From assembly GCA_020831635.1 (NCBI GenBank), contig JAFIGC010000027.1, positions 1 through 49,320 of the forward strand: DNA of 49,320 nucleotides. The letters run 5' to 3'. Below the pieces are notes generated by a model. It ran no database searches. It was given only the letters and a program-made list of their open reading frames with translations, and had not been told where the DNA came from. The translations under genes and the position numbers were made by a program. Below are positions 1 to 49,320 of this stretch, in pieces (the stretch's first letter is position 1; every line of letters starts with the position of its first letter). This DNA comes from Verrucomicrobiota bacterium (GTDB lineage Bacteria > Verrucomicrobiota > Kiritimatiellia > SS1-B-03-39 > UBA6053).

Positions 1-1
1 C

Positions 2-58
2 GGAGGGAAGAAACGGGATGGCAAGTTCGGTTTGATCCGTGTCTTCAAAATCAACTGA
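2..58 (+). CDS. Possible 3' end of an unknown upstream gene (partial)
   Basis: An open frame enters from the left edge and stops with TGA at 56-58, giving 18 codons ending in FGLIRVFKIN. The residue pattern, alternating hydrophobic with a short basic stretch, is protein-like, but it is too short to assign. It matters mainly because it would place the end of another gene directly against the damaged 5' end of hsdM. It could equally be a chance open frame. Confidence 0.2.
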   Translation, partial: GGKKRDGKFGLIRVFKIN

Positions 59-179
59 ATGAAAAACGCCCGGAGGCGGCAATTGGGCGGTTGCGGAGAG
101 TGTAAAGCAGAGGAGAAAAAGACCGGCGAAGGCACTCGCCCATCTTCTCCGCGCCCTGAACCCGGAGGAACTCAAAAAG

Positions 180-1754
180 GTGTCCGGCGATGTCTTCGGG
201 CGCATTTACGAGTATTTCCTCACCCAGTTCGCCGGGGACAAGGCGCACGACGGCGGGGAGTTTTTCACCCCCGTGTCGCTGGTCTCCCTCATTGCCCATA
301 TCCTCGATCCCCGGGGCGGCATTGTCTTCGATCCCGCCAGCGGCAGCGGGGGCATGTTCGTGCAGAGCGCCCGCACCGTGGAGGAACGCGGCGAAAACGC
401 CACCGAACGCCTGACCTTCTACGGGCTCGAAAAAAACGCCACCACCATCCGCCTGGCCAAAATGAACCTGGCCGTGCACGGACTGGAGGGCGACATCCAT
501 CGGGCCATCACCTACTACGAAGACCCCCAGGAGCTGCTCGGCAAGGTTAACACCCTTATGGCCAATCCTCCCTTCAATGTGGACGAGATCGACGCGGACA
601 AAATCAAGAACGATCCCCGACTGCCCTTCGGCCTGCCCGGCGTGAACAAAAAGAACAAGGTCTCCAACGGCAACTACTTGTGGATCAGCTATTTTTGGAG
701 CTATCTCACCGACACCGGACGCGCGGGCTTCGTGATGTCCTCCCAGGCCTCCAGCGCCGGGCGCGACGAGTCCAAGGTGCGCCAGAAACTGGTGGAGACC
801 GGGGATGTGGACCTGATGATCGCCATCCGCTCCAATTTCTTCTACACGCGGTCGGTTCCCTGCGAACTCTGGTTCTTCGACCGGGCCAAACCCGCCAACC
901 ACCGCGACCATGTGCTCATGCTCGACGCCCGCAACATCTTCCGCAAGGTCACCCGCAAAATTTTCGATTTCAGCCCCGAGCAGGAACGAAACCTCCGCGC
1001 CGTGGTCCAACTCTACCGGGGGGAGCGGGACGGCTTCCGCGCCCTCCTGACCGACTACGCGGACAAATGGGCCGCCTGCCGCGACGACCTCGTGAAACCG
1101 TTTCCGAAGGACCCCAAGAACCTGGTCCCTGTTTTCGACGAACTCTGCAAGGCTTGTCCCGGTTATCAGGCAACCCACCCCGAAGCCGCCACCGAATTGA
1201 AGACCCTGACCCTGGAGCTAATTCCCGAAGTGAAAGCGCGGCTGGTAAAGCTGTCCAAGGGTGCCCTCAACGATACCGAAAGCCGTCACGCCTGGTCCCA
1301 GGCCGCCCGCGCCCTGGCCCACGAACTCAAAGCCCTGCAAAAACTCGTGGAGGAGGCCCAGCCGCTGTTTATGAAGGAAAGCCGGGAAACCTGCAAGACC
1401 CGCCTGCTTCCCGTGTGGGAACCCCTGGCCCTCCATATCACCGATCAGCTACAGCAACTCCACGACGGACTCTACTGGGTGCGGCAGCAGGACTGGTTGC
1501 TCAAACGCTTTCCCGACGGCAAATACCGCGACGTGGAAGGTCTGTGCAAACGGGTCAGCCGCGCCGAGATCGCCGCCAACGACTGGAGCCTCACCCCCGG
1601 TCGCTACGTCGGGGTCGCCCCCGAGGAAGTGGACGAGGATTTCGACTTCGAGGAAACCCTCCGCGCCATCCACGGTGAATTGGCTGAACTCAACGAAGAG
1701 GCCGTCCAGCTTGCCGCCACTATCAAGAAAAACTTTGAGGGACTTTGGGTGTGA
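180..1754 (+). CDS. hsdM: Type I restriction-modification DNA methyltransferase subunit HsdM, N-terminally truncated
   Basis: This is the N6-adenine methyltransferase subunit of a type I RM enzyme, which methylates the target chosen by HsdS and is also needed for restriction. The SAM-binding motif I region (DPASGSGGMF, residues 51-60) and catalytic motif IV NPPF (129-132) are clear, and an acidic helical C-terminus typical of HsdM follows. The first usable start is GTG 180, giving 524 residues. The same frame stays open to an in-frame TGA at 60-62, and the residues just before the start (ALAHLLRALNPEELKK, about 129-179) still look like HsdM. About 130-150 residues of the usual N-terminal helical domain are absent. 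The 5' end is therefore probably lost, and the gene may be non-functional. It overlaps the next gene by 4 bp (GTGA). Confidence 0.85.
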   Translation: MSGDVFGRIYEYFLTQFAGDKAHDGGEFFTPVSLVSLIAHILDPRGGIVFDPASGSGGMFVQSARTVEERGENATERLTFYGLEKNATTIRLAKMNLAVHGLEGDIHRAITYYEDPQELLGKVNTLMANPPFNVDEIDADKIKNDPRLPFGLPGVNKKNKVSNGNYLWISYFWSYLTDTGRAGFVMSSQASSAGRDESKVRQKLVETGDVDLMIAIRSNFFYTRSVPCELWFFDRAKPANHRDHVLMLDARNIFRKVTRKIFDFSPEQERNLRAVVQLYRGERDGFRALLTDYADKWAACRDDLVKPFPKDPKNLVPVFDELCKACPGYQATHPEAATELKTLTLELIPEVKARLVKLSKGALNDTESRHAWSQAARALAHELKALQKLVEEAQPLFMKESRETCKTRLLPVWEPLALHITDQLQQLHDGLYWVRQQDWLLKRFPDGKYRDVEGLCKRVSRAEIAANDWSLTPGRYVGVAPEEVDEDFDFEETLRAIHGELAELNEEAVQLAATIKKNFEGLWV

Positions 1755-3235
1755 AAATCGAAGAAATGCTCAAAAAAGACGAGGGGAAAACCCTGGAGTT
1801 CAAGCGTGATTTCTCCTCCCCCCTCAAACTCCTCAACACGGTGGTGGCCTTTGCCAACAGCGCCGGGGGTAAAATCATTGTCGGGGTGGCCGACAAGACC
1901 CGCGTGCCCCTCGGCATTGAGGATCCGCTGGATGAAGAGGAGCGCATCTGCAACATGATTGCCGATTCCATCCAACCCCGCGTGGTGCCCAATGTGGAAA
2001 TGGTGACAGTGCAAGGCAAAACCCTCATGGTGATTGAGGTCTTTCTCAGCAACTCGCGGCCCCACTACCTACGCGCCGAAGGTGCGGAATCCGGCGTGAG
2101 GGTCCGGCTGGGCTCCACCAACCGGCAGGCCGACCGCGAACTGATCGCGGAACTGCGCCGCTCTGTGGAGGGTGTCTCCTACGATGAACTGCCCTTCCCG
2201 CAGCTCAGCCTCGAAGACCTCGACCTGGAGGCCGTCAAACGCTCCTTCGCCGGGGTGCGGGACATCGACGAACAGGCCCTGATGACCCTGCGACTCTTGA
2301 CCCGGGATCAGGGACGGCTCGCGCCCACACGGGGCGGCATGTTGTTGTATGGCCGCAACCGAGAACTCCACTTTCCGGACTGCTGGGTGCAGTGCGGACG
2401 CTTTATCGGAAACGATAAAGCCCGCATCTTTGACCATATCGAACTCCATGAACCTCTGCCCGTGGTGGTGGACAGCATGATGCTGTTCCTCAAAAAACAC
2501 GCCATGCGCGGGGCCGATTTTTCCGAAGTCCGCCGCAAGGATGTCTGGAGCATCCCTTTGGAACCCCTGCGCGAGGCGGTCATCAACGCCCTGGTCCACG
2601 CCGACTGGTCGCAGCGGGGCGGCCCGGTCCGGCTCGCCTTTTATGATGACCGCATCGAAATCGAAAACCCTGGCATCCTGCCCCCCGGGATCACCATGGA
2701 AGACATGCGAAGCGGGATCTCCAAGATACGAAACCCCGTGATTGCCCGCGTTTTCCGCGAACTAAACCTGATCGAACAATGGGGTTCCGGCATTCCCCGC
2801 ATTTTCCGGGAAACCGCCGCCGCGGGTTTTCCCGAACCCTCTTTGATCGAACTCGGACTCCGCGTCCGCCTCGCGTTCCCCTTGGCCGCCCCCATCCAGG
2901 TCCCCGAACCCGGCGGGGTCCGGTCAACGTCCCAGTCGGAGACAGAGTCACCGATACTTCAAGGAAAAGCGCAAGTCGAGGCACAAGTTGAGGCACAAGT
3001 CGAGGCACAAGTCGAACTGTCAATTCTTGAAGCCTGCAAAGCGTCCCCAAGGTCTTCCGCTGAAATCGCCTCGGCGCTTGGGCATAGAACCCTGAGCGGA
3101 AATCTCAGAAAAGCTTTGCCCAATATGCGAGAGCGCGGGTTGATTGAATACACCATCCCCGACAAACCCAACAGTCGCATGCAGAAGTACCGCTTGACCG
3201 AAAAGGGGAAATTGGCTTTGGGAGGTGGGAAATGA
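1751..3235 (+). CDS. AlbA_2 (Schlafen-like) domain protein with C-terminal ATPase-like and winged-helix domains
   Basis: This is a predicted DNA-binding regulator of the AlbA_2/HATPase_c_4 family, often annotated as a putative transcriptional regulator or ATP-dependent helicase and common inside type I RM loci. Residues 1-150 carry the AlbA_2 signature (EGKTLEFKRD, then VVAFANSAGGKIIVGV). Residues about 270-375 match the GHKL-type ATPase segment (REAVINALVHADW, then ENPGILPPGIT and EQWGSGIPRI). The C-terminus is a winged helix (SSAEIASALG through YRLTEKGKLAL). A run of QVEA tetrapeptides links the last two domains. GTG 1751 forms a GTGA overlap with the hsdM stop and is preferred; TTG 1745 is possible. 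Its role beside hsdM/hsdS is unknown; regulation of the RM operon is an inference. Confidence 0.8.
   Translation: MKIEEMLKKDEGKTLEFKRDFSSPLKLLNTVVAFANSAGGKIIVGVADKTRVPLGIEDPLDEEERICNMIADSIQPRVVPNVEMVTVQGKTLMVIEVFLSNSRPHYLRAEGAESGVRVRLGSTNRQADRELIAELRRSVEGVSYDELPFPQLSLEDLDLEAVKRSFAGVRDIDEQALMTLRLLTRDQGRLAPTRGGMLLYGRNRELHFPDCWVQCGRFIGNDKARIFDHIELHEPLPVVVDSMMLFLKKHAMRGADFSEVRRKDVWSIPLEPLREAVINALVHADWSQRGGPVRLAFYDDRIEIENPGILPPGITMEDMRSGISKIRNPVIARVFRELNLIEQWGSGIPRIFRETAAAGFPEPSLIELGLRVRLAFPLAAPIQVPEPGGVRSTSQSETESPILQGKAQVEAQVEAQVEAQVELSILEACKASPRSSAEIASALGHRTLSGNLRKALPNMRERGLIEYTIPDKPNSRMQKYRLTEKGKLALGGGK
2972..3019 (+). repeat. Four tandem 12-bp repeats encoding QVEA units
   Basis: CAAGTCGAGGCA-type units sit at 2972-2983, 2984-2995 (one C-to-T change), 2996-3007 and a diverged last unit at 3008-3019. 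Because 12 bp is four codons, copy-number change would lengthen or shorten the linker between the ATPase-like and winged-helix domains without breaking the frame. Confidence 0.85.
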
Positions 3236-3347
3236 GAAGAATTTATAAGTACAGGCACAAGCCCCCCCAGCAAGTAGCCCATCAAGTAACCCTACAAGTA
3301 AGCTCTGCGGGTACTGGTTTTCGAAGCATTCGCAAGAGGTTTGTCAG
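3236..3347 (+). other. In-frame extension after the AlbA_2 stop codon carrying decayed QV-repeat units
   Basis: Directly after the TGA of the AlbA_2 gene the same frame stays open until a TGA at 3349-3351 that overlaps the hsdS ATG. It encodes QVAHQVTLQVSS, from CAAGTA units at a 12-bp period (about 3280-3309), the same period as the QVEA repeats upstream. I read this as a former C-terminal tail cut off by the present stop, or as a second decayed copy of the linker. No promoter or terminator was recognised here. Confidence 0.5.
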
Positions 3348-4544
3348 ATGAACTGGGAAACGAAACGACTTGAAGAGGTGGCAGACTTTTGTCTTGGCAA
3401 AATGCTGGACCAGAAAAAGAACCGTGGAGAGCTTATGCCCTATCTTGCAAATATAAATGTGAGATGGGGAGAATTTGAAATGTCAGAATTACGACAGATG
3501 CGCTTTGAACCCCACGAAATGGACCGCTATGGCTTGCGCTATGGGGATATCGTCATGTGCGAAGGAGGCGAACCGGGGCGTTGTGCGATTTGGAAAGAGC
3601 AGCAATCGGGCATGATGATCCAAAAAGCTTTGCACCGGATACGTCCTCATGAACGCCTTCGTCCCGAGTTTTTGTTTTACTATTTTCTGCACAAAGGACG
3701 GTTGGGGCATTTTTCGTCCTTATACACAGGATCGACGATTAAACACCTGCCCCGAGAAAAGCTCGCACTTATAGAGGTCCCGATCCCGCCTCTTCACGAG
3801 CAAACACGCATCGCCGACATTCTCTCCGCCTACGACGATCTGATTGAGAACAACCGGCGGCGGATCGCGCTGCTGGAGGAGTCGGCAAGGCTCTTGTACC
3901 GGGAATGGTTCGTCCATCTCCGCTTTCCCGGTCACGAACACGTCAAGATCATCGATGGCGTGCCGGAGGGGTGGGAGAGAAGACCCATTGCCGAACTTAC
4001 AGATTACTTGGGTCGAGGAATAGCCCCCAAATATGACGACAATGCAGAATGCATTGTTGTTAATCAAAAATGCATCCGTGGAGGATTGGTGAATTTGGAG
4101 TTGGCAAGAGCGCAATCAAAAACTTTCAGCTCGGAACGGCAACTGGTTGATGGTGATGTTCTAATTAACTCAACGGGTGAGGGAACCCTTGGCCGAGTGG
4201 CTCAGATTTTTTCACCACCGGAAGTTTGCACTGTAGACTCGCATGTGACAATTGCCAGACCTTGCAAAACGATTGGTAAACACTACTTCGGTATTTCTTT
4301 GATTCAGCTTGAATCCGTTTTTTCGACTATGGGCCGTGGGGCGACGAATCAAACAGAGTTGTCGAAGCAACAAATCGGTGAAATTCAGATTTACCAACCT
4401 TGTGGTCAAGTAATCCTTCACTTTGAAAAAACGGTAGCACATTTAAGAACAATGGTACATACGCTCAGTCGACAAAACGTCTTTCTCTCTCAAGCCCGCG
4501 ACCACCTCCTACCGAAGCTTATGAGCGGGGAGGTGGAGGTGTGA
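3348..4544 (+). CDS. hsdS: Type I restriction-modification specificity subunit HsdS
   Basis: This is the DNA-recognition subunit, which sets the target sequence of the type I enzyme. At 398 residues it has the usual length and the two-fold layout: a first target-recognition domain (residues 1-145), a conserved helical spacer (IPPLHEQTRIADILSAYDDL, then ENNRRRIALLEESARLLYREW), a second recognition domain (about 210-370), and a terminal helix ending QARDHLLPKLMSGEVEV. The recognition domains, especially the second, are clearly more AT-rich than the flanking hsdM and hsdR, as expected for frequently exchanged domains. No frameshift is visible. Its stop overlaps the next gene start (GTGA). Confidence 0.92.
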   Translation: MNWETKRLEEVADFCLGKMLDQKKNRGELMPYLANINVRWGEFEMSELRQMRFEPHEMDRYGLRYGDIVMCEGGEPGRCAIWKEQQSGMMIQKALHRIRPHERLRPEFLFYYFLHKGRLGHFSSLYTGSTIKHLPREKLALIEVPIPPLHEQTRIADILSAYDDLIENNRRRIALLEESARLLYREWFVHLRFPGHEHVKIIDGVPEGWERRPIAELTDYLGRGIAPKYDDNAECIVVNQKCIRGGLVNLELARAQSKTFSSERQLVDGDVLINSTGEGTLGRVAQIFSPPEVCTVDSHVTIARPCKTIGKHYFGISLIQLESVFSTMGRGATNQTELSKQQIGEIQIYQPCGQVILHFEKTVAHLRTMVHTLSRQNVFLSQARDHLLPKLMSGEVEV

Positions 4545-5356
4545 ATAATAAACCCTTGTCATCTATCTCTACAAAGGGTGTATCCCTTGCGGATTCAACT
4601 TCCGGATGGCGGGCCAATGCCAACTTCTTACTGCCCACAAACTACGAGCTACAATTTGAAGCGATTCGCAGCCTTCTTCAGGACCATGAGAAAAACGAGA
4701 ACGAACTGCAGGCACGCATCGAAGAATTAGAACGAAAAATTGAAGCGTCACCGCCTGAAACCGAAATAGTGCCGATCATCCAGCGCATTGATTGTCTTGA
4801 GAGTTCCGTGTTTTTGCATGCCGCACATTCCATGTCAGCCTTGGGAGCATTGGCTCCCTTTTTCGAATCGTTGTTTCACACCCTTTTTCTTCAGATCAAA
4901 CCCTACTTCGAAGGAAACGGAAATCCGCATGATCGCTGGAAACAGGCAAGTGACGATGCCTGGGATTGTCACTTTCACTGGGTGAAGGGCAAACGAAACA
5001 AAGGGATCGTGGAAGGTATACGCCAGTTGTCCCAAGCGACAGATTTTGAAAAGTATCTGCCCGTCGGGTATGACGAACCTCTGCAGGCACTGTTCGCCTA
5101 TCGCAATAAAATGTTTCATTGTGGGTTTGAATGGAGTGAATCGGAAAAGAAAAAATTCCAGAAAATGATCACAGATCATCAGTGGTATCCGACATGGTTT
5201 GAGTGCTCAAAATCCGGAGGGGAGCCTTGGATATATTACATGTCTTCGCCTTTTATCGAACGGTTACTTGAATTGATTGATGAGATACTTCAGGCTGTAG
5301 GGCGTTATACCGGGGAAGTTATCCGAGTGAAATCCAATGAAAATCATGGAGTTTGA
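4541..5356 (+). CDS. Uncharacterised protein with a HEPN-like RNxxxH motif, encoded inside the RM operon
   Basis: I do not recognise a named family. The 271-residue protein has a predicted coiled coil (about 45-70, rich in E, K and L), a helical middle (about 84-120) and a conserved-looking core around AYRNKMFHCGFEW. R188-N189-x3-H193 fits the RX4-6H motif of HEPN ribonucleases, in which a polar residue often follows the Arg. HEPN domains are frequent toxins in defence loci. The gene starts at GTG 4541, overlapping the hsdS stop by 4 bp, so it is co-translated with the RM operon. Base composition is AT-rich compared with hsdM and hsdR. It could instead be a non-catalytic HEPN or an unrelated helical protein. 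Confidence 0.5.
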   Translation: MNNKPLSSISTKGVSLADSTSGWRANANFLLPTNYELQFEAIRSLLQDHEKNENELQARIEELERKIEASPPETEIVPIIQRIDCLESSVFLHAAHSMSALGALAPFFESLFHTLFLQIKPYFEGNGNPHDRWKQASDDAWDCHFHWVKGKRNKGIVEGIRQLSQATDFEKYLPVGYDEPLQALFAYRNKMFHCGFEWSESEKKKFQKMITDHQWYPTWFECSKSGGEPWIYYMSSPFIERLLELIDEILQAVGRYTGEVIRVKSNENHGV

Positions 5357-5420
5357 ATTTTTAAGCAGGCTCTCTGTTTGTGAAGCGGATGCCCTCGCCA
5401 CTCCCGAACCAAAACCGACG

Positions 5421-5468
5421 GGTTCCGAGCTTCGGAAGCCTGATTCTTTTGTTTTCCGACCATCGGAA
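5421..5468. repeat. Two tandem TTCCGA-N3-TCGGAA palindromes, possible terminator
   Basis: The 150-bp gap between the HEPN-like gene and the AAA ATPase holds two hairpins with identical arms: TTCCGA 5423-5428 with TCGGAA 5432-5437, and TTCCGA 5454-5459 with TCGGAA 5463-5468. The first is followed by a T-rich stretch, so it may end transcription of the upstream genes. The same arms return twice at 49167-49212, which suggests a dispersed palindromic element rather than a local operator. Confidence 0.55.
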
Positions 5469-5506
5469 ACCTTGCCCTCCATCTGGATGCATGGTAGAAA
5501 TCCGGT

Positions 5507-6475
5507 ATGCCCACTGCTGACCAGATCAAATCTCTGATTCACTCCCACTTCACGGAAGACCAGGAGCGTTTCTACACGATTGCCTTGCAGATGGCGGCAC
5601 ATGAGGCGCGGCAGGGTCATTCTTCGCTGGCCATGGACATTCGGCGGATCGTGGACGAGGAGCGTAAAAAGTCGGGTCCAAAGCTGCTCTCCTTTCCCAA
5701 AGAGCTTCAGGGGCTGGTGTTGACCGAGGAACCGATGACGGGGATTCAGTCGTTGGTGATCCCGACGGAAATTCAAAACCGATTGAAACGGGTGGTGCAT
5801 GAATACCGGCAACAGGAAAAGCTGAAATCCCACGGGCTTTCCCACCGCCGGAAACTGCTCCTGATGGGACCTCCCGGCACCGGGAAAACCATGACGGCCC
5901 GGGTGCTGGCTCACGAGCTGGGCCTCTCCCTGCACACCATTCAGGTGGACCGTCTGGTGACGAAATTCATGGGAGAGACGGCGGCCAAGCTCCGGCAGAT
6001 CTTCGACCTGATCCGCCAGGAGCACGGGGTCTACCTTTTCGATGAATTTGATGCCATCGGCGGGGACCGCTCCACGGACAACGATGTGGGTGAAATGCGG
6101 CGGGTTCTGAATGCCTTCCTTCAGTTCATTGATCAGGACACCTCCGACAGTCTGATCGTGGCCGCCACCAACACCCCCCGCCTGCTTGACCCGGCCCTGT
6201 TTCGCCGTTTCGATGATGTGATCACCTACGACCACCCCTCTTCCGGTGAGCGCAAAACGCTGATCCGCAATTTGCTGACTCGTTTCATGGCCAAAAACTT
6301 CGCGTGGAACCAAGTGCTGGCGGTGAGCGAGGGGCTGAGTCATGCCGAGATCGACCATGCCTGCCGTGATGCGGTCAAAAACGCGATTTTATCTGATAAA
6401 ACTAAAATCAGCGCAAGTGATTTATTGGTGACCCTTCGGGAACGGAAGAGTACCACAACGGCGCAAAAGGGATAA
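5507..6475 (+). CDS. AAA family ATPase (type usually paired with an S8 peptidase)
   Basis: This is a cytoplasmic AAA ATPase of 322 residues. It has an N-terminal helical region (1-60), Walker A GPPGTGKT (121-128), Walker B LFDEFD (177-182), sensor-1 AATNTP and a second region of homology with the RRFD arginines. From memory, close relatives with the FMGETAAKLR and VYLFDEFDAIG motifs are encoded beside a subtilisin-like S8 peptidase as a two-gene defence or quality-control pair. No such protease is present in this window: the next genes are abiEi and abiEii. The start ATG 5507 has only a weak ribosome-binding site. A terminator-like hairpin lies upstream, so the gene may have its own promoter. 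Confidence 0.85.
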   Translation: MPTADQIKSLIHSHFTEDQERFYTIALQMAAHEARQGHSSLAMDIRRIVDEERKKSGPKLLSFPKELQGLVLTEEPMTGIQSLVIPTEIQNRLKRVVHEYRQQEKLKSHGLSHRRKLLLMGPPGTGKTMTARVLAHELGLSLHTIQVDRLVTKFMGETAAKLRQIFDLIRQEHGVYLFDEFDAIGGDRSTDNDVGEMRRVLNAFLQFIDQDTSDSLIVAATNTPRLLDPALFRRFDDVITYDHPSSGERKTLIRNLLTRFMAKNFAWNQVLAVSEGLSHAEIDHACRDAVKNAILSDKTKISASDLLVTLRERKSTTTAQKG

Positions 6476-6529
6476 GCGGGATAATGGTCATCGGGTGGCG
6501 TGCGGTTTAACATTTATCGCATTTGTAAA

Positions 6530-6588
6530 TTGCCATTTTACTTTTGGCTGTTATCATAAACCAAGATTTTCAAACCCAGGTCTTTGGT
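6530..6588 (+). promoter_or_regulatory. Candidate promoter and operator of the abiE pair
   Basis: This is an AT-rich gap after the AAA gene. A -35-like TTGCCA (6530-6535) and -10-like TATCAT (6552-6557) are separated by 16 bp. Downstream, ACCAAGA (6560-6566) and TCTTTGGT (6581-6588) form an imperfect inverted repeat just before the abiEi start. AbiEi antitoxins are known to repress their own promoters by binding inverted repeats, so this is a plausible operator. Confidence 0.4.
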
Positions 6589-6593
6589 AAAAC

Positions 6594-7367
6594 ATGGCTT
6601 TACAGAAGCGGAGTATTTTAAACCGGCTGGTTACGGAGGTCCCGGAGGGGCTTCCGGTGACGAGCGCATGGCTGGGGGAGCGCTTGGGAGCCTCGCGTCA
6701 GTTGGTGCGGGCCTATGTGCAGAATCAGTGGCTGGCGAATCCCTGCCGGGGTGTCTATGTGCGGAATCTGGACAAGCTGACCTGGCTGACCGCGCTGGTG
6801 GGCGTGCAGCGGGTGGCGGGCCTGTCGTGTTTTCCGGGAGGGGTGACGGCGCTGCAACTGCTGGGGTACGCGCATTATCTGCCCATGGGCGCGGGCTCTG
6901 AAGTCGTGCTGGGGGGAACGGACGCGCCTCCACCTTGGTTGAATCGCCTTGATCTGCCGGTTTCGTTCCGGGCCTTGGGGAGGCGTTTGTTTGCCACGCC
7001 CGACTCCGGACTGGTCCCGCATCCCGTGCCGGGTCTGGAGGAGACGTTGCGGGTACCCTCCCCGCCCCGGGCCATGCTGGAAGTCTTGTCGGAGGTGGAG
7101 GATGAGGCTTCGTTCACGGCGGCCTATGAACTCTTCGAGGGGCTGACATCTTTGAACCCCACCGAGGTTCGCGCGCTTTTGCTGGATTGCACCCACATCA
7201 AGGCGAAGCGTTTGTTTCTGCTGATGGCCGACAGGGCCGGAGTCGCCTGGGGACGCAAACTGGAGGACGGGGAATTTGATCTGGGCAGCGGGAAACGGGA
7301 AGTGGTTCGGGGAGGCCGTTTGAACCGTCGCTTTGGGGTCACGGTGCCGGAGGGGTTCCATGATTGA
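6594..7367 (+). CDS. abiEi: AbiEi-like antitoxin of a type IV toxin-antitoxin system
   Basis: This is the predicted antitoxin and autorepressor of the AbiE system. The 257-residue protein has an N-terminal winged helix (about 1-60, VTSAWLGERLGASRQLVRAY, then NPCRGVYVR) and a C-terminal domain of the AbiEi type (about 80-257). It lies just upstream of, and overlaps by 8 bp, an AbiEii nucleotidyltransferase, the standard order for this system. AbiE systems cause bacteriostasis during phage infection; the antitoxin does not bind the toxin directly in the studied examples. Here the pair sits inside an RM locus, between the AAA ATPase and hsdR. Confidence 0.8.
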   Translation: MALQKRSILNRLVTEVPEGLPVTSAWLGERLGASRQLVRAYVQNQWLANPCRGVYVRNLDKLTWLTALVGVQRVAGLSCFPGGVTALQLLGYAHYLPMGAGSEVVLGGTDAPPPWLNRLDLPVSFRALGRRLFATPDSGLVPHPVPGLEETLRVPSPPRAMLEVLSEVEDEASFTAAYELFEGLTSLNPTEVRALLLDCTHIKAKRLFLLMADRAGVAWGRKLEDGEFDLGSGKREVVRGGRLNRRFGVTVPEGFHD

Positions 7368-8286
7368 CCGAAACTCCCCGTATTTTCGTCAGGTCGAACT
7401 GCTGGTGCGGGTGATGCTGTTTCTGGAGGAGGAGCCCTGCTTTGCCGTGAAAGGCGGCACGGCGATCAATCTGTTTGTCCGGGATCTGCCCCGTCTGTCG
7501 GTGGACATTGATTTGGTGTATGTCCCGATACAGGACCGCGAATCCTCCCTGGGAGCGATGGATGCGGCGTTGCGCCGTATGGCGGTTCGGATGGAGGAGG
7601 TACTGAAGGGGCTCCGGGTGACTTTGTCTTTTCTGCATGGGACGGAAACCGTCAACAAGCTGATGCTGGAGTTGAACGGTGTGAGGGTGAAGGTGGAGGC
7701 GAGCCCGGTGTTGCGGGGGCTGCTGGAACCTCCGGTCTGGTCCACGGTTCGAGAAGGGGTGGCGGAACGGATCGGTTACGCGGAGGCTTGGGTGGCGGCG
7801 GTGCCGGATTTATTCGGGGGTAAGATTTGCGCGGCATTGGATCGTCAACATCCACGGGATTTATACGATTTGCGGGGATTGATGTCCGAGGGGCTTTTGA
7901 ACGCGGAGGTGTTTCAAGCGGTGTTGGTGTATATGATCAGTCATCCCCGGCCCATCGCGGAATTGCTGAGCCCGAATCGTAAGGATTTGTCGGGAGTGTT
8001 TGCACGGGAGTTCGCGGGCATGACCTTGGAACCTTGCACATTGAAGGAATTGGAGGATGCGAGAGAGGAACTGATTGCGTGGGTGAATGGGTCGCTTCAG
8101 GAAGAACACAAGCGGTTTCTCCTGTCCTTCAAACAGGGGGAACCAGAGTGGGAGTCGCTGGGGGTGTCGGCGGCAAAAGAGTTGCCCGCTGTACAGTGGA
8201 AGCTTTCGAGCATTCGCGCAATGTCGGCCCGAAAGCGCAACCTGGCCTTGCAGAAACTGGATCAGGTGCTTAGAGGTGAGAGGTAA
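7360..8286 (+). CDS. abiEii: AbiEii-like nucleotidyltransferase toxin
   Basis: This is the predicted toxin of the AbiE pair, a DNA polymerase beta-fold nucleotidyltransferase. The 308-residue protein shows the expected motifs: KGGTAINLF (31-39), the metal-binding D49 and D51 in SVDIDLVY, a following basic/acidic strand (VRVKVEASP), and the helical motif PDLFGGKICAALDRQHPRDLYDL split across about residues 149-171. The ATG at 7360 overlaps the antitoxin stop. Its own stop is one base away from the hsdR ATG (TAAG-ATG), so hsdR is probably translated from the same message. Confidence 0.85.
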   Translation: MIDRNSPYFRQVELLVRVMLFLEEEPCFAVKGGTAINLFVRDLPRLSVDIDLVYVPIQDRESSLGAMDAALRRMAVRMEEVLKGLRVTLSFLHGTETVNKLMLELNGVRVKVEASPVLRGLLEPPVWSTVREGVAERIGYAEAWVAAVPDLFGGKICAALDRQHPRDLYDLRGLMSEGLLNAEVFQAVLVYMISHPRPIAELLSPNRKDLSGVFAREFAGMTLEPCTLKELEDAREELIAWVNGSLQEEHKRFLLSFKQGEPEWESLGVSAAKELPAVQWKLSSIRAMSARKRNLALQKLDQVLRGER

Positions 8287-8287
8287 G

Positions 8288-11200
8288 ATGCAACCGTTCA
8301 ACGAAGACAACTTGGTTCAGCAAACCACCGCCGACTATCTGGAGAGTGCGCTGGGATGGCGTTCGGTGTTTGCGTTCAATCATGAGGTGTTCCTCATGAA
8401 CCCTCACCCCCGACCCCTCTCCCAGAGGGAGAAGGGAGACACCGATGAATTTACTCTTGCGGATGGAAAAGTGAATTTGGGCAGAACATCGGATCGTGAG
8501 GTGGTGTTGACCCGGTCCCTGCGTTCCAAGCTGGAGGAACTGAATCCGGGGCTGCCTGCGGAGGCCTACGAGGACGCGGTACGTGAGGTGGTGACGGTTT
8601 CCAGCACGCAATCCCTGGAGGCGACGAACCGGGAGAAGTACGGGCTGATTCGGGACGGGGTGCAGGTCGGTTTCAAGAACGCCAAAGGGGAACGGCAACG
8701 GGAGCGTCTGCGGTTGATGGATTTCGAGGATCCGTCCCGGAATGAGTTTCTGTGTGTGCGTGAATTGTGGGTGCGGGGCGATCTGTATCGACGGCGGGCG
8801 GACATCGTGGGTTTTGTGAACGGGCTGCCGTTGATGTTCTTGGAGTGTAAAAACGTCTCAAAGGATCTGCGGGTCGCGTATGAGCGCAACTACAAAGATT
8901 ATCTGGACGTGGTGCCGCATCTGTTTCATCACAACGCCATGGTGGTGCTGGCGAACGGAATCGACGCCAAGATCGGGGCGTTGGGCAGTCCCTATAAGTT
9001 TTTCAGTGAGTGGAAGCGGCTGGCGGAGGATGAGCCGGGGGTGGTACACATGGAAACACTGCTCAAGGGGGTGTGCGAAAAGCGGAATTTCCTGGATCTG
9101 TTGGAGAATTTCATCCTCTTCGATGAGTCCCTGGGCAAGCCCAAGAAAATCCTGGCGAGAAACCATCAGTTCCTGGGGGTTAACCGGGCCGTGGAGGCGG
9201 TGCGAAATCGAAAGGCCCTGGAGGGCAAGCTGGGTGTCTTCTGGCACACGCAGGGATCGGGGAAGAGCTTTTCCATGGTGATGTTCACACGGAAGGTCCA
9301 CCGCAAGCTGGGAGGGAATTTCACGTTTCTGGTGCTGACGGACCGGGAGGATTTGGACACGCAAATTTACAAGACTTTCGCGGGTTGTGGGGTGGTGGAT
9401 CATGACCGGAACCCGTGCCGGGCCTCCAGCGGTCAGGATCTGGGGCGTTTGCTTGCCCAGCATAAATCGCATGTCTTTTCGCTGATCCAAAAGTTCAATC
9501 AGGAGTTGGGAGAGGATGAGGCCTATACGCTGCGGGATGATGTGATCACGATCACGGATGAGGCGCACCGAACCCAATACGGCACCTTGGCGCTGAATCT
9601 GCGCAACGCCCTGCCAAACGCCAGCTACATCGGCTTCACGGGTACGCCGTTGTTCAAAGAGGATGAAATCACGCGGCGGGTCTTCGGCGACTATGTTTCC
9701 ACCTACGACTTTCAACGGGCGGTGGAGGACAAGGCGACCGTGCCGCTTTATTACGATGCCCGGGGGGACAAGCTGGGAATCACGGTGGGGGATCTGGACG
9801 AAAGAATCGCGGCCAAACTGGAGGAACTGGGCACGCAGGATATCGACGAAGTGCAGCGGCTGGAAAAGGAACTGAAACGGGATTACCACATCATCACGGC
9901 GGGAAAGCGTTTATCGCAGGTTGCCGAAGATTTTGTGTCGCATTATTCCACGGCGTGGGAAAGCGGGAAGGCGATGATGGTCTGCATCGACAAGATTACC
10001 TGTTTAAGGATGCACAAGCTGATCAGTTTCTTTTGGGATGAGCGGGTCCGGGAACTGGAACGCGATCTGGCCAATGCGGAGGACGAACAGGATGCCTTGA
10101 TGCGGGAGCGTCAAATCGAGTGGATGCGCAAAACACGCGTGGCCGTGGTGGTCAGCGAAGAACAGGGGGAGGTCGAGAAATTCCGTAAATGGGATTTGGA
10201 TATCCTTCCGCACCGCCGTCTGATGAAGGAGGGCATGGATCTGCCGGAAACGCTGAGGAATCTCCCGGAATTCAGAAATCTCCAGCGTCTGCCTTTGGAG
10301 GACGCGTTCAAGGAGGAGCGGCATCCCTTCCGCATCGTCATCGTCTGCGCGATGTGGCTGACCGGTTTCGACGTGCCTTGTTTGTCCACCCTGTACTTGG
10401 ACAAGCCGTTGAAGGCCCACACGCTCATGCAGGCCATCGCCCGCGCCAACCGGGTCAATGAGGGGAAAAACAACGGCCTGATTGTGGATTACTGCGGGAT
10501 CTTGAAAAACCTGCGCAAGGCCTTGGCCACCTTTGCGGGCACGGGTGACGATGGGCGCGGCGGGGGTGGCGGCGGTGAGGATCCGGCCCGTCCCGGGGAG
10601 GAACTGCTTGCGGAACTGGCGGAAGGGATCGCGTTGGTCCGGGACTTTCTGGAAAAACGGGGCGCGGCGCTGGACGATCTGATTCAGCTCAAGGGATTTG
10701 AACGCAACGCGGCGATTCTACGGGCGAAGGAGGCGGTGAATGAGAATGACGAAACCCGCAAACGTTTCGAGGTCATGTGCCGAACCGTCTTCGGCCTGTT
10801 CAAGTCCTGTATCACCGTGCAGGGCGTAAACGAGTATCGGCACGACTACCAGGCGATACAGATCATCTACAAGAGTCTGATGGATGACCGCGACCATGCG
10901 GATATCACCGATATTCTCCGGCAGTTGCACGCGGTGGTTGACGAGGCGATTGACACCACGGACCCAGTGGTCAATGAGTCCGATGGCCCCTATGACATCA
11001 GCAAAATTGATTTTGATCGTCTTCGGCGTGAATTTGAGAGAAGCAAAGCGAAACGAACCACGGTGCAAAGCCTCAAGGTCCTGATCGAAAAACGACTGAT
11101 GGCTCTACTGCAACGCAACCCCATGCGCACCGACTTTCAGCGCCACTACGAGGAAATCGTGGCCGACTACAACCGGGAGAAGGATCGGATTACCATCGAA

Positions 11201-11602
11201 AAAACCTTCGACGATTTGATGCGACACATGCAGTCGATGGACGAGGAAGAGTCCCGGGCCGCCAGGGAGGGATTGGATGAAGAGACCTTGGCGATCTTTG
11301 ATCTCCTGAAGAAACCCGATCTGAATGCCCGTGAGATTCAACGCATCAAAGCCGTCGCCAGGGAACTCCTGGATATTCTCAAGGAGGAAAAACTTCGCGT
11401 GGACCATTGGACCGACAAAGAAGCCACCCGGGACGCGGTGCGCCAAACCATCCACGATTTTCTCTGGGACGAACAAACCGGTCTCCCGGATCCCGACTAC
11501 GATGAAACCGACATCGAATCCAGGGCAGCGGAAGTCTTCCGCCACGTCTTCCGCGTATACCCCACATTACCATCGCCATTTTATGGCGGTGAAGCTGCTT
11601 GA
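8288..11602 (+). CDS. hsdR: Type I restriction enzyme endonuclease/translocase subunit HsdR
   Basis: This is the motor and nuclease subunit of the type I RM enzyme, about 1104 residues. The N-terminal PD-(D/E)xK nuclease is visible as D172, then E186-C-K188 in LMFLECKN. The SF2 translocase motifs follow: TQGSGKS (321-327), DEAH (424-427) and FTGTP (450-454), and the helical C-terminal domain extends to the end. Two oddities stand out. Residues 38-50 (NPHPRPLSQREKG) are encoded by a REP-like palindromic element inserted in frame. The last 14 residues read through a small hairpin (11571-11591). ATG 8288 fits the family start. With hsdM truncated, this subunit may have no functional partner unless another hsdM exists. 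Confidence 0.93.
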   Translation: MQPFNEDNLVQQTTADYLESALGWRSVFAFNHEVFLMNPHPRPLSQREKGDTDEFTLADGKVNLGRTSDREVVLTRSLRSKLEELNPGLPAEAYEDAVREVVTVSSTQSLEATNREKYGLIRDGVQVGFKNAKGERQRERLRLMDFEDPSRNEFLCVRELWVRGDLYRRRADIVGFVNGLPLMFLECKNVSKDLRVAYERNYKDYLDVVPHLFHHNAMVVLANGIDAKIGALGSPYKFFSEWKRLAEDEPGVVHMETLLKGVCEKRNFLDLLENFILFDESLGKPKKILARNHQFLGVNRAVEAVRNRKALEGKLGVFWHTQGSGKSFSMVMFTRKVHRKLGGNFTFLVLTDREDLDTQIYKTFAGCGVVDHDRNPCRASSGQDLGRLLAQHKSHVFSLIQKFNQELGEDEAYTLRDDVITITDEAHRTQYGTLALNLRNALPNASYIGFTGTPLFKEDEITRRVFGDYVSTYDFQRAVEDKATVPLYYDARGDKLGITVGDLDERIAAKLEELGTQDIDEVQRLEKELKRDYHIITAGKRLSQVAEDFVSHYSTAWESGKAMMVCIDKITCLRMHKLISFFWDERVRELERDLANAEDEQDALMRERQIEWMRKTRVAVVVSEEQGEVEKFRKWDLDILPHRRLMKEGMDLPETLRNLPEFRNLQRLPLEDAFKEERHPFRIVIVCAMWLTGFDVPCLSTLYLDKPLKAHTLMQAIARANRVNEGKNNGLIVDYCGILKNLRKALATFAGTGDDGRGGGGGGEDPARPGEELLAELAEGIALVRDFLEKRGAALDDLIQLKGFERNAAILRAKEAVNENDETRKRFEVMCRTVFGLFKSCITVQGVNEYRHDYQAIQIIYKSLMDDRDHADITDILRQLHAVVDEAIDTTDPVVNESDGPYDISKIDFDRLRREFERSKAKRTTVQSLKVLIEKRLMALLQRNPMRTDFQRHYEEIVADYNREKDRITIEKTFDDLMRHMQSMDEEESRAAREGLDEETLAIFDLLKKPDLNAREIQRIKAVARELLDILKEEKLRVDHWTDKEATRDAVRQTIHDFLWDEQTGLPDPDYDETDIESRAAEVFRHVFRVYPTLPSPFYGGEAA
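8399..8437 (+). repeat. REP-like palindromic element inserted in frame in hsdR
   Basis: The block of C-rich sequence ending CTCTCCCAGAGGGAGAAGG resembles the widespread extragenic palindrome whose translation reads HPRPLSQRE. CTCTCCC and GGGAGA form the short hairpin. Its length keeps the hsdR frame open. It lies between the conserved first helix of HsdR and the segment GRTSDREVVLTRSL. Confidence 0.7.
11571..11591 (+). repeat. Small hairpin at the 3' end of hsdR
   Basis: CATCGCCAT and ATGGCGGTG can pair around a TTT loop: nine base pairs with one G-U. The element covers the final codons of hsdR and stops just before its TGA. There is no T-run after it, so I do not call it an intrinsic terminator. 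It may be another short dispersed palindrome captured by the gene end. Confidence 0.4.
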
Positions 11603-11687
11603 TTCACAGGAGAAGAACATCCGCTGGATGCGGAAAAACGCAGAAAGGCCTCAGTTTTAAACGCCCAGTTGGGGATGAAGGAGATTT

Positions 11688-12788
11688 TTAATCGGACATT
11701 TTCTGAAAGCAGCGGTGACAAAGGCAGGTGCCCTCCGCCTCGTTGCTGTGAACCCAATCCTTCGTGTATGTTCCACATAAGCGGCAACGCAGATTGCCGT
11801 CCGGGGTTCCCTCGGGAGAGGACAACGTGTCCCCTGCGGATTTAGAAATCGTTTGGGGGTGTGTGGCGTCTTGAGGAACGGCAGGCGACGAGGTAAAGCT
11901 GTGGGGACGGAAAGCGGAGGAGGCTGCCATTTTATCATTTGCGCGCTTGGCGAGCCGAAGCCGTTCGGCTTGGATGCGTTGAGCCGCTTCCTCTTCTCTG
12001 CGTTTCTTTTCTTCCTCTAATTTTCTTTGTTCCTCTTTGAATCTCTTTCGAGCCTCTATATCTTCCTGTACGATAAGTTCACCGTTATTTGGATCAAATT
12101 TGACTTCATCCAGGGGCGCGATACGCCGGGTGCTCCATTCGTAGACATTCGGCTCATGGATACAGGCCAGGCCCCGATAGATTCTCAGCTCTTTGGATGC
12201 CGTGATCAGAAAGGTCAGGTGTGATCGGTGCGACAAGCTCCAATCACAGTCATCGTATTTGGAAGTCGACCGGAGATCACGGAGGGATTTATGCAATAGC
12301 AATTCTCCTTCCGGTTGCAGGCGAAACGCCGAGTCAGTATGGATGAAAACAGGGGTTATCCCTTGGTGGATACAGGCATCTTTCAGGAGATGTCGAAGTC
12401 GGATGGCCCGGTCAAAAAGGAAATAGCCGAAATTCCGCCCTTTGTGTTGAACCAAAATGTCTATGAAGGCGGAAGTTTTGTCGGCCAGATTGAGCTGAAC
12501 TTCCATCTCCACTTTTTCAAGCCTTTTTGTTCTCAACAACCCATAGAGCTGGGCCTTTGCCTCAAGCACCTCCGGGCTTTGCTTTGCCAAAGGGCAGGTT
12601 TCCAGGGTTTTGTGGGCAAAGTGACTCCGCTTCACGGTACCTTTTCTGAAAACCACCTCGTTTTGACAGTGAGGACATGCCAAGTCACCGGACTTTCCGC
12701 CTTCACGTAGAATATCCTCCCCGTCCACCCAGCGCGGATCAAGAGAGTTGATGAGTTGGTCCTGAGAAATCCATTTGGCTGAAAACAT
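11688..12788 (-). CDS. CoiA-like protein with zinc fingers at both ends
   Basis: The 366-residue protein resembles the competence protein CoiA family. The N-terminal zinc-finger region contains C38, C41, H56, H59 and C65 (CPHCQNEVVFRKG, then RSHFAH). The segment around residues 90-155 matches the position of the CoiA nuclease domain. However, the usual AIE(F/I)Q catalytic strand reads GYFLFD here, so the active site may be altered. A charged coiled coil (about 250-285) and a terminal zinc ribbon (C335, C338, C357, C360) follow. The gene begins 18 bp after the helicase stop on the same strand, so it is probably the fourth gene of that operon. Its function is unknown; nucleic-acid binding is an inference from the zinc fingers. 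Confidence 0.6.
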   Translation of the reverse strand: MFSAKWISQDQLINSLDPRWVDGEDILREGGKSGDLACPHCQNEVVFRKGTVKRSHFAHKTLETCPLAKQSPEVLEAKAQLYGLLRTKRLEKVEMEVQLNLADKTSAFIDILVQHKGRNFGYFLFDRAIRLRHLLKDACIHQGITPVFIHTDSAFRLQPEGELLLHKSLRDLRSTSKYDDCDWSLSHRSHLTFLITASKELRIYRGLACIHEPNVYEWSTRRIAPLDEVKFDPNNGELIVQEDIEARKRFKEEQRKLEEEKKRREEEAAQRIQAERLRLAKRANDKMAASSAFRPHSFTSSPAVPQDATHPQTISKSAGDTLSSPEGTPDGNLRCRLCGTYTKDWVHSNEAEGTCLCHRCFQKMSD

Positions 12789-12806
12789 GGTACACCTGAA
12801 ATTTGG

Positions 12807-15800
12807 TCATCCCGATGGAGGATGTTTGCCGTCGGTTTGAGAATGTAGATAGTCGGTTTCATTCACGATTTTGCATCCATCCACACGAAGTGCGTCCGAA
12901 GTGAGGATTTCATCTTCGTGACAACGTGGAGGTGGCAGCGGCGGAGATAGATCCATGCGCAGTTCCTCCGCCAGTGTTGTCAACTCCTCCTCAGCGTAGT
13001 GTCGGCGCAGAAAGGCCACCAAATCTTCTTGGCGAGGTTGACCGAAGACCATGCGATAGGCGGCCAAGGTGGAGCGCAAATCGCGGTAGTGTCCCACTTC
13101 CTGACTGAGTGGCAGGTTGTAGACATGCCTTTCTATGTGCGCCCCGTCCTTCGTCGTGCAGATCCAATAAGGGATGAGGTCGTTTTGGCCGAATCGCCGG
13201 CATTGCTCCGCAAACTCAAACACGATTTTCCATGGAGGATGGTCTGCTAAAAAAGACATGCCTTCCAAGAAGACTTTCGCCGCGTTTTTTCGGACCGCAT
13301 GGCCTTTGTAACGATGGACACGACCTTCACGCTGTTCAAAATCGACCGGATTACCGGGGAGGTTCCAGTGCACGATGGCATGGCAGTATGTGTGAAAATC
13401 CAGACCCTCCTGTCCAATGGAGGTTGTCGCCAGGACAAAGGGTCTGAAAGGTGAGTTGAATGCGGCCCGGACATGCTCTGCCCGGGAGGATCCGCCACCC
13501 TGATCCTCCCGGTCCGCCCCGTATCGCATGGCATAATGAACCCGCATGGTTGCCGGATCCGGCTCCCAGGCGCCGGACGCTGTTTGCGAAACGTGGTCCA
13601 CTTTCACAAGTGCGGTCCGCAGGGTCAATACCTCCAAAAGCGCCTCCGCCAAATGCGGGAAACGTTTTTCCGGGGGCAGGTAGGCCAAGCCGCGAGATTC
13701 GCAAAGGAGGGCCGTATATTCATCGAGGACCGATTGAAGGCCGCCCTGCATGTTGTACCGGGCCACGCTCAACCAATAGGCCTTGCGGGGATCCAGCCCG
13801 CGAATGATGGAGATGGATTCCGGGGTGTTGAAATAACTGAGAGCGCCATGGGCGCAGGCGGCGGCGATATTCCGCATTTCACAGGCATCCAACGTCCCGC
13901 CTTCCAACATGCGGAAACTGCGCAGCATGCAGTTCCCAATCCCGCCCATCCCCAAAGTGCAAAGCACCTCCACCAGATTCTCGGGTTGTGGACCAAGCGC
14001 AAGTCGGCCCTCCCTGAAGTCGTTCAGGACCTGACAAAGCTCCCGCACATGATCGGCCCAGCGGCCTTCCGGGTCCGGCTCGGCATCCAGCGGGTTTTCT
14101 CCGATCTTTGTCAGCCGCTCGGCCAGATTCGGCTGGTCTGTCCAGGTCCATAATCGGCGACGGTTCTCCTGATCGTCCAAAAGGAAAGGTGCGATCCAGT
14201 ACCAGCGTTCATCTATCGTGCGTTCCTCCAAAAGCGGTACGTTGATCTTATCCAAACGCTCACGGATCGCCTGCATGGCGATATCTCGCATTTCTGAAAG
14301 CGTCAGGGGGGGTGAGGATTTACTGCGGATTTGGAGGGGATCGGTCAGTTCCGCCAAAGAAAAGGACGGCAAAACCAGAGAAAGGATGGGAAGTCCGGTA
14401 AGTCGTTGGTTTGAATAAGCAAAACGCAGGAGGGGACGGCGCTTTTCCCGTTCTTCCGGGGTGTTGATTGCCTCTGGATCCAAAGATCGGATGGCCCGCC
14501 GCTCGGCTTCATAGCTGAGTAAGGCGGCAATGGCTTTGGGAACGACTTTCCAACTGGAGAAGATCAACCGTTTGGTGGCCGGGTTTTCGTTACTGTCCGC
14601 ATACGCACCCTCCAGCGGATAATACGGCAGACTGGGCGGCACCCAGAGATGTCTCCAGGTTTTTGCGACGGTGTCCTCCAAAAGCATGCGCATTTTGGCA
14701 TGGGCAGGGTCCAGCGGCAAATACCGGGCGAGGTCGTCCCGGTTGAGCCATGCGTCTCCTTGATGGTCAAGCTGGGATTTCAATTGGGAGGCGTCCTCCT
14801 GCAACAGGGCACGGTTGAACGAGCGTTTCAAAGCGTATTCGTCCATGAAATTCAGCAGAAAGGGGGCGGACTTCCAGAAGGTGATCATTGAGGGCTGATT
14901 CAAAACCTTTGCCCAAGCTTCCATTTCCAAATAGGCCAGGAGATCTTTGCGTTGCGGCACCCCGGTGGTATGAACCACTTCCCGCAACATGCCGTTACGA
15001 TCTTGGGTGATGCCCAGGCGTTCGGTCCGTACCATGACCCGCCGGAGTATGGTTTCCAGTTCGAGTTTGATACCCCGTAACGATTCAATCGCACCGTCGC
15101 CACCCGCAAGCAAGTTGTCTTGGAACTGTCCCAGTTTCCGCTGAAACTGCTGTCGCAGATTCTCGTCCCCAAGGAGGAATCCCAAGGTCCGATGAAAATC
15201 CTGATAGTGGTCATCCGTGTCCGATTCCTCATGCAGGGTGTACATCTTGTAGGGGGTTGCGGACAGTAGCAGAACCCGGGCCGAACTTTCCTGCGCTTCA
15301 TAGGCGAAATCGAACAGATTTTGTGCGAGACGCGCCGCCGGCGAATCACCCGACAGGAGATCCTTGAAACGCTGGAACTCGTCGAGAATGATGAGGTCCG
15401 GCTTGAGGGCTTCCAGGCTTACGGCCGCAAGCAGTTCTCGCAATTCGCCAATGACATGTCTCCGTTCGCGCCGATGTTGATCGGATACCCGTGAATCTTT
15501 TCGGGCGAACACCTCACATAACCTGTCAAAGCGATCACGAAGTCCCGGGACCCCGCGAGCGCGGGATTTTGCGTCTTCCTGATCCAGTTGGGCCAGAAAA
15601 GCGGCTTGGATTTCAGGGTCGATCTGTTGGTTGATCCGGCAAGTCTCATGACAAAGCCAGCGAAAGCGTTCCGCGCCACACCCGCATTGTAAAACGTTAA
15701 TTGGCGCCATGCCGGTGAAATTCCAATGCCGATGCAACAAACGGTACAGAAGCGCGCGCTCCACAGCGCGCCCCTCACTCGACTTCAGATCGAAAGAGGT

Positions 15801-16190
15801 CCCGGGTGTGAAAGCGACAAAATTCGTTTTTCGGGACTGGAGTCCATGCACAAACCGGGCCAGTTCGGTGATGCGGTCCGGCAGGGCGAAATCCTGTTGA
15901 GGATTGAAATTCAGCCGGGCGATGTTCTGTTTGGCAATTTCGCGACTGGAGCAGATGTAAACAATATCGATCCGGGGCACGGTCTCCCAAAGGTGATCGA
16001 TGGCTTTGGCGATCAGCCCCCGCGCCACCATGGTTTTCCCAAGGCCCACTTCATCGGCGATCAGAAAACGGCGCGTGGGGTTCTCATCCAGATACATCCG
16101 TTGGAAAACGGCATCCACGGTGCGCATTTGAAAATCTTTCAGACCGGATAGCGCTTGATTCACATTGGGACGGGGGCAATCCGTACTCAT
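12807..16190 (-). CDS. Large SF2 (SNF2/DEAD-like) helicase of a three-protein defence-type operon
   Basis: This is a predicted nucleic-acid-dependent ATPase of 1127 residues. It has Walker A ADEVGLGKT (45-53), motif II DEFQ (270-273), motif III SATP (310-313) and C-terminal helicase motifs V/VI (SIGQEGLDF, then EQREGRVHR). An insertion before motif II carries C169, C171, C180 and C184, a possible zinc site. ATG 16190 overlaps the preceding gene's stop in an ATGA junction and is preferred over an upstream start at 16229. The order DUF6361-like, PLD-fold, helicase resembles the Azaca defence system (zacABC) as I recall it; I could not verify this. DISARM is less likely because there is no DUF1998 gene. 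Confidence 0.8.
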   Translation of the reverse strand: MSTDCPRPNVNQALSGLKDFQMRTVDAVFQRMYLDENPTRRFLIADEVGLGKTMVARGLIAKAIDHLWETVPRIDIVYICSSREIAKQNIARLNFNPQQDFALPDRITELARFVHGLQSRKTNFVAFTPGTSFDLKSSEGRAVERALLYRLLHRHWNFTGMAPINVLQCGCGAERFRWLCHETCRINQQIDPEIQAAFLAQLDQEDAKSRARGVPGLRDRFDRLCEVFARKDSRVSDQHRRERRHVIGELRELLAAVSLEALKPDLIILDEFQRFKDLLSGDSPAARLAQNLFDFAYEAQESSARVLLLSATPYKMYTLHEESDTDDHYQDFHRTLGFLLGDENLRQQFQRKLGQFQDNLLAGGDGAIESLRGIKLELETILRRVMVRTERLGITQDRNGMLREVVHTTGVPQRKDLLAYLEMEAWAKVLNQPSMITFWKSAPFLLNFMDEYALKRSFNRALLQEDASQLKSQLDHQGDAWLNRDDLARYLPLDPAHAKMRMLLEDTVAKTWRHLWVPPSLPYYPLEGAYADSNENPATKRLIFSSWKVVPKAIAALLSYEAERRAIRSLDPEAINTPEEREKRRPLLRFAYSNQRLTGLPILSLVLPSFSLAELTDPLQIRSKSSPPLTLSEMRDIAMQAIRERLDKINVPLLEERTIDERWYWIAPFLLDDQENRRRLWTWTDQPNLAERLTKIGENPLDAEPDPEGRWADHVRELCQVLNDFREGRLALGPQPENLVEVLCTLGMGGIGNCMLRSFRMLEGGTLDACEMRNIAAACAHGALSYFNTPESISIIRGLDPRKAYWLSVARYNMQGGLQSVLDEYTALLCESRGLAYLPPEKRFPHLAEALLEVLTLRTALVKVDHVSQTASGAWEPDPATMRVHYAMRYGADREDQGGGSSRAEHVRAAFNSPFRPFVLATTSIGQEGLDFHTYCHAIVHWNLPGNPVDFEQREGRVHRYKGHAVRKNAAKVFLEGMSFLADHPPWKIVFEFAEQCRRFGQNDLIPYWICTTKDGAHIERHVYNLPLSQEVGHYRDLRSTLAAYRMVFGQPRQEDLVAFLRRHYAEEELTTLAEELRMDLSPPLPPPRCHEDEILTSDALRVDGCKIVNETDYLHSQTDGKHPPSG

Positions 16191-18016
16191 CGCCGCACCT
16201 CCCGCAGCATCGGCGTGACCTGGTCCCATAGATCCACGAAACCCTCTGGAAGCAAAGCCGCCCCTTCTTCGGAGGCACGCAACTGCTCAAGCAATACGCC
16301 CACGCGATCCAAAACGTGTGGGCGTTCACTGAGACAACGCAGCAAGGGTTCCAGCAACGCTTCCGCGTTGATCCACGACAGGTTGTGGGTGCCCGCACCT
16401 CCGCCAGCCGGATCGGTGGAGTCCATGGGGATCGGCGGCTCGCCTTCCTCCGCCATGAGGTATAACAAAAAGCGGGTGACTTCATTGCGGTTGCGCAACA
16501 GGCGACGCAGCAGGCGGTCCTCCCGATCTGCGGGCATGCCCTCAACCGGGAGCTTTAGCACAAAGCGCACCTGCGTCGTCCCCTCGCCGACCCGGGTCTT
16601 GACATCCAAGGCCATAAAGCAACTCAGCGCCTCCAGCGTGCAGTTGGTAAAGGCAATCGGGGTTAAATCAGATGGCAAGGTGCGCGCGCCTGATTCGGGC
16701 AGGGTGACCGGCCAACAGCGGACCGCGTCGATCTCGAACTCCCGATGAGCCGGGAGTTCCTGAAAACGGAGTTGCACATCAAAACCGGAGGTTTCCTCAT
16801 TTTCTACGATCCGCAACGCCCCGCCCGCAGCGGCAAACGCCTTGAAAACCCGCGTGCGTACCCAGTCCAGTTGCGCTTCCGGGTCTACAGGCTCGGCCTC
16901 AGAACCCGGGGTGAATGGGGTCAACAAATCCATGAAAGAGGTGGTGCCCTGTTTCGAAGACATCATGGTAGTCATTCCGCATCGGCTTTCCTTGCCGGCC
17001 AGCCGCACCATGAACTCAACGTTTTGATGCAGGCCCGCGCCGGTGGCGTTTGCGGACCCCGTGAAGAGTTGCGAATTCCACCCATCGTTCACCACAAAAC
17101 ATTTGGCATGGAGCCCGCGCAAGAGACTTGCTTCCTGCGCCTCATCGGCGGAATCTCCCAGCGCATCCGGGTGGAGGATCCAAACAGATTGGAAATGGGA
17201 AAACAGATCCGGGGGCAATGATCTCAGGGCCTCCTCACGGGAGACCAAAACCCCGGTACCCGGGTTGGGAATCAGTTCCCGCAGTCCGCTTTGGTCCAAA
17301 AAGGGCGATAGAATCAAGCGGTGGCGTTTGGGTTGGGGCAGCGGAAGCGTGTCATACCCGCGAATCCCGAGCGGATGGAAATCAAATTCTTCAAATTCCG
17401 GGGGAAGTTCGAAATGCACCCCGCGCAACTCCCCGGCCATCGCCAGAACTCTTTCCCGCGTCTTCGGCTGGGGCTGCGGCATCATATCCGGTAGCGCTCG
17501 GAGAAAATCACAGAGCGGACGATTTTTCGCGACGGACGCCTTCTTCTCCGGGTCGCTTTCCAGACGCAGCAGGGTGTCCCAGGATTGATCAAAGGTGAGG
17601 TTCCTGCTCATGACCAGCAGCCGGTAACGGACAGGCTCATGCACATCGAGCGGACGGAAACGCAAGGCCCAGACTTTGGGGTGAAACAGTCCGCCTTCCT
17701 TGGGGGGCAGCACTTCATGAACACCGCCTTCCAGAAAATGAAAGAAGGAAGCATCACCCTTGGGAAGATGGATGGCCCCGCCCTGACAAAAGAGGTCCAC
17801 CCGATCCGCGTGTCTTCGCAGCGCCTCCAGAAGCAACAGCGGATCTGACACCATTTCCTCATGATCCTCGACCTCCAGCAGGGCAAATGAGAGCGGGACC
17901 AAAAGCATGGCCATGAGATCCAAAGAAAACGTGGTGCCGACCGCATAATCCACCTCATATCCCGACGGGGGGCGCAAAGCCTCCACCAGTTCGCCTCGCA
18001 CACCCGGTTCAAGCAT
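16187..18016 (-). CDS. Phospholipase D-fold protein, probable defence nuclease
   Basis: The 609-residue protein has two half-sites of the PLD superfamily: HPK at 112-114, followed by SRNLT (137-141), and HAK at 303-305, followed by GSANAT (320-325). PLD-fold proteins in defence operons usually act as nucleases and cut through a covalent histidine intermediate. Both halves here have the HxK residues, so the enzyme looks intact. The C-terminal 250 residues are not recognised. It overlaps the upstream gene by 8 bp and the helicase by 4 bp, so the three are translationally coupled and probably work as one complex or pathway. Confidence 0.75.
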   Translation of the reverse strand: MLEPGVRGELVEALRPPSGYEVDYAVGTTFSLDLMAMLLVPLSFALLEVEDHEEMVSDPLLLLEALRRHADRVDLFCQGGAIHLPKGDASFFHFLEGGVHEVLPPKEGGLFHPKVWALRFRPLDVHEPVRYRLLVMSRNLTFDQSWDTLLRLESDPEKKASVAKNRPLCDFLRALPDMMPQPQPKTRERVLAMAGELRGVHFELPPEFEEFDFHPLGIRGYDTLPLPQPKRHRLILSPFLDQSGLRELIPNPGTGVLVSREEALRSLPPDLFSHFQSVWILHPDALGDSADEAQEASLLRGLHAKCFVVNDGWNSQLFTGSANATGAGLHQNVEFMVRLAGKESRCGMTTMMSSKQGTTSFMDLLTPFTPGSEAEPVDPEAQLDWVRTRVFKAFAAAGGALRIVENEETSGFDVQLRFQELPAHREFEIDAVRCWPVTLPESGARTLPSDLTPIAFTNCTLEALSCFMALDVKTRVGEGTTQVRFVLKLPVEGMPADREDRLLRRLLRNRNEVTRFLLYLMAEEGEPPIPMDSTDPAGGGAGTHNLSWINAEALLEPLLRCLSERPHVLDRVGVLLEQLRASEEGAALLPEGFVDLWDQVTPMLREVRR

Positions 18017-19232
18017 GATTCAATCCCTTATGCAAATCGGTGAGGTGACGCAGCACGTTTGCCCAGCGATAGGTCAGTCGCCCGGGGCCGACATCGCCTC
18101 TCCACAGCTCCAGAGCCCGAGGGTTGACAAAGCGCGATGCGGAACGCTTCAGGGAGATTTCCCGCTCACGGACCAGCGACTTCAGACGATCACTTTCCAG
18201 AATCTGAACGGGATGTGCCAGGCCCCGCACACCCTGTGTCCACAGATCCGCGAAGCTCATGGTTCGGGGAGGGATTTTGGTTCCGGATTGATCCAGCAGA
18301 CGCCACAGAGAGGATGGCTGCCACACTTGTAGAACTTCGGGAGCTGTATTCAGCGCCTCGCCCCAGTCCTGAATCAATTCTTCGCAACGTTCGCGAGCGA
18401 CCACTTTTTTTGTTTTTTCAGCGAGCAGCCATTGGTAAAGCAATGAAGCGCCCTGAATCCAAAGCGAAAACGCCTCGGCTTCTTGTAAGAGGGTCTGAAG
18501 ATCGGATGGCAAATCCCGCACATATTCGGACTCCCACATAGCCGGAGTCCGCTCGGGCTCATGATTTTGTCGGACCAAATGCGCCAGCATCGTGCCTTTT
18601 GAGTGAATCATGATGCGGTTACGAAGGTATTCAGCATCTTCAGGGCGAAGGGAGAAAGAGACGGTGTCAGGAAAGCCCTCCGGTGCGGGGGGCAAGGCGG
18701 GGTCCCAATGGCCCGGGTGGCTTCCCGAATAGGACTCGGGGTCATCGGAGGAAACCAAACGCGATTGTTTCAGATAGGCGGTATCCAAAACGCGGTGATA
18801 CTGGGCTTGAGAACCAGGAAACCGGGCGATGCCCCACTTTCGAAGACCGTTCCAATAGATATTACTTGGCATCCGCTGAACCGCCGCGCCGGCATCGCGA
18901 CCTATCAGTCCCTCCAAGTCCCCGCTTCTGGAAAGTGCTTCCATGATACGAACCTCCCACCTCCGCGCCCGTTCACGGATCTCATGGGAGGGCGTTTTCC
19001 GGCGCTCCAGTTCCTGATACATCCAGGGGACGAAGAGAAAATAGCGGGCGCGGGTTTGAATCGTGCTGGTGCCCGGAAACAAGAGATCCGCCAAACCATC
19101 CCGTATCGTGCCAATCCCCATCTCATCCAAAGTGCCTTTCTCCCGGAAAGTCGCGACCAGTTCCTGCATACGCTTCCGCTCCGCTTCGGACGTGTCCAAC
19201 CAAAAAAAACCGCTTGGGATCAATACGCTCAT
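18009..19232 (-). CDS. DUF6361-like protein, first gene of the PLD/helicase operon
   Basis: This protein of about 407 residues matches, from memory, the DUF6361 family. The most characteristic part is GIGTIRDGLADLLFPGTSTI near the N-terminus, followed by QTRARYFLFVPWMY. No catalytic motif is evident. Family members are typically encoded next to a PLD-fold protein and a helicase, exactly as here. ATG 19232 begins MSVLIPSGFFWLD and fits the family start. A GTG at 19274 in the same frame, with AGAAGG upstream, is an alternative that adds 14 residues. I see no convincing promoter in the 76-bp gap to the integrase gene. Confidence 0.7.
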   Translation of the reverse strand: MSVLIPSGFFWLDTSEAERKRMQELVATFREKGTLDEMGIGTIRDGLADLLFPGTSTIQTRARYFLFVPWMYQELERRKTPSHEIRERARRWEVRIMEALSRSGDLEGLIGRDAGAAVQRMPSNIYWNGLRKWGIARFPGSQAQYHRVLDTAYLKQSRLVSSDDPESYSGSHPGHWDPALPPAPEGFPDTVSFSLRPEDAEYLRNRIMIHSKGTMLAHLVRQNHEPERTPAMWESEYVRDLPSDLQTLLQEAEAFSLWIQGASLLYQWLLAEKTKKVVARERCEELIQDWGEALNTAPEVLQVWQPSSLWRLLDQSGTKIPPRTMSFADLWTQGVRGLAHPVQILESDRLKSLVREREISLKRSASRFVNPRALELWRGDVGPGRLTYRWANVLRHLTDLHKGLNHA

Positions 19233-19350
19233 AGGGATGTGTCTCTGAAAACCATAGGAGGAACTTCTTTGCACAGCCCTTCTGATTTCTCAAGCATTTT
19301 CACGTGATGCAATTAGTTCACTAGATTCTCACCCGATAAATGAGAGCTTA

Positions 19351-20991
19351 TCAAAGATCGGACCGAACACTCAGCAATTTCAAAAGTCTCTCTCGGTCCT
19401 CTTTCCATGTCCGGGCCGTCATCCCCTTCAAAATCCCGCGTACCCGTTCAAGGTCCGGCCCCTCCCCGCCCCCGGACTCCGGCTGGTAAAAGCCGTCGGC
19501 CACCCGCGCGAACTCGCGGCGGAAGGTTTCGGTATTGGGCCTGAAATAGTGTTTGCGCACGATATCGACCGCCGAATGCCCGGTGACACGCCGAACCAAT
19601 TCCTCCGGCATCCCGGCGCTCAGCGCTTGGGTGATGAACGTGGTCCTGAAACTGTGCCAGCCATACTTCGACCCTCTTTTCAGCCGGTCTTCAGACGGAG
19701 CTGCCAGGGTCTGGATCGCATCATCCGACGCCGTGGGTCCCCGATGTCGGTAAATCGCACAATGGCAAATTTCTTCCATGGTGTTCAAGTGCAACGATAC
19801 CGTGGACTTGCTGATCTTCATCCGCTTGGCGATTTCCGGCAGCGTCTTCCCCTCCAGATAGGCGTCCAAGACCTTGCGCATCTTTTCCTTTTTCCGACTT
19901 TGGAAGTTTGACAGTTCCAATGCCCGTTCCGCCTTCTTCCGGGTTTCCTCCGGTGTCAATCTGGGCAGTGGCGGACGCCCGGCCTTCGAAGCTTTCGAAT
20001 CCAGCACAAAACCGGCATCGGCCATCATCGCCTTGAACCGGGTGTTTAGCGTCGAACGCTTTTTCGCATCCAGGTACATCCGCGCGGCCTTGGGAAAGAC
20101 ATACTCGCTTTCCTCCCGGGTGCAGAGGCTCAGTTCTTCGGCCAACGGCGGCAGGATGGGAATCTCCACCCGCTCCCCGGTCTTGCTGGTGGTGGCCTGG
20201 ATCATCCCCGCCTTCAAATCCACGGCCTCCCACTTCAGACAACAGGCGTCGCCCTTGCGCAGTGCGGTAAAGCAAGCGACATGCACCGGCCCCCGCAGAA
20301 CCTCATCCTTTTTGGCCGCTTCCAGAATGCGCTCCACCTCTTCCGCGGTGAACGGCTGACGATGCACCGTTTGCTCCGTGCGCTGTTTGGCATTCCGCAA
20401 ATACTGCGTGTAGGCATCCGCCGACGGTTCGAGCTTGGCAAAGACCGACTTCAACAATCCCAAAGTCACATTCCAGGTCCGGGCACTGATTCCCCGGGCG
20501 GACTCCGCCTCCAGAAACGCGGCAACCTGCCGTTCCCGGACATCGATCAAATCCTTGCACTGGGGCCAGTGGTGGTTCATATACGCCACAAAGCGGTTGA
20601 GCACGGCCATGCCATTGGCCTTGTGACCGGCGCTCATCCTGTTTTTACGGGGGAACTTGGCCCAGCGTTCGGGAACGGATGCCAGCTTCACAAACTCCTT
20701 CCCCGCCCCGGTGCGTGTCTTCACAATCCGTTGGGTAAGCTCCTCAACCGTTTTGCGCGACCGCAGATCCTCGACCAGCAGGTCATGGGCAACCTTCGCC
20801 TGATGCTAGCTGTCCATGAACTCGCGGTCCGCCCCCTCCATGGTCTTGAGCGAGGACGGACGGCGACCACGCACGGCCAGCCGCTCCTCGAACCCGGCCG
20901 ATTTCCGGGTCAGCGGAAAACGCCGGATTCCTTCCGGCATACGAATCCGGGCATACCACCATTGCGAAGATGCTTTTAACTCCAAAGCCAT
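19351..20991 (-). pseudogene. Tyrosine recombinase/integrase interrupted by one in-frame amber codon
   Basis: This is a phage-type integrase that would recombine the island at the adjacent tRNA-Gly gene. From ATG 20991 (ribosome site AGGAG a few bases upstream) the N-terminal arm-binding segment reads MALELKASSQWWYARIRMP. It runs to residue 61, where TAG occupies 20808-20806. The same frame then continues without another stop: core-binding domain, then the catalytic domain with the active-site Arg in ALRKGD, HSFR, TGHS and the nucleophile in KHYF. Total length would be 546 codons, normal for this group. One base change could have created the TAG from CAG, AAG or TAC. Alternatives are amber readthrough, a sequencing error, or reinitiation at GTG 20724, which would lose the arm-binding domain. 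Confidence 0.85.
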
Positions 20992-21159
20992 AAAAAACTC
21001 CTGTGAAGTGCCAGGGAACCGCCCCTGACAACACCGCGCATTATCCCGCAATCCACCGCAACCGTCAACCCCCAATGTTCCCCTTTTGTGACCCTAAATC
21101 GAACCCCGGACCCAAATTCACCCAATTTTCGAGGCCAAACACACGCCTCCAGACCAAAG

Positions 21160-21194
21160 AAAAACCCCGAAAACGCAATGTTTACGGGGTTTTT
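21160..21194 (-). terminator. Rho-independent terminator, usable on both strands
   Basis: AAAAACCCCG (21160-21169) pairs with CGGGGTTTTT (21185-21194), and inside it AAAC (21171-21174) pairs with GTTT (21180-21183) around a five-base loop. The arms give a T-run on either strand. It lies just past the 3' end of tRNA-Gly and probably ends that transcript. Confidence 0.8.
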
Positions 21195-21199
21195 GAAGA

Positions 21200-21273
21200 T
21201 GGAGCGGGTGGCGGGAATCGAACCCGCGTGACCAGCTTGGAAGGCTGGAGCTTTACCACTAAGCAACACCCGC
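21200..21273 (-). tRNA. tRNA-Gly (anticodon TCC)
   Basis: Read on the minus strand the 74 bases fold as a full cloverleaf: acceptor GCGGGTG/CACCCGC, D stem GCTT/AAGC, anticodon stem CCAGC/GCTGG with loop CTTCCAA (TCC anticodon), and T stem GCGGG/CCCGC with loop TTCGATT. A discriminator T and an encoded CCA follow. The 3' end points at the integrase, the usual arrangement for a tRNA-integrated island. No second copy of the 3' half was seen within the window. Confidence 0.95.
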
Positions 21274-21342
21274 GTTTGCGAAGAATGCAAATCTTTTACA
21301 CTCTGGAATTGAGATTGCAAGGGAAAATTGTAAGAAGTCTTG

Positions 21343-22737
21343 ATGGCAACTTGGTACTATGAAAAGGACGGTGAAAGCAAAGGACCTCTTGAGGAGGCGT
21401 CTTTTCTTGCGCTGGTGTACGATGGGACGGTCTCCGAACAAACCTTGGTTTGGCATGCGGGCATGTCCGAATGGATGCCCCTGGCTTCCGCGCCGGGACG
21501 CCCCTCCCCTCCGACGGAAAAGCCCCGGCTGATGTTGCGGCATCCGTCACGGAACCGCGAACCGGAATCCTCCGTAGCGTCCGCCTGGGGCACTTCCGAT
21601 CTGAATACGTCCGCCGGGGGCGCTTCTCCGAACCCGGACACCGTCCCCTCCCAATCCCGTGCGCCGGAATCCCAAACCCAAAACAAGCTCTCGCTGAAAC
21701 CGATGACGTTCGACCGCAACGAGGAGGATGTCGTTCAGGCGCAGTCCAACCGCTATCAGGAGTACCGGAAGGTTTCCAACCGAGCCGAATATTCGGGCCG
21801 TGGCCGTGAAATATTCCCCCTCTACTTGAAAAACATCGTGTTGACCTTGGTGACGTTGGGGATTTACAAGTTTTGGGCCCAAGTCACCATGCGCAAATAC
21901 CATTACCGTCACGTGCTTTTTCATGGCGGCAATCTGGATTATCACGCCACCGGACGCGAGCGTTTCATCGGCTTTCTCAAGGGCATGGCCCTGCTGTCCC
22001 CCATCGCCCTGTTGTTTTGGTTTGTGTTCTCCAATCTCTCAGTGGGTCTGGGCCCGGAAGAGTCGATGAACCTCGCCATCACCATGATGATGGGCCTGGG
22101 ATATCTGCTTCGCCCCCTCATTATCGTGGGCAGCATGGCTTTTCATTTGTCCCGCACCAGTTGGAGCCATATCCGCTTTCGGTTCAAGGGCAAAATCCGC
22201 TCCCTCTATTGGCTGTATATTCGGGATGCCATCTTGATGCTTTTGACTCTTGGCCTCTACATGTTTTGGCATCAAATCAATTTGATGCGCTTCCGTCGCA
22301 CCCACACCACCCTGGGCGGGGTGGCCTTTGGCTACACGGGCAAAGGCGGGGAATTGTTTGCCCTCCACTTTTTGGGCTATCTTGCCACCATCCTCACACT
22401 TGGCTTCTATGCCCCTTGGTATTACGCCAAACTGCATCGCTACCACATCGACCAAACCACTTTCCAGGGCATGCGGTTTTATTCGAACCTGTCCGGCGGC
22501 CAGGTCCTGAAAACCATCATCATCTGTATCCTCCAGACTTTCTTCACGCTCGGCATCGGCATGCCCTGGGCGGTGGCCCGATGGAAATCGATGCTGGTGA
22601 ATACGGTTTTCGCCAAGGGAACCGTCAATTTGAGCCAACTGCGCGGTGAATACGATCAGCAGGCGGGCGCTTTCGCCGAAGGCCTGGGCGAAGCCGGGGA
22701 AGCCTTCGAGGCACTGGGTCAATTTTTCGGGGGCTGA
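21343..22737 (+). CDS. GYF-domain and YjgN-family (DUF898) multi-pass membrane protein
   Basis: The 464-residue protein begins with a GYF_2 domain (residues 2-50: WYYEKDGESKGPLEE, then TLVWHAGMSEWMPL). This is followed by a low-complexity proline/serine linker (about 55-125) and then a YjgN/DUF898 membrane region (about 150-440). The membrane part holds repeated units of a hydrophobic helix plus a basic motif (TLGIYKFWAQV, TLGLYMFWHQI, TLGFYAPWYYAKLHRY). GYF_2 domains are thought to mediate protein contacts; YjgN has no established function. The ATG at 21343 is chosen, with AAGAAG upstream. It lies 5 bp before an M48 protease gene, and this pairing suggests a shared envelope role. Confidence 0.85.
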   Translation: MATWYYEKDGESKGPLEEASFLALVYDGTVSEQTLVWHAGMSEWMPLASAPGRPSPPTEKPRLMLRHPSRNREPESSVASAWGTSDLNTSAGGASPNPDTVPSQSRAPESQTQNKLSLKPMTFDRNEEDVVQAQSNRYQEYRKVSNRAEYSGRGREIFPLYLKNIVLTLVTLGIYKFWAQVTMRKYHYRHVLFHGGNLDYHATGRERFIGFLKGMALLSPIALLFWFVFSNLSVGLGPEESMNLAITMMMGLGYLLRPLIIVGSMAFHLSRTSWSHIRFRFKGKIRSLYWLYIRDAILMLLTLGLYMFWHQINLMRFRRTHTTLGGVAFGYTGKGGELFALHFLGYLATILTLGFYAPWYYAKLHRYHIDQTTFQGMRFYSNLSGGQVLKTIIICILQTFFTLGIGMPWAVARWKSMLVNTVFAKGTVNLSQLRGEYDQQAGAFAEGLGEAGEAFEALGQFFGG

Positions 22738-22742
22738 CCGCG

Positions 22743-23789
22743 ATGCAATCCCTCCAAACCCTCCAGGCCCGCTGGCATGATGGCGTGACCCTTCAACCCC
22801 GAACCGTTTCCCTGCGGGTCTCGGAGGACGGATTGCATGGAGAAGACGCCCAAATCTTCCATGCCTTTCTCTCTTGGCGCGATTTGCGCAACGGGGAACG
22901 AGTGGACGACGAGATCCGCTTTAACATTCCCAAACGGGAGGAAAGAGCCCCGGACGGTCTCCTCGTCCTGCCCGTCGAACCGTTTTTCGCCGCGCTTTCC
23001 GCCCTCCCGGACGCGAAACGCACGGAGATTACCCGAACTCTGAAATTGAAACAACACCCCCGGCTGAAGTTTTGGCTGCTGGCCGCAATCATCACCATTC
23101 CCTTGATGTGGATGGTCTACACGCGGGCAGCCCCCATGGCCCACGTCTTCGTAAGTACGGAACAAGAAGCCCGACTTGGCCGCAGCGTGAGCGCCCAATT
23201 AAAACGCATCCACGGCGTGTACGAACATCCCCAACGCCAGGCCATGCTGGAGGAACTCGTCCGGGAACTGCAACCCCCGGATTCACCCTACACCTACCAC
23301 ATCACGCTTTTGGACAGCCGCCAGATCAACGCCTTGGCGGCGCCGGGCGGTGAAATCCTGTTTTTGCGGGGCTTGTTGGAGCAAATCGACGACCGGGAGG
23401 AGCTGGCCGGCATCCTCGCCCACGAAATGGCCCATGTGGAACTTCGCCACGGCCTCAAACAAGTGCTGCGCTCGGTCGGGGTCATGGCCTTCATGTCCGG
23501 CGCCATCGGTGGCGGATTCGAGACCCTGGAGGCTCTGGAGGCGGCCACGGAACTCAGCGGACTCTTGGTGTTGTTTTCGTATTCGCGGGAAGCCGAAACC
23601 GAAGCCGACGCCTGGGCGGTGGAACGCCTCCACGCCAGCGGTCAAAGCGCGTCCGGTCTGCTGCGCTTCTTTGAACGGCTTCAGCGCATCAGCGGTTCCG
23701 ACGAAAGCGCATGGCCTACCTTTCTCAGCACCCATCCGCAAACCCGGGAACGACTTGAAAAGCTCCGCGAGGCTGTGGCCAGCGAGTAG
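22743..23789 (+). CDS. M48-family membrane-anchored zinc metalloprotease
   Basis: This 348-residue protein has a cytoplasmic N-terminal domain (about 1-105), one membrane segment (about 108-126, FWLLAAIITIPLMWMVY) and an M48 peptidase domain. The zinc motif HEMAH is at 227-231 and the third-ligand Glu is in the SREAETEAD segment (about 278-286). The topology places the protease on the outer face of the membrane, like BepA/YcaL/LoiP-type enzymes involved in envelope quality control. It follows the GYF-YjgN gene by 5 bp. The stop is followed by a low-complexity gap before the toxin-antitoxin pair. Confidence 0.88.
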   Translation: MQSLQTLQARWHDGVTLQPRTVSLRVSEDGLHGEDAQIFHAFLSWRDLRNGERVDDEIRFNIPKREERAPDGLLVLPVEPFFAALSALPDAKRTEITRTLKLKQHPRLKFWLLAAIITIPLMWMVYTRAAPMAHVFVSTEQEARLGRSVSAQLKRIHGVYEHPQRQAMLEELVRELQPPDSPYTYHITLLDSRQINALAAPGGEILFLRGLLEQIDDREELAGILAHEMAHVELRHGLKQVLRSVGVMAFMSGAIGGGFETLEALEAATELSGLLVLFSYSREAETEADAWAVERLHASGQSASGLLRFFERLQRISGSDESAWPTFLSTHPQTRERLEKLREAVASE

Positions 23790-23837
23790 GTTTTTTGGTT
23801 GTCGGTTGCAAGTTGGAGGTTCGGTTTAGGCGTTGAC

Positions 23838-23872
23838 TTGACGTAAGTACGGTTTTACCGTATATACGGTTT
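23838..23872 (+). promoter_or_regulatory. Promoter and palindromic operator of the vapBC-type pair, likely leaderless
   Basis: TTGACG (23838-23843) and TATATA (23861-23866) are spaced by exactly 17 bp. The perfect palindrome ACCGTATATACGGT (23857-23870) covers the -10 element, and a further ACGGT-TTT-ACCGT lies at 23849-23861. A start point about 7 bp after the -10 box would fall at the antitoxin ATG (23873), so the message may have no leader. The palindrome is the natural site for repression by the antitoxin. Confidence 0.65.
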
Positions 23873-24121
23873 ATGAAAACAACCCTAATCCTAAGAGATG
23901 ACCTGGTCCGAAAAGCGAAATCCCGCGCCGCCCTGCGCGGATTGACGCTGAGCCGATACATGGAAACTTGCCTGGAGAAAAGTCTGCAGGAGAAGGCGTC
24001 GGACTCTGTCGGGGACTGGCTTCACACACTCCCGGATCTCCCGGACGGCGCCGTGGAGGAAGTGGAAGCCATCATTCGTTCTGGCGACTTTGACCGGATC
24101 GACCCGGAGATGTGGGCATGA
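23873..24121 (+). CDS. VapB-type antitoxin
   Basis: This small 82-residue protein is the predicted antitoxin of a type II pair. The N-terminal 40 residues (MKTTLILRDDLVRKAKSRAA, then LRGLTLSRYMETCLEKSL) have the short strand and two amphipathic helices of a ribbon-helix-helix DNA-binding domain. The acidic C-terminus (about 55-82) would wrap the toxin. It overlaps the PIN toxin by an ATGA junction and has a palindromic operator directly upstream, consistent with autoregulation. Confidence 0.75.
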   Translation: MKTTLILRDDLVRKAKSRAALRGLTLSRYMETCLEKSLQEKASDSVGDWLHTLPDLPDGAVEEVEAIIRSGDFDRIDPEMWA

Positions 24122-24495
24122 TTCTGGATACAAACGCGGTCTCGGCGCTCCAAGCGAAAGATGCGAAGCTGATTGCGCAAATCGAAAACGAGCCCTCGCT
24201 GATTCTGAATCTGATTTCGCTTGGCGAATATCGGTTTGGCGTGGATGGTTCCCGTTACCGCACCTCAATTCTGCAATGGCTGGAGAGTTTAATCCAACGG
24301 TCCACCCTCCTGTCTCCGGACCTGGGAACGTTGCCGCATTACAGCAGGATCCGGCACGAACTCAAATCCGCGGGCACGCCCATCCCCGCCAATGACGTCT
24401 GGATTGCCGCGCTCTGCCGACAGCATGTAATGCCGGTGCTGAGCCGAGACACGCACTTTGACAAAGTTCCCGGGCTCCTCAGAATCGAATGGTAG
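24118..24495 (+). CDS. vapC: PIN-domain ribonuclease toxin (VapC family)
   Basis: This is the 125-residue predicted toxin, an Mg2+-dependent RNase that in characterised relatives cuts tRNA or rRNA. The four acidic active-site residues are present: D4 (MILDTN), E37 (SLGEYRFG), D93 (PANDVWIAA) and D111 (LSRDTHF), so it looks active. ATG 24118 overlaps the antitoxin stop; a GTG six bases earlier is possible. It ends 10 bp from the convergent epimerase gene. Confidence 0.88.
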   Translation: MILDTNAVSALQAKDAKLIAQIENEPSLILNLISLGEYRFGVDGSRYRTSILQWLESLIQRSTLLSPDLGTLPHYSRIRHELKSAGTPIPANDVWIAALCRQHVMPVLSRDTHFDKVPGLLRIEW

Positions 24496-24505
24496 CAGTT
24501 GCGGA

Positions 24506-25408
24506 CTACAACAAGGCTTCCAACGCGGAAGACAGTTCGGGATATTGGAATTCATATCCCACTTCCTTGGTCAGCCGTTCCGGCAGGATTTTGGCGCTGT
24601 GCAGCAGCAGGGTTTCTCCCATTTCGCCCAACCCAAACCGAATCACGGGCGCGGGCAGTGGAATCACGGCGGGGCGACCCAGCGCCTTCCCCAAGGCTTT
24701 GGCGAATTCCCGACTGTTCACCGGATGAGGGGCGGTCACGTTGTAGGCCCCTTTCATATCCGGGTTGGTTACGGCTTCATTGAAAATGGCCACCACGTCC
24801 GGCAAAGCCACCCAACTCATGAACCCCTGTCCATCCCCCAAAGGACCGCCCAGACATAACTTGAACGGCAACATCATTTTCGCCAAGGCGCCGCCATCGG
24901 GCGACAGCACCACGCCCAGCCGCAAATGCACCACCCGGATGCCCGCTTCACGGGCCGGATCGGCGGCCTTCTCCCAAGCTTGGGTCACCTCGGTAAGAAA
25001 TCCATCGCCCGCCTCAGAGGCCTCCGTCAAGGTCTCCGTACCCCGGTCGCCATACCAGCCGATCGCGGACGCGCAGACCAACACCTCCGGTTTGTTTTTG
25101 GCGGCGGCCAGGCTCTCGGCCAACAGTCGGGTGCCGTTGACTCGCGAATCGCGAATGCGGGCCTTTTGTTCGGGACTCCACCGCTTCGCGGCAATCGGCT
25201 CCCCGGCCAAATGCACCACCGCCGTCAGACCTTCCAACTTCTCGCGCTCAATTTCACCTTCCGTCGGCGACCAAGAGACGTGCGAACTGTCCGCATGAAC
25301 CGGATGACGGACCAGTTGCAATACCCGGTGGGTCTGCGGGTCCAAGGAGGAAAAAAAAGCACTTCCGACAAGACCGGAGGCGCCGCTGACGAGAATTTCT
25401 TTTTGCAT
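24506..25408 (-). CDS. TIGR01777-family NAD(P)-binding epimerase-like protein
   Basis: The 300-residue protein belongs to the SDR39U1/YfcH group of atypical short-chain dehydrogenases. The dinucleotide-binding GASGLVG lies at residues 8-14. Other family hallmarks are VVHLAGEPIA, SRVNGTRLL, the active-site strand CASAIGWYG and VHLRLGVVLSPDGGAL. The terminal domain (from about 230) matches the DUF1731 region (RPAVIPLPAPVIRFGLGEMG). Substrate and role are not established for the family. It is divergent from the globin gene, with about 35 bp between the two starts, so the promoters must overlap. Confidence 0.88.
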   Translation of the reverse strand: MQKEILVSGASGLVGSAFFSSLDPQTHRVLQLVRHPVHADSSHVSWSPTEGEIEREKLEGLTAVVHLAGEPIAAKRWSPEQKARIRDSRVNGTRLLAESLAAAKNKPEVLVCASAIGWYGDRGTETLTEASEAGDGFLTEVTQAWEKAADPAREAGIRVVHLRLGVVLSPDGGALAKMMLPFKLCLGGPLGDGQGFMSWVALPDVVAIFNEAVTNPDMKGAYNVTAPHPVNSREFAKALGKALGRPAVIPLPAPVIRFGLGEMGETLLLHSAKILPERLTKEVGYEFQYPELSSALEALL

Positions 25409-25443
25409 TTGTGCTTTCTCGATGACGAGTTAGTAGAGGGGAC

Positions 25444-25875
25444 ATGACCAAAGACATTTATACACCGCCATCGGGTCCTCTGCAAGGCTCCGCTCCCCTT
25501 CTTTTTCCCAAAATGGGGCAAGAAACCCTCTATCAACTCTCCGCGGACGTGTATCAAAACATCGGAAAGAGCGAAATCGCGGACATGTTTCCCAAAGGAG
25601 AAGCGCTTATGGAGGCCTCCCGCAAACAGGCGGAATTCCTCATCGGCATTCTCGGCGGCCCCCCGATCTACATGGAAAAACACGGACATCCCCGCATGAG
25701 AGCCCGTCATTTGCCCTTTGAAATCGATGAATTCGCCAGACAGACCTGGCTCCGATGTTTCCGGGAAGCCCTCGGAGACGGCGCGAATCGGGGACTGACC
25801 CCCTCCGAGACCGCCGCACTCATGGCATGGCTGGAAGGTTTCAGCGCCTGGATGGTCAACAAAGCGCCATCATGA
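25444..25875 (+). CDS. Truncated haemoglobin-like protein
   Basis: The 143-residue protein is a small globin-type protein, likely binding haem and gases such as O2 or NO. The segment GGPPIYMEKHGHPRMRARHL contains the likely proximal histidine in RARHLPF, followed by the helix FARQTWLRCFREAL common in truncated globins. The N-terminus carries YQLSADVYQNIGKSEIADMF, the usual first helices. The gene is divergent from the epimerase gene and lies upstream of ftsH with its own gap. The subgroup cannot be fixed by eye. Confidence 0.75.
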   Translation: MTKDIYTPPSGPLQGSAPLLFPKMGQETLYQLSADVYQNIGKSEIADMFPKGEALMEASRKQAEFLIGILGGPPIYMEKHGHPRMRARHLPFEIDEFARQTWLRCFREALGDGANRGLTPSETAALMAWLEGFSAWMVNKAPS

Positions 25876-25893
25876 TATTGATGCCCTGTTCTA

Positions 25894-25921
25894 TTGATTT
25901 TCTGTACACAGGTGGTAGACT
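25894..25921 (+). promoter_or_regulatory. Candidate sigma70-type promoter before ftsH
   Basis: In the 88-bp gap between the globin gene and ftsH, TTGATT (25894-25899) and TAGACT (25916-25921) are spaced by 16 bp. The match is moderate. It would give a leader of about 35 bases for the ftsH-folP-cdaA operon. Confidence 0.35.
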
Positions 25922-25963
25922 CCAACCCATTTCATACGAATTACATCCATACACATCCTATTT

Positions 25964-28039
25964 ATGAGCACCCAGCCCCAGCCACCCACCACGCCCAAAC
26001 CCCCGCCGAGAACTCCGAATCCAAGAGAGCCCGACGGTGGACCTCCCCGCATGCCCACCCGGAATTTCGCCACGGTGATGATCTTGATGTTGCTCACGAT
26101 CGTCCTCCTGCATTTGGCCATGGGCAACCGAGCCCCCACGAAAACGCTCACCTACAAACCGGATTTCACCCGCATGGTGGAAAACAATGAAGTGCTCAAA
26201 GTCACCGTGGTCAGATCCGGAACGGGCATGGATTACCTCGAAGTCGAGTCCAGGAAATTGGACCAGAATGCCCAGCACGAGAAGTTTAAAGTCGATGTGG
26301 TTCTCACCGATAACAATTTGCAATGGCTGGAGGACAATGTCCCCAACTTGACCTTCGCCCAGGCCAACACCCTCCTGCGCGACGTGCTCGTGAGCGTGGT
26401 TCCCTTCATTTTGCTGATGGCAGTGCTGTATTTTGTCTTCATCCGCCAAATGCGCGCCGCCGGAAAAGGCGCCATGAGCTTCGGCAAGAGCCGAGCCAAA
26501 TTGCTCACCCGCGACAAAAACAAAATTACTTTCAAAGACGTGGCCGGCATTGAAGAAGCCAAAGAGGAGGTCGAAGAAATCATTGATTTCCTCAAAGACC
26601 CCAAACGCTATCAGAAATTAGGCGGTCACATTCCCAAGGGCGTGCTGCTGTCGGGTCCGCCCGGAACCGGAAAAACCCTGCTCGCGAAGGCCATCGCCGG
26701 AGAGGCGGACGTGCCCTTCTTCAGCATCAGCGGCTCCGATTTCGTGGAAATGTTCGTCGGGGTCGGCGCCAGCCGCGTCCGCGATATGTTCGAACAAGGC
26801 AAACGCCATGCGCCTTGCATCATCTTCATTGACGAAATCGACGCCGTGGGCCGCAGCCGCTTCAGCGGCATGGGCGGCGGACACGACGAACGCGAGCAAA
26901 CCCTGAACGCTTTGCTGGTGGAAATGGACGGCTTTGACACCCAGGAGGGGGTCATCATCGTGGCCGCCACCAACCGTCCCGACGTGCTCGACAACGCCTT
27001 GCTGCGTCCGGGCCGTTTTGACCGCCAAATCGTGGTGGACCTCCCCACCCTCGAAGGCCGCGAACGCATCCTCCGCATTCACACCAAAAACATCCGCATC
27101 TCCTCCGAAGTGGACCTTTCCGTCGTCGCCCGGGGCACGCCCGGATTCAGTGGCGCGGATTTGGCCAACCTCACCAACGAAGCCGCCCTGCAGGCCGCCC
27201 GCCGCGGCGCGTCTTCGGTGGAAATGGAAGACTTCGAAGAGGCCCGCGACAAGGTCCGCTTTGGCCGCGAACGCCGTGGCAAGATGATGGATGACGACGA
27301 GAAACTCGCCACCGCCTACCATGAGGCCGGACACGCGATCGTCCTCAACGTCCTCAAACACGCCGAACCCGTTCACAAGGTCACCATTATTCCCCGCGGC
27401 TCCTCCCTGGGCTCCACCATGCAGTTGCCAGAAAGGGATCAGTACACCACCGGCAAGAAAAAACTGGAGGCCATGCTCATCGGCTTCATGGGTGGACGCG
27501 CGGCCGAGGAACTGGCCCTGGACGACATCTGCACCGGCGCCGTGAGCGACATCGAACGCTCCACCTCCATCGCCCGGGCCATGGTTTGCCGCTTCGGCAT
27601 GACCGAAGAACTCGGTCCCCAGTCGTTTGGCAGCAACGAGGAACACCTGTGGATGGGACGCGAAGTCAGCCGCTCCCAGAAAATCAGCGAGGAAACCGCC
27701 CGCAAAATCGACGCGGAAGTCTCCAGCATTCTCAAGCACAGCCACGACGAAGCCCTGCGCATCCTCACCGAAAAACGGACCGAACTCGACACCATGGCCA
27801 AACTCTTGGTGGAGATGGAAACCATCGACGGGCGTGATGTGGAAGATATCGTGCAACACAATCGCATCCGCACCCCCGAAGAGCGCGGCGACCCGCCGAA
27901 GAAAATCAAGCCGGAACCCGAAGCCGTCAAGGAAGACGAAACTTCCGGGGACAAGGCCGCCAGCGAGGGACCTTCCGGAAACGAAGAAGCGGAGGAGGAC
28001 GGAAACGCTGCCACCGAACCCTCTCCCTCGCTCGCATAA
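25964..28039 (+). CDS. ftsH: ATP-dependent membrane zinc protease FtsH
   Basis: This is a membrane-anchored AAA+ protease that degrades unassembled membrane proteins and regulators. The 691-residue protein has a cytoplasmic proline-rich start, TM1 (about 36-53), a periplasmic domain, TM2 (about 142-160), an AAA module with Walker A GPPGTGKT (231-238) and Walker B IIFIDEID (286-293), and a second region of homology. The zinc motif HEAGH is at 453-457. The C-terminal tail (about 645-691) is rich in E, D and P, and longer than the E. coli protein. All catalytic residues are present. folP starts 6 bp later, so the two are probably co-transcribed. Confidence 0.97.
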
Positions 28040-28045
28040 TCCCCC

Positions 28046-28930
28046 ATGCCGCCCGCTGAACCTTACCACTGGAACTTCCCCGGGGGCGGGTTGGCGCTCT
28101 CCGGGCAAACGCGGATCATGGGGGTCGTAAACGTCACCCCGGATTCTTTTTCCGACGGCGGCCGCCATGACCACCCGGACCGGGCCCGCGACCATGCCCT
28201 GACCCTTTGGGCGGAAGGTGCGGACATCCTCGACATTGGCGGGGAATCCTCGCGGCCCGGCGCATCCCCGGTCTCCGCCGAAGAGGAAATCGCCCGGGTC
28301 GTCCCCGTCATCGAACGCATCAAACACCAACAACCCGACGCCGTCCTCTCCATCGATACCACCAAAGCCGATGTGGCCCGGGCGGCCTTGGCCGCCGGGG
28401 CGGTCATCATCAACGACATCAGCGCCGGAAACATGGATCCCGAGATGCTGCCCCTGGCCGCCGAAACCGGAGCCGGCCTCGTGCTCATGCACATGCGCGG
28501 CAGGCCAAGCGACATGCAGAAAGAACCCCGTTACGCGGACGTGACCCAAGAGGTCATCGCCTTTTTCCAAGAACGCCTACAAGCGGCGCAACAAGCCGGG
28601 ATCGCTCCGGGCGCAATCGTCCTCGACCCCGGCATCGGCTTTGGCAAAACCCTGGACCACAACCTCACCCTGATCCGCGATCTACCCGTGATGATCGAGG
28701 CCCTCCCCTATCCGTTTCTGCTCGGCGTTTCCCGCAAACGATGGCTCGGAGAAATCACCGGACGGGAGGTCGACGACCGTTTGGCCGCCAGTTTGGCCGG
28801 ATTTTCCGCCTGTGTGGAGCGCGGGGCGAAAATAATGCGGGTTCATGATGTATTGTTCTCTTGCGATGTGGCAAGGATTATTGATAGGATACACCAAAAC
28901 ACATCCGCAACCACAACCGCAATCAAATGA
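28046..28930 (+). CDS. folP: Dihydropteroate synthase
   Basis: This cytoplasmic enzyme joins p-aminobenzoate to 6-hydroxymethyl-dihydropterin diphosphate in folate synthesis and is the sulfonamide target. The 294-residue TIM-barrel protein carries both family signatures: MGVVNVTPDSFSDGG (25-39) and ADILDIGGESSRPGA. Further conserved elements are INDISAGNMD, MHMRGRP, LDPGIGFGKT and the terminal VHDV. It overlaps cdaA by an ATGA junction. The folP-cdaA-ybbR order is a known arrangement in several phyla. Confidence 0.96.
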   Translation: MPPAEPYHWNFPGGGLALSGQTRIMGVVNVTPDSFSDGGRHDHPDRARDHALTLWAEGADILDIGGESSRPGASPVSAEEEIARVVPVIERIKHQQPDAVLSIDTTKADVARAALAAGAVIINDISAGNMDPEMLPLAAETGAGLVLMHMRGRPSDMQKEPRYADVTQEVIAFFQERLQAAQQAGIAPGAIVLDPGIGFGKTLDHNLTLIRDLPVMIEALPYPFLLGVSRKRWLGEITGREVDDRLAASLAGFSACVERGAKIMRVHDVLFSCDVARIIDRIHQNTSATTTAIK

Positions 28931-29799
28931 CCCAACCGCCGCTCGCTTTCAACTTCGCTTATCTGGACCTGCCCAGCTTCACCCTTCTCACCCAAGTGGT
29001 GGAGGTTTTGCTCCTGTGGCTGATCTTTTATCACCTGCTCAAACTCATCCGGGGCACCCGCGGCGCCCAGGTGCTCAGCGGCCTGGCCATGGCACTCATC
29101 GGGGTGCTGGCGTTCACCTATTTCCTGAATCTGCACACCCTGAACTGGATGTTCCGCACCTTCTCGGTCAACTTGGTGCTGGCCTTTGTCATCATTTTCC
29201 AACCGGAAATCCGCAAAGCCCTCGCGGAACTGGGCCGTCCGGGGGTTCTGCCCGGCTCGGGCGGGGGCAGCAAAGCCGGTGGCGCCAAGGAAATCATCGA
29301 CCCCTTGGTCAACTCCGTCCGCGACCTCAGCCGCAAGAAAATCGGTGCCCTGATCGCCATCGAACGCGAGGCCGGTCTGCGGTCGGTGGAAGAAACCGGG
29401 GTGCCCATCGACAGCCGGGTGACCCCGGACTTGGTGAGCAGCATCTTTTTTCCGCGCAGTCCCCTGCACGACGGCGGCGTCATCATCCGCAGCAACCGAC
29501 TTGTGGCCGCCGGCTGCGTGTTTCCACTCAGTCAGCGTGAGGAACTGCACCGGTCCCTCGGCACCCGACACCGGGCCGCCATCGGCATCACCGAGGAAAC
29601 CGACGCCATCGTCGTGGTCGTCTCCGAAGAAACCGGCAACATTTCCCTCGCTTTCAAAGGACGGCTGAGTCGCGGACTGGACGACGAACGCCTCCGGCGC
29701 ATGCTCACCACCATGATTTCCCGCCAAGCGCGCCGCGAAGAAGAAAGCGGCTGGTCCGACCTTTCCTCCAACCCATCGGAACACGGGTCCAAAGCATGA
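28927..29799 (+). CDS. cdaA: Diadenylate cyclase CdaA (c-di-AMP synthase)
   Basis: This membrane enzyme makes cyclic di-AMP from two ATP. The 290-residue protein has three N-terminal membrane segments (about 20-40, 47-66 and 78-92) and a DisA_N catalytic domain (about 125-265). The catalytic motif is HDGG (181-184), a DGG form of the usual DGA, and RHR is at 214-216 in LGTRHRAAIG. c-di-AMP controls potassium and osmolyte balance and cell-wall homeostasis in other bacteria. The gene overlaps both folP and the downstream YbbR gene by ATGA junctions, so its output is tied to its usual regulator. Confidence 0.95.
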   Translation: MTQPPLAFNFAYLDLPSFTLLTQVVEVLLLWLIFYHLLKLIRGTRGAQVLSGLAMALIGVLAFTYFLNLHTLNWMFRTFSVNLVLAFVIIFQPEIRKALAELGRPGVLPGSGGGSKAGGAKEIIDPLVNSVRDLSRKKIGALIAIEREAGLRSVEETGVPIDSRVTPDLVSSIFFPRSPLHDGGVIIRSNRLVAAGCVFPLSQREELHRSLGTRHRAAIGITEETDAIVVVVSEETGNISLAFKGRLSRGLDDERLRRMLTTMISRQARREEESGWSDLSSNPSEHGSKA

Positions 29800-30833
29800 A
29801 AGTCATTTTGAAAAACCTTTTTTCCTCCAACGTGAAACTCAAGTCCATGGCCTTGGTGCTCGCCATGCTGTCTTGGTATATCGTCAATAAAATCACCAAT
29901 TACGACAAAACCATTGCCAATCTGGATTTAAGCGTGGCCCTGCCCGAAGGCTGGGCCGTCCTGGGCAAAACCGCCAGCGATTTTCAGGTCACCTTCCGCG
30001 GCACCAAAGAGGATTTGCTGTTGATCGACGACCGTACGGTCCTGCTGAATGCGGATCTCACCGACGAAGAGTTCGACAAACGCGAATACGAAACCACGAA
30101 ACGCATTCGACTGGGGCCGCGCAACGTGACCCACAACAGCAAGGCCCGGGTCGCGGAAATCGAGCCCTCCCAAATTGAAGTGCGCATCGGACTGGAAGGG
30201 CAAAAACAACTGCCCCTCCGCGTCAACCTTACCGGGGAACCCGTCTTGGGCATGCAGGTCGAAACCATCGTCACCGATCCGCCACGGGCCACCCTCTATG
30301 GTGCCAGCGAACGGCTGGAAGCCATCACCGCCCTGCAAACCGCTCCCTTGAACCTGTCCGACCGCGTGGGCAGCTTCGAACAGCGCGTCGATGTCCTGCC
30401 GCCCACGTCGGACTGGGTCGGCCGCGTGGAACCCTCCCGCGTGTTGGTCCGGGTCACCCTGGTGGGACTCACCGAAGACCGACGATTCACCGGCGTTCCC
30501 GTCCGCCTCTACCGGGATCCGGCCCAAGGTCCCATCCCCGATTTGGTTCCCAACCCGGCTCTGGTGGATGTCTCCCTTCAGGGAAGCCCCGCATTGCTGG
30601 ATGCCTTGGACGCCAGTGAAATCCGCGCCTTTGCCGAAGCCAGTTCCGATCCCAATGGCGCCCGGGTCTTCGTCAACATCCCCCCCGGACTGGAAGTGCT
30701 GGACGTGAATCCCGCCCGGGTCCGCTTGCGTCCACGCCCCATCCCCACACCGACCCCCATGCCGGAACCGCCACGGGCCGATCCCGAAACCCCGGATCGA
30801 GCTTCCCAACCAGAAAATGAGGAAACTCCATGA
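29796..30833 (+). CDS. YbbR/CdaR-family protein, predicted CdaA regulator
   Basis: The 345-residue protein has one N-terminal membrane anchor (about 14-31, LKSMALVLAMLSWYIVNKI) followed by extracytoplasmic YbbR repeats (about 37-310) and a proline-rich tail (about 312-345). The repeats show the family pattern of short strands, such as RVAEIEPSQIEVRI and VLVRVTLVG. In Bacillus and Listeria the CdaR homologue binds and modulates CdaA. It overlaps cdaA and the TPR gene by 4 bp each, supporting the same role here. The gene is usually named ybbR or cdaR. Confidence 0.85.
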   Translation: MKVILKNLFSSNVKLKSMALVLAMLSWYIVNKITNYDKTIANLDLSVALPEGWAVLGKTASDFQVTFRGTKEDLLLIDDRTVLLNADLTDEEFDKREYETTKRIRLGPRNVTHNSKARVAEIEPSQIEVRIGLEGQKQLPLRVNLTGEPVLGMQVETIVTDPPRATLYGASERLEAITALQTAPLNLSDRVGSFEQRVDVLPPTSDWVGRVEPSRVLVRVTLVGLTEDRRFTGVPVRLYRDPAQGPIPDLVPNPALVDVSLQGSPALLDALDASEIRAFAEASSDPNGARVFVNIPPGLEVLDVNPARVRLRPRPIPTPTPMPEPPRADPETPDRASQPENEETP

Positions 30834-31582
30834 ATTCCATGCGCATTCTTTACCTAACCGTCTTCTGTTTGTCGCTGACCGCATTCGGCCAGCGTTCCGG
30901 CCAAGGACAGGGCCGAGAGTCGATTTTGGCCCGGTTTCCCTACATCCCCGAGGATACCACGCCCTCTTTGTTGGACGTGGAAGGCGCACTTCGCGATCTC
31001 CCCGAACTCACCTTCAACGTGGAAGGCTTGTACATGCCCGAGCATCTGCTCTATTCCCCCACGGAACGCATATGGGTCTCGCGCCTGCGGGAAGGTCATG
31101 CCCATATTCAGTCCGGCCAATTCGAACACGCCCGCCAAATTTTCGAGGAATTTCTGGGGGCATATCCCGAGCACCCGCCCACCCGCCTCGCCCTGGCGGA
31201 CACGTATTTTTCCCTGCGGAATTATCCCGCTGCCGTGGAGCAATATTTGGATATCCTCGACGACTACCCAAACAATTTTCAAGCCCTCAACAACCTGGCC
31301 TGGTTATACGCCACCAGCAACGATCCCGAATATTTACGCCCGAACGCCGCCCTGCATTTGGCCAAAAGAGCCATGGTGCAGGAACCCAACAGCCACCATG
31401 TCTGGAGCACGCTCTCCCAGGCGCATTACGCGGGCAAGACCTACGAAGAAGCCGTCCGGTCCGCGACTATGGCCTTGAATATCGCTCGGAACAGCAATAC
31501 ACATCCTTCGGTATTGGTCAATTACATGAACCAACTTGAAAAATGCCAGCGCGCCTTGCACGCCACGCAAATTCTGGAATAA
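30830..31582 (+). CDS. Secreted or lipid-side TPR protein
   Basis: The 250-residue protein has a short signal-like N-terminus (about 1-20, MRILYLTVFCLSLTAFG) and tetratricopeptide repeats from about residue 85. The repeat cores are AHIQSGQFEHARQIFEEFL, LADTYFSLRNYPAAVEQYL, LNNLAWLYA and WSTLSQAHYAGKTYEEAV. TPRs scaffold protein contacts. The gene closes the ftsH-folP-cdaA-ybbR run by overlapping the YbbR gene, so it may act with that envelope domain, though this is an inference from position only. An internal ATG three codons in is an alternative start. Confidence 0.75.
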   Translation: MNSMRILYLTVFCLSLTAFGQRSGQGQGRESILARFPYIPEDTTPSLLDVEGALRDLPELTFNVEGLYMPEHLLYSPTERIWVSRLREGHAHIQSGQFEHARQIFEEFLGAYPEHPPTRLALADTYFSLRNYPAAVEQYLDILDDYPNNFQALNNLAWLYATSNDPEYLRPNAALHLAKRAMVQEPNSHHVWSTLSQAHYAGKTYEEAVRSATMALNIARNSNTHPSVLVNYMNQLEKCQRALHATQILE

Positions 31583-31633
31583 TCCGGCGACCCAACCTGA
31601 AGACCTAATTTGAATACCTAGGAGAAATACACG

Positions 31634-33679
31634 ATGGACAACCTGACAGTATGGATCGGAATCGCAATAGCCTCTTCGCTATCCGCGCTGGGCTTCGCGG
31701 CTTGGAAAAGTCGCTGGATTCATCGACAGGACCCCGGCCCCGAGAATGTGGCCGTTTTGGGACAGGCCATTCGGGAAGGGGCCATGGCTTTTCTCAAACG
31801 GGAATACCAAGTGCTCGCGGTGTTCGTGGTCGCGGTCGCCGCCCTCCTCGCCCTCATCAATCCCGGTGCCCTGCGCCTCACCGCCGTTTCCTTTGTGGTT
31901 GGCGCCCTTTGCAGCGGCCTCGCGGGCTTTATCGGCATGAGAATCGCCACCGCATCCAACACCCGCACCGCCCAAGCCGCCGCCACCGGACTGAACCCCG
32001 CCCTGAATATCGCCTTCTCCGGGGGCACCGTCATGGGCATGTCCGTGGTCGGGCTCGGTTTGTTGGGCATTTCCGTGCTACTGGCCGTGTACACCTCCGT
32101 CTTCGGCACCGAAGTGGCGCAATTGCGTGAAACCATATTGCCCGTGCTCAACGGCTTCGCCATGGGCGCCAGCAGCATCGCGCTCTTCGCACGCGTCGGC
32201 GGGGGCATCTTCACCAAGGCCGCCGACGTGGGCGCGGATTTGGTGGGCAAGGTGGAGGCCGGCATCCCCGAGGACGACCCCCGAAATCCGGCCACCATCG
32301 CCGACAACGTGGGCGACAACGTGGGCGACGTCGCCGGCATGGGCGCCGACCTCTTTGAATCCTACGTGGGCTGTATTCTTGGTGCCATGGTGCTCGGCGC
32401 CGCCGATGGCAGCCTGCCCAAAATCATTCTCCCCGGCGCCCTGGCCGCCATGGGCATTCTCATTTCCATCGGCGGCACCTTCCTGGTGCGCACCAAAGAA
32501 GGCGGCAACCCCCAGACCGCCCTCAACACCGGCACCTTCGGCGCCGCCGCCATCATGCTGGCCATCACTTGGCCCCTGTGCCGCCTCCTGCTCCCCGCGG
32601 AAGCCTTTTCGCTCTTCGGCGCCACCGCCTTCGGCCTCATCGCGGGCGTGGCCATCGGCATGATCACGGAATATTACACTTCCGACGAACGCAAACCCGC
32701 CCAACACATCGCCCTGGCCAGTCAAACAGGATCCGCCACCAACATCATCGCCGGTCTCGGCGTCGGTATGGTCTCCACCGCCCTGCCCGTGGTCTGCATC
32801 GTCGGCGCCATCCTCGCCTCCCATGCCGTCGCCGGACTCTACGGCATCGCCATCGCCGCCCTCGGCATGCTCGCCACCACCGGCATCCAATTGGCCGTCG
32901 ATGCCTACGGACCCATTGCCGACAACGCAGGCGGTATCGCCGAAATGGCCGAAATGCCCCCCCAAGTTCGCCAGCGCACCGACAAGTTGGACGCCGTGGG
33001 CAACACCACCGCCGCCATCGGCAAAGGCTTCGCCATCGGCTCCGCCGCCCTCACCGCCCTCGCCCTCTTCGCCGCCTTCCGCGCCACCGTCGATCTCAAA
33101 CGCGCCGATGCCGGCCTTACCGCCCTCGCCATCGACGTCACCAACCCGCAGGTCATGGCCGGTCTCTTCTTGGGCGCCATGCTCCCCTTCCTCTTCAGTT
33201 CCTTCGCCATGGGTGCGGTCGGACGGGCCGCCTTTGCCATGATCGAGGAGGTCCGCCGCCAATTCCGCGACATCCCCGGACTCTTGGAGGGCGAAGCCCG
33301 CGCCGATTACGCGCGCTGCGTGGACATCTCCACCCGGGCCGCCATCCGCGAAATGAGCCTCCCCGCCCTGCTGGGCGTCTTCAGTCCCGTGCTCGTGGGT
33401 TTCCTCGGCGGACCCGAAATGCTCGGCGGACTGCTCGCCGGGGTCACCGTCTCCGGGGTCATGCTCGCCCTCTTCATGTCCAATGCGGGCGGCGCTTGGG
33501 ACAATGCCAAGAAATACATCGAAGGCGGACATTACGGGGGCAAAGGCAGTGACGCCCATCACGCCGCCATCACCGGCGACACCGTGGGCGATCCCTTCAA
33601 AGACACCGCCGGGCCCGCCCTCAACATTCTCATCAAACTCATGAGCGTCGTGGCCCTGGTCATCGCCCCGCTTCTATGA
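31634..33679 (+). CDS. hppA: Membrane-bound ion-pumping pyrophosphatase, K+-dependent type
   Basis: This integral membrane enzyme couples pyrophosphate hydrolysis to outward pumping of H+ or Na+. The 681-residue protein has about 16 membrane segments and the substrate-binding motif [11 protein letters not shown] (198-208), followed by [19 protein letters not shown]. The loop [15 protein letters not shown] has Ala at 460 and Gly at 463, where K+-independent enzymes carry Lys. This assigns it to the K+-dependent class, which includes most Na+ pumps. Whether it moves Na+ or H+ cannot be decided by eye. AGGAG precedes the ATG. It overlaps the PhnP-like gene by ATGA. Confidence 0.96.
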
Positions 33680-34473
33680 CCACGGCTCCAATGCGCGCGG
33701 GCCCGAAAATCCGCTTCCTCGGCACCGGCTGGTCCCACGGCGTGCCCATGATTGCCTGTGACTGCGAAGTCTGTACCCAACGACACCCCAAAAACATTCG
33801 CCGCCGCCCCTCCCTGCTCCTCCAAGACGATCACCACACCCTCGTCATCGACACCGGACCCGATTTCCGCGACCAGGTTCTCACCTTCGGCATCCAAGAT
33901 CTCGACGCCGTCTTCATCACCCACGAACACGCCGACCACGTCATGGGTTTCGACGACGTCCGCCGCTTCACCTGGGGACGCGAAATGCCCATGCCCGTGT
34001 ACGCCGATCCGCACACCCTCGCCCGCCTCAAAATCGTTTATCCCTACGTCAGCACCGTCCGCATCCCCGGCAAAGCCGTCCCCAAGGTTTCCTTTCAGCC
34101 CTGGGATGGCCCCGTGACCCTGGGGGCCTTTCGCCTCACCGCCTTTCCCGTGCCCCATTCCGATCTTCCCTGCCACGGCGTCCTCATCGAGACCCCCGAC
34201 AAACGCATCGGATACGTACCCGACTGCTCCGACCTCCCCGCCGATGCCTTCGAAATCCTGCGCGATCTCGACATCATGATCCTCAACGCCCTCCGTCACA
34301 AGCCCCACCCCGCCCACCTCACCCTCGAAAGCAGCCTCGAACTGCTCCACCGCATCGGCGCCCCCGCCTCCTACCTCACCCACATGGGATGCGACTTCGA
34401 TTACCCCGCCCTCAATCCCACCCTACCCGCTGGCATTTCCATGGCCTACGACGGACTCGAACTCGGAGCATAA
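33676..34473 (+). CDS. PhnP-like metallo-beta-lactamase-fold hydrolase
   Basis: The 265-residue protein is a cytoplasmic metallo-hydrolase. The metal-binding motif HEHADH lies at about 86-91, followed by [10 protein letters not shown]. An N-terminal cysteine cluster ([19 protein letters not shown]) is typical of the PhnP/YtnP-type group, which cleaves cyclic phosphate or lactone-like substrates. Further ligands are in [12 protein letters not shown] and at the C-terminal TH of [10 protein letters not shown]. The substrate is unknown here, and there are no phn genes nearby. The coupling to hppA by overlapping codons may be only packing. Confidence 0.85.
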
Positions 34474-34475
34474 CC

Positions 34476-34646
34476 GTGGACGACCACGAAATCCCCATCG
34501 ACGGCACCCTGGACCTGCACAAAGGCGTACACCGTCTCCTCGAAAAACTCCCCCAAGTCGCCAAAACCCAACACCCCTGCCCCGCCCACCTCGGCGACTG
34601 GGGCGCGACCCTTGTGCGGCTACACGCTGAAGAAAAGGGTCAATAA
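34476..34646 (+). pseudogene. Smr-domain protein remnant with an internal deletion
   Basis: The 56-residue frame begins with GTG 34476. Its first part, HEIPIDGTLDLH, matches the start of a Smr (MutS2 C-terminal-like) domain. Its last part, GDWGATLVRL, matches the end. The central 30-40 residues that normally follow DLH and lead to the IIHGKG loop are absent; the remaining KGVHRLLEKL looks like the helix after that loop. An in-frame deletion inside a small Smr gene explains this. The upstream gene ends two bases earlier. It may still be translated, but not as a normal Smr nuclease. Confidence 0.55.
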
Positions 34647-34670
34647 TCGCTCATGGGATGTTCTCCGACG

Positions 34671-34710
34671 GATCGGTCTGATCAGACGGATCAGACGGAT
34701 CAGACCGATC
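34671..34710. repeat. Inverted repeat built from 9-bp GATCAGACG units
   Basis: GATCGGTCTGATC (34671-34683) and GATCAGACCGATC (34698-34710) are exact reverse complements around a 14-base spacer made of the same GGATCAGAC repeat. A 13-bp stem is possible. No T-run follows, so it is not a typical intrinsic terminator. The translated form (SDQTDQTD) is a low-complexity pattern common in some PVC genomes. Confidence 0.65.
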
Positions 34711-34821
34711 CCCTCGGCGCTCTCCGCGTCCTCCTGTTCAAAAATTCAGGACAAAGCTTGAGACAAAGGGCAAAGTTGAAGGAAATGTCCTTCTCCGCTC
34801 CTGCCGGTGCGGAGACCGGCA
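34711..34821. repeat. Intergenic repeat cluster: CTCCGCG-GTTCAAAAA element and two competing hairpins
   Basis: The stretch CCCTCGGCGCTCTCCGCGTC through GTTCAAAAATTC (34711-34747) recurs almost unchanged at 49271-49308. Further on, CTCCGC (34793-34798) can pair with GCGGAG (34809-34814), or TGCCGGT (34802-34808) with ACCGGCA (34815-34821); these two hairpins exclude each other. I see no gene here. The cluster separates the end of the plus-strand run from the converging regulator gene. Confidence 0.5.
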
Positions 34822-34845
34822 CTCCCATCCCCCTTCGTTCAACGT

Positions 34846-36021
34846 TCATTGTTGGGAGTTTGATATTCGACGTTCGCTTTCAGAAACGTTTTCCTCCCGC
34901 CATTGACTGGGACTGATCCCCGCCCGTCGACGGAAGAAGGCACTAAAGCCGGCGGGTTCGGGATAGCCCACCACTTCGCCGATGCGCGCGACCGACCAAC
35001 CCGTGTGGCGTAAAAGCCGCTGACTTTCCTCCAACCGCAGATCCAGCATTCGGGCGTAGGGCGTGGTCCCGACTTCTTCCCGAAAGGCCCGTTCGAAGAC
35101 GCTCCGGGACATCCCCACACGCCGCGACAGCGCCTCCATCTCCGGCGGTTCCGCCAGATTGCCCCGGAAAACGCCCTCCACCTCAGCCTGCAGCCGACCC
35201 GTGAAATCGCTCCGCAAGGTGCTCTCCCGGGGAATGACCTCCCCCGGCGGCAGCCGCACTCCGCGCGGGGCCTGTCCCCGCAAACGCTCCACCAGCAATT
35301 CCGCCGCCCGACTCCCCAACGCAACCTGCGGCAACGGAATCGAACTCAACCCCAAACCCCCCGCCCCCCCGTCCCAAAACCGGTTCCCCACCCCCAACAC
35401 CCCCAGTTCATTTGGCACCACAATCCCACGCCGCGCCGCCCCAATCACCACCTGACGCGCCTGAAAATCGGAAAAACAGAACACCCCCACGGGGCCTGTC
35501 CCCGCTTTTTTTTCGGGGCCTGTCCCCGGTTTTTTCTCAAGAATTTGCCAAAGCGCCTCCAGGGTGCGGAGGAGGAGGGTTTCGGGGTCTGTCCCCGTTT
35601 CCGTGGCAAAGGCCTCGGCCTGCAGACGGGAGGCCGGATGACCGGAATGCGCGAGCACATACACCTCTTTGTAACCGGCGGCCCGCAGATGTCGGGCCGC
35701 GCGCCGTCCCACCGCCGCCGCGTCCACGGCCACGGCGGAGATGCGGTCGGAGAGCAAATGTCGCCCCAGATGCACCATCGGGATTTTGTCGGGCAAATCC
35801 CCCAGCCAAGCCTCGCTGATAAAATCGCCGATCACCGCGTCCACCGCCCCCGCGGCCACCAAACGTGTCAGACTCCGTTCGAATTGTTCATGGACTCCCA
35901 GCACCTGCCAGCCCTCGCGAACCGCGACTTTCATCACCCCCTGATACCGCTCCAGATCTTCCTGCAAGGTGCCGCTGAATCCGAACATCACGCGTATTTG
36001 ATTGGTTTGACGATTTTTCAC
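34846..36021 (-). CDS. XylR-like AraC-family regulator with periplasmic-binding-protein-type sensor domain
   Basis: This predicted sugar-responsive transcription factor has 391 residues. Residues about 9-270 form a LacI/periplasmic-binding-like effector domain (VDAVIGDFIS, VGRRAARHLRAAGY, RGIVVPNELGVLGVGN). Residues about 280-378 form the AraC-type double helix-turn-helix (LSRRVGMSRSVFERAFREE, then RIGEVVGYPEPAGFSAFFRR). The frame starts at GTG 36021, and no strong ribosome site is visible. Two copies of a dispersed repeat add a loop KKPGTGPEKKAGTGP in the sensor domain. The last dozen residues (SERRISNSQQ) run into intergenic repeat. It is divergent from gmd, but XylR-like proteins usually control sugar catabolism, so gmd-fcl need not be its target. 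Confidence 0.8.
   Translation of the reverse strand: MKNRQTNQIRVMFGFSGTLQEDLERYQGVMKVAVREGWQVLGVHEQFERSLTRLVAAGAVDAVIGDFISEAWLGDLPDKIPMVHLGRHLLSDRISAVAVDAAAVGRRAARHLRAAGYKEVYVLAHSGHPASRLQAEAFATETGTDPETLLLRTLEALWQILEKKPGTGPEKKAGTGPVGVFCFSDFQARQVVIGAARRGIVVPNELGVLGVGNRFWDGGAGGLGLSSIPLPQVALGSRAAELLVERLRGQAPRGVRLPPGEVIPRESTLRSDFTGRLQAEVEGVFRGNLAEPPEMEALSRRVGMSRSVFERAFREEVGTTPYARMLDLRLEESQRLLRHTGWSVARIGEVVGYPEPAGFSAFFRRRAGISPSQWREENVSESERRISNSQQ
35266..35597. repeat. Four copies of CGGGGCCTGTCCCCG within the regulator gene
   Basis: Copies lie at 35266-35280, 35490-35504, 35514-35528 and, with one change (CGGGGTCTGTCCCCG), 35583-35597. A fifth, in the opposite orientation, is at 40053-40067 inside the DUF4105 gene. 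Each is 15 bp, so insertions of it keep the frame. In the two frames used here it encodes GTGP or RGQAP. The middle pair is separated by a run of T on the plus strand. Confidence 0.8.
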
Positions 36022-36073
36022 AAGTGAAACTTACGATTTATCGTATGGCATGAACAGCAAAAAATGATACAAT
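36016..36073. promoter_or_regulatory. Divergent control region between the XylR-like gene and gmd
   Basis: Two inverted repeats lie in the gap: TTTCAC-AA-GTGAAA (36016-36029), overlapping the regulator start, and TACGAT-TT-ATCGTA (36032-36045). A -10-like TACAAT (36068-36073) precedes gmd by 9 bp, but I see no good -35 for it. The palindromes are plausible regulator-binding sites. Confidence 0.4.
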
Positions 36074-36082
36074 GGCGGCCTT

Positions 36083-37111
36083 ATGAAAAAAGCACTCATC
36101 ACTGGCATTACCGGACAGGACGGCTCGTACCTCGCGGAACTTCTCTTGGAAAAAGGCTATGAAGTTCACGGGATCATTCGCCGCGCCTCGAGCTTCAACA
36201 CCGAACGCATCGACCATTTGTACCAAGACCCCCACATCCGCGGCACCAAGCTTTTTCTGCATTACGGAGATGTGACCGATTCCTCGCATATCGGCAGTCT
36301 CCTCTATGACGTGCAACCGGACGAAATTTACCACTTGGCCGCCCAAAGTCACGTGCGGGTCTCCTTCGACACCCCCGAATACACCGCCGACGTCACCGGC
36401 CTGGGCACGGTCCGGGTACTGGAAGCCATGCGCAAAGTGGGGCTCAAGGGCGCCCGCTTCTATCAAGCCTCCTCTTCGGAAATGTACGGCAAGGTGCTGG
36501 AAGTGCCGCAAACCGAAACCACGCCCTTCTATCCCCGCAGTCCCTATGCCTGCGCCAAAGCCTACGCCTACCATTTGACGGTCAACTACCGTGAATCCTA
36601 CGGCATGCACGCCGGCAACGGCATTCTCTTCAACCACGAATCCCCCCGCCGCGGCGAAACCTTCGTCACCCGCAAAATCACCCGCGCCGCCACCCGCATC
36701 AAACTCGGCCTTCAGGACAAACTCTACCTCGGCAACCTGAGCGCCCAACGCGACTGGGGGTATGCTCCGGACTACGTGATGGCCATGTGGATGATGCTGC
36801 AACAGGATCAGCCGGACGACTACGTGATCGCCACCCACGAAACGCACTCCGTGAAAGAATTCGTTCAGGAAACCTTCGCCTTGCTCGACCTGGATTGGGA
36901 AAAATACGTGGAACACGACACTCGCTACGAACGCCCCACCGAAGTGGACCTGCTCATCGGCGACCCCTCCAAAGCCAAACGGCAATTGGGTTGGGAACCC
37001 AGCGTCACCTTCCAAGACCTCGTTCGCATCATGGTCGAATCCGATCTCAACCTCGCCCGCCGCGAAAGCGCCATGAAGCAAACCCTCGCCGATTTGGAAG
37101 AAAAACCGTAG
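36083..37111 (+). CDS. gmd: GDP-mannose 4,6-dehydratase
   Basis: This enzyme converts GDP-D-mannose to GDP-4-keto-6-deoxy-D-mannose, the first step to GDP-L-fucose and related sugars. The 342-residue SDR protein has the NADP motif [11 protein letters not shown] (7-17), the Arg/Ser segment [15 protein letters not shown], the catalytic region ASSSEMYG (129-136), Y155 and K159 in SPYACAKAY, and the Gmd-specific [20 protein letters not shown] (split over about 178-197). All catalytic residues are present. fcl follows after a 127-bp repetitive gap, and the pair makes a complete GDP-fucose branch for surface polysaccharide. Confidence 0.96.
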
Positions 37112-37238
37112 GGAATGACGATTGATGAGTGACGAATGACGAATAACCGGCAACAAATAATTGGCACTCAACCACTCAACTACCCAACCACTCAACCATC
37201 CAACAGACAACGCGCAACCAGCAACCAGCAACCAAAAT
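37112..37238. repeat. Low-complexity intergenic repeats between gmd and fcl
   Basis: The gap holds three kinds of degenerate short repeat in series: GACGAATGACGAAT-type heptamers (37113-37145), then ACTCAACCACTCAAC-type units (about 37166-37200), then CAACCAG units (about 37215-37233). The heptamer type returns in reverse orientation at 46831-46872. No gene is present. The ATG of fcl follows at 37239 with no clear ribosome-binding site. Confidence 0.6.
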
Positions 37239-38171
37239 ATGCCCCCCCTCCCCCCCATCTTTGTTGCCGGCCACCGGGGTATGGTCGGTTCCGCGGTGGT
37301 CCGCGCCCTGCGGGCGCGTGGACACGAACGGATTCTCACGCGAACCCGCGGGGAATTGGATCTGCTGGATGCGGCGGCGGTGAATGACTTTTTTGCGCGG
37401 GAGCGGCCCAAAACCGTCATTCTCTGCGCGGCCAAAGTGGGGGGCATTCACGCCAACCGCAGTTTTCCCGCCGATTTCATGCGGGAAAATCTCGGCATTG
37501 CCCTGAACGTGATCGAAGCCGCCCGAGCACACGGGGTCACCCGCCTCCTGAATCTCGGAAGTTCCTGCATCTATCCGCGGGACGCCGCCCAGCCCCTGCG
37601 CGAAGAAGCCCTGCTCACCGGCCCCCTGGAGACCACCAACGAAGCCTACGCCCTCGCCAAAATCGCCGCCCTCAAACTCTGCGCCTACATCCGACAACAA
37701 TACGGCCTCCTTTTTCACAGCGCCATGCCCACCAACCTCTACGGACCCGGCGACAACTACCATCCCGAAAACAGCCACGTCATTCCCGGCCTCTTGCGCC
37801 GCTTACACGAAGCCAAAGTCTCCGGTGCCGACAGCGTCACCATTTGGGGCACCGGTACCCCACGTCGCGAATTCCTGCACGCCGATGACCTTGCCGAAGC
37901 CCTGCTCTATCTGCTGGAAGCCGAAGATCCCCCCGATGTGGTCAACATCGGCGCCGGCAAAGACATTCCCATTCGCGAATTGGCAGACCTCATTGCGGAA
38001 ACCGTCGGCTTCCAAGGCCAAATCCACACCGATCCTTCCATGCCCGACGGCACCCCCCGAAAGTGCCTCGACATCTCCAAAATCACCGCCCTCGGATGGA
38101 GGCCCCGCATCCCGCTGAAAGCGGGGCTCGAAAAAACTTACGCCGATTTCCGCGAAAGGGCAAAGCCTTGA
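37239..38171 (+). CDS. fcl: GDP-L-fucose synthase
   Basis: This bifunctional epimerase/reductase turns GDP-4-keto-6-deoxy-mannose into GDP-L-fucose. The protein is about 310 residues from ATG 37239, with the nucleotide motif [10 protein letters not shown] (11-20), [10 protein letters not shown], the active-site GSSCIYPR (107-114) with Ser and Cys in place, Y137 and K141 in YALAKIA, and [20 protein letters not shown]. An earlier in-frame start at 37161 would add residues made only of intergenic repeat and is rejected. It lies downstream of gmd in the same pathway. Confidence 0.95.
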
Positions 38172-38223
38172 AGCCTCGGGAATGTGCGGATTCAAAGTAA
38201 ATCGCTTGCGATTTCAGGCATCC

Positions 38224-40143
38224 CTAAAAAGTCAACCCCAGCGTAAACAATCGATCCTGTACGTCTTCCCCTTTCTCGTGGAAATGGGCGAAAAGCAGGC
38301 CGACGGACAGATTGGGCACGTGTTCGGGGGCGGGCGTCCAACGGACTTCGGCTTCGGCGGAATGGCGGGCGGCGGCGGAGCCCCATACCCCGAAACGATG
38401 ATGTCCCCGGAGTCCGGCGCGGAGGCGTTCCCCTTCCCTCGCAAAGCCCCACTGCACGCCCGGCTCCCAGGCGAGGGTGTGTGGCAGGGTTTGATCCGCG
38501 ACGATGGTGTTTTCCAGTTTGAGGTAGGCCAGGGTGTTTTCGCCAGTTCGCCAGGTTTTGCCGGTGGCAAACTGGGCCACGCCGCGATGGTGTTCGGGCT
38601 GAAAACGATCCTCTTCCACTCGAAAGGACACCGTCCAACTCAGGGGCGAGGTCCAAAGGGTCCGGGGAGCCAGGGAGCGGATGTCCACCAAGGTCAGCCG
38701 ATGCAGGCTCCAGCGTTCGAAATCATTCGAGGCGCGAAGATCGGCTTCGAAAAAGGTGATGTAACTGCCGGGCGCAAAGCCGGTGGGCACGTCCAGCCAA
38801 TCGTGGTAGGCGGCCCGAAGGCGGACGCCGCCCAATCCCGTCCCCTCCCGGTCGGTGCCGCCGTACAGAAAAATTCGCCGGGGATCATGGGAAGTTTCCG
38901 GCGCCGGAGGCACCGGCGGCTGCGGCACGGGGGCGGCCCCCAAGGCGCTGCGCGCCATCATGATCGGGGTGACCCGTTCGCGATAGGTTTCCGGGGGGAT
39001 TCGTTTTTCCGTGTAATCGAAAAAGGTCAGTTCCATGGCCAGGGAAAGCACCAAGGCTTCGGCTTCCTCTTCCGCCGGAGACTCGCCCCGGGCAATCGAC
39101 AGGGCCCTGGCGCGTTGTTCGGGCGTGAGTTTGTCGGCCAAATGAGCCATGACCGTGCTTTTGGAGGGTCGGTAGACGGGTTCTCCGGTGATGCCGGTGG
39201 CGGTGAGTTCTTTGAGGAGGCTCACGGGGATGGCGCTGAAACGAAATCCGCGGGTAATCTGAATGTCCGGATGGGCGGCTTCGATGGGATACATCAAATT
39301 GAAGGCGCAGTTTTCTTTGAAGAAAAAATAACGGCTTTTCAGTTCCTGCAATTCCCAAACCCGCCGCAAAAGCCGGTCGAGGCCGTCTCCGTCCAAGTTC
39401 AAGGGGTATTCCCAAATGTCCCGGCGGTTCACGGAATTGTATTCGGACACCTTTTGATCATAGGACATGACCGCGAACATGCCGTCGTACAATCCAAAAA
39501 TCCCTTTGATCATATAGAGCGGTCCGAAACCGGTGTCCACGTCGGCGCCATAGTTCACGGCCCGGGACAACAGGCGGCTTTTGCCTTCGCGGTCGAGGAC
39601 GAGCAGGAGATGACCAAACATGCTGGCGGGGTTATTGAGATACGCGGCGGGATAGACCACCGTCGCCCGTTCGATTTGCAACTGGGCAATCACCTGATGG
39701 TAGGTGTCGCAATCGGGGGAAGCGAAAGCGTCCTCGGGCAGGGCAAGCTTTTCCAACAACCAGCGGCGGCGGGCGGGAAAACGACAGGAGAGGGTCCGTT
39801 CTTCCGTTTCCTCGGCCGGGTCCGGCGATGTAAACGCCCGCAGAGTGGCCTTGAGTTCGGCCCTGCGGTTGGTTTTGCCATTGGGGGCGATAAAAAAGCG
39901 GGGATCGTCAATGCGGCTTTCCACCCGCAACCACAGGGTGCGGTGGTAATGACCCAGGGACCACCATTCGGGATGGTTCCAAAGCTCCAGGTCTTTGGCG
40001 ATTTCCCAGAGTTCGGGAAAAAGATCCGGCTCGGAGACGTCCGGAATTTCCGCGGGGACAGGCCCCGAAAAAAACAGGGCAAAAACAAAAAAGCACACGC
40101 ACGGACGAATCCGTGCGTATGCGGGGGATAGGGTGCGGTGCAT
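38224..40143 (-). CDS. Secreted DUF4105 (Lnb N-terminal-like) envelope protein
   Basis: The 639-residue protein has an N-terminal signal sequence (about 1-31, CVCFFVFALFFSGPVPA). A DUF4105 domain (about 190-370) shows the likely catalytic His in SMFGHLLLVLD and Cys in FFKENCAFNLMYP, the pair expected for this cysteine-protease-like fold. The C-terminal half (about 420-639) is rich in aromatic strands and ends in F, which suggests an outer-membrane beta domain. Related domains include the lipoprotein-modifying Lnb. A 15-bp dispersed repeat falls in the signal-peptide end (40053-40067). It starts 7 bp after the DUF3015 gene on the same strand. Confidence 0.8.
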   Translation of the reverse strand: MHRTLSPAYARIRPCVCFFVFALFFSGPVPAEIPDVSEPDLFPELWEIAKDLELWNHPEWWSLGHYHRTLWLRVESRIDDPRFFIAPNGKTNRRAELKATLRAFTSPDPAEETEERTLSCRFPARRRWLLEKLALPEDAFASPDCDTYHQVIAQLQIERATVVYPAAYLNNPASMFGHLLLVLDREGKSRLLSRAVNYGADVDTGFGPLYMIKGIFGLYDGMFAVMSYDQKVSEYNSVNRRDIWEYPLNLDGDGLDRLLRRVWELQELKSRYFFFKENCAFNLMYPIEAAHPDIQITRGFRFSAIPVSLLKELTATGITGEPVYRPSKSTVMAHLADKLTPEQRARALSIARGESPAEEEAEALVLSLAMELTFFDYTEKRIPPETYRERVTPIMMARSALGAAPVPQPPVPPAPETSHDPRRIFLYGGTDREGTGLGGVRLRAAYHDWLDVPTGFAPGSYITFFEADLRASNDFERWSLHRLTLVDIRSLAPRTLWTSPLSWTVSFRVEEDRFQPEHHRGVAQFATGKTWRTGENTLAYLKLENTIVADQTLPHTLAWEPGVQWGFAREGERLRAGLRGHHRFGVWGSAAARHSAEAEVRWTPAPEHVPNLSVGLLFAHFHEKGEDVQDRLFTLGLTF

Positions 40144-40150
40144 CCGCTTC

Positions 40151-40603
40151 TTAGATCAACTGCACGATCGAACGGGTCACGTTCGCGGCGGTGGAGTTTT
40201 CACCGGTGAAAATGCGGTTGAAGTTCAGTTGGAGAGACAAATAGAAGTTGTCGCGTTGGTCCACTTCGATTTGCAGCAAGTCAGCCAATGCGGCCAAATA
40301 GGCGCCTTCGCCATTGGCGGCTTCGATGGCAATATGGTCCAGGTTGTCGGCCACGAAGACTTCCACGTCACGGGTGGAAACCAGGGTGGTGGATTGATCG
40401 CAGTCCAACGTCCCCGAGGAAACCCCGAAGGTTTGGTTGCCGCTAATGCCGTTGAGGGTAACCGCAACCACATGGGAGACGAGTCCGGTTTCATCGCCCA
40501 AGGCCATGGAGCCAAGTCCACAACCACAGTTTTCGCGTACGGTGCCCGCGCTTACCAGGCCGGCGGTGGCCATGGCAGTCATCATCATTATCATGTTCTT
40601 CAT
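40151..40603 (-). CDS. DUF3015-family exported protein
   Basis: This is a small protein of 150 residues from ATG 40603, preceded by AAGGAC. It has a signal sequence (about 1-19, MKNMIMMMTAMATAGLVSAG) and the DUF3015 pattern: CGCGLGSMALG, SHVVAVTLNGISGNQTFG, FVADNLDHIAIEAANGEGAY, and a terminal FNRIFTGENSTAANV. Function is unknown, and the protein is periplasmic or outer-membrane associated by prediction. An upstream in-frame start at 40753 would add 50 residues with no family match and is rejected. It forms a two-gene unit with the DUF4105 gene, a pairing I recall from proteobacterial genomes. Confidence 0.85.
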   Translation of the reverse strand: MKNMIMMMTAMATAGLVSAGTVRENCGCGLGSMALGDETGLVSHVVAVTLNGISGNQTFGVSSGTLDCDQSTTLVSTRDVEVFVADNLDHIAIEAANGEGAYLAALADLLQIEVDQRDNFYLSLQLNFNRIFTGENSTAANVTRSIVQLI

Positions 40604-40909
40604 GTGTCTGTCCTTATCTACGTGTTCAACATATTCGGCGCCCGACTGTCGGTCGCCGACTGTGCACATCATCCACCCAAGCGGAATCGGAAGCAAGAGA
40701 AATCTGAAATCATTGTCCGAAAAATTTCGCGTTGTCAGTGGCAGCCACGTCATTCGGAAAATTTACCCATAGGCGTTACCCTCGTTTCGTCCCGCAAACC
40801 CCTGCAAACGAAAGTTGCGTGAAATCCCGTTTGACATTCGGTTTCCGGCGGGTATTGTGCCGCCGATTTATTTCGTTAAAGAGTTAACACTTTCCCACAG
40901 GACGGGCAG
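40604..40909 (+). promoter_or_regulatory. Divergent intergenic region with the nqr promoter
   Basis: The 306-bp gap separates the DUF3015 gene from nqrA. The clearest signal is TTGACA (40831-40836) with TATTGT (40853-40858) at 16 bp, pointing at nqrA, which gives a leader of about 45 bases. The leader contains GTTAAAGAGTTAAC, a small palindrome. The left half (40604-40800) must hold the DUF3015 promoter, but I see no confident boxes and no riboswitch. Confidence 0.55.
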
Positions 40910-42280
40910 ATGACCGCCGATTTTCAAATCACCAAAGGATTGAACATCCCAATGGAAGGCGCACCCAGCGATTCGCTGCGCAGTGTGAAATCCAAGGGGA
41001 CAATCTCCGTATATCCTTCTGAATATAAAAAGGTTAAATTCAAAATGCTGGTCGCGGAAGGCGACACCGTCAAGCAGGGCGGTGTGCTTGCGCGCCGCAA
41101 AGACCAAGAGGATTTCCTGTTGCGCAGCCCCGTGGCCGGCACCGTCAAGGAAATCATCCTCGGGGCCCGCAGGGCCCTGCAGGAAGTGATCATTGAACCG
41201 AATGGCTCCGAAGCCCGGGAGAAATTCCCCTCGTTCACCGCGGACAAGCTGCTGAGCGCTTCCCGCGACGATTTGCTGTCTCACTTGAAGGACACGGGTT
41301 TCATGGCCTTGGTCCGCGAGCGGCCTTTCAACATCATCGCCCATGCGGAACACACGCCGAAGTCGATTTTCGTCAATGGCATGAACACCGCCCCCTTCCG
41401 CCCGGACGCGCACCTGCTGGTTCGCGGCAAGGAAGCGGAACTCCAGGCGGGCCTCAATGCCTTGACCCGTCTGACGGATGGACCGGTTCACCTGTGTCTG
41501 GCCGCCGAGAAGTCGAACGCGTCCGATGCGCTGACCCAGGCCTCGAACGTGCAGATCAATTATTTCGCCGGCCCCCACCCTTCCGGCAACACCAGTACCC
41601 ACGTTCACCTCCTCGATCCCATTATCCCGGGCGATTACGTCTGGACGCTCCGGGTATCGGATGTTTTGCGCATTGGCGAATTGCTGCTCACGGGCCACAT
41701 CCCCAACACCCAGACCCTGATGGTCGCCGGCAATGGCGTGAAAGAAGACCACCGCGGATACATCACCGTGACCACGGGCGCGTCGCTTGAAGAAGCGCTC
41801 CAAGGGGTGCTGATCGAAGCGGAAACCCGCATCATTCGCGGCGACGCCCTATACGGGGAGTCCGCCGACCCGAAAGCCGGGGTCTATTTTTACGACCAGG
41901 GCTACGTGGTCTTGCCGGAAGACCGAGAACGGCACCTGCTCGGCTGGTATGCCCCCACCCAAGATATTTTCAGCGCCCACCGGGTCGTGCCCAGCGCTTG
42001 GCTGAAAGGCAAACGCTTTGCCTTTGGCACCAACAAACGCGGCAGCGACCGGGCCATGGTCCTCACCGGCATCTACGACAAGTACGTGCCCCTGGACATC
42101 ATGGTCGATCCGCTCAGCCGCGCCTGCATCGCCAACGACACCGATGAAGCCATCGCCCTGGGCATTCTGGAAACCGATCCCGAAGATTTTGCCCTCTGCA
42201 CCTTCGTGTGCCCCTCCAAAACGGATTTCGGCAGCATCGTTGCCGACACCTTGAGCCTCATTCAAGAGGAAGGTTTTTAA
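40910..42280 (+). CDS. nqrA: Na+-translocating NADH:quinone reductase subunit A
   Basis: This is the peripheral cytoplasmic subunit of the Na+-NQR complex, which oxidises NADH, reduces quinone and pumps sodium. The 456-residue protein begins with the family motif ITKGLNIPMEGAP, then a lipoyl-like fold with VAEGDTVKQGG and SPVAGTVKEI, followed by the NqrA core (FVNGMNTAPFRPD, GDYVWTLRVSDVLRIGELLLTG). It contains no cofactor motif, as expected. The first gene of an intact six-gene operon, it overlaps nqrB by one base (TAATG). Confidence 0.96.
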   Translation: MTADFQITKGLNIPMEGAPSDSLRSVKSKGTISVYPSEYKKVKFKMLVAEGDTVKQGGVLARRKDQEDFLLRSPVAGTVKEIILGARRALQEVIIEPNGSEAREKFPSFTADKLLSASRDDLLSHLKDTGFMALVRERPFNIIAHAEHTPKSIFVNGMNTAPFRPDAHLLVRGKEAELQAGLNALTRLTDGPVHLCLAAEKSNASDALTQASNVQINYFAGPHPSGNTSTHVHLLDPIIPGDYVWTLRVSDVLRIGELLLTGHIPNTQTLMVAGNGVKEDHRGYITVTTGASLEEALQGVLIEAETRIIRGDALYGESADPKAGVYFYDQGYVVLPEDRERHLLGWYAPTQDIFSAHRVVPSAWLKGKRFAFGTNKRGSDRAMVLTGIYDKYVPLDIMVDPLSRACIANDTDEAIALGILETDPEDFALCTFVCPSKTDFGSIVADTLSLIQEEGF

Positions 42281-43515
42281 TGAACAAAGATCTCAAAGAA
42301 ACCATTGAAAAGAAACACAAGGAAATCGAGCCCCTCTTCGAAAAAGGCGGCAAGTTCGAGAAATTCTATCCCTTGTTTGAAGCGCAGGACACGTTTGCGC
42401 TGACCCCGCCCGACGTCACCAAGGGCTTCACCCACGTCCGCGACGCCGTGGACCTGAAACGGGTGATGTTCACGGTGGTGATCGCCCTGCTGCCCTGTCT
42501 GCTCTGGGGCATGTTCAACGCCGGTCACCAATATTACCACTACAGTGGCATTGAAGCCGGCCCCATTGCCTCCATGTTCCGCGGCATGTGGATTGTCATG
42601 CCCATCGTGATGACCTCCTATATCGTGGGCGGTCTCTGGGAAGTGACCTTCGCGGTGGTCCGCAAGCACGAAATCAACGAAGGCTTCCTGGTCACGGGAC
42701 TGCTGTTTCCGCTCACGCTCCCCCCCACCATCGCCCTTTGGCAAGTGGCCGTGGGCATCTCCTTCGGGGTGGTGATCGGCAAGGAAGTCTTCGGCGGCAC
42801 CGGATTCAACATCCTCAACCCCGCCCTCACCGCCCGCGCCTACCTCTTCTTCGCCCATGCGAAGGACATGACCGGCGACGTCTGGGCCAAATCCATTGAC
42901 GGCAAAACTGGTGCCACGCCCCTCGGACTGGGCGCCTCCTACGGCGGCGACGGTGTCAACGTCATGGAACGCCTTTCCGACACCGGATACTCCTTCGGCA
43001 CCATCTTTGGGGGCTTGATCCCCGGCAGTATCGGGGAGACCTCGGTGATTGCCATCCTCCTCGGGGCGGCCATCCTCATCGTCAGCGGGGTGGGCTCGTG
43101 GAAAATCATGGCAGGCGGCGTGGCCGGCTTGGTGGTCACCGCGATTTTCATGAACTTTCTGCCCACCCAAGGGGGGATTGACCCGGAAACGGGCAATATC
43201 ATCCAGTACACCACTTGGAGTCAAATTCCCTTTGTTTACCACCTCGTCATGGGCAGTTTCCTCTTCGGGATTGTGTTCATGGCCACCGACCCCGTGTCCG
43301 CCGCCCAAACCGATGTCGGCAAGTGGATTTACGGTGCCCTGATTGGGGTGGTGACGGTGTTGGTCCGCGTGACCAACCCCGGGTTCCCCGAGGGTGTCAT
43401 GCTCGCGATTCTCTTTATGAACGTGATGGCTCCCATCATCGACCACTATGTGGTCAAAGCCCACATTGCCAAACGAAACGCCTATCTCCGGAAATTCAGC
43501 TATGCAAAAGGATGA
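42280..43515 (+). CDS. nqrB: Na+-NQR subunit B, FMN-binding membrane subunit
   Basis: This 411-residue multi-pass membrane subunit forms the sodium channel and binds riboflavin and a covalent FMN. The FMN attachment site is TGATPLG (210-216), with Thr213 the likely acceptor. The family segment GFLVTGLLFPLTLPPTIALW is followed by GKEVFGGTGFNILNPALTARA. The start ATG 42280 overlaps the nqrA stop; an upstream in-frame start at 42208 is inside nqrA and rejected. It overlaps nqrC by 14 bp. Confidence 0.96.
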   Translation: MNKDLKETIEKKHKEIEPLFEKGGKFEKFYPLFEAQDTFALTPPDVTKGFTHVRDAVDLKRVMFTVVIALLPCLLWGMFNAGHQYYHYSGIEAGPIASMFRGMWIVMPIVMTSYIVGGLWEVTFAVVRKHEINEGFLVTGLLFPLTLPPTIALWQVAVGISFGVVIGKEVFGGTGFNILNPALTARAYLFFAHAKDMTGDVWAKSIDGKTGATPLGLGASYGGDGVNVMERLSDTGYSFGTIFGGLIPGSIGETSVIAILLGAAILIVSGVGSWKIMAGGVAGLVVTAIFMNFLPTQGGIDPETGNIIQYTTWSQIPFVYHLVMGSFLFGIVFMATDPVSAAQTDVGKWIYGALIGVVTVLVRVTNPGFPEGVMLAILFMNVMAPIIDHYVVKAHIAKRNAYLRKFSYAKG

Positions 43516-44233
43516 ACTCCACACCATAAAATTCGCCGGCATCGTTTGCCTGGTTTGCAGCCTCTCCCTCGCGGGCGTGCGCCAAACCCTGCGCCCCATT
43601 CAGTTGGAAAACGAGCGCATGGACAAACAGGTCAACGTGCTCAAGGCTCTGTTCCCGGACTTCGATCCCGATGGAAACGAATTGAGCGAGGCGGATCAAA
43701 TCCGCCTCTTCACCGAAGGACGCATTTTGCGGAGCAACCGGGACTGGATTCAGCGCTACTTCGAAGAATTCATCACCGAAGAAACCGTGGAACTGCCCCG
43801 TGGACGCGAGGGCACGCTGTATCGGCTGAGCCGCGACGGCGAAACCGTCTCCTTTGCATTCCCCGCCGAAGGAAAAGGCCTCTGGTCCACCGTCCACAGC
43901 TATGTGGGCCTGCAACCGGACCTGGCCACCATCCGCGGGGTCACCTTCTTCGATCACGGCGAAACCCCCGGTCTGGGGGGCGAAGCCTCCAAGCCCTGGT
44001 TCCAAAAGAATTTCAAAGGCAAGAAACTGTGGGCGGACGGCGAACCCGTCACCTTGGTCGTGGCCAAAGGTAGCGCCCCCGATGACGGCAGCAACCAGGT
44101 TGACGGCATGAGCGGCGCCACCATTACCGGAAACGGCATTCAGCGCTTCGTGAACACCACCTTCCGACAATACAACGAAACCGTTTTTTCCGCCATGCGC
44201 GATGGCGAAACCGAAATCGAGGGAGATTCCTGA
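43502..44233 (+). CDS. nqrC: Na+-NQR subunit C, FMN-binding
   Basis: This is a 243-residue subunit with one N-terminal membrane helix (about 10-27) and an extracytoplasmic FMN-binding domain. The covalent FMN site is SGAT (204-207), with Thr207 as acceptor in [24 protein letters not shown] (152-162) is the other conserved patch. FMN transfer to NqrB and NqrC needs the ApbE transferase, which is not in this window. The start ATG 43502 lies inside the end of nqrB. Confidence 0.95.
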
Positions 44234-44838
44234 TGGACAAGAAAACCAAAGCCATTGTTTTTGATCCGTTGTCGGACAACAATCCGATTACGGTGCAGAT
44301 GCTGGGTATCTGCTCCGCCCTGGCGGTCACCGCCCAGCTCAACACCGCCTTCATCATGTCCATTGCCGTGATCGTGGTGCTCTGCGCCTCCAACACCATC
44401 ATTTCCCTGATGCGCCACCACATTCCCCCCAAGATCCGCATGATCGTGGAGATGGTGGTCATCGCCTCCCTGGTGATTACCGTGGACCAGGTTCTCAAGG
44501 CCTATGCCTTCGAAGCCAGCAAACAGCTCAGCGTGTTCGTGGGGCTCATCATCACCAACTGTATCGTCATGGGACGGGCCGAAGCCTTCGCCATGCAGAA
44601 CCCGCCCCGCCAAGCCTTCATGGACGGCTTGGGCAACGGACTGGGCTACAGCGCCATCCTCATCATCGTCGGCACCTTCCGCGAATTGATCGGCGCCGGT
44701 ACCCTCTTCGGCGCCCGCGTGTTGCCGGAAAGCTACGACGGCAACGGCCTCATGGTCATCGCGCCGGGGGCCTTCATCATCATCGGCCTCATCATCTGGC
44801 TGCAACGCACCATCACCGGCAAATACGAAGAAGCCTAA
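44233..44838 (+). CDS. nqrD: Na+-NQR subunit D
   Basis: This 201-residue integral membrane subunit has six hydrophobic segments and, with NqrE, holds the intramembrane iron-sulfur site. The family marks are [19 protein letters not shown], the cysteine segment [16 protein letters not shown] and [13 protein letters not shown]. The ATG shares one base with the nqrC stop. The related Rnf subunit RnfE is similar, but the operon content fixes it as NQR. Confidence 0.95.
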
Positions 44839-44856
44839 GGCTTGGAGTGACACAAT

Positions 44857-45462
44857 ATGACTGAATACATTGATATTTTCGTCCGGGCGATTTTCGTCAA
44901 CAACATGATTCTCGCCTACTTTCTGGGGATGTGCTCCTTTTTGGCCCTCTCCAAGAAAGTCGATACCGCCTTCGGCCTCGGCCTCGCGGTCGTCTTCGTG
45001 CTGGGCATCACCACCCCGCTCAACAACATCATCTTCAACCTGCTGTTGAAAGACAACACCCTTGTGCAGGGCGTGGACCTCAGCTTCCTGAACTTTCTCT
45101 GCTTCATTGCCGTGATCGCCAGTACCGTGCAGTTGTTGGAAATGCTGCTGGACCGGTTTTTCCCGCCCCTGTACAACAGTCTGGGGATTTTCCTGCCCCT
45201 GATTACCGTGAACTGCTCCATTCTCGGCGGATCGCTGTTCATGGTGGAACGGGACTACAACTTCGGCCAGTCCATGGCCTTCGGCTTTGGCTCCGGCATG
45301 GGATTTTTCCTCGCCATCATCGCCCTGGCCGGCATTCGCCACAAACTGCGGTACTCCAACATTCCCGATGGACTCCGCGGCCTCGGCATCACCTTTATTC
45401 TCACCGGGCTGATGGCCCTGGGATTCCAGGCCTTCGCCAGCGTCACCCTGCAAGCGCCCTAA
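44857..45462 (+). CDS. nqrE: Na+-NQR subunit E
   Basis: This 201-residue membrane subunit is the partner of NqrD. Characteristic parts are [20 protein letters not shown] at the N-terminus, with the cysteine that helps hold the central iron-sulfur site, and [20 protein letters not shown] with the second cysteine. Six hydrophobic segments are visible. It starts 18 bp after nqrD. Confidence 0.95.
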
Positions 45463-45504
45463 ACCATCGCCAAACTTTCGCATCGATCCAAAAAGGTATT
45501 CCTC

Positions 45505-46722
45505 ATGCAACTTATTCTTCTCAGCGTATTGGTTTTCACCGGGGTCATCTGCCTGCTTGTGTACGGGCTGATGGGCGCCTCCAAGGCCCTCTCTCCCGGG
45601 GGCACCGTCACCATTGACATCAACGACGGCAAAAAAATGCTCGAAGTCGAGCCGGGCGCCAGTCTCTTGAGCGCCTTGGCGTCCAACGACATTTTCCTCC
45701 CCTCCGCCTGCGGCGGCGGCGGCACCTGCGCCATGTGCAAATGTCAGGTCAAAGAAGGCGGCGGAGACCTCATCCCCACCGAAAAAAGCCAGATCTCCAA
45801 GCCGGAACAAAAAGTAGGCACCCGGCTGAGTTGTCAGCTCAAAGTCAAGAACGACATGAAAATCCATGTGCCCGACGAGGTCATGGAAATCAAAAAGTTC
45901 GACGGCATCGTGCGCTCCAACCACAACGTGGCCACTTTCATCAAAGAACTTATCATCGACCTGCCCGAAGGCGTGGACCTCAACTTCCAAGCCGGCGGCT
46001 ACATTCAGCTCGACGTGCCCAAATTCGACATCAACTTCAAGGATTTTGATATCGACGAAGAATACCGCGCCGACTGGGATCAATTCAAGCTGTGGGACCT
46101 GCACCTCAAAAACGACGAGGAAGTGTTTCGGGCCTATTCCATGGCCAACCACCCCGCCGAAGGCAACATGGTGATGCTCAACATCCGCATCGCCACCCCG
46201 CCCCGCGGCATGGACGTGCCTCCGGGGATTTGCTCCACCTACGTGTTCAACCTCAAGCCCGGCGACAAGGTCACCGTGTCCGGCCCCTACGGCGAATTTT
46301 TCATTCGCGAGTCCAAACGGGAAATGTGCTACATCGGTGGCGGCGCCGGCATGGCCCCCCTGCGTTCCCACATCTTCCACCTCTTCCACACCCTGAAAAC
46401 CGACCGTAAAGTCAGTTTCTGGTACGGCGGACGTTCCGTGAAGGAATTGTTCTATCTGGAAGATTTCGACGCAATCAAGGCCGAATTCCCCAACTTCGAC
46501 TACACCATCGCCCTCAGCGAGCCCCAGCCCGAAGACAACTGGACCGGCCCCACGGGATTCATTCACCAGGTCTGTCAGGAAATCTATCTCGAAAAACACG
46601 ACGACCCCACCGAAATCGAGTACTACATGTGCGGACCGCCCCCCATGATCGCGGCCGTCAACAACATGCTCTTCAACATGGGCGTGGAAAAGGAAATGAT
46701 CTCTTACGACGAATTCAGCTAA
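45505..46722 (+). CDS. nqrF: Na+-NQR subunit F, NADH-oxidising flavoprotein
   Basis: This is the electron entry subunit, 405 residues. It has an N-terminal membrane anchor (about 3-24) and a ferredoxin-like 2Fe-2S domain with C69, C75, C78 and C110 ([14 protein letters not shown]). It then has an FAD domain ([14 protein letters not shown]) and an NADH-binding domain ([12 protein letters not shown], ending [10 protein letters not shown]). All cofactor residues are present. It is the last gene of the operon and is followed by an extreme G/C homopolymer tract. Confidence 0.97.
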
Positions 46723-46911
46723 AATTCCCTCTTCCCCCCCCCGGAAAAAAGGGGGCCCCCGCGGGGGGGGCCGGTTTTGGTGGGGGGGGGGGTTTTTGGG
46801 GGGGTGGTGGGGAGTGCGGAGTTCTTCTCCGTCATTCATCACTCGTCATCCGTCATTCGTCATTCGTCATTTCTCCCTTATGGTGGATTTCCACTTGCAC
46901 ATCACTGGATC
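46723..46911. repeat. G/C homopolymer tract and heptamer repeats after nqrF
   Basis: After nqrF a run of 9 C (46734-46742), GG, A6, G5 and C5 is followed by runs of up to 10 or more G (to about 46804). The C-run, A6 and G-run could form a terminator-like hairpin. Then CATTCGT-type heptamers repeat (46831-46872). No gene is present. Homopolymers of this length are also a common place for sequencing error. Confidence 0.6.
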
Positions 46912-46929
46912 ATGGTGTTTGTTCATCAC

Positions 46930-48807
46930 ATGACCCGCCTTCAGAGAACCTGCTTGCTTATTTGCCTGATTCCGCATGTGCTTTTTGCCGAGGCTGGACG
47001 GTTGTCCCCCGCCGTGGAGCGGGCCGCGAGCTATTTGCTCGAACAGGTGGCCGATCCCGATGAAATTTGGATCCTCCCCCCGCGTCGGACCCGTCGTCGC
47101 GTCGGCACCGAGCAAGTGGAAGTCCGTTATCGGGAAGTGGAGGTCGAGGTCCCGATGTACGAAATGATCGAAAGGGAAGTCCTGACGCGACGGAGGGGGG
47201 ATTCCAGCAGTGACGTGGGCGGATTGCAGTCCCGCACCATCCGGGTGCGCGGCGAACAAATCGGCACCCAAACCGTCACCCGCCTGCGCCGGGACCCCGA
47301 AGGACCCATCCGACGCACCGAAAACCGGGTCATCTGGGGCGACGGCGGACCCGACGAATGGATGTCCGGTCTCTTGGGCAGCAACGCCCTCGCGGCGACC
47401 GCCCTCCTGCGCAGCGAACATCCCGAAGCCCGCGAAGCCGTGTCCCCCATGCTCGAATTTTTTCGGGAAACCTTCGAACGACACGGACTCCCCGACCAAA
47501 CCTGGGATCTGGCTTGGTTGATCATTCTCTTCGCGGAAGCCGAGGATCCCTCCCTGCATGAAATGACTGCCAACATGGTCGGCAAACTTATGCTGAGCCA
47601 GGTCCGCAGCGGTCCCGCCGCCGGGCTTTGGGGGCCCATGGCCGTCAGCCCCGAACATCTCGCCGCACTCTGGCGACGCTATTACGACGCCAGTTCCACA
47701 TACAACGACTTGGTGGCGCGCTTCGGGGAATCGCCCACCCGCCGCGCCGATGCCCAACGGGTCGCCGAAGCCGCCACCGCCATGCGGCGGGCCCAGGAAG
47801 CCATTGACGACTATACCTGGACCTACCGTCAGATCCAACCCCACCGCACTTGGATCGATCTGGAAGATGATTTTGGCGATGAGATCCTCCTCCGGGTTCA
47901 GCAGGCCCAGGAATACGTGGTGAACCAACAAACCGCCGACATGGAAAGCACCTGGCTGGCCCTGTATGCCCTCCGAACCGCCCGGGAGCGGAACTTGATT
48001 CCCCGCCAGCTGCCCGCCCCGCCAACGCCGGAACCCACCGCTCGCCGGTCCGCCATGCCCCCTCCCCCGCCCTCCCCGCGGGAAATGCTCTTTCAGACCG
48101 CCCAAACCTTGCGTTTTGCCGCCCACCCCAGCGGCGCCTTCCCGGAAATCAACCACCACCAGCCCGTCACCGCCTTTGATGAAATGAAGGGACTTCCTGG
48201 GGTTCCCATCGGCGATGCGGAATTTCCAAGACTGCCCTCTCCCGGCACCCTGACCAGTACCGCCCAGGGCTATTCCGCCCTCGTGCAACTTGGACGCATC
48301 ATGGGCATGGGCGCACTGCGGCAGCAGGCGCAGGCCATGGTGCGGGCCAAACAAGCGTTGGACGAAAGAATCGACGCAGTCATCGAGGGCGACCATGAAC
48401 TCGTCGGCGGCTCCGGCCTCGGCATTCTCAACCTGTATTTGGCGTTTCTCGACCCCGGACCCGAAATCGCCGCCGCCCCGCGCAACCTCCGTGCAAAGGC
48501 CGCCGAGCACCTTATCCGTCTCCAACGCGATGACGGCAGTATCCGCCCCCTGCCCGAGCAGGATTTCCTCGCCCCCACCGTCTGGCGGCAGCGCATCGAC
48601 AAACTGGAACGTATCCCCAGGGCCTGGACCCAATTCGACTACGCCCAACCGTTCACCAACTTTCCCGACGGCGACCGTTCCCAGGACCGCTCCCGATATT
48701 TTTCCCGATATACTCGCGTCCAACCCGTCCTCACCACCGCCGCCGCCTTGCTGGTACTCGCTGAAGAGCGAAGGGGGACGGAAGTGGTTGATGAAACGGA
48801 GGAGTAA
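46930..48807 (+). CDS. Secreted protein of unknown function with helical-repeat-like body
   Basis: I do not recognise a named family. From ATG 46930 the protein has 625 residues, with a short signal sequence (about 1-20, CLLICLIPHVLFAEA). A strand-rich segment of alternating charged and valine residues (about 45-80, TEQVEVRYREVEVEVPMYE) follows. Then comes a long helical region with repeated motifs such as LGSNALAATALL, ESTWLALYALRTA, STAQGYSALVQLGRI and LTTAAALLVLAEE. The latter recall the alpha-alpha toroid of prenyltransferase/terpene-cyclase-like repeat proteins common in PVC secretomes, but no catalytic DxDD or zinc site is obvious. ATG 46912 is an alternative start. Confidence 0.6.
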   Translation: MTRLQRTCLLICLIPHVLFAEAGRLSPAVERAASYLLEQVADPDEIWILPPRRTRRRVGTEQVEVRYREVEVEVPMYEMIEREVLTRRRGDSSSDVGGLQSRTIRVRGEQIGTQTVTRLRRDPEGPIRRTENRVIWGDGGPDEWMSGLLGSNALAATALLRSEHPEAREAVSPMLEFFRETFERHGLPDQTWDLAWLIILFAEAEDPSLHEMTANMVGKLMLSQVRSGPAAGLWGPMAVSPEHLAALWRRYYDASSTYNDLVARFGESPTRRADAQRVAEAATAMRRAQEAIDDYTWTYRQIQPHRTWIDLEDDFGDEILLRVQQAQEYVVNQQTADMESTWLALYALRTARERNLIPRQLPAPPTPEPTARRSAMPPPPPSPREMLFQTAQTLRFAAHPSGAFPEINHHQPVTAFDEMKGLPGVPIGDAEFPRLPSPGTLTSTAQGYSALVQLGRIMGMGALRQQAQAMVRAKQALDERIDAVIEGDHELVGGSGLGILNLYLAFLDPGPEIAAAPRNLRAKAAEHLIRLQRDDGSIRPLPEQDFLAPTVWRQRIDKLERIPRAWTQFDYAQPFTNFPDGDRSQDRSRYFSRYTRVQPVLTTAAALLVLAEERRGTEVVDETEE

Positions 48808-48813
48808 AATCAA

Positions 48814-49095
48814 TCATTGCCGTTTTGCTGGGTCCTGTTGGTCATAGTAGGTTTCCCGTTCCCGCTCAATTTGGGCAGACATACTGTAGAAGCGCAAGTC
48901 AACACCGTCCGCCCGCGAAAGCAACAAGTCGGTGAGGGCCCGGGCAATGCGTTCGTTTCCATCCTCAAAAGGATGAATGGTCAGAAAATACAGGCGCAGC
49001 ACCCCGGCATGAAGAAACGGATCCCGGTCTAAACGCGTCTCGAATTCATGCATAAAGCGGTCCATTTCATGGGGAACCCGGTCGACATGTGGCGC
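48814..49095 (-). pseudogene. Fic-domain protein remnant
   Basis: The minus-strand frame contains the core of a Fic (AMP-transferase-type) domain: RVPHEMDRFMHEF, then LRLYFLTIHPFEDGNERIAR, then FYSMSAQIERERETYYD. The active motif HPFxDGNGR has Glu in place of the second Gly (DGNER). The usual N-terminal half is missing; upstream of about 49095 the frame runs through palindromic repeats. The C-terminus stops about 100 residues early, just after YYDQ. This is best read as a decayed gene trimmed at both ends, convergent with the secreted-protein gene. Confidence 0.65.
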
Positions 49096-49123
49096 TTGGG
49101 TATGTAAGGCATAATCACCGCAT

Positions 49124-49212
49124 CTTTTGCGGTGTTTATACCCCGCATTCACCGCAAAAGCAAGGTTTCCGAGCGTCGGAAGCCGTTTTCCCGGGTCTTC
49201 CGACGCTCGGAA
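49124..49212. repeat. Cluster of nested palindromes beside the Fic remnant
   Basis: CTTTTGCGGTG (49124-49134) and CACCGCAAAAG (49150-49160) are exact inverted repeats. Next to them TTCCGA-GCG-TCGGAA (49167-49181) and TTCCGA-CGC-TCGGAA (49198-49212) are each palindromic and are also reverse complements of each other. The TTCCGA/TCGGAA arms are the same as at 5423-5468. Confidence 0.75.
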
Positions 49213-49270
49213 AACACGGAGGATTGGAACAGAAGCACGCAAAGAGAGCAAAGGCAAATCCACCGCATTT

Positions 49271-49308
49271 CCCTCTGCGCCCTCCGCGCCCTCCTGTTCA
49301 AAAAATTC
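49271..49308. repeat. Second copy of the CCTCCGCG-GTTCAAAAA element
   Basis: CCCTCTGCGCCCTCCGCGCC through GTTCAAAAAATTC matches 34711-34747 with a few changes. It is preceded by ACGCAAAGAGAGCAAAGG-type sequence (49237-49253), also repeat-like. The window ends within this non-coding stretch. Confidence 0.65.
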
Positions 49309-49320
49309 GGCGGACTGGAA

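Follow-up and report, generated by a model that had tools for sequence, protein, structure and literature searches.

Four genes follow one another on the minus strand of a 49,320-nucleotide stretch of DNA from a Verrucomicrobiota bacterium (contig JAFIGC010000027.1; hereafter the window), and they raise the question whether the last of them belongs to the anti-phage system formed by the three others or only travels with it. A first-pass annotation had proposed an Azaca-like three-gene operon with an added gene for a CoiA-like protein, either as an extended variant of the system or with the added gene as an accessory that handles single-stranded or incoming DNA. Its placement of the genes is confirmed, and the overlaps and the gap that it gave are all exact. 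The genes zacA (18009..19232; a DUF6361 protein of 407 aa, starting from an ATG at 19232, with an alternative upstream GTG at 19274 possible), zacB (16187..18016; a PLD-fold protein of 609 aa) and zacC (12807..16190; an SF2 helicase of 1127 aa, with its ATG at 16190 and its stop at 12807) are contiguous and co-directional in the order A-B-C, zacA and zacB overlapping by 8 bp and zacB and zacC by 4 bp. After a gap of 18 bp, on the same strand, comes the fourth gene (11688..12788), a probable rider that encodes a CoiA-like protein of 366 aa (P0004). Loss or frameshift of the operon is ruled out, as all four open reading frames are intact. The gap contains no outstanding consensus promoter or terminator, such matches occurring across the region at the rate found in shuffled sequence. 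The fourth gene is probably co-transcribed with zacABC. Its slightly lower GC3 (0.556 versus 0.608-0.674 for zacABC) weakly favours a separate origin.

The Azaca identity of the first three genes, which the first-pass annotation had claimed, is borne out by the PADLOC profiles, which match each subunit over its full length, with the genes in the expected order: ZacA with an E-value of 1e-125 (covering 3-395 of 396), ZacB with 5.6e-169 and ZacC with 0 (1085.6 bits). ZacA also matches Pfam DUF6361 (E-value 5.2e-59). The next-best PADLOC profiles for ZacB and ZacC (DISARM, Dpd, BREX and a candidate system) cover short stretches only. The domains of DISARM DrmC (PLD) and DrmD (SF2 helicase) do resemble parts of ZacB and ZacC, respectively, but these matches score far below the curated cut-offs where such are given. 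ZacB carries two HxK motifs (H112/K114 and H303/K305) and a GSxN motif (320-323), whose positions are 97-100% conserved among 80 aligned sequences except A322 (90%). ZacC contains a Walker A motif GLGKT (49-53), DEFQ (270-273), SAT and QREGRVHR (953-960), and its helicase motifs show strong conservation in an alignment of 91 sequences. Over alignments of 77-91 homologues, the strongly conserved positions are kept by ZacA, ZacB and ZacC of the window. The AlphaFold2 model of ZacA is all-helical (pLDDT 90.4); a fold search of solved structures returned no convincing relative, which does not by itself establish a novel fold, and sequence searches of ZacA, ZacC and the P0004 family against solved structures gave nothing useful. 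Judged from their sequences, the reading of the three core genes as a complete, ordinary Azaca anti-phage system is fully supported. Azaca is listed among systems with a PLD-like domain in a passage of PMC10952713, and ZacC is counted among SF1/SF2 helicases in a passage of PMC12278908; the passages of the literature that mention Azaca give no mechanism. ZacC, as an SF2 translocase/helicase, could be the sensor and translocase that engages invading DNA, and ZacB, with its PLD fold and two HxK motifs, would be the probable effector nuclease. ZacA, according to its model, may be an all-helical partner within the system.

The fourth protein was described as CoiA-like with zinc fingers at both ends, and both features hold. 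Its N-terminus matches CoiA_N (PF25164) above the curated cut-off (E-value 1.1e-11, residues 32-67). The CoiA-type zinc finger lies at residues 38-65 (C38, C41, H56, H59 and C65; 12594..12677, minus strand), and these residues are invariant in the seven proteins that we aligned, namely five members of the P0004 family and two canonical CoiA sequences, one from a viral contig (L137) and one from a B. subtilis plasmid (L159). At the C-terminus, a zinc ribbon CxxC...CxCxxC (residues 335-360; 11709..11786) is invariant in the five family members and absent from both canonical sequences. Between these ends, the alignment, structural matches and an AlphaFold2 model built from the five family members (pLDDT 77.5) delimit a predicted PD-(D/E)XK-like core at residues 72-151 (12336..12575). 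Its elements follow the order alpha-beta-beta-beta-alpha-beta (helix 72-87; strands 92-100, 106-115 and 118-125; helix 132-141; strand 144-151). After the core, the model places a small region of beta structure, then the long helix of residues 241-290 (11919..12068) and last the zinc ribbon. The structural matches are mostly PD-(D/E)XK proteins (Bax1, Can2, Hjc, TnsA, SfsA and TT1808), at modest scores (Z at most 8.7). P0004 does not match CoiA_nuc (PF06054), the nuclease profile of CoiA, at E-values up to 1, and PADLOC gives nothing beyond a weak zinc-finger match to DruB (E-value 0.006). It shares with CoiA the CoiA_N zinc finger, the first aspartate and, as predicted, the PD-(D/E)XK-like core, but it lacks the PF06054 match and adds the long helix and the zinc ribbon. 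The CoiA-type proteins of DUF6035/DUF7830 (e.g. L052:15144-16562) also have an N-terminal CoiA-type zinc finger in common with P0004; the example cited keeps RPD...FEIQ and matches DUF6035, whereas P0004 does not match DUF6035.

Whether P0004 could still cut DNA can be judged from its active site. According to PMC1189080, CoiA belongs to the PD-(D/E)XK nucleases and has the active site PD-EXQ. The first catalytic aspartate (D110) is kept in all five members of the P0004 family. The altered nuclease strand noticed at first reading is real: the canonical strand A-F-E-I-Q or V-V-E-F-Q has become G-Y-F-L-F in P0004, and reads G-Y-W-I-V, A-Y-W-L-F, A-Y-C-I-V and A-Y-W-I-F in the other members, so that the glutamate and the glutamine of ExQ are both replaced by hydrophobic residues (or Cys) in five out of five. 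Because these catalytic positions are lost, a nuclease activity or nuclease role of P0004 appears unlikely, though not disproved. P0004 might instead be an active CoiA-type nuclease with another catalytic arrangement that processes incoming DNA, as the predicted fold and the invariant D110 would allow and as catalytic residues are known to migrate in this superfamily (PMC1189080). We hold this to be very improbable, given the hydrophobic residues at ExQ throughout the family and the missing nuclease profile match; moreover, one member (L140) lacks the two charged residues (D-R, E-K) that come directly behind the strand. P0004 is probably a nuclease-dead zinc-finger protein that binds nucleic acid, as far as its sequence indicates.

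If this protein were a part of Azaca, its relatives should be met beside zacC elsewhere. Our sample comprised 80 Azaca loci from many phyla, found by a profile scan of GTDB genomes, together with plasmid and same-phylum loci. ZacC was present in 89 loci other than that of the window, and for 82 of these the sequence extends 1.2 kb or more downstream; the loci are the best ZacC matches and not a random sample. Every open reading frame of at least 50 aa was searched with phmmer at E-values up to 1. None of the 89 loci yielded a credible relative of P0004, and the sole match outside the known family was a 69-aa open reading frame with an E-value of 0.78, which is not credible. The same class supplied three more Azaca loci, likewise without a relative. 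An adjacency rate of 3.5% or more would give zero in 86 less than 5% of the time, for a sample made of best ZacC matches and not drawn at random. The extended variant with a CoiA-like partner, as first proposed, therefore finds no counterpart at these loci. In whole-genome searches of 74 Azaca carriers, CoiA_N scored above its curated cut-off in four, each time away from the Azaca locus, and was absent at that level from the remaining 70; a recurrent co-occurrence with CoiA-like genes, which the first-pass annotation had proposed to check, is not seen. Clustering of the neighbours of Azaca loci revealed no recurrent fourth gene, the recurrent neighbours being instead relatives of type I HsdR, at 17 loci counting that of the window, and UvrD/AddA-like helicases, at 10 loci.

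A few individual loci deserve mention. A Desulfuromonadales Azaca locus (L052:13409-16562) has an AbiEi/AbiEii-like pair followed by a DUF6035 CoiA-type protein with intact FEIQ. This protein, about 1.9 kb downstream, was rejected as an Azaca partner in view of its DUF6035 match, its intact ExQ and its position behind the AbiEi/AbiEii-like pair, and was counted as an independent island gene. Directly upstream of zacA, two loci (L040 and L041) carry a PD-(D/E)XK and UvrD pair. In genome G157 (L037:6175-6507), the zacB frame stops at about 110 aa, and a transposase-like frame comes next; to judge by these frames, its Azaca looks broken by an insertion. No Azaca was confirmed in viral contigs. 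An unannotated human-faecal phage record (MT835621.1:16221-19280) encodes a ZacC-like protein with 31% identity over 91% of the query.

The surroundings of the operon are those of a defence island, which spans from the contig start to a tRNA-Gly (window 1-21273), the contig beginning inside the island. The tRNA-Gly (tcc anticodon; 21200..21273, minus strand, ARAGORN) is the likely integration site, and it is adjoined by the tyrosine recombinase of the island (19351..20724, minus strand; Pfam Phage_integrase, E-value 2.4e-16). A search of the window for attR, in the form of a second tRNA end, gave no good match. Helix-turn-helix profile matches at about residues 277-318 of the recombinase, between the Phage_integrase match and a C-terminal HxxR-like region, suggest that it carries an inserted HTH. 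The genes of a type I restriction-modification system, HsdM (180-1754), HsdS (3348-4544) and HsdR (8285-11602), are interspersed with others: those of a Schlafen/AlbA_2-type protein (1745-3235), an orphan IetA-type AAA ATPase with no visible IetS (5507-6475) and AbiEi/AbiEii (6594-8286). A 271-aa open reading frame between HsdS and IetA (4541-5356) matched nothing in Pfam at an E-value of 0.001 or in PADLOC at 1e-5.

Relatives of P0004 are rare: among 346 genomes of the class, four encode a family member, that of the window being one of the four, and a fifth genome with a member lies elsewhere in the phylum. None of the four known relatives is beside Azaca, and two of them (L047 and L048) are on contigs of about 3.6 kb. 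One relative (L046) starts 27 bp after a DUF3307 gene. That of L048 follows by about 13 bp a 194-aa protein, itself behind an XRE/IrrE protein in a toxin-antitoxin-like operon. The relative of L140 is in an island near a RES protein and an LmuA-like protein, and that of L047 is near a transposase-like frame and an Abi-like fragment, both identified by eye without a profile; no ZacC end was found in the approximately 250 bp upstream of the latter gene. A phage origin of the fourth gene was rejected, as there was no match in annotated phages and the sole match in a viral contig was a canonical CoiA. In the host family, 11 genomes of which were searched, both Azaca genomes (that of the window and G184) are among the three with a P0004-family gene. 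Azaca and the P0004 relative are unlinked in G184, about 0.86 Mb apart, and G413 has a relative without detected Azaca. Co-occurrence in genomes gives a Fisher p of 0.055 in the host family (n=11) and of 0.001 in the class, the latter confounded by relatedness.

Most probably the locus is a standard Azaca followed by a fourth gene, probably co-transcribed, that is not an Azaca component but a rider in the tRNA-Gly defence island. Its absence from other Azaca loci makes it most likely that the gene is carried along as a passenger instead of contributing a fourth component. Its relatives occur in other contexts, several of them defence-rich or mobile, which supports this reading. The P0004 gene would have been inserted behind zacC within the island, and its product would most likely bind nucleic acid without cutting it, as an independent regulator or rider; the DNA-handling accessory role evoked at first is possible. 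Against the gene being a rider count the 18-bp gap and the shared strand, as a functional operon of four genes could show, as well as the small number of relatives found (four) and the presence of a family gene in the two host-family genomes with Azaca. The spacing, the strand and the co-occurrence would fit a lineage-specific extended Azaca, in which P0004 is a fourth subunit whose zinc fingers recognise ssDNA or DNA ends and which loads or restrains ZacBC, and its DNA-binding-type domains agree with such a role. However, a relative is missing at all other Azaca loci tested, that of G184 included, and one occurs in G413. The fourth-subunit explanation keeps a small probability, owing to the tight spacing and to G184 of the host family, which has both Azaca and a P0004 relative, although far apart.

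As one form of the rider explanation, the fourth gene may act on its own against phages or plasmids and share the Azaca transcript by chance. The relatives near an XRE/IrrE toxin-antitoxin-like operon, near RES and LmuA-like proteins and near an Abi-like fragment point in this direction, but the weak DruB zinc-finger match is all that PADLOC offers, and the relative next to DUF3307 has no obvious defence gene at its side; we take this as a tentative possibility. The rare proteins of the P0004 family derive from CoiA: a zinc finger stands at either terminus, and the predicted PD-(D/E)XK-like fold has lost its ExQ. It is conceivable, if rather doubtful, that this family is a mobile and nuclease-dead offshoot of CoiA, not recognised before, which joins the ends of different defence or toxin-antitoxin operons, such as Azaca and XRE/IrrE, and modulates their action, e.g. 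through the detection of ssDNA or foreign DNA.

This locus illustrates that gene adjacency in defence islands can mislead: on spacing alone one would have assumed a four-gene system, while the comparison across about 90 loci favours a passenger. The window adds one clean Azaca operon, and its ZacA, with a confident fold prediction and no convincing solved relative, may aid work on the mechanism of Azaca. For DNA-binding accessory proteins of defence islands, the dead-CoiA family offers a modest starting point.
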